The position numbers and the translations under genes are program-made. A stretch of 64,000 nt of DNA from Allodiplogaster sudhausi (Eukaryota > Nematoda > Chromadorea > Rhabditida > Diplogasteridae). The stretch covers positions 4,608,501 to 4,672,500 of the forward strand of contig CALZFC010000020.1 in the NCBI GenBank assembly GCA_945643635.1, in the 5' to 3' direction. Below, one piece after another: positions 1 to 64,000 of this stretch (position 1 is the stretch's first letter; each line of letters opens with the position of its first letter). The notes beneath the pieces are model-generated. The model was given only the letters and a program-made list of their open reading frames with translations, was not told the DNA's origin and searched no databases.

Positions 1-274
1 ATTTTCATTGAATGCGTTCAGATCCTCTGCCCGCCCCTTCTCGCTCCGATTCAATCTTCTTGGAGCTCACTAAATGTGAATAAAGCGCCGAAGGCGAGAT
101 GGCCACTTCAGGCTTTCAGCAAACAGCCTGCGGCCTTTCCACCTTCTCGTGGAGAAAATTGAACCGTGGGTCATGAGAGCATAATCTTTCTCTATCTAAT
201 ATTTCATGCCATAGGATAAGCTTTAAATATTTGCCAGATTTATATTTGATACATACATTTGCATGTATATTGTT

Positions 275-820
275 TTAAAATATTAAAATGAAAAGAAGGA
301 ACTGGCCATTATGGGGCGGCGGCATGAAGAAGGGCGGCTGCGGCAGATGCTCCTCCATCATCCCGAGCATCGACAGGGACGGCGGCCACGCACACTGACG
401 AGGAACCGGCTGACGGGGCACGAACTCTGCCGCTTGCACCCATTCTCAAGAGGGTCAGGGAAATATCAGAGTCACAGAGACAAGGAGAATGAGAGGGGAG
501 AGAGAAGGAGAGGTACAGAGAGATAGAGAAAGAGAGTGACGAACAAGGGAAAGTCAGGATTGAATTCTCGCTACAGAGGGTCATAGTAAGGATGAGCGAG
601 AGAACGAGTGTATGAGGAAGAGTGAGAGAGAAAGAAATCCCAGTGTGTGTTCAAGATGTAATATGCATAAGTCAGAGGGAGAGAAGTCATCATCTTTCGT
701 ACTCTCAGGGTCGATGGAGGAGCGGGTGTTTTTTTGTCTCTCCGTCTCCTGTTTCGCTTTCTCCTCATCGTAGTAAGAAGGAGGGGGGCGATCGGCCTCT
801 TCGAGGAACACGCGAGTCCG
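275..820 (-). CDS. Possible last two exons of an unrecognised gene (PPxY and Pro/Met-rich tail)
   Basis: Two minus-strand exons join in phase. The first runs 820-703, after a CTCCTCAG acceptor and before a GTACGA donor. The second starts at 426 after CGGCAG and reads to a TAA at 275-277. The upstream exon is charged and contains 'DRPPPSYYDEE', a PPxY-type motif of the sort that binds WW domains. The downstream exon is rich in Pro and Met ('EEHLPQPPFFMPPPHNGQF'). I do not recognise the family. Weak splice sites and low-complexity surroundings leave room for error; further exons might lie in 850-2000, where other frames look partly coding (around 1850-1960 minus). Coding status is inferred from composition and phase only. 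Confidence 0.35.
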
Positions 821-1435
821 CTGAGGAGCAGCGGCCATTTCAGCTACTTCTTACTCTCAGCCAATGAAAGCCACCAGGAGAGTCTACAACTGCTCTTCAT
901 TACCACTACTCCATTCTTCATACTCACGAGACGTATCAGCTGAAACAATCACGAATGCATGATGTTGACATTTATACTTAACGTCAGCGTATTTCAGCAA
1001 CGGTAAAAGTCATACAGGAGAACGAAGAGATAGACCAGAGATGAGGAGAGTGATAGAAAGAGAGAGTCACATAAATAATAATAGAGTGCGAGAGAAGAAG
1101 AGATGTCGAAACACAAGACAACAATGAGAGGCGGATACACGTTTGAAAAAGAAAAAAGAGAGAAAGCGAGAGGGAGAGAGAGAGAGAACGAGTAGACTGA
1201 AGAGAAAATAGCGTCGGTCGGAATGCGCGATTCAAGTGGGATTTGCGCTCTGCTCATTGGCAGAAGCGTATGCAACTGTTTTTTTGCTCTCAATCCAAAA
1301 ACCTTAAAAAAGAAGCACAACGCAAGAGCATGATTAAGAGTACACATCACGCTTCAATTATTTTACTAAATTTCACCTCTTTCTCTTACTACCACTCTCT
1401 TTTTTCGCTTTCTCTTCGTATCTCTTTATATCTCC

Positions 1436-1474
<39 letters not shown>

Positions 1475-1547
1475 ATTCTCTCTCTCTCTCCGTATCTCTT
1501 TATATCTCCCGCTCCCGCTCTCTCTCTCTCTCTCGCTCTTTCTCTTG

Positions 1548-1590
<43 letters not shown>

Positions 1591-2572
1591 CTCGCTCTCC
1601 AAGTACACATCGTTTGCATTGCCATGGCTAAATAATGTTCAGATGTGAAGACAAAGTCGAGAACGTGAAGGAAGCAAAGGAGTAGGGAGTTGGGGAGAGG
1701 GACAAAAGTAAGAGTTCCAGTGGAAGGAAGGTGGCATTGAGAAAGAGAGAGAGAGAGCCAATGAGGAGAGAGAAAGAGAGAGAGAGAGAAAGAGAGTAGA
1801 GAGAGATGGTAAAGAATTAGAGATAAGAGAGGGCAGAAGCGCCTGGCCAGGGGGTGTAGGGGCATTCGATTACATCGGTGGTTCTTCCTTCTGGCCGGCC
1901 TCGCTGGTTGCGTGTCTGGTGCAATCAACTCATTAGCTGCTCCCGCATGCAGAGGCATGGTCAGCCGGGGTAGAAAAGAGAGAAAAAAAATAGAAGCTGG
2001 AAGGAGCAACAACCCGCGACCCCCTTCCTCCCTCCAGAACCACTCCGATCCATCACTCGGTTAACTCCCATTTCCTTGGCTCTCTCTCGTTCTATCCTTT
2101 CTCTCTCTACCTCTCTCTCTCTCTCTCCTCTCCTTCTCTCTTCCTCATTTCACAATCCACTTCCCATTTCCCTCACAAGATGTATCTATGAGCATTGTTC
2201 TGCAATTGGTGACCCTGCACTCAGTTCGCGGTCATTTCCTACCACTGAATACGCTTTATCAGATTTGTTTGTTTGTTGTATATTTAGAATTTAGAATAGC
2301 TTAGTAAGTGAATCTTTGGTATGAAGCATTACAAGGAACGCATCTAAAACTGTACACAAAGTAAGAGATCATCACAATTATAGTATGCACACTCAAAAGC
2401 AATCCTGAAAAATGCAGCGGAAATTTATTATGGAAAGAAATCAACACGCTTCGAGAGGACAAAGGTGAAAATGGGATGGGATAAGAAGCTATGAGATTAG
2501 CTGACACCAAGAGTTGTCCAGGAGCCGCGAGAAAGAAAGACGCAGTGACCGAGAGCGAGAGAGCGAGAGAGG

Positions 2573-2621
<49 letters not shown>

Positions 2622-2804
2622 AGAGACAGCGAGAGAGATAGAAGAGAGAGAGAACACTGATAGATAGAGAGAGAACAAAGAGTAAGCGGCAGAGAAACGA
2701 TGACCACTCGGCGTAGTGTCTTCGCTTCTCCACACCACTCATCGGTGACTCCGCCCCGATCTTCCCTCTTTGTACTCTCCGCTTATCCCGCACTCTCTCG
2801 TCCC
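821..2804. repeat. Low-complexity (CT)n/(GA)n region, no firm gene
   Basis: This stretch holds several pyrimidine/purine microsatellites: CT on the plus strand at about 1436-1595, GA on the plus strand at about 1745-1805 and at 2570-2680. Open frames across them translate to Ser/Leu or Arg/Glu runs and are artefacts. Short unique islands, such as 1840-1960, could hold exons of the preceding candidate gene, but I cannot place splice sites with confidence. Confidence 0.7.
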
Positions 2805-5214
2805 TTAATAGAGACTTCGGTTGCCGGATGGACGGGACCTCTTCGCCTGCAATCGCACACTCTTAGTCCGGGCGAGATGAGCTAAGAGAAATGGATCTGG
2901 GAGAGATCATTCAGATTGGAGAGGAACAGAGACAGAGAGTAACTAGAAGACAAAGAGGAGAGGTAGAAAGAAATAGTGTAAGAGAGTGAGAACGAGGGAG
3001 AGAGATAGAGAAAGAGAGGGAGCATAAAGGTGAAGCATTTGACAGACGGGAGGCATTTCTTGCTCGGCCGGAGCAGGCGGCTCCTCTTCTTCCTCCTCGT
3101 GCTGCGGATGAAGCTGCGGTGGCTGCTGCGAGTGGTGGCCAGAGGACTCTTCCAGCATCACTCCCTGAGAGAGAGACAGAGATAGAGCGCGAGAGGGAGA
3201 GAGAGGGAGAGAGAGAGACAGAGAGAGGAGGGAGGGAGAGAGTGAGAGAGAGGGGGGAGGGAGAGAGTGAGTGAGAGAGAGAAAGAGAGAGAGAATTAGA
3301 ACAACAAATAAACATTTCTGAAAAAAAAAACGAAAACGTGAGCACAACTAGACCCTCTGCTCACCTGGACCACATCTCCCGGCGGGCCACTCGCGGCGAT
3401 CTCTACTGGCATCAGACGGATTTGACCGTCAGCTGAAAGAGTTCTGTTATTCTCTCTCTCTCACTCTCTCTCTTTCTAGCCCTCAATTACTTCAAGTTCT
3501 CTCCTTTTGAACCGCTTCTGGAAAAGAATAAAAAGAAAGACCCTAACCGTTGACTGCAATGTAATGTTGTCCACTCGTCGCATCAACAAGAATCTGGACA
3601 CTTTGCATGCCCGGGAGGGAAGAGATGTCGACGTTCTCTTCGATTGCCAGTTCCTGCAAGGGTGCACAATGAGTTATGGCTTTCGAGAACACTGCAAAAA
3701 AGGGACTGATGAAAAAAAGTTGACGTGAGAAATGGAAGGGGCAGTGAGGAACGGAAGTATTCGTAGAGAGAGCGAGAGTGACGATCAGAAGCAGATATGG
3801 GATACAAAGGACGGCAGCAATGAAAAGCGGGAAGAGTAATGATACAAATCCATTGAAACCTGGATGTAAGGCTCTTGGTTGTGGTTGGAAACAGCACTGG
3901 GTTCGGTGCACGGGGCAGGAGTTGGATCGACCATTCCAGAAGAGGAAGAAGACGCATAGGCAGCCGAGCCAGGTCGGGGCTGAACCTTCTGCAGTCAAGC
4001 CTCTATTCGTATAACATAATATCTCCTTATCATGTTGCCCTTTTCTTACCATCAGTATCAAAATAAAATTAAAGCACCACATGGAAAAAACAGAAAGATA
4101 GGAGGGAAGAGAGGGAAGAGAGAGACGGAGAGAGAGAGAGAGACAGAGAGAAATAGAGAGAGAGAGAAATAGAACAGAAAGAAAGCCTAAAAAGAAGCTA
4201 GAGAGAAAGAGGATAGCCGCCACTTCCTTCTTTTTTCTTGCCAGAAGAATCCATTCATTTCCACCGCCCGCCCTTTCCCATTCCAACTTCCTTTACTGGC
4301 CAGTTCCTTCCTGCATTCTAGGAGGGTTCTTCCATTCAATGTCTCTCTTCTCCTCTCCTGGGAATTAGGACATGACAGGGAATGGAAAGAATGACTGACA
4401 TCTGCCGTGGTTGTCAGCTTCGAGCTCTGTTTCGTCGCCTCGCGATACCTGAGAATTAATCATATATTATTTCGCAATTATGTCATCTATATATAAAAAA
4501 ATGCGAAAGAAAACGAATGATAAATAAAGAGTAGCAAGACATCGAAGAAAGCCAGAACTGACCTGTCTAGGAAGATACGCAGAGGCTCGATGTAACAGTC
4601 GAATCCAAGTGTTGTCATTGCATCCAATAAATCATCCGCCGTTATTGTTTTACGCCGTTCCTAAAAAGATATACGATAACAAAATAGTCTGAAAATAAAG
4701 CAAAATAATAAAACAAACTTCTTTTCTCTTTTCGACGAAAAGTCGGACAAGTTTACGTTTCATACTAATTAAATCTTCGAAGAACTCAGAGGAAAAGATG
4801 GGATCTCCTCAGAAACGTAGAAAGACTCAAAGTGAAAAAAAGAATAAATACTAACAGCAGCGCATTTCTCGGATGCTTCACTGGTGATGAAAGAGATGAA
4901 CTCGGAGACGGACTCCTGCACGCATTCCTTTGCCTCCTTCGCCATCTTCCCCGAATTCGGGATCATTCGCCGCATCAAACGACTCACATTTGCTGAAATT
5001 AACGTCTTTTCTACAAAACTAATTTAGTCATGCGAGTCAGATGGCAGTATTTAAATTATAGGAGAGTTACTATTATGAACTGCCCAAAATGGCTGTTATT
5101 ACACCCCCTCCCCCAGTTCCCAGAAAGAGTCTCTCAACACTCACCAATTGGCAGGAAGCGGTCTTGCTCGAGAATGACATTCGGAGGCTGCAGCGGATCA
5201 CCGCTTATAGAGCC
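2805..5214 (-). CDS. nfyb: Nuclear transcription factor Y subunit beta (NF-YB), histone-fold and C-terminal exons
   Basis: NF-YB pairs with NF-YC through a histone fold and, with NF-YA, binds CCAAT boxes in the nucleus. Nine minus-strand exons join with consistent phase: 5214-5145, 4992-4856, 4660-4563, 4448-4400, 3988-3860, 3653-3548, 3432-3365, 3164-3048 and 2846-2805 (TAA). Together they encode 271 residues. The first exon gives 'EQDRFLPIA'; the next two carry the diagnostic core, '[20 protein letters not shown]' followed by '[13 protein letters not shown]' and '[13 protein letters not shown]'. The C-terminal half is Ser/Pro/Gln-rich, contains a run of six Glu, and ends in a basic '[13 protein letters not shown]', perhaps a nuclear localisation signal. 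The last exon boundary (CCC|GTCTGT) is the least certain. The start codon is not here: the 5214 exon follows an AG acceptor (AATTTAG), only a dozen bases from the satellite array. Confidence 0.9.
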
Positions 5215-8200
5215 CTAAATTCAAGATAGCGGAGCTATGGGGGGACCTGGTTTCAGTATCTTTGCCATTATCTCCCTTGGAGTCTTCTCTATGTCCTAGC
5301 ATTGTTTAAATCTAATAGGGACTTGTATAAAAGCGCGCAAAACGGTTTGCCCGCGCGCGACTCCGAACCTGGGTCGTTAGAAAATCTGCGTGCGATGAAA
5401 AAGCACCAAAAAGCCACAAAATAATTCATTTCTCGAATATGACTGAATGAATACCGACGAACAACATATCATTCGATAGCTAATTTAACGCTCTATTCGA
5501 ATAAAAATATGCCCCAAAAAGTGTCAGTGATAGCTAAGGTTGAAAAAGTGCCCTGAACCTTCTGACCCCAAAAGTAGATCAAAAACGTTGTTGTATGAAA
5601 AAGTTTTGTATGAGAAATTTGTTCACCTTCGCAAAAGCTACAGAATGATATATAACACGTTGCCATAACTGCAACATCCGAGAAAAAACAGCCGCGGAAA
5701 TGACCTCCCAAAAATTTGACATTTCACGGCCCCCTTAGGGTACTTTCCCGGAAACCCAGCCAAACGGGAGTAGGCTCATTTCAAAGCTCTCCAAAAACTG
5801 TTCAATACTCTGAATGTCCCGTCCTGCTCCAATCCCTAGTCTCCGAGTATTGATTTTTCAAAAGTTCGCTCCTAACGAAATGGGTTCACTACATTATCGA
5901 TTGCTGCCGGAAAACTATTGCCCTGAAGGGGGACGAAACCATGTCAGATGGTGTATTTCGAGGAGTTCTTTCGAATAAGGACAAAAAATCGACATGTTTC
6001 ATATAGCGTTTTCGAGATAGTGAGCAAATACAGAGCAAAAAATGGCCAAAAAACGGGCTAAAACTTTGGCCACGCCCACAGGAAAGACCCTCGGCGAAAT
6101 TAACCCAATTTGTGTCCTATTAATCTTGAAGACTTGCTCTATCAGCCAATATTTTTTTCAGCTTCCCATCTTCTCCGAAACAAAAGATGCAAACGCTCAA
6201 AGTGGCCAACCCAGCACAACCTCGTGCCGAAAAGTTCCAACTTTGGCCGCCGGCGCCGACCCGAAAACCAAAACCCAAAAATCCCAAACCAATACCAAAA
6301 CGTAGCCCCAATATTCATTTTTCATCCTAAAAAAAACCCCACTCGAAAATCTCAATCCCGCCGCCCACCACGCCGCTCCGCGTAAACCCGGTCAATAATG
6401 AACAAGCGTTTCTAAGTACATTCTCTAACTAGCGGAGCTATGGGGGGACCTGGTATCACATTTTCCGCCCATAATCTCCCTTGGAGTCTTGGCTATTTCC
6501 TAGCATAGGTTTACTTTGATTAGGGTTCACACAAAAGCGCGCAAAAGGGTTTGCCCGCGCGCGACTCCGAACCTGGGTCGTTAAGAAAATCTGCGTGCGA
6601 TGAAAATGCACCAAAAAGCCACAAAATAATTCATATCTCGAATATGCCTGAACGAATACAGACGACCAACCTATCATTCGATAGCTAATTTTATGCTCTA
6701 TTCGAATAAAAATATGCGCCAAAAAGTTTCAGTGATAGCTAAGGTCGAAAAAGTGCCCTAAACATTCTGACCACAAAAGTAGATCAAAAACGTCATTGTA
6801 TGAAAACATTTTGTATGACAAAGTTGTTCGTCTTCTCGAGAGCTACAGAATTATATATAAAATGTTGCCATAAGGCCAATCCCCGAGAAAAAACAGCCGC
6901 GGAAATGGACCCCAAAAATTTGAGAATTCACGGCCCTCTCAGGGTACTTTCCCAGAACCCCAGCCAAACGTGAGTAGGCTCATTTCAAAGCTCTCCAAAA
7001 ACTAAACAATATTCTGAATGTCCCGTCCCGCTCCAATCCTAAATCTTCGAGTATTGATTTTTCAAAGGTTTGCTCCTAACAAAATGGGTCCGCCTGTTTT
7101 TGCCCTGTATCTATCGATCTGGGTGGGCTATGGAGCAGATCAATAGATCAGAAGATGCGCCTTGAAAAACTACATCATATATGTTCGAGAATCGAAAATC
7201 GTACCTACAGAATTTTCGATAGTGAGAAAAAACAGAGCAAAAAAGGGCCAAAAAAGGGGGTCAAAATTTGGCCACGCCCCCTGGCCACCCCTGAGGCACT
7301 AACACCAAACCAACCAGGAATCTTAATAATTAAGAGATGGGCTATCGACTCATATTTTTTCATTCCCCAATTCCTCTCCGTTCAAAAGATGCAATCGCTC
7401 AAAGTGGCCAACCCAGCGCAGCCTCGCGCCAAAAAGTTGAAACTTTGACCGCCGGCGCCGACCCCTAAACCAAATCCTAAAAATCCCAAACCCATACCAA
7501 ATCGTAGCCCCAATATTCATTTTCCATCCTAAAAAAAACCCACTCGAAAATCTCAACCCCGCCGCCCACTACGCCGCTCCGCGCAACCCCCGTAAATAAT
7601 CATCAAGCGTTTCTAAGTACATTCTCTAACTAGCGGAGCTATGGGGGGACCTGGTTTCAGTATCTTTGCCCATTCTCTCCCTTGGAGTCTTCGCTATGTC
7701 CTAGCATTTTAATCTTTGCATTAGGGGTGATATAAAAACGCGCAAAAGGGTTTGCCCGCGCGCGACTTCGAACCTGGGTCGTTAGAAAATCTGCGTGCAC
7801 ATAAAATGCACCAAAAAGCCACAAAATAATTCATATCTCGAATATGCCTGAACGAATACTGACCAACAACCTATCATTCGATAGCTAATTTTAGGCTCTA
7901 TCTGAATAAAAATATGCTCCAAAAAGTGTCAGTGATAGCTAAGGTCGAAAAAGTGGTCTAAACATTCTGACCCCAAAAGTAGATCAAAAATGTCGTTGTA
8001 TGAAAAAGTTTTGTATGAGAAAGTTGTTCGCCTTCTCAAAAGCTACCGAATGATATATAACATGTTGCCATAATGCCAATTCCCGAGAAGAAACAGCCGC
8101 AGAAAGAGCCTCCCAAAAATTCGACATTTCACGGCCCCCTCAGGGCACCTTTTCCGAAACCCAGCAAAACAAGAGTAGGCTCATTTGAAAGCCCTCGTAA

Positions 8201-11200
8201 AACTGTTCAATATTCTGAATGTCCCGTCCCGCTGTAATCTCTATTCTCCAAGTATTGATTTTTCAAAGGTTCGCTCCTAACAAAATGTGTTCGCTACATT
8301 ATCGTTCGCTGTCGGAAAACTATTGCCCTGAGGAGGGAGGAAACCATGTCAGATGGTGTATTTCGAGGAGGGCTTTCGAATAAAGACAAAAAATCGACAT
8401 GTTTCATATAGCGTTTTCGAGATAGTGAGCAAATACAGAGCAAAAAAGGGCCAAAAAAGGGGGTCAAATTTTGGTCACGCCCCCTGGCCACGCCTGAGGC
8501 ACTATGACCAAACCAACAAGGAATCTTAATAATTAAGACATGGGCTATCGACACATATTTTTTTCATTCCCCAATTCCTCTCCGTTCAAAAGATACAAAC
8601 GCTCAAAGTGGCCAACATAGCGCAAGCGCGCGCCGAAAAGTTGCAACTTTGACCGCTGGCGCCACCCCCAAACCCAAATCCCAAAAATCCCAAACTAATA
8701 CCAAAACGTAGCCCCAATATTCATTTACCATCCTAAAAAAACCTCACCCCAAAATCTCACTCCCACCGCCCACAACGCCGCTCCGCGCAAACCCGGCCAA
8801 TAAACCACAAGCGTTTCTAAGTACATTCTCTAACTAGCGGAGCTATGGGGGGACCTGGTTTCAGTATCTTTGCCCATTATCTCCCTTGGAGTGTCCTCTA
8901 TGTCCTAGCATTTAGAACTTTGCATTGGGGGTCGAATTAAAACGCGCAAAAGGGTTTGCCCGCGCGCGACTCCGAACCTGGGTCGTTAAGAAAATCTGCG
9001 TGCGACGAAAATGCACCAAAAACAAACAAATTAATTCATATCTCGAATACGCCTGAACGAATACCGACGAACAACCTATCATTCGATAGCTAATTTTAGG
9101 CTCTATTCGAATAAAAATAAGCCCCAAAAAGTGTCAGTGATAGCTAAGGTCGAAAAAGAGGCCTGAACACTCTCGGACCAAAAGTAGATCAAAAACGTCG
9201 TTGTATGGAAAACTTTTGTATGAGACATTTGTTCACCTTCGCAAAAGCTACAGAACGATATATAACGTGTTGCCATAAGGCCAATCCCCGAGAAAAAACA
9301 GCCACGGAAAAGGCCTCCCAAAAATTCGACATTTCACGGCCCCCTCAGGACACCTTTTCCGAAACCCAGCGAAACGTGAGTAGGCTCATTTTAAAGCTCT
9401 CCAAAAACTAAACAATATTCTGAATGTCCCGTCCCGCTCCGATCCTAAATCTCCGAGTATTGATTTTTCAAAGGTTCGCTCCTAACAAAATGGGTTCACT
9501 ACATTATCGAACGCTGCCGGAAAACTATTGCCCTGAGGGGGGAGGAAACCATGTCAGATGGTGTATTTCGAGGAGGGCTTTCGAATAAGGACAAAAAATC
9601 GACATGTTTCATATAGCGTTTTCGAGATAGTGAGCAAATACAGAGCAAAAAAGGGCCAAAAAACCGGCTAAAACTTTGACCACGCCCACAGGAAAGACCC
9701 TCGGGCGGAATTCGCCCAATTTGTGTCCTATTAATCTTGAAGACATTTCCTATCAATCACTATTTTTTCCAGCTTCCCATCTTCTCCGAAACAAAAGATA
9801 GAAACGCTCAAACTCGCCAACCCAGCGCAAGCGCACGCCGAAAGGTTCCAACTTTGGCCGCTGGCGCCACCCCCAAACCCAAATCCCAAAAATCCGAAAC
9901 CCATACCAAATCGTAGCCCCAATATTCATTTACAATCCTAAAAAAACCCCACTCGAAAATCTCAACCCCACCGCCCACCACGCCGCTCCGCGCAAACCCG
10001 GTAAATATTGAACAAGCAATGCTAAGTAGATTCTCTAACTAGCGGAGCTATGGGGGGACCTGGTTTCAGTATCTTTGCCCATTATCTCCCTTGGAGTCTC
10101 CGCTATGTCCTAGCATTGGTTTTGTTTAATTAGGTTTCACACAAAAGCGCGCAAAAGGGTTTGCCCGCGCGCGACTCCGAACCTGGGTCGTTAGAAAATC
10201 TGTGTGTGATGAAAATGTACCAAAAAGCCACAAAATAATTCATATCTCGAATATGCCTGAACCAATACCGATGATCAACCTATCATTCGATAGCTAATTT
10301 TAGGCTCTATTCGAATAAAAATATGCCCCAAAAAGTGTCAGTGATAGCTAAGGTCGAAAAAGTGGCCTGAACATTCTGACCCCAAAAGTAGATCAAAAAC
10401 ATCGAAATATCAAAACCTTTTGTATGACACATTTGTTCGCCATCTCCAGAGCTACATAATGATATATAACATGTAGGCATAATACCAATCCCCGAGAAAA
10501 AACAGCCGCGGAAAGGGCCTCCCAAAAATTTGACATTTCACGGCCCCCTCAGGCCACCTTTTCCGAAACCCAGCCAAACGGGAATAGGCTCATTCCAAAG
10601 CTCTCGTAAAACTGAACAATATTCTGAATGTCCCGTCTCGCTCCAATCCCAAATCTCCGAGTATTGAATTTTGAAAGGTTCGCCCCTAACAAAATGGGTC
10701 CGCCTGTTTTTGCCCCCGATCGATATGACCCAATGTATTTAGCCCGACAATTTATATATCAAAACATGCGCCGTGAAAAACTACATCATATATGTCGGAA
10801 AGAGAAAAAGTTAATTTTGAAAATTCAAGTTAGTGAGCAAAAACAGAGCAAAAAGGGGCCAAAAAAGGGGTCAAAATTTGGCCACGCCCCCTGGTCACCC
10901 CTGAGGCACTATCAACAAACCGACAAGGAATCTTAATAATTAAGACATGGGCTATCGACTCATATTTTTTTCATTCCCCAACTCCTCTCCGTTCAAAAGA
11001 TCCAATAGCTCAAAGTGGCCAACCCAGCGCAAGCGCGCGCCGAAAAGTTGCAACTTTGACCACTGGCGCCACCCCTAAACCCAAAACCCAAAAATCCCAA
11101 ACCAACACCAAAACGTAGCTCCAATATTCATTTACCATCCTAAAAAAACCCCACCCCAAAATCTCACTCCCACCGCCCACGACGCCGCTCCGCGCAAACC

Positions 11201-11241
11201 CCGGCAATAATGGACAAGCGTTTCTAAGTACATTCTCTAAC

Positions 11242-12802
11242 TAGCGGAGCTATGGGGGGACCTGGTTTCAGTATCGCCGCCCATTATCTCCCTTGGAGTC
11301 TCCGCTATGTCCTAGCATTGGTTTTGTTTAATTAGGTTTCACACAAAAGCGCGCAAAAGGGTTTGCCCGCGCGCGACTCCGAACCTGGGTCGTTAGAAAA
11401 TCTGTGTGTGATGAAAATGTACCAAAAAGCCACAAAATAATTCATATCTCGAATATGCATGTATCAAATCCCATGATCTACCTATCATTCGATAGCTAAT
11501 TTTAGGCTCTATCTGAATAAAAATATGCCCCAAAAAGTGTCAGTGATAGCTATGGTCGAAAATGTGGCCTAAACATTCTCGGACCAAAAGTAGATCAAAA
11601 AAGTCAAAATATGAAAACGTTTTGTATGAGACATTTGTTCGCCTTCTCGAGAGCTACAGAATGATATATAACGTGTTGCCATAAGGCCAATCCCCGAGAA
11701 AAAACAGCCACGGAAAAGGCCTCCCAAAAATTCCCGTGCGCGACTCCGAACCTGGGTCGTTAAGAAAATCTGCGTGCGATGAAAATGCACCTAAAAGCCA
11801 CAAAATAATTCATATCTCGAATATGCCTGAACGAATCCTGACGATCACCCTGTCATTCGATAGCTAATTTTAGGCTCTATCTGAATAAAAATATGCCCCA
11901 AAAAGTGTCAGTGATAGCTAAGGTCGAAAAAGTGGCCTAAACCTTCTGACTCCAAAAGTAGATCAAAAATGTCGTTGTATGAAACAGTTTTGTATGAGAA
12001 AGTTGTTCGCCTTCTCAAAAGCTACCGAATGATATATAACACGTTGCCATAATGCCAATTCCCGAGAAGAAACAGCCGCGGAAAGAGCCTCCCAAAAATT
12101 CGACATTTCACGGCCCCCTTTTCCGAAACCCAGCAAAACATGAGTAGGCTCATTTGAAAGCCCTCGTAAAACTGTTCAATATTCTGAATGTCCCGTCCCG
12201 CTGTAATCTCTATTCTCCGAGTATTGATTTTTCAAAGGTTCGCTCCTAACAAAATGTGTTCGCTACATTATCGATCGCTGCCGGAAAACTATTGCCCTGA
12301 GGGGGGAGGAAAGCATGTCAGATGGTGTATTTCGAGGAGTTCTTTCGAATAAGGACAAAAAATCGACATGTTTCATAAGCGTTTTCGAGATAGTGAGCAA
12401 ATACAGAGCAAAAAAGGGCCAAAAAACGGGGTAAAATTTTGGCCACGCCCACAGGAAAGACCCTCAGGCGGAATTCGCCCATTTTGTGTCCTATTAATCT
12501 TGAAGACATGCTCTATCAACTATTATTTTTTCCAGCTTCCCATCTTCTCCCAAACAAAAGATGCAAACGCTCAAAGTGGCCAACCCAGCGCAAGCGCGCG
12601 CCGAAAAGTTGAAACTTTGGCCGCCGGCGCCGACCCCAAAACCAAAACCCAAAAATACCAATCCGATACCAAAACGTAGCCCCAATATTCATTTACCATC
12701 CTAAAAAAAACCCACTCGAAAATCTCAACTCCCCCGCCTGCCACGCCGCTCCGCGCAAACCCCGGCAATAATCGACAAGCGTTTCTAAGTATACTCTCTA
12801 AC
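11242..12802. repeat. Satellite unit with partial internal duplication
   Basis: This unit is about 1561 bp instead of 1204 bp. At about 11728-11735 the text passes from 'CCTCCCAAAAATTC' directly into 'CCGTGCGCGACTCCGAACC', a position that normally lies several hundred bases earlier in the monomer. The segment from the Ala/Gly-type 'CGCGCGACTCCGAACC' block to the 'CTCCCAAAAATTC' block is therefore present twice, as expected from unequal exchange. Confidence 0.85.
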
Positions 12803-15800
12803 TAGCGGAGCTATGGGGGGACCTGGTTTCAGTATCGCCGCCCATTATCTCCCTTGGAGTCTTTTCTGTGTCCTAGCATTTTAATCTTTGCTTTGGGGGT
12901 CATATAAAAGTGCGCAAAAGGGTTTGCCCGCGCGCGACTCCGAACCTGGGTCGTTAGAAAATCTGCGTGCGATGAAAATGCACCAAAAAGCCACAAAATT
13001 AGTCATATCTCGAATATGCCTGAACGAATTCCGACGAACAACCTATCATTCGATAGCTAATTTTAGGCTATATTCGAATAAAAATGTGCCCCAAAAAGTG
13101 TCAGTGATAGCTAAAGTCGAAAAAGTGGCCTGAACATTCTCGGACCAAAAGTAGATCAAAAACGTCATTGTATGAAAACGTTTTGTATGAGACATTTGTT
13201 CGCCTTCTCGAGAGCTACAGAATGATATATAACGTGTTGCCATAACGCCAATCCCCGAGAAAAAACAGCCACGGAAAAGGCCTCCCAAAAATTCGACATT
13301 TCACGGCCCCCTCAGGACACCTTTTCCGAAACCCAGCGAAACGTGAGTAGGCTCATTTTAAAGCTCTCCAAAAACTAAACAATATTCTGAATGTCCCGTC
13401 CCGCTCCGATCCTAAATCTCCGAGTATTGATTTTTCAAAAGTTCGCTCCTAACAAAATGGGTTCACTACATTATCGAACGCTGCCGGAAAACTATTGCCC
13501 TGAGGGGGGAGGAAACCATGTCAGATGGTGTATTTCGAGGAGGGCTTTCGAATAAGGACAAAAAATCGACATGTTTCATATAGCGTTTTCGAGATAGTGA
13601 GCAAATACAGAGCAAAAAAGGGCCAAAAAACGGGGTAAAATTTTGGCCACGCCCACAGGAAAGACCCTCGGGCGGAATTAGCCCAATTTGTGTCCTATTA
13701 ATCTTGAAGACATTCCCTATCAGCCACTATTTTTTCCAGCTTCCCATCTTCTCCGAAACAAAAGATACAATCGCTCAAAATGGCCAACCCAGCGCAAGCG
13801 CGCGCCGAAAAGTTGCAACTTTGACCGCTGGCGCCACCCCCAAACCCAAAACCCAAAAATCCCAAACCAATACCAAAAAGTAGCCCCAATATTCATTTAC
13901 CATCCTAAAAAAACCCCACCCCAAAATCTCAACTCCCCCGCCTGCCACGCCGCTCCGCGCAAACCCCGGCAATAATGGACAAGCGTTTCTAAGTATACTC
14001 TCTAACTAGCGGAGCTATGGGGGGACCTGGTTTCAGTATCGCCGCCCATTATCTCCCTTGGAGTGTGGGCTATGTCCTAGCATTGTTTAAATCTAATAGG
14101 GACTTGGATAAAAGCGCGCAAAAGGGTTTGCTCGCGCGCGACTCCGAACCTGGGTCGTTAGAAAATCTGCGTGCGATGAAAATGTACCAAAAAGCCACAA
14201 AATAATTCATATCTCGAATATTCCTGGGTCAAATGCAAAGCTTGACCTACCATTCGATAGCTAATTTTACGCTCTATACGAATAAAAATATGCCCCAAAA
14301 AGTGTCAGTGATAGCTAAGGTCGAAAAAGTGGCCTAAACATTCTGACCCCAAAAGTAGATCAAAAAACTCAATAAATGAAAATGATTTGTATGACAAAGT
14401 TGTTTGTCTTCTCGAGATCTACAGAATCATATATAACATGTTGCCATAAGGCCAATCCCCGAGAAAAAAACAGCCGCGGAAAGAGCCTCCCAAAAATTCG
14501 ACATTTCACGGCCCCCTCAGGGCACCTTTTCCGAAACCCAGCAAAACAAGAGTAGGCTCATTTGAAAGCCCTCGTAAAACTGTTCACTATTCTGAATGTC
14601 CCGTCCCGCTGCAATCTCTATTCTCCGAGTATTGATTTTTCAAAGGTTCGCTCCTAACAAAATGTGTTCGCTACATTATCGATCGCTGTCGGAAAACTAT
14701 TGCCCTGAGGAGGGAGGAAACCACGTCAGATGGTGTATTTCGAGGAGGGCTTTCGAATAAGGACAAAAAATCGACATGTTTCATATAGCGTTTTCGAGAT
14801 AGTGAGCAAATAAAGAGCAAAAAAGGGCCAAAAAAGGGGGTCAAATTTTGGCCACGCCCACAGGAAAGACCCTCGGGCGGAATTAGCCCAATTTGTGTCC
14901 TATTAATCTTGAAGACATTCCCTATCAGCCACTATTTTTTCCAGCTTCCCATCTTCTCCGAAACAAAAGATACAAACGCTCAAAGTGGCCAACCCAGCGC
15001 AAGAGCGCGCCGAAAAGTTGCAACTTTGGCCGCTGGCGCCACCCCCAAACCCAAATTCCAAAAATCCGAAACCCATACCAAAACGTAGCCCCAATATTCA
15101 TTTACCATCCTAAAAAAAACCCACTCGAAAATCTCAACTCCCCCGCCTGCCACGCCGCTCCGCGCAACCCCGGTGAATAATCATCAAGCGTTTCTAAGTA
15201 TACTCTCTAATAACTAGCGGAGCTATGGGGGGACCTGGTTTCAGTATCTTTGCCCATTTTCTCCCTTGGAGTGGGCGCTATGTCCTAGCATTTTAATATT
15301 TGCATTGGGGGTCATACAAAAGCGCGCAAAAGAGTTTGCCCGCGCGCGACTCCGAACCTGGGTCGTTAAGAAAATCTGCGTGCGATGAAAATTCACCAAA
15401 AAGCCACAAAATAATTCATATCTCAGATATGCCTGAACGAATACAGACGATCAACCTACCATTCGATAGCTAATTTTAGGCTCTATTTGAATAAAAATAT
15501 GCCCCAAAAAGTGTCAGTGATAGCTAAGGTCGAAAAAGTGGCCTGAACCTTCTGACCCCAAAAGTAGATCAAAAATGTCATTATATAAAAACGTTTTGTA
15601 TGAGACATTTGTTCACCAGCTCGAGAGCTACAGAATGATATATAACACGTAGGCATAATACCAATCCCCGACAAAACACAGCCGCGGAAATGGCCTTCCA
15701 GAAATTCCATAATTCACGGCCCCCTCAGGGTACTTTCCCGGAATCCCAGCCAAAAGGGAGTAGGCTCAATTGAAAGTGCTCGTTATACTGAACAATAATC

Positions 15801-18800
15801 TGAATGTCCCATCCAGCTCCAATCCCTAATCTCCGAGTATTGATTTTTCAAAGGTTCGCTCCTAACAAAATGTGTTCGCTACATTATCGATCGCTGTCGG
15901 TAAACTATTGCCCTGAGGGATGAGGAAACCATGTCAGATGGTGTATTTCGAGGAGTTCTTTCGAATAAAGACAAAAAATTGACATGTTTCATATAGCGTT
16001 TTCGAGATAGTGAGCAAATACAGAGCAAAAAAGGGCCAAAAAACGGGGTAAAATTTTGGCCACGCCCACTTCAAAGATCCTCGGGCGGAATTCGCCCAAT
16101 TTGTGTCCTATTAATCTTGAAGACATTCCCTATCAGCCACTATTTTTTCAGCTTCATATCTTCTCCGAAACAAAAGATGCAAACGCTCAAACTCGCCAAC
16201 CCAGCGCAACCTCGCGCCAAAAAGTTGCAACTTTGGCCGCCGGCGCCGACCCCAAAACCAAAACGCAAAAATCCGAAACCCATACCAAATTGTAGCCCCA
16301 ACATTCATTATCCATCTTAAAAAAAACCCCTCCCCAAAATCTCACTCCCACCGCCCGCTACGCCGCTCCGCGCAAACCCGGTGAATAATCATCAAGCAAT
16401 GCTAAGTAGATTCTCTAACTAGCAGAGCTATGGGGGGACCTGGTTTCAGTATCTTTGCCCATTATCTCCCTTGGAGTGCGCGCTATGTCCTAGCCTTTTA
16501 ATCTTTGCATTAGGGGTGATATAAAAACGCGCAAAAGAGTTTGCTCGCGCGCGGATTCGAACCTGGGTCGGTAGAAAATCTGCGTGCGATGAAATTGCAC
16601 CAAAAAGCCACAAAATAATTCATATCTCAAATATTCCTGGATCGATTGCGACGATTGACATACCATTCGATAGCTAATTTTAGGCTCTATTCGAATAAAA
16701 ATATGCCCCAAAAAGTGTCAGTGATAGCTAAGGTCGAAAAAGTGGCCTAAACATTCTGGCCCCAAAAGTAGATCAAAAATGTCGTTATATGAAAACGTTT
16801 TGTATGAGACATTTGTTCGCCTTCTCAAAAGCTACAGAATGACATATAACATGTTGCCATAAGGCCAATCCTCGAGAAAACACAGGCGCGGAAAGGGCCT
16901 CCCAAAATTTTGAGAATTCACGGCCCCCTCAGGGTACTTTCCCGTAATCCCAGCCAAACGGGAGTAGGCTCATTTCAAAGCTCTCGTAAAACTGTTCAAT
17001 AATATGAATGACACAACCCGCTCCGTTCCCGAATCTCCGAGTATTGATTTTTCAAAGGTTCGCTCCTAACAAAATGTGTTCGCTACATTATCGATCGCTG
17101 CCGGAAAACTATTGCCCTGAGGGGGGAGGAAAGCATGTCAGATGGTGTATTTCGAGGAGTTCTTTCGAATAAAGACAAAAAATTGACATGTTTCATATAG
17201 CGTTTTCGAGATAGTGAGCAAATACAGAGCAAAAAAGGGCCAAAAAACGGGGTAAAATTTTGGCCACGCCCACTTCAAAGATCCTCGGGCGGAATTCGCC
17301 CAATTTGTGTCCTATTAATCTTGAAGACATTCCCTATCAGCCACTATTTTTTTCCTCACCCAACTCTTCTCCGCTCAAAAGATACAAACGCTCAAAGTCG
17401 CCAACCCAGCGCGAGCGCGCGCCAAAAAGTTCCAACTTTGACCGCCGGCGCCACCCCCAAAACAAAAACCCAAAAATCCCAAACCAATACCAAAACGTAG
17501 CCCCAATATTCATTTACCAACATAAGAAAACCCCACTCGAAAATCTCAACTCCCCCGCCCACCACGCCACTCCGCGCAAACCCCGGCAATAATGGACAAG
17601 CGTTTCTAAGTATACTCTCTAATAGCGGAGCTATGGGGGGACCTGGTTTCAGTATCTTTGCCCATTATCTCCCTTGGAGTCTCCGCTATGTCCTAGCATT
17701 GTTTAAATCTAATAGGGACTTGTATAAAAGCGCGCAAAAGGGTTTGCCCGCGCGCGACTCCGAACCTGGGTTGTTAGAACATCTGCGTGCGATGAAAATG
17801 TACCAAAAAGCCACAAAATAATTCATATCTCGAATATGCCAGAACGAATACCGTCGAGCAACCTATCATTCGATAGCTAATTTTAGGCTCTATTCGAATA
17901 AAAATATGCGCCAAAAAGTGTCCGTGATAGCTAAGGTCGAAAAAGTGGCCTAAACATTCTGACCCCAAAAGTAGATCAAAAACGCCAAAATATTAAAACG
18001 TTTTGTATGACACATTTGTTCGTCTTCTCGAGAGCTACAGAATCATATATAACATGTTGCGATCACACCAACATCCGAGATAAAACAGCCGCGGAAAGAG
18101 CCTCCCAAAAATTCGACATTTCACGGCCCCCTCAGGGCACCTTTTCCCAAACCCATCAAAACAAGAGTAGGCTCATTTGAAAGCCCTCGTAAAACTGTTC
18201 AATATTCTGAATGTCCCGTCCCGCTGCAATCTCTATTCTCCGAGTATTGATTTTTCAAAGGTTCACTCCTAACAAAATGGGTTCGCTACATTATCGATCG
18301 CTGCCGGAAAACTATTGTCCTGAGGGGGGAGGAAGCCATGTCAGATGGTGTATTTCGAGGAGGGCTTTCGAATAAAGACAAAAAATCGACATGTTTCATA
18401 TAGCGTTTTCGAGATAGTGAGCAAATACAGAGCAAAAAAGGGCCAAAAAACGGGGTAAAATTTTGGCCACGCCCACAGGAAAGACCCTCAGGCGGAATTC
18501 GCCCATTTTGTGTCCTATTAATCTTGAAGACATGCTCTATCAACTACAATTTTTTCCAGCTTCCCATCTTCTCCCAAACAAAAGATACAAACGCTCAAAC
18601 TCGCCAACCCAGCGCAAGCGCGCGCCGAAAAGTTGCAACTTTGGCCACTGGCACCACCCCCAAACCCAAATCCCAAAAATCCGAAACCCATACCATATCG
18701 TAGCCCCAATATTCATTTTCCATCCTAAAAAAAACCCCACTCCAAAATCTCACTCCCACCGCCCACTACGCCGCTCCGCGCAACCCCGGTGAATAATCAT

Positions 18801-21800
18801 CAAGCGTTTCTAAGTATACTCTCTAACTAGCGGAGCTATGGGGGGACCTGTTTTCAGTATCTTTGCCCATTATCTCCCTTGGAGTTTCCGCTATGTCCTA
18901 GCCTTTTAATCTTTGCATTAGGGGTGATATAAAAACGCGCAAAAGAGTTTGCTCGCGCGCGGATTCGAACCTGGGTCGTTAGAAAATCTGCGTACCCTGA
19001 AAATGTAACAAAAAGCCACAAAATAATTCATATCTCGAATATGCCTGGATCGATTGCGACGATTGACATACCATTCGATAGCTAATTTTAGGCTCTATTC
19101 GAATAAAAATATGCCCCAAAAAGTGTCAGTGATAGCTAAGGTCGAAAAAGTGGCCTGAACCTTCTGACCCCAAAAGTAGATCAAAAATGTCGTTATATGA
19201 AAACGTTTTGTATGAGACATTTGTTCGCCTTCTCGAGAGCTACAGAATGATATATAACATGTTGCCATAAGGCCAATCTTCGAGAAAAAACAGGCGCGGA
19301 AAGGGCCTCCCAAAATTTTGAGAATTCACGGCCCCCTCAGGGTACTTTCCCATAATCCCAGCCAAACGGGAGTAGGCTCATTTCAAAGCTCTCGTAAAAC
19401 TGTTCAATGTTATGAATGACACAACCCGCTCCGTTCCCGAATCTCCGAGTATTGATTTTTCAAAGGTTCGCTCCTAACAAAATGTGTTCGCTACATTATC
19501 GATCGCTGTCGGAAAACTATTGCCCTGAGGAGGGAGGAAACCACGTCAGATGGTGTATTTCGAGGAGGGCTTTCGAATAAGGACAAAAAATCGACATGTT
19601 TCATATAGCGTTTTCGAGATAGTGAGCAAATAAAGAGCAAAAAAGGGCCAAAAAAGGGGGTCAAATTTTGGCCACGCCCACAGGAAAGACCCTCGGGCGG
19701 AATTAGCCCAATTTGTGTCCTATTAATCTTGAAGACATTCCCTATCAGCCACTATTTTTTCCAGCTTCCCATCTTCTCCGAAACAAAAGATACAAACGCT
19801 CAAAGTGGCCAACCCAGCGCAAGAGCGCGCCGAAAAGTTGCAACTTTGGCCGCTGGCGCCACCCCCAAACCCAAATTCCAAAAATCCGAAACCCATACCA
19901 AAACGTAGCCCCAATATTCATTTTCCATCGTAAAAAAACCCCACTCGAAAATCTCAACTCCCCCGCCCACCACGCCGCTCCGCGCAACCCCGGTGAATAA
20001 TCATCAAGCGTTTCTAAGTATACTCTCTAACTAGCAGAGCTATGGGGGGACCTGGTTTCAGTATCTTTGTCCATTATCTCCCTTGGAGTGCTGGCTATGT
20101 CCTAGCCTTTTAATCTTTGCATTAGGGGTGATATAAAAACGCGCAAAAGAGTTTGCTCGCGCGCGGATTCGAACCTGGGTCGGTAGAAAATCTGCGTGCG
20201 ATGAAATTGCACCAAAAAGCCACAAAATAATTCATATCTCAAATATGCCTGGATCGATTGCGACGATTGACATACCATTCGATAGCTAATTTTAGGCTCT
20301 ATTCGAATAAAAATATGCCCCAAAAAGTGTCAGTGATAGCTAAGGTCGAAAAAGTGGCCTAAACCTTCTGGCCCCAAAAGTAGATCAAAAAAATCGAAAT
20401 ATCAAAACCGTTTGTATGAGACATTTGTTCGCCTTCTCGAGAGCTACAGAATTATATATAAAATGTTGCCATAAGGCCAATCCCCGAGAAAAAACAGGCG
20501 CGGAAAAGGCCTCCCAAAAATTCGACATTTCACGGCCCCCTCAGGGTACTTTCCCGGAATCCCAGCCAAACGGGAGTAGGCTCATTTGAAAGTGCTCGTT
20601 ATACTGAACAATAATCTGAATGTCCCATCCAGCTCCAATCCCTAATCTACGAGTATTGATTTTTCAAAGTTCGCTCCTAACAAAATGTGTTCGCTACATT
20701 ATCGAACGCTGCCGGAAAACTATTGCCCTGAGGGGGGAGGAAACCATGTCAGATGGTGTATTTCGAGGAGGGCTTTCGAATAAGGACAAAAAATCGACAT
20801 GTTTCATATAGCGTTTTCGAGATAGTGAGCAAATACAGAGCAAAAAAGGGCCAAAAAACGGGGTAAAATTTTGGCCACGCCCACAGGAAATACCCTTGGG
20901 CGGAATTCGCCCAATTTGTGTCCTATTAATCTTGAAGACATGCCCTATCAGTGACTATTTTTTTCAGCTTCCCATCTTCTCCGAAACAAAAGATACAAAC
21001 GCTCAATCTCGCCAACCCAGCGCAAGCGCGCGCCGAAAAGTTGCAACTTTGACCGCTGGCGCCACCCCCAAACCCAAATCCCAAAAATCCCAAACCAATA
21101 CCAAAACGTAGCCCCAATATTCATTTACCATCCTACAAAAACCCCACTCGAAAATCTCAACTCCCCCGCCCACCACGCCGCTCCGCGCAACCCCCGTAAA
21201 TAAACCACAAGCGTTTCTAAGTATACTCTCTAACTAGCGGAGCTATGGGGGGACCTGGTTTCAGTATCTGTGCCCATTATCTCCCTTGGAGTCTCCGCTA
21301 TGTCCTAGCATTTTAATCTTTGCATTGGGGGTCGAATTAAAACGCGCAAAAGGGTTTGCCCGCGCGCGACTCCGAACCTGGGTCGTTAAGAAAATCTGCG
21401 TGCGATGAAAATGCACCAAAAAGCCACAAAATAATTCATATCTCGAATATGCCTGAACGAATCCTGACGATCACCCTATCATTCGATAGCTAATTTTAGG
21501 CTCTATCTGAATAAAAATATGCCCCAAAAAGTGTCAGTGATAGCTAAGGTCGAAAAAGTGGCCTAAACCTTCTGACTCCAAAAGTAGATCAAAAATGTCG
21601 TTGTATGAAACAGTTTTGTATGAGAAAGTTGTTCGCCTTCTCAAAAGCTACCGAATGATATATAACACGTTGCCATAATGCCAATTCCCGAGAAGAAACA
21701 GCCGCGGAAAGAGCCTCCCAAAAATTCGACATTTCACGGCCCCCTCAGGGCACCTTTTCCGAAACCCAGCAAAACATGAGTAGGCTCATTTGAAAGCCCT

Positions 21801-22446
21801 CGTAAAACTGTTCAATATTCTGAATGTCCCGTCCCGCTGTAATCTCTATTCTCCGAGTATTGATTTTTCAAAGGTTCGCTCCTAACAAAATGTGTTCGCT
21901 ACATTATCGATCGCTGCCGGAAAACTATTGCCCTGAGGGGGGAGGAAAGCATGTCAGATGGTGTATTTCGAGGAGTTCTTTCGAATAAGGACAAAAAATC
22001 GACATGTTTCATATAGCGTTTTCGAGATAGTGAGCAAATACAGAGTAAAAAAGGGCCAAAAAACGGGGTAAAATTTTGGCCACGCCCACAGGAAAGACCC
22101 TCGGGCGGAATTAGCCCAATTTGTGTCCTATTAATCTTGAAGACATTCCCTATCAGCCACTATTTTTTCCAGCTTCCCATCTTCTCCGAAACAAAAGATA
22201 CAAACGCTCAAAGTGGCCAACCCAGCGCAAGAGCGCGCCGAAAAGTTGCAACTTTGGCCGCTGGCGCCACCCCCAAACCCAAATTCCAAAAATCCGAAAC
22301 CCATACCAAAACGTAGCCCCAATATTCATTTTCCATCCTAAAAAAACCCCACTCGAAAATCTCAACTCTACCGCCCACCACGCCGCTCCGCGCAACCCCG
22401 GCCTATAATCATCAAGCAATGCTAAGTATACTCTCTAACTAACTAG

Positions 22447-25400
22447 CAGAGCTATGGGGGGACCTGGTTTCAGTATCTTTGTCCATTATCTCCCTTGGAG
22501 TGCTGGCTATGTCCTAGCCTTTTAATCTTTGCATTAGGGGTGATATAAAAACGCGCAAAAGAGTTTGCTCGCGCGCGGATTCGAACCTGGGTCGGTAGAA
22601 AATCTGCGTGCGATGAAATTGCACCAAAAAGCCACAAAATAATTCATATCTCAAATATGCCTGGATCGATTGCGACGATTGACATACCATTCGATAGCTA
22701 ATTTTAGGCTCTATTCGAATAAAAATATGCCCCAAAAAGTGTCAGTGATAGCTAAGGTCGAAAAAGTGGCCTAAACCTTCTGGCCCCAAAAGTAGATCAA
22801 AAAAATCGAAATATCAAAACCGTTTGTATGAGACATTTGTTCGCCTTCTCGAGAGCTACAGAATGATATATAACATGTTGCCATAAGGCCAATCTTCGAG
22901 AAAAAACAGGCGCGGAAAGGGCCTCCCAAAATTAGCCCAATTTGTGTCCTATTAATCTTGAAGACATTCCCTATCAGCCACTATTTTTTCCAGCTTCCCA
23001 TCTTCTCCGAAACAAAAGATACAAACGCTCAAAGTGGCCAACCCAGCGCAAGAGCGCGCCGAAAAGTTGCAACTTTGGCCGCTGGCGCCACCCCCAAACC
23101 CAAATTCCAAAAATCCGAAACCCATACCAAAACGTAGCCCCAATATTCATTTTCCATCGTAAAAAAACCCCACTCGAAAATCTCAACTCCCCCGCCCACC
23201 ACGCCGCTCCGCGCAACCCCCGGCAATAATCATCAAGCGTTTCTAAGTATACTCTCTAACTAGCGGAGCTATGGGGGGACCTGGTTTCAGTATCTTTGCC
23301 CATTATCTCCCTTGGAGTGGGCGCTATGTCCTAGCAATTTAATCTTTGCATTGGGGGTCGAATTAAAACGCGCAAAAGGGTTTGCCCGCGCGCGACTCCG
23401 AACCTGGGTCGTTAAGAAAATCTGCGTGCACATAAAATGCACCAAAAAGCCACAAAATAATTCATATCTCGAAAATGCCTGAACAAATACCGACGAACAA
23501 CCTATCATTCGATAGCTAATTTTAGGCTCTATTCGAATAAAAATATGCGCCAAAAAGTGTCAGTGATAGCTAAGGTCGAAAAAGTGGCCTAAACATTCTC
23601 GGACCAAAAGTAGATCAAAAATGTTGTTATATGAAACTGTTTTGTATGAGACATTTGTTCGCCTTCTCGAGAGCTACAGAATGATATATAACACATTGCC
23701 ATAAGTTCAAAATTTGAGAAAAAACAGCCACAGAAAGGGCCTCCCAAAAATTCGACATTTCACGGCCCCCTCAGGACACCTTTTCCGAAACCCAGCCAAA
23801 CGGGAGTAGGCTCATTTCAAAGCTTTCCAGAAACTAAACAATATTATGAATGTCCCGTCCCGCTCCACCCCCAACTCTCCGAGTATTGATTTTTCAAAGG
23901 TTTGCTCCTAACAAAATGGGTCGGCCGGTTTTTGCCTCATATCTATCGATCTGGGTAGGCTATTGAGCAGATCAATAGATCAGAAGATGCGCCTTGAAAA
24001 ACTACATCATATATGTTCGCAATTCGAAAAACGTACCTACAGAATTTTCGATAGTGAGAAAAAACAGAGCAAAAAAGGGCCAAAAAAGGGGGTCAAAATT
24101 TGGCCACGCCCCCTGGCCGCCCCTGAGGCACTATCACCAAACCAACCAGGAATCTTAATAATTAAGACATGGGCTATCGATTCATATTTTTTTCATTCCC
24201 CAACTCCTCTTCGTTCAAAAGCTGCAAACGCTCAAAGTGGCCAACCCAGCGTAAGCGCGCGCCGAAATGTTGCAACTTTGACCGCTGGCACCACCCGCAA
24301 ACCCAAAACGCAAAAATCCCAAACCAATACCAAAACGTAGCCCAAATATTCATTTTCCATCCTAAAAAAACCCCACCCCCCAAAATCTCACTCCCACCGC
24401 CCACCACACCGCTCCGCGCAACCCCCGGCAATAATCATCAAGCAATGCTAAGTATACACTCTAACTAGCGGAGCTATGGGGGGACCTGCTTTCAGTATCT
24501 TAGCCCATTATCTCCCTTGGAGTCTTCGCTATGTCCTAGCATTGTTTAAATCTAATAGGGACTTGTATAAAAGCGCGCAAAACGGTTTGCCCGCGCGCGA
24601 CTCCGAACCTGGGTCGTTAGAAAATCTGCGTGCGATGAAAAAGCACCAAAAAGCCACAAAATAACTCATTTCTCGAATATGACTGAACGAATACCGACGA
24701 ACAACATATCATTCGATAGCTAATTTTACGCTATATTTGAATAAAAATATGCCCCACAAGTGTCAGTGATAGCTAAGGTCGAAAAAGTGATCTGAACCTT
24801 CTGACCCCAAAAGTAGATCAAAAACGTCGTTGTATGAAAACGTTTTATATGAGACATTTGTTCACCTTCGCAAAAGCTACATAATGATATATAACACGTT
24901 GCCATAACTCCAACATCCGAGAAAAAACAGCCGCGAAAATGACCTCCCAAAAATTTGACATTTCACGGCCCCCTTAGGGTACTTTCCCGGAAACCCAGCC
25001 AAACGGGAGTAGGCTCATTTCAAAGCTCTCCTAAAACTGTACAATATTCTGAATGTCCAATCCCGCTCCGGTCCAAAATCTCCGAGTATTGATTTTTCAA
25101 AGGTTCGCTCCTAACAAAATGTGTTCGCTACATTATCGATCGCTGTCGGAAAACTATTGCCCTGAGGGGGGAGGAAACCATGTCAGATGGTGTATTTCGA
25201 GTTCTTTCGAATAAGGACAAAAAATTGACATGTTTCATATAGCGTTTTCGAGATAGTGAGCAAATACAGAGCAAAAAAGGGCCAAAAAACGGGGTAAAAT
25301 TTTGGCCACGCCCACTTCAAAGATCCTCGGGTGGAATTCGCCCAATTTGTGTCCTATTAATCTTGAAGACATTCCCTATCAGCCACTATTTTTTTCAGCT

Positions 25401-28400
25401 TCATATCTTCTCCGAAACAAAAGATACAAACGCTCAAAGTGGCCAACCCAGCGCAAGAGCGCGCCGAAAAGTTGCAACTTTGGCCGCTGGCGCCACCCCC
25501 AAACCCAAATTCCAAAAATCCGAAACCCATACCAAAACGTAGCCCCAATATTCATTTTCCATCGTAAAAAAACCCCACTCGAAAATCTCAACTCCCCCGC
25601 CCACCACGCCGCTCCGCGCAACCCCGGTGAATAATCATCAAGCGTTTCTAAGTATACTCTCTAACTAGCAGAGCTATGGGGGGACCTGGTTTCAGTATCT
25701 TTGTCCATTATCTCCCTTGGAGTGCTGGCTATGTCCTAGCCTTTTAATCTTTGCATTAGGGGTGATATAAAAACGCGCAAAAGAGTTTGCTCGCGCGCGG
25801 ATTCGAACCTGGGTCGGTAGAAAATCTGCGTGCGATGAAATTGCACCAAAAAGCCACAAAATAATTCATATCTCAAATATGCCTGGATCGATTGCGACGA
25901 TTGACATACCATTCGATAGCTAATTTTAGGCTCTATTCGAATAAAAATATGCCCCAAAAAGTGTCAGTGATAGCTAAGGTCGAAAAAGTGGCCTAAACCT
26001 TCTGGCCCCAAAAGTAGATCAAAAAAATCGAAATATCAAAACCGTTTGTATGAGACATTTGTTCGCCTTCTCGAGAGCTACAGAATGATATATAACATGT
26101 TGCCATAAGGATAATCTTCGAGAAAAAACAGCCGCGAAAATGACCTCCCAAAAATTTGACATTTCACGGCCCCCTTAGGGTACTTTCCCGGAAACCCAGC
26201 CAAACGGGAGTAGGCTCATTTCAAAGCTCTCCTAAAACTGTACAATATTCTGAATGTCCAATCCCGCTCCGGTCCAAAATCTCCGAGTATTGATTTTTCA
26301 AAGGTTCGCTCCTAACAAAATGTGTTCGCTACATTATCGATCGCTGTCGGAAAACTATTGCCCTGAGGGGGAGGAAAGCATGTCAGATGGTGTATTTCGA
26401 GGAGTTCTTTCGAATAAAGACAAAAAATTGACATGTTTCATATAGCGTTTTCGAGATAGTGAGCAAATAAAGAGCAAAAAAGGGCCAAAAAAGGGGGTCA
26501 AATTTTGGCCACGCCCACAGGAAAGACCCTCGGGCGGAATTAGCCCAATTTGTGTCCTATTAATCTTGAAGACATTCCCTATCAGCCACTATTTTTTCCA
26601 GCTTCCCATCTTCTCCGAAACAAAAGATACAAACGCTCAAAGTGGCCAACCCAGCGCAAGAGCGCGCCGAAAAGTTGCAACTTTGGCCGCTGGCGCCACC
26701 CCCAAACCCAAATTCCAAAAATCCGAAACCCATACCAAAACGTAGCCCCAATATTCATTTTCCATCGTAAAAAAACCCCACTCGAAAATCTCAACTCCCC
26801 CGCCCACCACGCCGCTCCGCGCAACCCCGGTGAATAATCATCAAGCGTTTCTAAGTATACTCTCTAACTAGCAGAGCTATGGGGGGACCTGGTTTCAGTA
26901 TCTTTGTCCATTATCTCCCTTGGAGTGCTGGCTATGTCCTAGCCTTTTAATCTTTGCATTAGGGGTGATATAAAAACGCGCAAAAGAGTTTGCTCGCGCG
27001 CGGATTCGAACCTGGGTCGGTAGAAAATCTGCGTGCGATGAAATTGCACCAAAAAGCCACAAAATAATTCATATCTCAAATATGCCTGGATCGATTGCGA
27101 CGATTGACATACCATTCGATAGCTAATTTTAGGCTCTATTCGAATAAAAATATGCCCCAAAAAGTGTCAGTGATAGCTAAGGTCGAAAAAGTGGCCTAAA
27201 CCTTCTGGCCCCAAAAGTAGATCAAAAAAATCGAAATATCAAAACCGTTTGTATGAGACATTTGTTCGCCTTCTCGAGAGCTACAGAATGATATATAACA
27301 TGTTGCCATAAGGCCAATCTTCGAGAAAAAACAGGCGCGGAAAGGGCCTCCCAAAATTAGCCCAATTTGTGTCCTATTAATCTTGAAGACATTCCCTATC
27401 AGCCACTATTTTTTCCAGCTTCCCATCTTCTCCGAAACAAAAGATACAAACGCTCAAAGTGGCCAACCCAGCGCAAGAGCGCGCCGAAAAGTTGCAACTT
27501 TGGCCGCTGGCGCCACCCCCAAACCCAAATTCCAAAAATCCGAAACCCATACCAAAACGTAGCCCCAATATTCATTTTCCATCGTAAAAAAAACCCCACT
27601 CGAAAATCTCAACTCCCCCGCCCACCACGCCGCTCCGCGCAACCCCCGGCAATAATCATCAAGCGTTTCTAAGTATACTCTCTAACTAGCGGAGCTATGG
27701 GGGGACCTGGTTTCAGTATCTTTGCCCATTATCTCCCTTGGAGTGGGCGCTATGTCCTAGCAATTTAATCTTTGCATTGGGGGTCGAATTAAAACGCGCA
27801 AAAGGGTTTGCCCGCGCGCGACTCCGAACCTGGGTCGTTAAGAAAATCTGCGTGCACATAAAATGCACCAAAAAGCCACAAAATAATTCATATCTCGAAA
27901 ATGCCTGAACAAATACCGACGAACAACCTATCATTCGATAGCTAATTTTAGGCTCTATTCGAATAAAAATATGCGCCAAAAAGTGTCAGTGATAGCTAAG
28001 GTCGAAAAAGTGGCCTAAACATTCTCGGACCAAAAGTAGATCAAAAATGTTGTTATATGAAACTGTTTTGTATGAGACATTTGTTCGCCTTCTCGAGAGC
28101 TACAGAATGATATATAACACATTGCCATAAGTTCAAAATTTGAGAAAAAACAGCCACAGAAAGGGCCTCCCAAAAATTCGACATTTCACGGCCCCCTCAG
28201 GACACCTTTTCCGAAACCCAGCCAAACGGGAGTAGGCTCATTTCAAAGCTTTCCAGAAACTAAACAATATTATGAATGTCCCGTCCCGCTCCACCCCCAA
28301 CTCTCCGAGTATTGATTTTTCAAAGGTTTGCTCCTAACAAAATGGGTCGGCCGGTTTTTGCCTCATATCTATCGATCTGGGTAGGCTATTGAGCAGATCA

Positions 28401-30083
28401 ATAGATCAGAAGATGCGCCTTGAAAAACTACATCATATATGTTCGCAATTCGAAAAACGTACCTACAGAATTTTCGATAGTGAGAAAAAACAGAGCAAAA
28501 AAGGGCCAAAAAAGGGGGTCAAAATTTGGCCACGCCCCCTGGCCGCCCCTGAGGCACTATCACCAAACCAACCAGGAATCTTAATAATTAAGACATGGGC
28601 TATCGATTCATATTTTTTTCATTCCCCAACTCCTCTTCGTTCAAAAGCTGCAAACGCTCAAAGTGGCCAACCCAGCGTAAGCGCGCGCCGAAATGTTGCA
28701 ACTTTGACCGCTGGCACCACCCGCAAACCCAAAACGCAAAAATCCCAAACCAATACCAAAACGTAGCCCAAATATTCATTTTCCATCCTAAAAAAACCCC
28801 ACCCCCCAAAATCTCACTCCCACCGCCCACCACACCGCTCCGCGCAACCCCCGGCAATAATCATCAAGCAATGCTAAGTATACACTCTAACTAGCGGAGC
28901 TATGGGGGGACCTGCTTTCAGTATCTTTGCCCATTATCTCCCTTGGAGTCTTCGCTATGTCCTAGCATTGTTTAAATCTAATAGGGACTTGTATAAAAGC
29001 GCGCAAAACGGTTTGCCCGCGCGCGACTCCGAACCTGGGTCGTTAGAAAATCTGCGTGCGATGAAAAAGCACCAAAAAGCCACAAAATAACTCATTTCTC
29101 GAATATGACTGAACGAATACCGACGAACAACATATCATTCGATAGCTAATTTTACGCTATATTTGAATAAAAATATGCCCCACAAGTGTCAGTGATAGCT
29201 AAGGTCGAAAAAGTGATCTGAACCTTCTGACCCCAAAAGTAGATCAAAAACGTCGTTGTATGAAAACGTTTTATATGAGACATTTGTTCACCTTCGCAAA
29301 AGCTACATAATGATATATAACACGTTGCCATAACTCCAACATCCGAGAAAAAACAGCCGCGAAAATGACCTCCCAAAAATTTGACATTTCACGGCCCCCT
29401 TAGGGTACTTTCCCGGAAACCCAGCCAAACGGGAGTAGGCTCATTTCAAAGCTCTCCTAAAACTGTACAATATTCTGAATGTCCAATCCCGCTCCGGTCC
29501 AAAATCTCCGAGTATTGATTTTTCAAAGGTTCGCTCCTAACAAAATGTGTTCGCTACATTATCGATCGCTGTCGGAAAACTATTGCCCTGAGGGGGGAGG
29601 AAACCATGTCAGATGGTGTATTTCGAGTTCTTTCGAATAAGGACAAAAAATTGACATGTTTCATATAGCGTTTTCGAGATAGTGAGCAAATACAGAGCAA
29701 AAAAGGGCCAAAAAACGGGGTAAAATTTTGGCCACGCCCACTTCAAAGATCCTCGGGTGGAATTCGCCCAATTTGTGTCCTATTAATCTTGAAGACATTC
29801 CCTATCAGCCACTATTTTTTTCAGCTTCATATCTTCTCCGAAACAAAAGATGCAAACGCTCAAACTCGCCAACCCAGCGCAACCTCGCGCCAAAAAGTTG
29901 CAACTTTGGCCGCCGGCGCCGACCCCAAAACGAAAATCCGAAACCCATACCAAATTGTAGCCCCAACATTCATTTTCCATCTTAAAAAAACCCCACCCCA
30001 AAATCTCACTCCCACCGCCCGCTACGCCGCTCCGCGGAAACCCGGTCAATAATGAACAAGCGTTTCTAAGTACATTCTCTAAT
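22447..30083. repeat. Higher-order repeat of about 4.43 kb within the array
   Basis: The block starting at 22447 (an 817-bp truncated unit, then a type B unit at 23263, then a type A unit at 24467) reappears near-identically 4.42-4.43 kb later (26871, 27689, 28894). Corresponding landmarks are offset by 4425-4427 bp. The same deletion junction ('CTCCCAAAATTAGCCCAATT' at about 22930 and 27357) is in both copies, so the deletion preceded the duplication. The second copy changes to a different unit variant at about 29835, where the array ends. Confidence 0.85.
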
Positions 30084-30174
30084 CTTGCGTTACTGTTCAA
30101 ATTAAATAGTATATTATAACATTCTGGATTACCGTAGTTAAATTCGAACTTAATATAACATTCAAATAGCCAAC

Positions 30175-30312
30175 CGATGGCCCGGGTTCCTTCTCCTGGT
30201 CAATCCCATTCTCCACTTCTTCGAGATTCTCCTTCTGCCTTTCTTCTTTGACGAGTCTGTACTCTTCAGCCATTTCAGATGACTCTAGACCAGTCAGCTG
30301 ATTATGTTCCAT
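30175..30312 (-). CDS. Candidate first coding exon of NF-YB
   Basis: From an ATG at 30312-30310 the minus strand is open and strongly acidic/charged ('EEYRLVKEERQKENLEEVEN', then 'EKEPGPS'). Three possible donors (TCG|GTTGGC at 30175, AAT|GTTATA, or ACG|GTAATC at 30133) are all phase 0 and would join in frame to the phase-0 exon at 5214. The adenosine kinase gene next door also uses a GTTGGA donor. No known domain is visible, as expected for the variable NF-YB N-terminus. It could instead be an unrelated short ORF. Confidence 0.4.
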
Positions 30313-30867
30313 TCATTCCAAACATATTTCACTCCCAATCCCAACTCATTATAATGAACAAACTCCCCACCTCCTTTCATGGAAAGCTGCAGTATTACTG
30401 TAGCAAAGACAGCACTTTCCAACTTTCTCCCTTGTAATAGATATGCTTCACTGATCTCTTCAGACAGAATGCATCAAACCACTACAATTTCATCGCCAAC
30501 AACAACGTTTATAAGTCAGTTCCTGCGTTAGGAAGAGTCAACAGAGTACTCGGAATGATGAGAGAAAGAAAGAACAACTAAGAAAACTAACCAATCTATC
30601 AAACTGCTATTAAGGTAGTACTTTGCTTGCAATCTCTCAATGAATGTTATCTGAGTAGGCACTTGCATTTTAAGGATATGGCGAGACAGGCAAATAATAC
30701 CAGAATTCCTATCAGTGAAAAGAAATGGCCAAGAAACCCAAGCGCTGATAAGGGTACAGAAGAAGAGGAAGGAGGGTGATAACCATAGAATGGAAACATA
30801 GAGGGAAGCGTGGTGAGAGAATGAGGCAGAGGGAGAGAGAGAGAGGGAGAGAGAGAACGAGAGAAAG
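30313..30867. other. Intergenic gap between adenosine kinase and the NF-YB candidate start
   Basis: About 0.56 kb of unique sequence with a short GA-rich tract at 30828-30865 next to the adenosine kinase stop codon. I see no gene and no clear trans-splice acceptor before the 30312 ATG. Both flanking genes are on the minus strand. Confidence 0.6.
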
Positions 30868-33333
<2,466 letters not shown>

Positions 33334-33995
33334 CGCGTTCTGCTCCCTCAAAAGACAAGTACTCACCGACAAAGACAACAAGGGAAGGCAGAAGCCGCAT
33401 CTAAGTAAGAATCCAACTGTCGGACTGTTCTATAGTCACTGGAAAAAAGGCAGGGATCACACGCAGATTGGTTGGAAACAAAAGCATCCGGGCACCGGTA
33501 ACAGGAACAATGAACTGATCTTCTGTGATATACAAAACGGCAAGGTGAACAATCATGAAGAAATATAAAAAAAATAAGCGAAGGGTTACACCACATTTCG
33601 CTCTACTCATTACAACAATTTTAGCGGCCAGCTTTGACATTGTAGGTACTTTTCAAATAGTCTCTTGGAAGCACTAATAATGGTGCGACTTTACCGTATC
33701 CTAAATCTCGTTCACCAAATCGACAGATGGCGCGAACTTAATTTCCATTTAATTTTTTCTGCCAAGTGTGACTGAAGAGAAAATTTAATTTATTTCTAAT
33801 TTTTACATTTTTTTTTTGTTAAGAAGTAATGCATGGCGACACATTAAGAGTTTGCTTGAAGTATAATAAATAATCAACTTGAGTGATATCCTGACAACTC
33901 TACTGTAGCGGAATTTTTCTCTGCAATAATTTTTTAGAGATAAATAATTAAGCTTTGCTATATGGAACAATTCCCCACTGCCGGCAGTTTATATC
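33334..33995. other. Upstream region of adenosine kinase, no gene seen
   Basis: AT-rich unique sequence. A short minus-strand frame at 33640-33590 starts with ATG and could be a 5' leader exon, but it does not join in frame to the adenosine kinase ATG exon. I see no other coding signal. Confidence 0.5.
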
Positions 33996-34095
33996 CTGCA
34001 CAAACGTCAAATTTTCGCGGACTGCATTCGGAATAGCAATGCGAACTTTTTCGCTCGCATTATGGTTGTTTGCATGTAGTTTGTAAGGATTACAA
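33996..34095 (+). repeat. Imperfect direct repeat, copy 1
   Basis: From 'TCCTGCACAAACGTCAAATT' through 'CTTTTTCGCTCGCATTATG' to 'GTAGTTTGTAAGGATTAC', this segment matches copy 2 at 34757-34866 with scattered mismatches and a small indel. Copy 2 overlaps the 3' end of the protease-like relic, so copy 1 is probably another fragment of the same element. Confidence 0.75.
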
Positions 34096-34105
34096 AGAGG
34101 ATGCA

Positions 34106-34173
34106 GCACCCGTGGCGCAGTCGGTGTATCGCTGACCTCATAAGCCGTGGCTTGAGGGTACGACTCCGGGTGC
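34106..34173 (+). tRNA. tRNA-like sequence (probable tRNA-Met-like pseudogene or tRNA-derived SINE head)
   Basis: The ends form a perfect 7-bp acceptor-like pair, GCACCCG with CGGGTGC. An exact A-box match (TGGCGCAGTCGG) lies at about 34113-34124, and a near-consensus B box (GGTACGACTCC) at about 34157-34167. The middle contains 'CTCATAA', which fits an anticodon loop with CAT. The anticodon stem pairs poorly and the T stem lacks about three bases, so the folded tRNA is defective. I therefore call it tRNA-like rather than a working tRNA. Confidence 0.5.
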
Positions 34174-34538
34174 TGTCAAATATCTTTGCCGTTTTTATTT
34201 CACTTTCTGCTGAAGATTTTACAAACGCACAAAGCCAACAAAGTGAAAATGAGCGAATCGTTGCCGCATTTTACAGTAGTTTTAAAGTTTTGATTATTAT
34301 TAAATAACCACTATTAGTCTCCGAAAAGAACTGAAGCCTCTGACAGTTATGTTACTTGTTAGGTAACACTGGAATGCAGGACAGGAACACAAGTGTAAAC
34401 GGAGAAGACAAGATGTTTATCAAGAAGCCAGGGGCCTCTTTTATAGGATGAGGAATGGTGTACTTTCAATAAGGTCACGGGGGCAAGTCAAGGACAAAGG
34501 GGGATGATAATTATTGGACGTGATAAATCTTCATCTAC

Positions 34539-34789
34539 ATGACACTGACCAACTTTGAAATCGAAGATCTCGTGAAGGAGTTAAAAATAAAACATTTCCG
34601 TGGTGTTTTCATGCGTGACACTTTACCAGCCAAGCCAAAAGAAATGGAAGTAGGAATAATAAATTTTTTGTATGAAATACGAAAAATCAAGATAAGCTTT
34701 ATTACTTCGACTCATTTGGTTTAGATCCTCCAGAAGACGTTCAAGAGTATCTAAAAATCCTGGACAAACATCAAATTTTCGCGGGCTGA
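34539..34789 (+). pseudogene. Relic of an adenovirus-type cysteine protease gene, Maverick/Polinton-like
   Basis: The first 43 codons resemble the N-terminal part of the adenain-like protease found in Maverick/Polinton elements and related adintoviruses (the 'FRGVFMRD' block followed by Leu-Pro-x-Lys-Pro is typical). The later 'YYFDSFGL' block, which normally follows the catalytic His region, is in a different frame from about 34690 onward. The stretch that should contain the catalytic His is missing, and stop codons follow at about 34720 and 34789. It is therefore broken by an internal deletion and a frameshift. No other genes of such an element are seen nearby. Family assignment is from memory of short motifs. 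Confidence 0.6.
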
Positions 34790-34866
34790 ATTCGGAATAT
34801 CAACGCTAACTTTTTCGCTCGCATGATGTTTGTTTTCTTTTTTCGTGTAGTTTGTAAGATATTACG
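34757..34866 (+). repeat. Imperfect direct repeat, copy 2
   Basis: Matches copy 1 at 33996-34095 (shared words 'CAAATTTTCGCGG', 'ACTTTTTCGCTCGCAT', 'GTAGTTTGTAAG'). It begins inside the last codons of the protease-like relic and continues past its stop. Confidence 0.75.
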
Positions 34867-34959
34867 CAATGTAACACTTTCGCTTGTAAATACGCATAAA
34901 TTATCGCGACATTCTTGCGGCCAGTAATTATACCTTGCCATTAGGTTTCTCTTGCTCCC

Positions 34960-35099
34960 TCCTTCTTTCTGCTTTCTTATCGTCACTCCCCTTTCTTTCT
35001 TCCTTGCTTTCTCGCTCCCTTATTCTCTCTAGCTTTATGTCTCTCTCTCTCTCTCTTTCTTTCTACCTCTCCCTCTCTTCTCTCACTCTATTCGTCTTC

Positions 35100-35146
<47 letters not shown>

Positions 35147-36330
35147 GGCATTTTTTAAGGGCTAGCACAGAGAAGAAAGCTGGCAGCAGAAGCAGTCCCT
35201 TCTCTGTCTCTCTGCAATCAAGCACGGCAACTTTTGCCACTCGCTCTGCTTTCATGCCTCTATGAATATTTATGTCCCTATGGATGTACATATCCGTCCA
35301 CGTGTAATTGCACTGAGTCTGTTCTAGAGGAGGTTGAATAGATGCATATGTGTATGTACGAACACTGGCGTGTTCTAGGCTGCGATGATGGATGGTGAAG
35401 ATGCCTGAGTCAGAGAGAGAGTGAGAGAGAGAGAAAGAGAGAGAGAGAGCTAGAGGGAGAGATGGAGAGAGAGGAGATAGAGTGAGAGAGAGATGAGATA
35501 GAGAGAGAGAGGGAGGGAGAGAGAGTTAGGGGGAGAGAAGGAGAGAGAGAGGAGATAGAGAGAGAGGGAGAGAGAAAGAGTCTAAGGCGACGGCGTGAAG
35601 AAACTTTCCGGAAAGAGTGGGAGACGTGTGGCATCACACCCTTGTCTTCATCTTTTTTCACTCAGATTTACAGCTGACTTCTCATATTGCGACAAGAAAA
35701 AAACATGAAAGAAAGGGAAGTGCAAAATATTCGGAAAAGTGAGAAATTGAGAGAGCCGGAACGAAGGGCAGTTCGTCTCTCTCTCTCTCTCTCTCTCTCA
35801 CCCTCTATCTCCCTCTCTTTCTTCTAACTATTTTATCTCTCCCCCTCTTTCTCTCTATGTCTCTCTCTCTCTCTCTCTTCATGAGGTTCCTTCCTGTGAA
35901 GCCTTCACTCATCTTCACCCCTCCCTCCTGGAAAAAGGAGAAGAAGTGGTGGAAGAGGGGAGAAGTTCATGCCGGTCCAGTCGACTCCCTCCTCCCATTT
36001 CTACTTTTATGTACAGCTCTAAAGTTGCTCTCCTGCAGACACTGACACTGACGTGAGTAGAAGATGGATGATGAGGGACGGACGAAAAAGGAGCTAAAGA
36101 GAGAGGAGAGAGAAAGAGAAAGAGAGTAGGAGAAAGAGAAAGAGAAAGAGAAGGAACGGGTAGTAGATTGATAGGGGGAGAGATCGGAGTTGGCGTGGGT
36201 GATGAGATAACGATGAAGAGAGAAAAAGTGAGAGACACAGAGAGAGAGAGAGGGTGAGAGAGAGAGAAGGAGAGAGAGAAAGCGGATGCAGTGTGCTGAG
36301 GTAGTCTACATTGGTCGCAGATGACGACAA
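34960..36330. repeat. Microsatellite-rich stretch
   Basis: CT-rich on the plus strand at 34975-35150 and 35778-35880; GA-rich on the plus strand at 35411-35580 and 36090-36285. Short unique islands between them show no coding exon that I can support. Ser/Leu-rich and Arg/Glu-rich frames are repeat artefacts. Confidence 0.8.
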
Positions 36331-37505
36331 GCACGCAAATTGCTCTGCGAGATCTACGCGATTATGCTATTCCTAGAAGCCAAAAAGTCCGGCCACGAAC
36401 CCAGCTGATAAACATTCACCTGCTGATATCTGAAGTTTTAGCATCTCATCTCTTATTCCTTTATCCTCTTTTGTTCGTCTGATATATGTTTAATCCATTA
36501 AATCCAATTGCCGACTTCTCATTTCCAATCAGAGTTGTAGCCTTTTTGTCTGTAAAGTCGTGCTGACACTTAATAATGTTTGGCAACAGAACGCTGAACA
36601 TTTTCAGAAGACCGACTATCATAGCCGCTAGTCTAGCCGAAAATTAATTCTTTACTCAAGAGGATTCATTAATTTTTAATTATTTCCGCAATCACCCTTG
36701 CCAAGTTGTCACTTGCAGCTGGGTCCTTTTTTCTCCTTCTTTGGATTTTAGCACCCGATGTTCATTTCATCTAGTCTGTCGTTATGTCTCTTCACACTCT
36801 CTTTCTCCTCTTTTCTCATTCTCTCTCTCCCTCACATTCTCCCTCTCTCTCTCTCTCCCTCTATCATTGTCTTATTCTTTATCTCTCCCTCCTTCTCTGT
36901 CTCTGTCTCTCTCCTTCTCTCTCTGTGTCATTTTCTTATTCTTTCTCTCTCCGTCTTCTTCTCTCTATTTTTTTCTCCTTTCCATCTGATGATGTGTACT
37001 GCTTGAAACAATGCGGGAGCTGCTAACCTAATAAGAAAAGAATGCTATTCTGGCTCACACTCACCAGAGGCAGCTTCAATGTTTCGCATCTCTCACGTAC
37101 TCTTTTCTTCTATCCAAGCCATTATATCTCCTCAGATTCTTCCCACTCTCGTTCTGTCTCCCTTTGTCTCTCTCTCTCACTCACTCACTCACTCAGTCCC
37201 TCTCCTCTCCCTCATTCTCTTAGTCAATCTCTCCCTCTCTCGCTCGCGCTCTCTCTCTCTCTCTGTCTCTCAATCTCTCAATTCCCTCTATCCCTTCGTC
37301 CTGGCAGTATCCCTCGTCACGACAGATACACAATGACTTACTTTTACTCCAATTTTTTCATTCTTGGCGATCTTTTACGCATGATGGAAATGCAAAATTG
37401 TTTATCTCATTCAGCTCCTCTTCACGGCGATGACTTCCGCTGCCATTTCATTACCTTTCGCGCATCTTTTCTCCCCTCCGTCATGGAGTTCCATCTCTCC
37501 CATTC

Positions 37506-37553
<48 letters not shown>

Positions 37554-37801
37554 TCCTATGTCTCCCTCCCCTCTCTCACTCTATCGTGCTCTATTTCTAA
37601 CTCTATCTCTCCGTCTCTTTCTTTATTATTATCTCTCCGCTCTGGCTTCTACTCTTTTACTCAGTGTACTTTTTGCCGTGACTGTGTTCCTTTTCTGCGA
37701 AGATGACGCTGCCTGCCAGTCTCGCATCCTCTCTCCTGTCTCCGCATAAATTTGTGGATATCCAGGGGAACGTTGTCCCCCCTCCCACCATTCCCCCTCT
37801 T

Positions 37802-37847
<46 letters not shown>

Positions 37848-38669
37848 ATCTCTCTCTCCCACTCTCTTTTTGTCTCTCAACTTTTCTATCTTCTTCGCCC
37901 TTGCTCTCATTTCCCTCTATCACCTTCGCTGTCCAACTTTTACATTCTCACATTTAGCAGCTTCTGTACCTCACGATCGTCCATTTTCTTTTTTTTTCCT
38001 GTTCCATCATATCGCTTTCTCGCTTTTTCCATACAAGTGCGCGACCACAGTTTATCTTCATATCTTTTCTGCATCTTACGACTACTGAACATTCTCTTCT
38101 TCCTTTATCCTTTTTTCTTGTTCTTTGAAGAAGCACAATTATTCTCACGACTTCTTGTCTTTGACTTTTTCTGTTCTAAATTTCTCTTTCCTTCACTCTT
38201 TCCTTCTGTCTCTTTCTCCCTCTTTCTCTTCTCTTGTGAAATTTGCTTCCCTGTCTTCTCTGCGCAATTGTAACCGAGGTAGCCAAAGGTCGGAGCCATT
38301 ATGGCTGCAAAAAAGCATTCATGAACACTGTGGGAGTTGTCGAAGAGAATTGTAAGAATTTCACACTCTGGATGAAGCGGTATATCCGCTTTAATTGGTA
38401 CTGTATTACTAATTTTAATCAATTTATAAGTATGTATTCCAGAAACCACGTGTGTCTCATTTTCACCAAAAAAAATTATGCGTAGTCCTCGCTTCCGTGA
38501 GTGTAAGCACTCCTATTCTCGCGTGTTATATCGAAGGTTGCTTGAATCCGCTACTTAAAAATATTACGCGCGAATACGACGTTTTTTTATTAATCAATTT
38601 GTAATCTCACATAATTCTTCTGTGATCGCCCTCCTTTAGCAATCGATTTATCGAATAAGATTTTTACAT
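36331..38669. repeat. CT-microsatellite region, no gene recognised
   Basis: Unique AT-rich DNA at 36331-36780 is followed by plus-strand CT tracts at about 36790-36990, 37140-37290, 37496-37560 and 37800-37870 and by looser T/C-rich sequence to 38240. A 235-codon frame at 37042-37749 is open mainly because CTCTCT has no stop codon in any frame. I see no domain. Confidence 0.7.
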
Positions 38670-39231
38670 CTAAATTTTTGTAAGAAAATTGAGAAACTGA
38701 AATGTCCGGGAGTGGCTGGCGCCTCGTGCGGTGGCCGACTTCTCTGGAGAGGCCGAGTTGCAAGGGAACGACGAAGGCAGATCGTCTCCACTGTCTTCTT
38801 CGGTCAGCCTTTTCTTCTTCTTTTTATCTTCTTCGGCTTCCCCATCTTCTTTTTTCTCTCCTTTTTCTCTGTTAACTATTGTTTTATTTATCAAACTGTT
38901 TTTGTATCCCAATTTAGTGAATTTAAATTCAATTCAATTTTATATAGAAAAATCTCCTGTTCATAATCAGTTTTTCTTGCAACCATATTTGCAAGGCTTT
39001 TCTTCCCTGTAACCAACGATCTGGTGTGTTTCCTTGAGAAGAAGAGAGCGAGCTTTGAGTCATTGATGTGTGTGATGTCGAAGGAAGACTGGAGTTGTTT
39101 TCACCACGCATCGGCGGCGCCCGCTGCCGAAGATCATCCAATTGGATATTCAAATCAGCCAACCCTCGTATCGGGGAAGAGGCGAATGAAAACAATTCCA
39201 GAGAAAAGACAAGTGCGAGAAACAGAGACAC
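38670..39231 (-). CDS. Possible terminal exons of an unrecognised charged protein
   Basis: Two open minus-strand blocks have non-repetitive, protein-like composition. The upstream one (about 39190-39010) reads 'ADLNIQLDDLRQRAPPMRG' and is then Ser/Thr-rich. The downstream one (about 38876-38670) is Lys/Glu-rich, then reads 'LTEEDSGDDLPSSF' and ends in a TGA/TAA. The hydrophobic start of the upstream block lacks an ATG, so it is probably intron pyrimidine tract rather than a signal peptide. I could not find a splice pair that joins the blocks in phase. I do not recognise the family. Confidence 0.25.
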
Positions 39232-40667
39232 GGGTTAAGAGAAGACATTTGAATGCTGAAAAATGAATCGAAGGGGGCTTATAAAAATTGAGCGAAAAAG
39301 AGAGAGATGATATGAGAGCCCAGAAAGAAGCCAGTGATAGAAAGAAGGAAGTTGGAGAGAGCATGAATGAAGAAAGAGATAATGAGACCATGGCGGGAGC
39401 TCATAATGAAGACGTGGCTGCTGTATGCTACTTATTTATCTGTGCAATGTAGAATCGTCCCTGCGTCACGACTCGCCCCCCTTTTTCTCTTTTTCTTTCA
39501 TTCTCTCACCCTCTTGCTCTCTATCTCCCTCGCGCTCTATATATCTATCGCTCTTTTTGCCTCTCTATCTGTATATCTATCTTTCTTTCTTTCTTTGTTA
39601 CTCTATCTCCCTCTCTCTCTCCCTCTCTTACTTCCCTATAAATTAATATGACGCGAGCAGTGTTGCCATGTTCATTTCCGGCTAATCATCTCATTCAGAA
39701 AAAAAAATGGAATTCACCTCAATTATCCATGTCTGTTGACAGCATTCGAACCAGAAAAATGACTATGAACTCGACGAGCCTGGCAATTACGAGTTGCGAG
39801 TCGCTCTGCACTTGTCTTGTTTCGCAGCATTTAACATGTGTATCTGTCTGTACTTCTGAAATGTTTCACTTTGCCTTCATAAGATATCCTTGTTCTGTAT
39901 GTGTTTGCTCTTCTTAGTTCCACCAGATTGCAGCGATCTCATCTAACTGATTAATGGATGAATGACTTGCCATCACTCACAGCCGAAACGTACGAAATGG
40001 CTTTCACCGTCTTCTGCCAGTCTGCTCTTTCTGCTTGCTTTGCTGCATCGACTCGGATGCGTAGTGTCCCTAACTCTGTTATCGCCATGTAATTACTAGT
40101 CAAATAAGTAATTGCAATTCGAAAAAAAGTATTAAAAAAAAATCCAAAAACCGATATGTTTTAAACTAGCTTCCGAAATTAAAATGAAACATTGAAAGTG
40201 AAGCTTCTCACATCAGTGGTGGGCACGCTCCCTCTCTCACCTTCCGATCATTTCTCATTCATCTTTATTGTATTGGCCTCTCATCTTTTCACTTTTCCTG
40301 TTGCTCTCTCTCTCTCTCTCTCTCTCTTCTGTCTCTCTCTTCTGTCTCTCTCTTCTGTCTCTCTATCTCTTTCTCTCTCTCTCCCATTTCCTCTCCTATC
40401 CCAAGTTTTCATTCTCAGCGTCATGCGACCGACAGTAGAGCGTTGTTCTCATTGAATGCAATTTTACTTTTTTTTTGACAGACCGTTTCTTTTAAGTGCT
40501 CTTTGTTCTTATCTCTCCATTAGTGCTAATTCTCTCTCCTTCTGGTGTTATTGCGTACAATTGGAATAACGAATTCCTCCCAGTAGACTGCTCAAAAACA
40601 AGCGACATTCTCACTACATTCTGTTCTTCCATATTTTCATACCTCTACAATCTCCCTCTTCAGATCC

Positions 40668-40719
<52 letters not shown>

Positions 40720-41193
40720 GCTGTCTCTTTCTCTCTCGCTGTCTCTTTCTCTCTCGCTGTCTCTTTTCTCTCGCTGTCTCTTTCTCTCTCTGCTTTCTCC
40801 TTCCTTCATCATTCTCGTGAGATCACAGTGTGCCCCTTTGACATCTACCGTATTTGTCAGTCTTATGCATGTCTCGTTATATTTGAGATGTGTTTGTTCT
40901 CTGTTCACTCTACTTGCTCATTTCAGCCCATCTACTAGACTGAGAATGAGAAAAGTAATGAGAGAGATTGTAAGGATGAAATAAAAAGAGGATGACCAAT
41001 ATTGCGATAGGAATTCGCTCCTTGGTGAGGAAGAAGATGAAGAAAGAGTTCCTCCTCTCGCTCTCGCTTCCTCGTCTTCCTCTTTTCATGCCCGCAGACA
41101 TCTGCAGCGGATTCCCGCATCCTCTTCCGCGGACCCGCTCACCTGACCAGCTGAAGCCTACCGTGGCGTATCGTGTATCACCTTCTTTCACTC

Positions 41194-41224
<31 letters not shown>

Positions 41225-41545
41225 TCTCTCTCTCTCTATCTCTCTCTCTCTCTCTTCTATCAATGTATTTTTCACCTTGAATGTTCTCTTGGCCACCATT
41301 ATAAGCGACTAAAATTGCGGTATACATAAGAAGAATTCAGTATGGTTCCGCATTCCCTGTCGAGCCTCTAAGTCAGGAAAGGGAAAATCGGTTGCAGAAG
41401 TCTGATGGAGAGATGGAGGCTGAAGGGAGTGTCACTAACTGCTTTACGCGCTGTCGTTCTCTCTGAATATAGTAGACTTTCACACCTCAACACTTGCTCC
41501 TTATCCGCCTCTTTGAAGCCACATATGCACATAGCGCTCTCTCCC

Positions 41546-41595
<50 letters not shown>

Positions 41596-41667
41596 TCACC
41601 CTCACTCTTTCTACATCAAAACTGCCGAAATTTTCTTAAATAAATTGCACTTATAGTATAAATATGT

Positions 41668-41704
<37 letters not shown>

Positions 41705-42170
41705 GTACTTATGTAAATCTGATTGTAAATGGCGTCATTTTGTAGATTTTTTTTCAAAAAAAAGGAGTAGCGATATGTTTTGCCTTTATCCCTTCAAAAT
41801 TGACTGATAAAATTTTACAAAGATTTTTCGATGACCTTTATAAATCTATGTAAGAATATACTATGTTCCAGTGAAAAAATGACTGTAGCATCTTTATTCT
41901 CTGTGTCATTTCTCTGCCAGCTGACGAGACAAGAGAGGCTGGCTCTTCTTAAGAGTTCATTTGGCAAGTAATCACCAACACCCGAAATTGAAAGGTCGTG
42001 CCCGCCATTTTATCGCCCCCTGATAACTGTGCAAGGGGAATCGCCGACAGATATGGGCGAGGCAGGGAGAGAGAGAGAGAGTGAAAGAGAGAGAAAGATA
42101 GAGGGAGAGTTAGAGACAAAGGGAAAGAGAGAGGGTAAGGAAGAAGGAGTGTTGGAGCGGAACTGTTAAT

Positions 42171-42206
<36 letters not shown>

Positions 42207-42862
42207 TAGAAATGGAAACGAGTGTGCAGCAGGAGCAGTGGCTGCTTGTCCCCTCGAGTCTTCGTGTGGTTGGTGCCATTTGTCCTCATCCCTCCTCGAG
42301 GTCTGCGACCACTTCGGCTTCCCCCTCCTACTTGAAACACTATCGTCATTGGGTGCCTGCCCACCCCCTCCTCGCCGTTAGGACCCCTCCCCATCCCGGT
42401 TTCGTTAAACACATCTCACATATAAGGCATACGAGACGAATGATGATGACGATTCTTCTTTCCGCCTTCCTTTCGCGCACGTCGCCATTGCGGTAGCAGC
42501 AAAAGAAAACGAGGAGGGAGGCGGAAGCGGAACATAGGAGGGAGAGTTCGGGAGAACGAAGAGAGAGAGATAGAGGGGAAAGAAGAGAGAGCGATAGAGA
42601 GAGAGATATATATAGAGAGAGAGACTAGCGAATGATGACAAGAGTGGAGGAAAAGAGAGAAAGAGAGGTTAAACTTCCATTCCGAGGTGGCACAGAGTCT
42701 GCCTCTTTCCCTTACTGGCCTTCGTCGGGTAATCCTCGGATCCAGAAGCATTGGCGGAACTCTTTTCGTTGTCTCTGCCACTTGTGTACTCCAAGCAGCT
42801 TCGCGCGCACTCTCACCTCTCCTCCTTTCTTTGCTCTCTCTTTGCTCTCTCTATCCCTTTCC

Positions 42863-42914
<52 letters not shown>

Positions 42915-43227
42915 TTGATATCTGCAGAAGAAGTAGCGAGTTGCTTGTCAGCTTGCAGCTCCTTCTGCTGCTCCGTTTCATTTCTTCCATCTTTCATTTT
43001 CTCTCTTCCTCGGAATCCTCCCCTCCTCCCTTAGAAGGCGTCAAATTGCTTCGTGGACGCACGTGTGCTCTCCTTCTGCTTCTTCGCTGTTCAAACTGTC
43101 ACGGCTATACTCCCTTTGCTCTCTATCGCGCCCTTTACTTTCTCCTCCTATTTCTTTTTCTCTCTAAATTCGGCAACTCTCCTTCCTCTCTTTATCCATC
43201 TCCCTCTCTTTCTTTCTATCTCCCTTC
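39232..43227. repeat. Microsatellite-rich intergenic stretch, no supported gene
   Basis: Contains many plus-strand CT tracts (about 39510-39640, 40305-40395, 40673-40795, 41195-41260, 41540-41595, 42830-42915, 43185-43225), GA tracts (42070-42200, 42540-42635) and an (AT)n run at 41672-41701. Short unique islands, such as 41040-41170 and 42210-42500, are open on the minus strand with Arg/Gly-rich or Lys/Arg-rich translations. Neither has a domain or convincing splice sites. Confidence 0.65.
41672..41701. repeat. (AT)n microsatellite
   Basis: An uninterrupted run of AT dinucleotides of about 30 bp in AT-rich intergenic DNA. Confidence 0.95.
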
Positions 43228-43229
43228 AG
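43228..43229 (+). other. Probable trans-splice or 5' UTR acceptor for the GPCR gene
   Basis: A pyrimidine tract ending in CCCTTCAG lies 22 bases before the ATG at 43252. This is the usual layout of a nematode spliced-leader acceptor. It could equally end a 5' UTR intron. Confidence 0.5.
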
Positions 43230-43251
43230 GCAACTTGAGTGGGAGCACAGA

Positions 43252-44895
43252 ATGGAAGGGGACGAAGGCGGTATGCGCAACTGCACGTTCCGCTACTCCT
43301 GGGAGGATCCGCAGACGACTTTCGCTCTCTGGATCGACGGTTAGCCAGCGATTCGTTTAATTTGTTTAGTTTAACCGTCATTTAATTTCTTTTGTGCGGT
43401 GCAGGTTCATGGCAGAGCAAAGTCTAATGAACCTTGCTTTGACGTCATGTTGCAATTAACTTCCGCTTTTTTAGACTCAAACCTTCGTTTGCCCCCCCCC
43501 AAACTAATGCCCAGACAACATTAGCTGAGGAGCTAGAATATTTTGTTTCGGCCCGTTGCTTTTGGCTGGGATGAAAGTGCTTTTTGCTTGAGGGAACATT
43601 AGTAGTGCATTACATTTGCCTTTGGTGATTTGAGCATTTGAAAGTAGCTTTATGTTTATAATCATACCATTTAATGTACAGTATTTAGAGTGAATTGTTA
43701 AAGTTGAGAGTGATAATTAGTATTCTTCTTGATCGACAGGCCCATGCACCTTCATCGCAGCAGTGATGGCTCTCGTGGGCGCGCACTTCGCCGTCCGCTT
43801 CCTTCGCAAGGCCGGCCTGAACAAACATCTCACGGCAGGTACGTGGGGCCATGGCCTCTCGTCTTCCATTTCCACTAGACGCAGCCTGAGGCGGTCTAAG
43901 CTCTCACTCTCTCCTTCTCTTTCTCTCTCTCTCCTCTCTTTCTATCTCCTTATCTTTCTCTCTCTCTCCTTCTCTTTCTCTCTCACTCTTCTTCTATCTC
44001 TCCCTCACTGTCTGTGCTTGTCTCCCTCTCTGATCTTCACCGTAGTACTCCTTGCTCGTGCATATTGCCACTGGGCTGCTCTCGCACGCTTTTGTTGGTT
44101 TTCGTTTGCATAAATGAGCAGGGTGACAGGAGGAATAATGAGAGGCCTCGGGAGGAACGGGGAAGAAGGCCAACAAGATGTTTTGTTGGGAGACGATGCA
44201 TCATTAGACAACGGAACATCTTCCAGATGCGGAATGTATTCATTTACTCTCTCTCCCTCTCTCAATTTTCCTGTCGCTCCATGTCTCTCATGTCTCTCTT
44301 TCTGCTTCCATTTCTCTCTCTCTCCGTATTTCTCTCTCTCTCTCTCTCCATTTCTCTGCTCATTCTTACCTCGGTCTCATTTGTTTTCCGTCTCCTCTTG
44401 CTTTGTTCCAGTAATTAGCCTACGAGATCGGTTGTGAACCAGCATTCAGCAGACGAAAATTCATAGCATGTATGTATGTAATTTGAAGCTTGTTATCAAC
44501 GAACTTCTCAACTTTCTTCATTCGATCTTAGATTTAGTTTTCACTAATTTTTATGTTTTCTGTACTTTTCTGAGTATTGTACCTCGCCCCCAGATCTCTC
44601 TCTCTCTCTCTGTCTCTTTCTCTGTCTCTCTCAACTTCTCTTTTTCTATCTCTGCCACTCTCCTATATTCTCTCTCCTCTCTAATCTCTGCTGTCTCAGC
44701 TCTCTTCGCCCTCTGCGTGATCGACTCTCTTCTGATGTTGACTGTGTTCTTCTTCTACTCGATCGAGGCCAGCGGCCTTCTCCTCCTCCGCTCCAACATC
44801 ATGTACGACCGCCAGGCGTTCACTTCTTCCCTCCACGGCGTCGCCCAGTCCATGACAACAGCATCCGTCCGTTTCCCACTCTTTCTCTCTTACTT

Positions 44896-44926
<31 letters not shown>

Positions 44927-45470
44927 ATCCGTCTGTCTGACTTTCTCTTTTTTACTCTTTCTCACTCTTTATCTCTCTTTCTTCACCCATTATGAGCTTG
45001 CCTCAGGCTCAGAAAGAAAGAAGGAAGATCAAAATATGCCACGAACGTTGGGTTTCCTAAATAGACCGAAGAATGTGACTGTCCCCTTGAGGCTCGTTCA
45101 TGCTTCCTTTCTTTGGTAAACTTAGTGCTGCGTGCATTTGTGTACATATTAAAAAGTGCAATTGAATTAACTATCCTCGTATATCTTATAAGCAAACACG
45201 AAGGATGGTGTGTGAAAAAAGTGTGCCTTCCAGGCTATTTTAAGCAGACTTATGACTTGTAAATGTACAAGGACCAACGAGTACTAAACGTGGACTTAGT
45301 GCATACATCCCTCAGCTGAGTTCACTTTCCAGACCCTTCTCGTTATATGGGTGACTCTTCAACGCTTCATGGTCGTGCTCAGGCCCTTGAGATATGCCAG
45401 GAATCCAGCGGCAGGCAGAAGCACCTTACGGAGGGTGTCGCATGCTTCGAGAAGGTCTCTTTCTCATACA

Positions 45471-45520
<50 letters not shown>

Positions 45521-46174
45521 TTTATTCTCTCTTGGTCTCTCTCTCTCTCTCATTCATCCTTTAGATTAACAGTCGTCTTGCCACTAAGTAGGGAGAACGC
45601 TGAGAACGAGAAGGCGTCTGGGGAGGCGGCGGTGTTCTCTTCGTCTCCGGAGGGCAACGGTGCGGCGACGACGACGACTCTCATCCGCTCCCGCTACCGC
45701 GCCCCTTCCGTTCCGCTTCGCAAGGTGCTCCGCTCATTCATCATTCCTGGTCAGCACTATTTTTTTTAAATTATATAATAAAAAAAAGTCTATTTAACAC
45801 AATGCTTCACATTTTTCTAGTTCGCCTTTCGTTCATATTTTTGCTTTTGTTCTTGATGCACCGTCATTGCGATATAGACTGTTGCAGTAGTTGGCATTTG
45901 TTAATGCCATCAATTTTTATAGTTGTTTTCTGGAATGTCTGGAAGCGCAGAGTGATTGAGAGGGAGCGAGACTGGAAGAGAACGAGAGAGAAAGGGAGCG
46001 GGAGAGAGAGGAGAGGGAGAGAGTGAGATCTGGATCAATCGAGTTCACAGCTCCTTTGGGTAGGCATCCGTCACCTGCGAACAAGGCACATTCCACTTGC
46101 GCCCGGTCGTAAAGATAACCAACACCAAACCCCGTCATGTTCACTTGGATAATGAGAAATGAGAGACGGTGAAT

Positions 46175-46237
<63 letters not shown>

Positions 46238-48032
46238 TATGAGAGAGAGAGGAAGAAAAAGATTCGGACATAGAAGCAGGGCTTCAATCAATTCCCATGT
46301 TTACGAACGGTAATTTAAGAAGAAGTCATGCAACGGAACGTTGTGAAAAACATTTGTGAGAGCAAAAGAACAGCCGTAAATGTTTACATCTGCCCGTAGT
46401 AAGTTGAAAAGTAAAGCATGACGTTTTTCTTCCTTTGCCCTAAGAGGGAAGATTGACAGGGAAGTATCAGTATGTATGTACATACATACATAGATAGTTC
46501 CACCTATTGGGAACTCATTTCAAGCAATTCAACTATTACTTTACTTGTTGATTATATATCGTCCATTTTTCAGGAATTAAAATCTCCATCCGATTAAAAA
46601 ATAATAATAATAAAGATGAATCGTTGCAGGCCTGGTGATCCTGGTATCGTTCATCGTGAATGTTCCGGTGTACTTCGAGTTCACCGTGCAGCCCTGCTAT
46701 GACTTGCAACACGAGACTGTCACGAGCTGCCCTGTGCCAACTCGCTTCAGAGAAGCGGTTTCTCCCTTTAATATTTCATTTTCTTTTTCTTTTTTTTTAA
46801 CTGTTAATCATAACTTGGAAAATATTTTCTCTTTCTCTATGCACGTCGCATTCTTAAACCCTACATACTTCATCATGTCTTCTCACTTCCTTTTCTCTCC
46901 TTCTCTCTATCTCTCTCTCTTTCTCTCTGTCTATCTCACTTTCTCTCAATCTCGCTGACTTCCTTTCTCCTCTTTCAGTTCACTCGCTACAAGGCGATTC
47001 TGATGTCTCTGACGCAGACGATTGGCCCTGTGGCAGCCATTGCCATCATGACTGCCCTCACCGAATACCGAATCAACCAGTCCCTCAGGCAGCGCAGGAA
47101 GTCAGCATTATGCTTTTCCTTTTTTTCTGATGCTGCTCATTTCCTCTCTTCATTTACAAGTTCGATTACGTAATATCATTCAGTTAGAGTCTCTTATGGG
47201 GGTTTATTTTTTTAATAATCGCAACAGTATAATTTACTGGCTTTATATATTGTTTATTACTCACCGAGGGAGAAACATATTTAAATGAAGAATCATGGAT
47301 GGAATATTAAATGTGACTTGAGTGGCATTATCACTATATGCTAGTGAGAGCAAAGCGAGAGAAAGAAAACATTATTACGATAAAACGAAAGATACGGCAA
47401 AACAGCATGAAATAAAAATATAAGAAGAAATATCTAGAGAGTGTTAAAACAAGATACCATTATAGGAATGCCTGTAATCGGCATTTAAATTGGCTTGGGT
47501 TGACCGAGTTTACAATTGCGCTGGGGAGAGCATTCCAGGGGGTCACCGTTCGAGCAACAAAGCAGTTTTTGTGAACTTCAGAATTAAAAATCGGGAGAGC
47601 TTGGAGATGACGACGTTTAGAGGAGCGAGTGGTATAGGAATGAGGAGGGAAGGAGAAGAAACTGGAGGGTGTGATTGGTGTTCTATCACTGAGGATTTTA
47701 AAGACATGAATGAGATCTGCTTGGTGTCTCCTTGACGAAAGGGTCTTGAGGCCGAAGAGGGTGAGACGTTGGACGTATTTTAGCTCTTGCCCGATACGCT
47801 TGCACACGCTTCTCGTGTAGTCCCTCTGAACATTCTCAATTAAGTTACATAATCTGATCAATTTTGGATTAGCTTCGTTGTAGACTTTTCGAGAATCGCA
47901 GCCAGTCCGTTGTGATGACAGATCAGCTGAGAGAAAAGGTCTCGCGCACCGTCGCCGTCTTTATCACCGTCAAATTCTTGATCTTCAGGTTGCTTTCCTG
48001 CTTAAGGCACTGTTTCCTGCTTTCGCTACTTA

Positions 48033-48064
<32 letters not shown>

Positions 48065-48517
48065 TCTCTCTCTGTTCTATGGAAGAGTATATCTACCTGA
48101 AAGCCTAAGCCCTCTTTCTTGCGCAGAACAATGCCAGTGTTCTTCGACATCTACGAGAACCTGTACGGGATCGAGTCGTTCGGGGCGGTGCTGACCGTCC
48201 TGGTACGCATCTCTGACTTCATGATCGTCTTGAACTCGGCCACGAACTCCCTCGCCTACTTCGGCCGAAAGACGTCGGTGTCTCTGCTTATTTTCTTCGA
48301 GGTTTCTCGAAGCAAGACCATTGCTAGACTCTAACAGAGACTCTGCCATATTTGCTCTTCTTTTAAGGTGGCTGGAGAATCGTCTCCGGACCCATCTTCT
48401 CAAGAAGGAAGAGCGCAAGCTGAGGAAGAATAGCATTCGCGGAGATTCCATGCTGGTTAGCTCTCTCTCTCTCTCTCTCTCTCTCTCGCTCTCTCTCTGT
48501 CTCTCTCTCTTTTCTTC

Positions 48518-48553
<36 letters not shown>

Positions 48554-49215
48554 TTTGAACCGATTTTTTCTTTCCCTCACATGCTCTCATCTCTTTCTTG
48601 CGCATGCACTAGCACAAAAAATAAATTAAAGTAGTAACACTTCTGCTATATACACATACATACATATATACAGAATATGTACATATGCATGAGCCTGCAC
48701 AATAAATGATGTGTAGGTCGTTCTTGCAAGTAAATTATTCGTCTGCTGTAGACATGAAATGCATTTCTAAATATAAACTTCCGCTAAACCAAAATGGAGT
48801 CTTGGCCGTTCCCACGGCTTTGAATTCAATCTGCGCTTTTTTTTGACAAGGCCGACAGGATGGGCTCAAGTATCTTCTCTATTTATTGCAGTTGTACTTG
48901 ATGAACGAGAGGTCTTAGCTTAAGGAATCAAAAATCAGGGAAGGGTTGTGACTCAGAAAGGAAGACAAGAACGGCATTTTGGACGGAAGTAGAGTGTGAG
49001 AGTGAGCAAGAGAGAGAGAGCGTAAGAGAGTGAGGGAGAGGGAGAGACCAAGGGAGGGAGAGAAAGAAAGAATGCCCTTACTTCTGGATGATAGATGAGT
49101 AAGCTTCTTCCTCTTCCAGGGAAGCGATCGCAGGCGACTCAGCTCCAATGGAAGACGTTCTTCGGAGCAAGAAGTGCCACGCAGCCCGAGGCCTTATTTG
49201 GTCACTCAGACTTAG
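43252..49215 (+). CDS. Class A (rhodopsin-like) GPCR, FMRFamide/SRW-type neuropeptide receptor, complete, 11 exons
   Basis: A seven-helix plasma-membrane receptor, probably peptide-gated and G-protein-coupled. Exons are 43252-43339, 43740-43838, 44700-44866, 45333-45454, 45565-45749, 46630-46757, 46979-47100, 47902-47988, 48127-48273, 48368-48455 and 49120-49215 (TAG). Phases close to give 442 aa. Approximate helices: TM1 34-54, TM2 64-84, TM3 110-132, TM4 213-240, TM5 265-290, TM6 313-338, TM7 350-377. The DRY region is replaced by 'LQRFMVVLRPLRY', and the TM7 NPxxY by 'LNSATNSLAYFGRK', as in nematode FMRFamide-receptor and SRW relatives. Extracellular Cys residues occur at the start of TM1 and in the loop before TM5 ('QPCYDLQHETVTSCP'). 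Intracellular loop 2 is long (about 60 aa, Ser/Thr/Ala-rich). The ligand cannot be inferred. Confidence 0.88.
47460..47861 (-). mobile_element. 5'-truncated non-LTR retrotransposon (CR1/Jockey-like) C-terminal fragment
   Basis: A 133-codon minus-strand frame lies inside the GPCR intron 47101-47901, antisense to the gene. It matches the domain after the reverse transcriptase in CR1/Jockey-type LINEs: 'ENVQRDYTRSVCKR', then 'LKTLSSRRHQADLIHVFKIL', then 'FVARTVTPWNALPSAIVN' and 'FKCRLQAFL'. No reverse transcriptase or endonuclease is present, as expected for a 5'-truncated insertion. The frame is intact over its length, which suggests a fairly young copy. Confidence 0.85.
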
Positions 49216-49243
49216 GCCAGCATTCACTTCCTTCTTACCTTTA

Positions 49244-49288
<45 letters not shown>

Positions 49289-50199
49289 TATTTTGCTTCT
49301 CTTTCTTTTTTTGCTCTTTGCACAAAATCAGCTTATGCGGGTTCGTCTCCATATGCGCCCCTTCGCGCTCTCCCTCTATTTCTCTCTCTCTCCCTCTCTA
49401 TCTCTCTCTCCCTCTCGCTCCCTCTCTCTCTCCCGCTCTCTTTCTTTTCTCTCTTCAACACCATATTATATATTTTTGTCTTCCCGCCTTTGTGTCTTTC
49501 CCTCAATATTTTACAAGCAACACTTTTTATTGTTTATGATAATATAATTCTTGCGTCGTATGCCGGGGTTCAATTTACGAATGACTTGAAATGACTACTG
49601 GCATCCTTGATGCAAACCCGGTCTTCTTTAGCAGAATTGCATTTCATCCTCATCCTACGTATTCTCTGATTGTGAGACACGCGGTGCCACTTTTTCTATA
49701 GTTTTCTTCTTCTTTCATCTGATCTCATTTGTGCAAAATAGTTTTTCTTCAAAGCATCTTGCCCATATGTATATACATATACATATACACCACTATGAAT
49801 ACCATATACAAAATAGCGTTTAGGTGTTTATTACACAAAGAGAAAAATTAAGTGCAGACTGTAATAAAGACATGAATGGCCGACTGAATGTGTATGTACA
49901 CAGAGCGAGTTTTAACATTTGAAGAGATAGCGAGTTGCTCGCAGCTGATACCGAGTACGCCGTGGACTGAAACCAGCGGAGCAAAAACAAAAATGCATCT
50001 GCAGATGTTTGTGTGATTCTCGTTCTTCTTCTCTCTGTATTTCTAATGGCTCACAACAATTCCACCATTCCAGCTAATCGCTCTTTTCCTTCTTTCGATG
50101 TCATTCCAATGGAGGCTGCTCAAGATGGAAGATGGCTGCGAACCCGTTTCTTCTGAGATGCGGTCAGCATCGAGAGCTGCTCACATCTGGCAACTCCTG

Positions 50200-50238
<39 letters not shown>

Positions 50239-50275
50239 CCTCTTTCTCTCTCTCTCTCTCTCTCTTTCCCTCTCC

Positions 50276-50306
<31 letters not shown>

Positions 50307-51107
50307 GTTCTCTCTCTGTTTCTTCCTATCCTTCGTTCTCTCTAGGTAGACGGGAGAACTGCCAAAATGGGCTCATGAAGAAAAGAAAAAAAGAAAGCCA
50401 AGGGAACGTCCGGTCCAGTCAACAACAAGCAAGAAAGATCAGTCGCTGTTTTCGGCGAAGCATTCTGCACTTTCTCTACGTTCAGCTATCTGCTTTTATC
50501 TCTGTCTCTTTCACTCTCTTCTTTTTTCTCTTCCACTCTCTCGTTCTTACTCCGTCTCCCGCTCGCTCACTCTTTCATAAAGTTTCACTATCTCCTCTCA
50601 TTCTCTTATTCTCTTGAGTTCTCTCTAAGAAGCCTCTATCTTTCTTATAACAATCAGACCTCTCTCTCAACTACTTGCTAGCGAAACAGTTTCTTCTTTG
50701 AAAAGGGCCAACGCATTGAATGCGTACAAGACGGATAAGAACGGTAAAGATTCGCAGAACAGTAAGAAGGGTTTGAAACAGGGAGAACTACAAGGAACGG
50801 AACGAGGGGAAGGGCGAGGCAGCCAGGCCCAGCTGCAAGGTCACATGGACTGCCCGGCCACTCCGGTGTGTCCATCTTCCCCGTCAGGCTTCTCTCTTTC
50901 TCTCTTTCTCTAACGTTCTCCCTCTCACTCTCTCATTAAATCTCTAGCTTACTTCGGGTTAGCTGATAAAAGCGATTGACTTGTATAAGACGAATGCAGT
51001 AGGATAGCAACAAAGAGAAAGTGAGATGGGAAGTGCGTGGGAGACTGAAGAGAGAACGGTCTCGGTTAGAAGGGGAGAGGCTTGGCAAGCTGAAGATAGA
51101 TCTCGAG
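49216..51107. repeat. Intergenic region between GPCR and collagen, CT-rich
   Basis: CT tracts at 49245-49285, 49370-49450, 50198-50310 and 50885-50935. Unique AT-rich DNA at 49500-50090 and a mixed stretch at 50350-50880 show no supported exon. The last few hundred bases should contain the collagen promoter. Confidence 0.6.
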
Positions 51108-51115
51108 TATAAAAG
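51108..51115 (+). promoter_or_regulatory. TATA box of the collagen gene
   Basis: TATAAAAG lies 62 bases before the collagen ATG in otherwise unique sequence, consistent with a short 5' UTR. Nematode cuticle collagen genes commonly have TATA promoters. Confidence 0.75.
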
Positions 51116-51169
51116 GGCAGCCTCTGCTGTGTAGAGACAGAGGTCGGTGCTCGCTCTCCTCTGCTCAAG

Positions 51170-52544
51170 ATGGAGATCGACAACAAAGTCAAGGCGTACA
51201 GAGTGGTCGGCTATGCCGCCGTCACCTTCTCGGCCATCGCCGTCCTGTCCATCTGCGTGACGCTCCCGATGGTCTACAACTACGTCGCCCACGTGCGCCG
51301 CCAGGTCACCAACGAGCTCGGTCTCTGCAAGGTCTGAACACACTCTCCTCATGCTACAGTATCCACTTCGTCCAACGAAGAGTCATATCAATACAGAAAT
51401 TGGAAAAAATTCTCAATTTTACAGATTAGGGTCTGTTCTAAACCAAATATTTTAGCTTTATTAGAAAAAAAAATCACTTTCGAAAAACCATGAGATTGAA
51501 GATGTAAGATTTCCTTGATTTCAGACCAACGTCCAGGGCATCTGGCAGGACGTGTACAACATCAAGGAGATGCCGATGCACAGGAACCGCACTGCTCGCC
51601 AGGCCGGCTATGACGGCTTCGACAGCGGATCTTCGGGCGGATCTTCGGGTAGCTACGGAGGCTCCTCTGGCGGCGGAGGCTACCAAGGCGGCGGAGGTGG
51701 CGGATACCACGGTGGCTCTTCCGGAGGCGGCGGATACCACGGCGGATCTTCCGGAGGCGGTGGATACCGCGGTGGTTCTTCCGGAGGCGGTGGCGGCGGA
51801 TACCGCGGAGGTTCGTCCGGCGGCGGCGGCGGCGGTGGCTACCGCGGCGGCTCGTCTGGTGGTGGCGGTGGCTCTGCCTTCTCCTCCAACTACCACTCCA
51901 GCGACTCAGGCGCTGGCGGCGGTGGCTCTTGCTCTGGCTGCTGCCTGCCCGGCCCCGCTGGCCCTGCTGGTGCCCCTGGCCGCGCCGGTACCCCCGGTCG
52001 CCCTGGTGCCCCTGGCTCCCCTGGCAACCCCGGCCGCCCCAACGGCAAGCCCTGCAACCCGATCACTCCTCCCCCGTGCCACCCGTGCCCGGCTGGACCT
52101 CCCGGCCCCGCCGGTGCTCCTGGACCCGCTGGAAGCCCTGGCCACCCCGGTGGCCCCGGACCCAAGGGACCCGACGGTGGACCCGGCTCTGCCGGAGCTC
52201 CCGGAGGCAACGGACACCCTGGCCGCCCCGGAAACAACGGAAGACCTGGTGCCCCCGGCAAGTCCGCCTCCGGCGGAGGACCCAAGCCCGGACACCCTGG
52301 CGCGCCCGGCCAGCCCGGTGGTCGCGGACCCCCCGGCCCTGCCGGCCGACCTGGCAACGACGGCCGCCCAGGAAACCCCGGAGCTCAGGGCCAGCCCGGC
52401 TCCCCCGGACAGCCCGGCTCTGACGGACACCCCGGACAGGCCGGCCGCCCTGGCAGCTCCGGCGGCTCTGGCGAGCGCGGTATCTGCCCCAAGTACTGCG
52501 CCATCGACGGAGGCATCTTCTTCGAAGACGGAACTCGCCGTTAA
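51170..52544 (+). CDS. Cuticle collagen with Gly-rich insert, complete, 2 exons
   Basis: A secreted structural protein of the nematode cuticle, processed and cross-linked in the apical extracellular matrix. Exons 51170-51331 and 51525-52544 give 393 aa. An N-terminal block with a membrane/signal-anchor segment (about residues 14-40, '[15 protein letters not shown]') is followed by 'RNRTARQ' at 74-80, a likely subtilisin-type cleavage site. A Gly/Ser/Tyr-rich domain of '[11 protein letters not shown]'-type repeats spans about 85-188. A Cys cluster 'CSGCC' (190-194), a short Gly-X-Y block, the Cys-bearing interruption '[12 protein letters not shown]' and a long Gly-X-Y domain follow, ending in '[12 protein letters not shown]'. 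This tail is typical of one Caenorhabditis col subgroup. Codon use is strongly C/G-biased, unlike the surroundings, as in highly expressed genes. The exact orthologue cannot be assigned. Confidence 0.96.
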
Positions 52545-52599
52545 GCAGTCACTGCTTGGCCAGTCCACGCTCTCTCTTCACTTTTATTCTTTTGCTCTC

Positions 52600-52605
52600 A
52601 ATAAA
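52600..52605 (+). terminator. Poly(A) signal of the collagen gene
   Basis: AATAAA lies 56 bases after the collagen TAA, the right distance for a short 3' UTR. Confidence 0.8.
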
Positions 52606-53414
52606 GCATCCTTGCAATGCAAACCATCTCGTTTGTTCCTTCATACATCAACACAGGAGATGTAGAAACAAAACGTTGCAAAGCATGGAACGTTTGGACA
52701 AGTTCAGTCAATATTTCCCAGATAGGCCATTCCTCGCCGAATTAAGGCATGCTGAAGCTCACCTTTAATTCACTCACCTATAAAGTTCTGTTTAGCTCTG
52801 TTAAGAGGATTAAATGGATGGGAACTTAGTCGAATTATAAGAAAAAAGTTTATCATGGGCACCTTTCAGAATTATAATCAATTCTAACTGTTACAAGCCA
52901 GTAGTAAGACAATCAAGAACAAAAATAATGCGTAATTACCACGTTGATTAGTACACATTATGCCTGTCGATCTAAGGCTTGGTTTTACATGTAACTTGTA
53001 CATGCAATCAGGGGATACTGATTATAATCAAAATACAAATGAATTCTAACATTTAGTACATTCTTGGAATTATTGAAAGGGTTTGAAGAAATACAGAGAT
53101 AAAACCGTCGATATATGTACATAGGTATGTTAATATGTCCATTACTACGTAAATATCAGGAATAAGGTTAGTAATATTTTGATAAAACATACGTACATCT
53201 ATTCATGCTTATATAAATTTATAATAGTAAAGAAGGCAGAATAAAAGTTGCTATTAATTACTTAAGAAGATTATTAAGAAGAATCCTTAGAATATACTTT
53301 TAAAGGCAATTTCTTAACGTCAGATAAAACTCGCAAAATACATCACACTAAGATCGTAATATCAGATTTCATATAATTAGTTCCCGGCGCGAATTTCGAA
53401 TGCGGTTATCACAG
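52606..53414. other. AT-rich intergenic DNA, no gene seen
   Basis: Unique AT-rich sequence between the collagen 3' end and the palindrome. I see no open frame or repeat worth naming. Confidence 0.6.
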
Positions 53415-54423
53415 GCACTTTAAGAGAGCCTCTCTGTAAGACTCAAGGAGGACGCTATGGACGCCTGCCCTAGAAAAATTTCATGTTTCTATAACCTTGA
53501 AAACATTATGAGGGATGCATATAGTGTTCATAACGAAGTTTATTTTTTCGAAAAATTTTCAAAAATTTTTTTCTCTTAGTTATAAGTCGAAATGCTCCAA
53601 AACTTTGGGAGACCATATCTCAAGTTACACTTAATATTTCTCGAAAATCTTTTTAATGTTAAATTTCTTGTTCAAAACTGCACAAAAAAGGCCGTGGTGA
53701 CTATTTTCGAAAAAAATTATTTTTATGACTTTTGCCCAATTTAATTTTTTGAAATGTGGTTTTCAGACAATAACTTTTTTTATATTATTACTTACAAAAA
53801 ACTGAATCATCCATAAGAAAGAGCAGGAAAAACTACATATAATATGTTTCTACGAGGAAAAATCTCGATTACTTTTTTTGGGTATCTGCATTTGAATATC
53901 GGTTTCTAAGCAAATTTCGGGGTTGGCTGCAAACCACGATATCAATCAAACTTCATACATTCTTAAACTGAATAGTCTATTCGATGTCATTTTTTATGCT
54001 CTTCAAAATGGTATATGATTTGTACATAAAAAGATTAAGTTTTAAGGTCGAAAATTGACTTTTTGTGTTTTAGGCGAATTTCTGGTGTTCAAATACGTAT
54101 TCTTTGGACCTTTACTGGGTCTTGTACTCTGATTTCCAAAATAATATTTAGACTGAAAGAAAGAGCAGCTAAAACTGAGTCGGATATAGCTTTATTACCA
54201 AAATCAGAGGATACTTTTTTTGGGAACATGTATTTGAATGTTGCCTATTGAAGGCGATATTACTGAATATTTCTTGGAAAATATTTCAAAATTGTCATTT
54301 TGAAAGATCTAGCACCCAATAATGGGTATTCCATGATTCTTTGAAGTTCTTTTATGATATACCACTCAAAAGTACTCAAAAAGTCAAGAAATTTCATTTT
54401 TACGAGCATAGATGGCGAAATAA

Positions 54424-54717
54424 ATGTACGAAAACTCCTTCGAAGCCTACTATCAGGTCATTTGTGAGCCCGATTGCCAAGAAGGTCATAACCATTTGAA
54501 AGAGCAGAGGCTTTTACATAATATATCCACCGATGAAAGAGCAAAACCTGTACATGTTTCAGAAATTTTGAAATTTCGAAAAAAATCGACTACAGGTTTC
54601 GACTATTTTGAGCTGTTCGGCGAAAGCTGGCAAAAATGGAAACTATGTTCTGAAAACTCAACCATAATGTTTGTTGAGACGAGAAACATGAATCTGATGT
54701 TCATTTTCTACTTTTGA
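54424..54717 (+). CDS. 97-codon ORF in the left palindrome arm, unrecognised
   Basis: An ATG-initiated frame ending at a TGA just inside the spacer edge. The translation is mixed and non-repetitive ('ENSFEAYYQVICEPDCQEG' near the start, 'GFDYFELFGESWQKWK' later), with no family that I recognise. The copy in the right arm encodes exactly the same protein, with three synonymous differences. It could be part of a larger interrupted gene copied into both arms, or chance. Confidence 0.3.
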   Translation: MYENSFEAYYQVICEPDCQEGHNHLKEQRLLHNISTDERAKPVHVSEILKFRKKSTTGFDYFELFGESWQKWKLCSENSTIMFVETRNMNLMFIFYF

Positions 54718-54806
54718 GTACCATCCCTCGTACGCTTGATCGAAATGAAATTAATTTTTTTGCATATTATATTTCATTCTTCTGGCAAAAGTACCATGGA
54801 TGGTAC

Positions 54807-55100
54807 TCAAAAGTAGAAAATGAACATCAGATTCATGTTTCTCGTCTCAACAAACATTATGGTTGAGTTTTCAGAACATAGTTTCCATTTTTGCCAGCTT
54901 TCGCCGAACAGCTCAAAATAGTCGAAACCTGTAGTCGATTTTTTTCGAAATTTCAAGATTTCTGAAACATGTACAGGTTTTGCTCTTTCATCGGTGGATA
55001 TATTATGTAACAGTCTCTGCTCTTTCAAATGGTTATGACCTTCTTGGCAATCGGGCTCACAAATGACCTGATAGTAGGCTTCGAAGGAGTTTTCGTACAT
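54807..55100 (-). CDS. 97-codon ORF in the right palindrome arm, unrecognised
   Basis: The reverse-complement counterpart of the left-arm ORF, with identical translation. The three base differences (an Arg AGG/AGA, the next-codon Leu CTT/CTG and an Ile ATT/ATC) are all third-position and silent. By contrast, the 62-codon frame nearer the outer end (55273-55461) differs from its partner at several residues. Confidence 0.3.
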   Translation of the reverse strand: MYENSFEAYYQVICEPDCQEGHNHLKEQRLLHNISTDERAKPVHVSEILKFRKKSTTGFDYFELFGESWQKWKLCSENSTIMFVETRNMNLMFIFYF

Positions 55101-56186
55101 TTATTTCGCCATCTATGCTCGTAAAAATGAAATTTCTTGACTTTTTGAGTACTTTTGAGTGGTATATCTTAAAAGAACTTCAAAGAATCATGGAATACCC
55201 ATTAATGGGTGCTAGATCTTTCAAAATGACAATTTTGAAATATTTTCCAAGAAATATTCAGTAATATCGCCTTCAACAGGCAACATTCAAATACATGTTC
55301 CCAAAAAAAGTATCCTCTGATTTTGGTAATAAAGCTATATATGACTCAGTTTTAGCTGCACTTTCTTTCAGTCTAAATATTATTTTGGAAATCAGAGTAC
55401 AAGACCCAGTAAGGTTCCAAAGAATACGTATTTGAACACCAGAAATTGGCCTAAAAGACAAAAAGTCAATTTTCGACCTTAAAACTTAATCTTTTTATGT
55501 ACAAATCATATACCATTTTGAAGAGCATAAAAAATGATATCGAATAGACTATTCAGTTTAAGAATTTATGAAGTTTGATTGATATCGTGGTTTGCAGCCA
55601 ACCCCGAAATTTGTTAAAAAACCGATATTCAAATGCAGATACCCAAAAAAAGTAATCGAGATTTTTCCTCTTAGAAACATATTATGTGTAGTTTTTCCTG
55701 CTCTTTCTTATGGATGATTCAGTTTTTTGTAAGCAATAATAATAAAAAAAGTTATTGTCTGAAAACCACACTTCAAAAAATTAAATTGGGCAAAAGTCAT
55801 AAAAATAATTTTTTCCGAAAATAGTCACCACGGACTTTTTTGTGCAGTTTTGAACAAGGAATCTAACATTAAAAAGATTTTTGAGAAATATTAAGGATAA
55901 CTTGAGATATGGTCTCCCAAAGTTTTGGAGCATTTCGACTTATAATTAAAAGAAAAATTTTTTTGAAAAAATTTTGAAAAAATAAACTTCGTTATGAACA
56001 CTATATGCATCCCTCATAATGTTTTCAAGGTTATAGAAACATGAAATTTTTCTAGGGCAGGCGCTCCTTGACCCTTACAGAGAGGTTCTCTTAAGCAGTG
56101 CTCTAAAGGCAGCAGAGCGACGAATGTATACCAACCGTTTAGGTTTACTGTACTTTCTTTCGTGCTGCACACTGTTTCTTTCCTCT

Positions 56187-56208
56187 CTCATCACTCTCTC
56201 TCTCTCTC

Positions 56209-56262
<54 letters not shown>
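56187..56262. repeat. (CT)n microsatellite
   Basis: A nearly pure CT run on the plus strand between the palindrome and the 3' end of the TBC gene. Confidence 0.95.
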
Positions 56263-56265
<3 letters not shown>

Positions 56266-56359
56266 GTCTCTAAAGCGGAACGGCTTGATTGAAAAAAGCA
56301 TACAGTACCCCTAGAAGATCGCAAGGTCTGCAATGTGTTGGAAGTGGATGAGAGAGTGT

Positions 56360-56836
56360 TCACATGCGAATAGGTTGATTGAGATGCCTGAGTCTCCGCG
56401 CCGTTCTATCGTCCCTTCTTCTTCGATACCTGGCCACGAGGGCATCGAGAGAGAAGCGCGCCTCGAAGAAGCCAGCCAGTCTCTCCTCGCTCAGAACACT
56501 CGCGCATAGCCGCTCCAGACTCAGTTCCCCGTCCACAGAGCTACAAGCAATAGTGTTTTTTCTTAATTTAATAATTAAAGTACGCTTGTAAGAAAACAGA
56601 ATGTTAAGATGAAAACTGAAACGGGATGATTGAGAGCAGCCGACCTGTGATTGGAAGACGCATCCTGAATAGTGCTCGGCGAGCCTTCTCTCAGAGCATC
56701 GGCCATGTCCTCGCGAAGCTTCTTCTCAGACTGGCTCAGCTGCAGGAGCAGTGTGCCTGCACAACAGGAAACGGATATGAGAGGAAGAAAGACAGCGACA
56801 CAGACAGAGAGAGAGAGAGTGAGTGAGAGAGAGAGA

Positions 56837-56927
<91 letters not shown>

Positions 56928-59900
56928 ATAAAACCAGGCATGATCAGCAACCGACCAACGACAGCAAGAGCACAGAATAAGTCCTTGTCAGTCTGCTGCG
57001 ACTCTGCCATGTCGTAGATGCATTTCCAAAGTTGGATGAATTGCAGCTGAAGTACGAAACTGGACAGTGAACAGAGGCGAAAGAGAAAGAAAAGAGAACA
57101 AGAGAGAAAGAGAGAGAGAGAGAGAACGAGAGAGAGAGAGAGAGAGAGAGAGCGCGCGCGAGAGAGGAGAGAGCGAGAGATAGAGATTAGAGAAAGATAA
57201 TCTAAAGTAATTTAAGCAGTAACTGATTAATCGGAGGAGTCTAAAGAGATATAGATAGACCTGATTAATTGGAGGCATCGCCTGAATCTCTTCACGCCTC
57301 AGTGAAGCGTCATCCAACTTGAGCGCCTCGAGATTGTCGACCAATGAGAACGACGAAGACGGTGAATCTTAATAAAAAAAAACTTACTTTTTAAATTGAT
57401 GTAATTGAGCGACAACGGTATCTCAAACCGAAATCTAGGTACTGTAGATAAGGATAATGCACGACGAACCCCGCAAGGAGTCGATGACCCTGGCATCCGC
57501 GCCTTCTTCGATTGCAATCTCTACTCCCTGGCACTCAAGTATACTCGGCTGAAGAGGAAACCAGTTTGTAAGATAAGCAGTAGTGCCACAAACTATTCAC
57601 AAGATATTTCTATAAACAGACCTCAGAGCTGGCTGAGCTCTTGGCAGCCATGAGCTCGAGCAGCGACGACGCTTCGTCGTTGAGATTCGTGGCCACAGAA
57701 GAGGATGATGTCATGGTCGGGCAGTTCTCTCCCGAGGTCGCAGACTCGTGACGGCGAGGAGGGGCAGGGGAACCGACGATGTGACAGGCCTCCAGAGCCT
57801 CTTCCACTTTTTCCTCCTCGTCATCTATCGTTTGGAGATATGTCACTGTTAGATGAAGGAAGAAGACAAGGGGGAGAAAAGAAATAAGAAATGAATCCAA
57901 CCATTCCGACTCGGCATCTCAGCCATGTCTGTCTCGACGAAGGCGGGCGGCAGATGGCACTTGAAGAGAAGAGTGAGCTTAGTCACGGCATCCCCCTTCA
58001 ACAGCTGAGAGAGAGCAACGGACACCGTTCGGAAGGTCAGCACTCCGCACTCCGCATTGTCGAGCAGCTGCAACAGGAAACTCAATCTCATTTCAAAAAT
58101 TATATTATAGTTGTCACATCGTTTAAATTCCATTTATCTGGGATTTGGGGTGTAGATAAAATCAAAATTACTGAACAAATAATTGAATATTAAAGAGCCA
58201 TGTAAAATAGAAAAAAGAGCCCATTTCCGTACCCGGAACAGCCGCACGAGCAACAACTCGCTCATCCGCCATGGAGCCAACCCGTGCAGCAGTTGGGCGA
58301 ACAACTCGTAGTCGAGGCGGTACTGGAGAGAGTGAGAAAGAGAGAGATAGAGAGCAAGGGAGTGAAACGAGAAAGAGAGAGAGAGGTTAAGAAAAGTGAT
58401 ATGAAAATAGTAATGTGGCAATAATATGTTGTGATGAAGAAATAACGTGAAAGTACCTGTGACTGGCTGCTCTGGCTGCATGGATGAGCAGTGGGCTTCT
58501 CAGTGGTGGCCGAGGTGAGAGCAGTGGGTTGCACTCCCTTTAGGAGATGTTCTTCTTTGATGAAGGAGTAGAGAAGCTCCACTCGTCCGCAGTGAACAGA
58601 CACTCGCTCCCCACGCTCTTCAGGATTGATCGCTTCTGGCTGTCCTCGAACGATTGCACCACCTGCACGAAGAGAATCCCTCTCTCCCTCGTCCTCCTTC
58701 TCACTCTCTCCTCTCTCCCACTCACTTTTAAGCGATGCTTGAGACGCAACTCTTTCACTTGCTCATTCGTGAATGACAAGGCAAAATGTTGATACGAGTT
58801 TTCGAGCAGCCTACTGACAGGAATCTAGTGCAAGAAATAGATTAGAAAACGAAGGAAGAAATATTCAGAAAAAAGTGGCAAAAATCTCCAATTGAGGTTC
58901 TCCTCTATTTCATCATTTAATCCATTTCCAGATACGCCTCTATCGGTGCCTTATGAGTGAGAGATGTCTTGAAGTCTTCGTGAATCGCCCTCCCCTCCAG
59001 AATCTTCGCCCACCTTTCCCCCACTGTCGTCGTGGGTGTCTGTAATACGGCGAGCGTAATCGGAGAGAGCAACAAGAACTTGTCCGTTGTCGTCTGCCGC
59101 ACAAATCACGGCCTCATTCTCTCGCAACATCTCCAGAGCCACTTGGAACATCAGCTTAAGAGATATTACATTTCTTAAACATCTAAATTGTTTATTTTAT
59201 GAGGGAAAGTAAAAAAAAAGAACACGTATACCTTTCCAATTCAAGACTACACAAAGTACAGTTTCTAACTCTGGCTTTCTCGTAGAAGAACAAATCGATA
59301 ATGCGGACGGCAGCATCGAGAGGAACAGCGGAGAGGAAGACGGAGAGAAACCAAGACAGAGCGACCATCTCATCCAGACCGAGCCGGCCAAGCTGGACTG
59401 ACACCGACGGCAAAGAACGCTCCACCAACTCGGAGAACACTCCTCAAAACATCACGCGTGTGCTTTCGCCTGCCTATTTTCATTTTCTTCTCGTTTTCTT
59501 CTATCAACGATAAGCATGAGAGAATGGCTTATGAGAACTGTTTGAAAAGGAAAACTGAAAACAGCAAAAAGAGGAATCGGTTCGTCTGAACATGTTATAC
59601 TCTTAGGATTGAAGCATCTCTATTATAGAAAAAAAGAACACATATCTTACCTTGGTCGACTAGGGCACCGACAATTTTAGTGTTATAATAGTCCGGGAGG
59701 AGCCGTTCGCAAACGGCGAACAACAGCCAAAATGCCTCCTCCTCAGAGGCGAAGAGCAAAAGAACCGAACCGACTATGTTCATGGCTTGGCAATACCCTG
59801 CAAGAGGGAACACGTAAGCGGATATTGTGGCATTACTTAAGCGTACAACCCTTACAATTGTTGATCAATAAGATGCAGCCTTCTCTTATTTCTGTATAAT

Positions 59901-60858
59901 ATTATAATATTCAACTTTCTTTTATGTAAGATACCGGGTATTAGTAAAATAATAATGAACCTATGCTTGCGTTGCGGAAGGAGTAGGCAGTGAGAATACG
60001 ACGAAGCGAGTCTATTCCCTTTCGTTGCTGGAAGGCAGGGTGTTCGGGGAGACTTCTGGAAAGATGGAAACATTAGGATAATATAGTCCGATAGAAAGCA
60101 TCAGATCGAGATATGAACCGAAAGAGACACAAACCGATGGAGATCACGCTCGATCTCCTCGAGTGCAATATTCCAGACGCCCTTGTGCTTCTCGAGAAGT
60201 CGTGTGTAATAGCCTTGATTCAGTGACATCTCTGCAGCTGCACCAGAACACACCATCCACATCTGGAGAAGGATTGCTCTTACCATATCACAAAACTTTC
60301 ATCTCTAATGCTTACACCCTTCATATTTCCTACTGGGATGACCATTTCAGCTCAAATGACTCTCAGGGCAAGAAGAAAAGCGACCTCTCTCCTCCGGCGA
60401 AGAGGGAGTCCCTCAAGGAGAAGTCGATGGAGATTGACGTTGCGGTACATCGTGCAACCGGAGCCGTACTCCGACAGGTGCTGCTCCCATTTCTTCGCCA
60501 GCTTCTCGTCCACATCCGTCGCGAATGGGAACTCCTTTACGAGCGGCTCGCTCAGGGCGCCGATGCTGTCCAGGCTCTGTAGCAGAGGAGGCACTGGCAA
60601 GAACTTTCAACAAATAAGTCTTTAAAATAAGAAGAAAAAATTAAATAAATAAATAAGATTATAACTAAAAAATCTACATAAGAAGAAGGAACCAACGATA
60701 ACAGGTGGTGCAAGCGACTGCTGAATGTGGAACTGGTGGAGAAAGGATGTGATCTTGGATTGGACACGATCTCGATCAGCAACACTTGTGAAGAGGACGG
60801 CACCATTCAAGGAAGACGGTGATGAGAAGTAGAGAGGGAAATATTATGGAAAAGGAAA

Positions 60859-60898
<40 letters not shown>

Positions 60899-61066
60899 TG
60901 AGAGAGAGAGAGTGAGCAAAAGAGAATCTCCAAAGAAGAACCTGTGCTTGCAAGCAGATCAGCACACCGGGTCCCTCTCCTTGGCTGGCTCGGCACTCAT
61001 CTACACTCGTTATCTCGGAGATGGGAAGAATGATTGTGACCAAGCGATCAACCTTAACGAACCCAA
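56360..61066 (-). CDS. TBC1D8/TBC1D9-like Rab GTPase-activating protein, N-terminally incomplete, with two defects
   Basis: TBC proteins stimulate GTP hydrolysis by Rabs on membranes. Eighteen minus-strand exons: 61066-60942, about 60808-60697, 60603-60385, 60262-60135, 60055-59961, 59797-59651, 59442-59270, 59154-59014, 58824-58726, 58662-58457, 58322-58233, 58067-57902, 57845-57622, 57548-57470, 57367-57261, 57046-56935, 56756-56645 and 56540-56360 (TGA), about 830 residues. The first two give the end of a GRAM domain. The TBC domain follows, with the arginine finger in '[15 protein letters not shown]' and the glutamine finger in 'GYCQAMN', then '[18 protein letters not shown]'. EF-hand-like and C-terminal regions match the family order. 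Oddities: exon 2 has no AG acceptor, and exon 58662-58457 needs one extra base near 58582 to keep frame. The N-terminal GRAM region is not identified in the window. Confidence 0.85.
56839..56926. repeat. Compound (AT)n-(AG)n microsatellite in a TBC-gene intron
   Basis: About 46 bp of pure AT dinucleotides pass directly into about 40 bp of pure AG. The tract lies in the intron between 56935 and 56756 of the TBC gene, with polypyrimidine on the transcribed sense strand. Confidence 0.95.
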
Positions 61067-61654
61067 CTACGGTAACCGAGAATTAACTTTGTTTAACTGT
61101 AGTTATCACTGTTTACTTCTTTTTAAGTTACTGGAAAACTTTGATTTTGAAAAATCAGTAATTAGTCTGATGTGAATACCATCATCCATTACAACAACTC
61201 GGAGATATGTAGTGTTGATCTATTAACTCTATTGACAATTAAATAAAAGCGATGAGGATACAAAATTTATTGACTGCACTTGGCGACAACAAATTACAAA
61301 CAACAAAGAATAAGATACTATTTAAAACATATTGTATACAATTTAAAACAGAACAGATAAAATAATGAACAGAAACCCAAGGAGTGGATGGAAAAGATAG
61401 TTCTAAATGGATGAACAAGACGATACGGTTCGATACGGTTCACAAGATGTTCAATAGAACTAGTAAAATAATAAAGTGGGAATCATGAAAGGCGTCTGCT
61501 TGCTGAGTTCCCCCTGTCTGAACTGAATTAAAACTATTGCAAAGAATCCTAAAAGGCGCAATCAGTAATTTATTCAAATCATAAGTAATTTGGTATCATC
61601 GTACACAATACCAACAATTTAAATAGACATATTATGCACTTCTACGGGAATAAA
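61067..61654. other. Gap upstream of the visible TBC exons, no gene seen
   Basis: AT-rich unique sequence between the first recognisable TBC exon and the stop of the PaREP1-like gene. The exon at 61066 needs an upstream exon (it begins in phase 1 after GTAG and has a stop just before), but I find none here. The missing N-terminal exons may lie beyond the PaREP1-like gene or be lost. Confidence 0.5.
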
Positions 61655-62566
61655 TTACACAAAGACTGAGTAAGCACACTTGAAAAGAGAACCACCAAGA
61701 TTAATAGAATGTGATTCCTTGGTAATTACAACGTTTGGATTGTTTCCGGAAATGAAAGCCTTTTCGAATTCGACCCAAAGGCTTTTGCGATCAAAGGCTT
61801 CAAACTTGCCTACGAACTTCTCAACATCGCAGATTATTTGAGCATATTCGCTCGCGCGAAAATTGGAAGATCCATAGACGTCTCGGTGCATCCTGAGCTT
61901 GTTTATACTACATATACGAGAAATAAAAAGTATCAAAACTTTTTTAACCAAAATTAAATGAATAGGAAATTATAATAATAAATCGATTATGCATTAAAGT
62001 GTATAAACTTGAACAACTTACTTTTCTGCATTTGTCCAACTGTCGTGCAAATGCCAGAAGATGTCGTCGGATAACTCTGCATGTTTAATCGCAAATCGTA
62101 CGAAGAACTTGAGCGAGTTGTGAAACTTCAGATCGACACCTCAAACATTCAGATTAATACTTCAAAGAATTATGCGACTTCAGATCCATACCTCCAGAAG
62201 TCAGATATAATTCCTTGACTGCGTATACGGCAGCAAACCATAACTTCTCAGCGGTCTGAACGAGGTCCGGAGGAGAAAGAGATAAATAGTGACGGGCTTT
62301 AGTGATGAAAGTCGACGCGTTGTACTTCTCCATTTCTTCCTGAAAACGAAATAGATAATTTCAAAAATGTGTTTGTTAACTCATAGTTTTATTTTCAGAA
62401 AGCTTATTAGCATTCATTAAAAAAGCAAAATAAACCATACCTTGGACTCCCAACTTTCCAAGCTGTCGACAGTAATGTTCTCCTTGAACTTCTCCCGGAC
62501 GTCGTCAAAATCGGCATCATTCACACAAATCAGCTCGCGACCATCAACCAAAAACTTTTTCGGCAT
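61655..62566 (-). CDS. PaREP1/HEPN-like domain protein, complete, 4 exons
   Basis: Exons 62566-62441, 62339-62192, 62139-62022 and 61892-61655 (stop) close in phase to give 209 aa. The central part (about residues 45-160) resembles the archaeal PaREP1/PaREP8 helical domain, a member of the HEPN-type superfamily: an A-x-KLWFAAVYAVKEL helix, 'KFHNSLKFF', then 'NAEKMHRDVYG', matching the family's SH...L..F and A..LH..xY pattern. Function is unknown; HEPN domains elsewhere include RNases and scaffolds, but no canonical RxxxxH site is obvious here. AATTTCAG directly before the ATG (62570-62571) looks like a trans-splice acceptor. It is divergently arranged with the gene at 63140. The assignment is from motif memory. 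Confidence 0.7.
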
Positions 62567-63139
62567 GATCTGAAATTAAAATTTTAGTTACTAAAGATGA
62601 ACGAAAAATACAAATATTTGGTTTGAAGCGACTAGATAGTAAAACATTTAGAGAGAGGAAATTCAATCAAAGATAAATGAAATAGCAAAAATAGTTAGGG
62701 TTAACGTTCCCTCTAAAAAGAGCTCTAATGGATGAGCATGATGTTGGCGGCAGTTTGTAAAGTTCATCCGTTCATCTCGTTCATCTGTTGTAAAGTTCAT
62801 CTTTGTAGATTTCACCACGCAACATCTTATTGTAAAGTTCATCTTGCCTTAGAGTGCACCAAAATACGCAATTCTTGGCGCTTCACTATTTCAGAATTCT
62901 TTCATTCTTTAAACGTGACTGGCTTGCATGTTCGTGTTGTTAAAGCTTGTTAAAGTGTTGGTGTGTACTTAAATGAGCAATAAAACCCTTCAGTTGTGTT
63001 TATTATAGTTCCTTGCCGAATAATGGAAGAGGACGATAGTCTCTTTTCACCAGTCAGAGCAAAGCGGACATTTGATGAATTTATAACGCCTTCGAGAGCA
63101 GTTGAAGGATTAGTTTGCTGACAGAAATTCCTATTTATC
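62567..63139. promoter_or_regulatory. Divergent upstream region with three 'TGTAAAGTTCATC' repeats
   Basis: The 13-base word TGTAAAGTTCATC occurs at about 62756, 62789 and 62831, with extra GTTCATC copies between. This lies between the start of the minus-strand PaREP1-like gene and the plus-strand gene that follows, so it could act on both. A role in transcription is inferred. A small open exon (63023-63100) starting 'MEEDDSLFSPVRAKRTF' also lies here; see the next entry. Confidence 0.4.
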
Positions 63140-63974
63140 ATGACGATAAGTGCTTTCAGGCAGTTTGGAAGGTGGAACGATGATTTGTTTGGTGTAGATG
63201 AAAACGGCCTAGATGAGAGGTAATAGATATCCTCGTGAGATATATTGGTAAGATATTATTTTAGCCTTTTTCTGGCTGATCAGTCGAGAAACGTGAGTGC
63301 AGACGACAGTTCGCCGTTTCTGGATTCTACTTACATGAAGGATGCTGAAGGAAACATCTGCTACAGAGGTCACGACCTCAACAGGAATAAGTATCTTCGT
63401 TGTCTTGGAAAGAAGTAAATATTTTGACTTTCCCATAATACAATCGTGTTAATTTTCATGTGAATGTGTTCGTTCTCAGAGTCGATGTGAATTTGATCAA
63501 CAATGCTTCCCCTTCCTTACCACCACCTTCTGGGGAGAATGATGCGTATCATTATCTTGTTGAAATAACCGATGATAAATTGGCAAACGACTCAGCTGGG
63601 CCTTGGAATCAGCACGGAGGTTTGCAACATCTGACTTTATGGGCGCCAGGTAAAATGGGCGCTGTGTATCTGCTAATTGTTCAGCCACCCGTGCAAAGTA
63701 TGAAAGATTCATGGCAATGAAAATTGACTCGGAATTCGTCCACGATAAAGCCGGTCGTTTCGTTCACCACTCTCGAAAGTGGATAAAACCAACGCTGCCT
63801 CGTCTTCAGAAGAAGGTGTACATTTATCTTTATGTATGTAACTTTTAATGCGATCTATGAATGCAGATTCATTTTCTGGAAGATGAAGAGGGATCTCCAT
63901 TTGGTGGCTACGCGATCATCTCTTATGTGTACACAGAGTCCGGAAATTTACTTGATGTCTCGTCGTGCAAGCCG
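63023..63974 (+). CDS. Unrecognised multi-exon gene, 5' part only (runs off the window)
   Basis: Five plus-strand exons join in phase: 63140-63219 (with an in-frame ATG at 63140), 63289-63414, 63480-63649, 63685-63815 and 63867-63974, the last before a GTATGA donor. The translation is well mixed: 'FRQFGRWNDDLFGVDENGL', 'DSTYMKDAEGNICYRGHDL', a Pro-rich 'SPSLPPPSGEND', 'FMAMKIDSEFVHDKAGRF' and 'FLEDEEGSPFGGYAI'. I do not recognise a family. A further open exon at 63023-63100 may be the true first exon, but it joins only through an implausible 24-nt GT...AG gap (63101-63124) or an unseen alternative. The gene continues past 64000. Confidence 0.65.
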
Positions 63975-64000
63975 GTATGATCATCTCAAGCACCTCGATG

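Follow-up and report, generated by a model that had tools for sequence, protein, structure and literature searches.

The nematode Allodiplogaster sudhausi has two copies of the NF-YB gene. We identified a tandem array of 21 units in the probable first intron of one copy, and an array-free version of the same site in the other. We consider it likely that the array consists of concatenated copies of a non-autonomous, Helitron-like element of the rolling-circle type, inserted between an A and a T (A^T) of an intron of ~110 bp. The analysis concerns a stretch of 64,000 nucleotides, hereafter the window (GCA_945643635.1, contig CALZFC010000020.1, positions 4,608,501 to 4,672,500), and the rest of the genome for comparison. 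An earlier, sequence-only reading of the window had described the array as a satellite. It is a tandem array, but not a plain satellite, since the fixed ends and the empty site, which that reading had missed, indicate a mobile element.

The array and its host gene

The units measure ~1.2 kb, are arranged head-to-tail in a single orientation, and both edges of the array fall at exact unit boundaries (Table 1). Seventeen of the 20 spacings between units are in the range 1200-1209 bp, and the others are 1561, 817, and 818 bp. Two types of units are interleaved, their pairwise divergence reaches 23% (identity down to 77%), and the junctions between them are variable (CTCTAA/TAGC, CTCTAAC/TAGC, and longer forms, the slash marking the junction). 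The unit consensus had no further match at E 1e-3 in the window outside the array. By comparison with Helitron ends, the units would read TTAGAG...CCGCTAG on the minus strand, the same strand as NF-YB. A long repeat inside the array is either a recent duplication or an assembly fault. The sequence-only reading had placed a ~25-kb array about 12 bp from exon 2 on the left and about 50-90 bp from two candidate splice donors (30133 and 30175) on the right. We recovered this size, and distances of 12 bp on the left and 50 or 92 bp on the right.

The gene is NF-YB, as had been proposed: it matches the Pfam profile CBFD_NFYB_HMF (E 2.1e-23) and NF-YB chains in PDB (~2e-37). Further exons likely exist at the 3' side, beyond exon 8. 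With an in-frame TAG immediately at its acceptor and no ATG in frame, exon 2 must be preceded by another exon. The ATG-initiated, phase-0 exon announced upstream of the array was confirmed as an open reading frame starting at 30312. The location of the array inside intron 1 is supported by the short empty intron of the second gene copy (contig C347), by the fact that the side of exon 2 offers no start codon, and by the gene order adenosine kinase then NF-YB, which is also found in other nematodes; this part of the earlier reading stands, with a splice that is predicted from these comparisons. The earlier reading also proposed that such an intron may affect transcription time or chromatin. Of the two donors it had offered, 30175 remains in phase in the second copy. 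Donor 30133 was rejected, since two gaps in the stretch between both donors, of 1 and 4 bases, put it out of phase there. Exon 1 has weak points: all four of the codon changes in it are non-synonymous, and a search for its homologs gave none at E 10 or better among 7 candidates. A first exon within the satellite itself was also considered and rejected: the scan for donors of the types GTRAGT and GTRAGW revealed none of the former on the sense strand, while the latter accompanied two candidates of 22 codons. Our literature search found no paper on nematode NF-YB (nfyb-1).

Table 1. Coordinates of the array and of neighbouring genes in the window (slashes mark array edges).
Feature	Position	Strand	Description
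Array	5227..30082	+	21 units, 24,856 bp; plus strand reads TAGCGG...CTCTAA(C)
Left edge	5226..5227		...TTCAAGA/TAGCGG; 5226 adjoins 30083 in second gene copy
Right edge	30082..30083		...CTCTAA/TCTTGCG; 30083 adjoins 5226 in second gene copy
Internal duplication	23161..25425	+	2,265 bp; second copy 4,426 bp further on, 99.96% identity
NF-YB exon 1 (probable)	30175..30312	-	46 codons, ATG start, phase 0, donor GTTGGC
NF-YB intron 1 (predicted)	5215..30174	-	24,960 bp, 99.6% array; 112 bp in second gene copy
NF-YB exon 2	5145..5214	-	23-residue translation
NF-YB exons 3-8	3365..4992	-	4856-4992, 4563-4660, 4400-4448, 3860-3988, 3548-3653, 3365-3432
Adenosine kinase gene	30868..33333	-	directly upstream of NF-YB, same strand

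The empty site and the insertion rule

The second NF-YB copy lacks the array, and the bases that flank the array in the window are contiguous there, with zero bases lost or duplicated. The flanks of the two copies diverge by ~7-15% (identity ~85-93%). No target-site duplication is needed to explain the window site, where a duplication of AT would look identical since the first base of the array is a T and the last an A. The edges of a single-unit insertion found elsewhere (C246:655352-656549; A/CTAG...CTAA/T) allow for a target duplication of at most 1 bp in that copy. Ordinary satellites that expand in place have neither fixed ends nor an empty site; here, we observed an empty site and ends that coincide with unit boundaries. 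A misjoin placing the array in the gene would not produce edges that are exact to the base and obey the rule found at other arrays, so that such an assembly fault is hardly credible, even if the locus is known from one assembly and the nearly perfect internal duplication could itself be a fault.

To the right of the array, and of similar arrays elsewhere in the genome, the next base is a T in all 25 distinct flanks (34 of 35 pattern matches were inspected, giving 8 internal junctions and 26 real edges). The same pattern with a C in place of the T had only 4 matches, at least one of them internal. In array-free copies of these sites, an A precedes the T in 10 out of 12 cases. A distant repeat copy of the C35 site has a G before the T, and the second copy of the C81 site also has a G; at C35, the second copy is short by ~15 bp at the site. 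The flank searches, with 18 and 11 flanks, each covered 40 scored candidates, and the first was swamped by repeat-rich flanks. Comparisons of both edges with a second copy concern the window, C35, and C81.

The left-edge pattern gave 35 matches, with an A (30), T (4), or G (1) ahead of TAGC. We inspected 31 of them (20 and 9 elsewhere, 2 in the window), and they were mostly internal junctions lacking a C. The four clear left edges (window, C35, C280, and C288) all follow an A, and two others (L057 and L104) are odd. As the pattern excluded a C, it missed edges such as that of C246. The window site resembles a palindrome (CAAGATCTTG), a target preference that we rejected as chance because other sites, such as TTATTCGA^TTTATAG and AGATTGTA^TTGGG, are not palindromic.

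Helitron-like features and the arrival of the array

Canonical Helitrons insert between A and T and leave the target unduplicated; they start with TC, end with CTRR, have a short hairpin near the 3' end, and share their ends with a Rep/helicase partner. The insertion between A and T agrees with the empty site and with the flanks described above. The single-unit insertion ends with CTAG in the Helitron orientation, and the edge in the window (CTA/T) is one G short of it. The 5' TC is missing (the end reads TTAGAG in this orientation, and TAGC or CTAGC when read the opposite way), and for this reason we do not class the array as a canonical Helitron. Helentrons and DINE-1-like elements (HINE) have subterminal inverted repeats of 12-15 bp and T-rich (TT) targets, as described in PMC4067079; our units have a subterminal match of only 7 bp, whose score 26% of shuffles also attained, and an A^T target. 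The terminal inverted repeats expected of cut-and-paste DNA transposons were searched between the 60-base ends, where the best match was 7 bp and did not exceed shuffles.

The genome has 120 matches to the Helitron Rep profile (PF14214), 114 of them above the cut-off and 23 in open frames of more than 3,000 aa. The hairpin that ends with CTAG/T lies downstream of a Rep match, at a distance of up to 10 kb and in the predicted orientation, in 7 cases, when 0.17 were expected, and never in any of the other three arrangements. Among the 20 hairpin ends that were read, 19 end with CTAG/T. The remaining one, at C81, shows CTAG/T displaced outward by six bases, and 29 of the 33 bases of its outer flank agree with the empty second copy. 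Satellite-bearing copies at C248 and C81 also carry the hairpin-CTAG end, the latter at the opposite end of the insertion. Proximity to Rep concerns only this hairpin-CTAG/T end, the unit's own 5' end being TTAGAG, and the hairpin at the very 3' end of the unit has a stem of 4 bp, versus 9 bp in the Rep-linked ends. Entry by another route, such as the capture during repair of satellite DNA in circular or linear form, with the likeness to Helitrons a coincidence, would fit a site that needs no duplication, the lack of significant terminal inverted repeats, and the missing 5' TC. Yet, it would not make the end and the flanking base identical at 25 distinct flanks, nor give the array an end in common with the Rep-linked hairpin elements, and we regard it as very improbable.

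In the Helitron-like reading that we favor, units would have inserted between the A and the T of intron 1, several of them arriving together as one block. Concatemers may form when the weak hairpin at the 3' end of a unit is read through. The intron would still be spliced out and the gene would still work. That several units came in together is probable, to judge from the divergence between units, which exceeds that between the flanks of the two gene copies, an argument that no longer holds if mutation or conversion is faster in satellite units than in the flanks, or if the second copy lost its array. The stronger version, in which ~20 already diverged units (25 kb) were moved into the intron in one rolling-circle step by read-through of weak terminator hairpins, is one that we put forward tentatively, as somewhat less than evenly probable.

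The arrival of one unit at the A^T site, followed by growth in place through unequal exchange or replication slippage, seems unlikely, even though single-unit insertions exist and the near-identical internal duplication implies that the length of the array has changed internally. An origin from one unit should leave less spread than we observe between units relative to the two gene copies, a comparison assuming that the second copy never had the array (i.e., that the copies split before the insertion), and the two unit types are interleaved. Serial arrival is improbable. Each insertion ending with CTCTAA/T would create a fresh A^T site at the right end for the next unit to join head-to-tail; such an A^T step is indeed present at the right edge and the junction forms vary, but ~20 hits on one dinucleotide are required, and the 2-kb blocks shared within the array require another process.

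Significance and comparison with known systems

How satellite arrays reach new sites is an old question, and here the states before and after are present in one genome. A base-exact end rule at many sites, together with the presence of a candidate enzyme family, makes the seeding step testable. If the transfer of ~20 units as a block is true, transposition would be a direct way of seeding satellite arrays inside genes, and this event would have been caught with the empty site retained in the sister gene copy. The matched pair of NF-YB genes, with predicted first introns of 112 bp and 25 kb and with differences in exons 1-4 by which the two copies are distinguishable, provides a means to measure the effect of an intronic array on a regulator.

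Our literature search found no paper on head-to-tail tandem Helitrons under that name. Plant Helitrons are described as forming tandem arrays of several to several hundred repeats by rolling-circle amplification (Xiong et al. 2016, via PMC12628747). Our array resembles these in its head-to-tail rolling-circle elements. The plant arrays, as described there, are made of truncated elements, and many of these arrays combine multiple 5' ends with only one 3' end, whereas our units keep both ends; in contrast with them, our block is in the intron of a gene and has an empty site in the same genome. Helitrons and Helentrons are also described as carrying satellite-like repeats (PMC12628747, PMC4067079, PMC7492417), and here too tandem repeats would be dispersed by rolling-circle elements that leave the target site unmodified. 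In these descriptions the repeats are internal to the element, while here the repeat unit itself has the ends of an element; the mite Helentron derivatives prefer T-rich sites, whereas our target is A^T. Finally, genes of the Drosophila Y chromosome are described as having giant introns filled with satellites (PMC6508621, PMC11207136). As in NF-YB, tandem repeats fill the intron of a gene that needs splicing, but at the megabase scale and on the Y chromosome, whereas ours measures 25 kb and has an empty sister copy.

An empty site for the array in the second gene copy

The array in the window (21 units of about 1.2 kb) runs head-to-tail in a single orientation, and its units share 77 to 100% pairwise identity. 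Spacings are 1200-1209 bp in 17 of 20 cases, and the remaining three are 1561, 817, and 818 bp. A 2,265-bp piece occurs again 4,426 bp further on with 99.96% identity, a duplication that took place later or was introduced by assembly.

We searched the genome (351.8 Mb in 382 contigs, the window lying on C20) with PF00808 and found a second NF-YB exon on another contig, C347. Two further matches with scores above those of the NF-YB exons, L001 (C87:185924) and L002 (C246:1071641), probably represent further histone-fold genes that exist in two copies. Both array flanks align to C347 over about 15 kb, with main pieces of 85-93% identity. Since window bases 5226 and 30083 directly adjoin there, in the uninterrupted site CAAGATCTTG, the comparison indicates that the array inserted between A and T, with no bases lost and none visibly duplicated. 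A region present in two copies that are about 88% identical would be in keeping with the recent whole-genome duplication described for Allodiplogaster sudhausi (PMC12325724). The adenosine kinase of the window has its best match in Pristionchus fissidentatus (71%), which indicates a nematode close to Diplogastridae.

In the window, array makes up 99.6% of the predicted NF-YB intron 1 of 24,960 bp; the counterpart in C347 measures 112 bp. The sequence-only reading had proposed a satellite array filling this intron. The filling is supported by the difference between the copies and by the upstream exon that the gene requires, with the splice itself still predicted. A plain satellite does not account for an insertion at A^T of units with their own element ends.

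Features of the window
Feature	Coordinates	Strand	Basis or remark
NF-YB exons 2-8	5214 down to 3365	minus	Pfam and PDB matches
NF-YB exon 1, candidate	30312-30175	minus	46 codons, longest of 9 kept in C347
NF-YB gene	3365-30312 (with candidate exon 1)	minus	
Array	5227-30082		
Adenosine kinase	30868-33333	minus	stop at 30868
(GA)n/(CT)n tracts	1438-1599, 2551-2677, 35040-50317		very abundant in introns and spacers
Tandem repeats	51625-52435		GC-rich, glycine/proline type, adjoining an AT-rich stretch at 53-56 kb; by eye, probably collagen or a similar gene

A candidate first exon of NF-YB and its neighborhood

NF-YB requires an upstream exon, because exon 2 lacks an ATG in its frame and is directly preceded, at the acceptor, by an in-frame TAG codon. 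Between adenosine kinase and the array, 24 stretches run from an ATG to a phase-0 GT, and 9 are kept in C347. The longest of these agrees with the first exon proposed from the sequence alone and with one (30175) of the two donor positions named there (30175 or 30133): it is 96.4% identical between the copies and gap-free, versus 78.6% with 5 gap columns in the next 42 bases and 91.1% with 40 gap columns in the 555 bases upstream. Its weak points are that all four codon changes between copies are non-synonymous, that its modest codon score is reached by 5.4% of 908 stop-free control windows, and that a homolog search found none. In exons 2-4, the part covered by this comparison since an insertion in C347 disrupts the alignment of exons 5-8, 12 of the 14 changes are synonymous and 2 non-synonymous, so both copies look constrained there. 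An insertion of about 1.3 kb (C347:930003-931321, opposite window 4492-4497) lies in intron 4 of the second copy and is absent from the window copy; by eye, its two halves resemble long inverted repeats of the foldback type.

Adenosine kinase immediately precedes NF-YB and is read from the same strand. A fused gene model from another nematode (P0143) has the same order, and in Necator, Ostertagia, Auanema, and Thelazia the two genes were inferred to share a contig, since the contigs that carry them have equal lengths. This suggests an order common to several other nematodes, and the pair is possibly an operon.

Element ends, target sites, and probable Helitron hairpins

Other right edges were sought as the unit right end, then A, G or T, then any base but A. 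This pattern has 35 matches in the genome, and the 34 whose sequence was seen comprise 8 internal junctions and 26 real edges with 25 distinct flanks. T is the first base in 25/25; one flank is an inverted unit and one the start of another hairpin element. The pattern with C instead has 4 matches, at least one of them, the one inspected, being internal. Second copies of the flanks without array have A before T at 10 of 12 sites, including the window, one dispersed repeat, and one same-contig duplicate. The two exceptions are C81, with G in the second copy, and C35, where about 15 bp are missing from the second copy at the insertion point and G occurs in a distant repeat copy; on both contigs, A is the last base of the left flank of the array itself. 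Among the 12 sites, the array's own left edge was located for these two and the window.

A solo unit (C246:655352-656549), 85% identical to the consensus, lies between ...CGAAA and TGCGG...; its first letter is C, giving the reverse end CCGCTAG^T. Another copy (C248:1014804-1017277) starts with the strong hairpin TAGCGTGCCTTCGGCACGCTA, has satellite pieces inside, and ends in CTCTAA^T like the units. With two further bases, this hairpin occurs 111 times in the genome (backward control: 0). The Helitron Rep domain PF14214 has 120 matches, 114 over the cut-off, and none in 14 control genomes; 23 lie in open frames longer than 3,000 aa. Thirteen share one score (e.g., C85:10690, C107:80825, C252:16448, C253:16232), 11 of these in 3,304-aa open frames and several close to one or the other end of their contig, which may reflect recent amplification there.

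When all 120 Rep matches were compared with 100 of the 111 hairpins, 7 hairpins had the predicted orientation and lay at most 10 kb downstream of a Rep match, versus 0.17 expected, and the other three arrangements gave 0 each. Within 20 kb the counts were 10 versus 1, 2, and 0, and a smaller count on 58 rows had the same outcome. Among 20 hand-picked hairpin ends (8 near Rep, 6 near arrays, 6 others), 19 read CTAG^T in element orientation. Given this placement and these ends, the hairpin most likely forms the 3' terminus of the Helitrons in this genome. On C81, one insertion of about 11.5 kb has a hairpin end on one side and a satellite end on the opposite side; the sequence outside its left end agrees with the second copy in 29 of 33 bases, and all three points probed inside are satellite, a fourth probe falling outside. 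Satellite pattern and Rep matches also share neighborhoods at C1:7.30-7.67 Mb, C202, C280, and C74.

Proposed mechanism and comparison with known systems

The unit is most likely a non-autonomous rolling-circle element. Because the stem of its own 3' hairpin has 4 bp versus 9 bp in Rep-linked ends, termination may be poor; replication would then run through several units and the resulting concatemers would insert. Units of the array diverge by up to 23%, whereas the sequences flanking it differ by about 7-15% between the two gene copies. With this excess, and with an insertion expected to postdate the separation of the copies, several already diverged units probably came in together. In Helitron orientation, the elements run in the same direction as NF-YB.

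The unit appears to work like a Helitron, but lacks the 5'-TC of canonical Helitrons and is not placed among them. Earlier works describe tandem Helitron arrays and satellites within Helitrons or Helentrons (PMC12628747, PMC4067079), and satellite-filled introns in Drosophila (PMC6508621, PMC11207136). A limited literature search did not find in print the combination seen here: in contrast to the described cases, the array lies in a nematode gene intron, its units have their own element ends at both array sides, and the empty site is present within the same genome.
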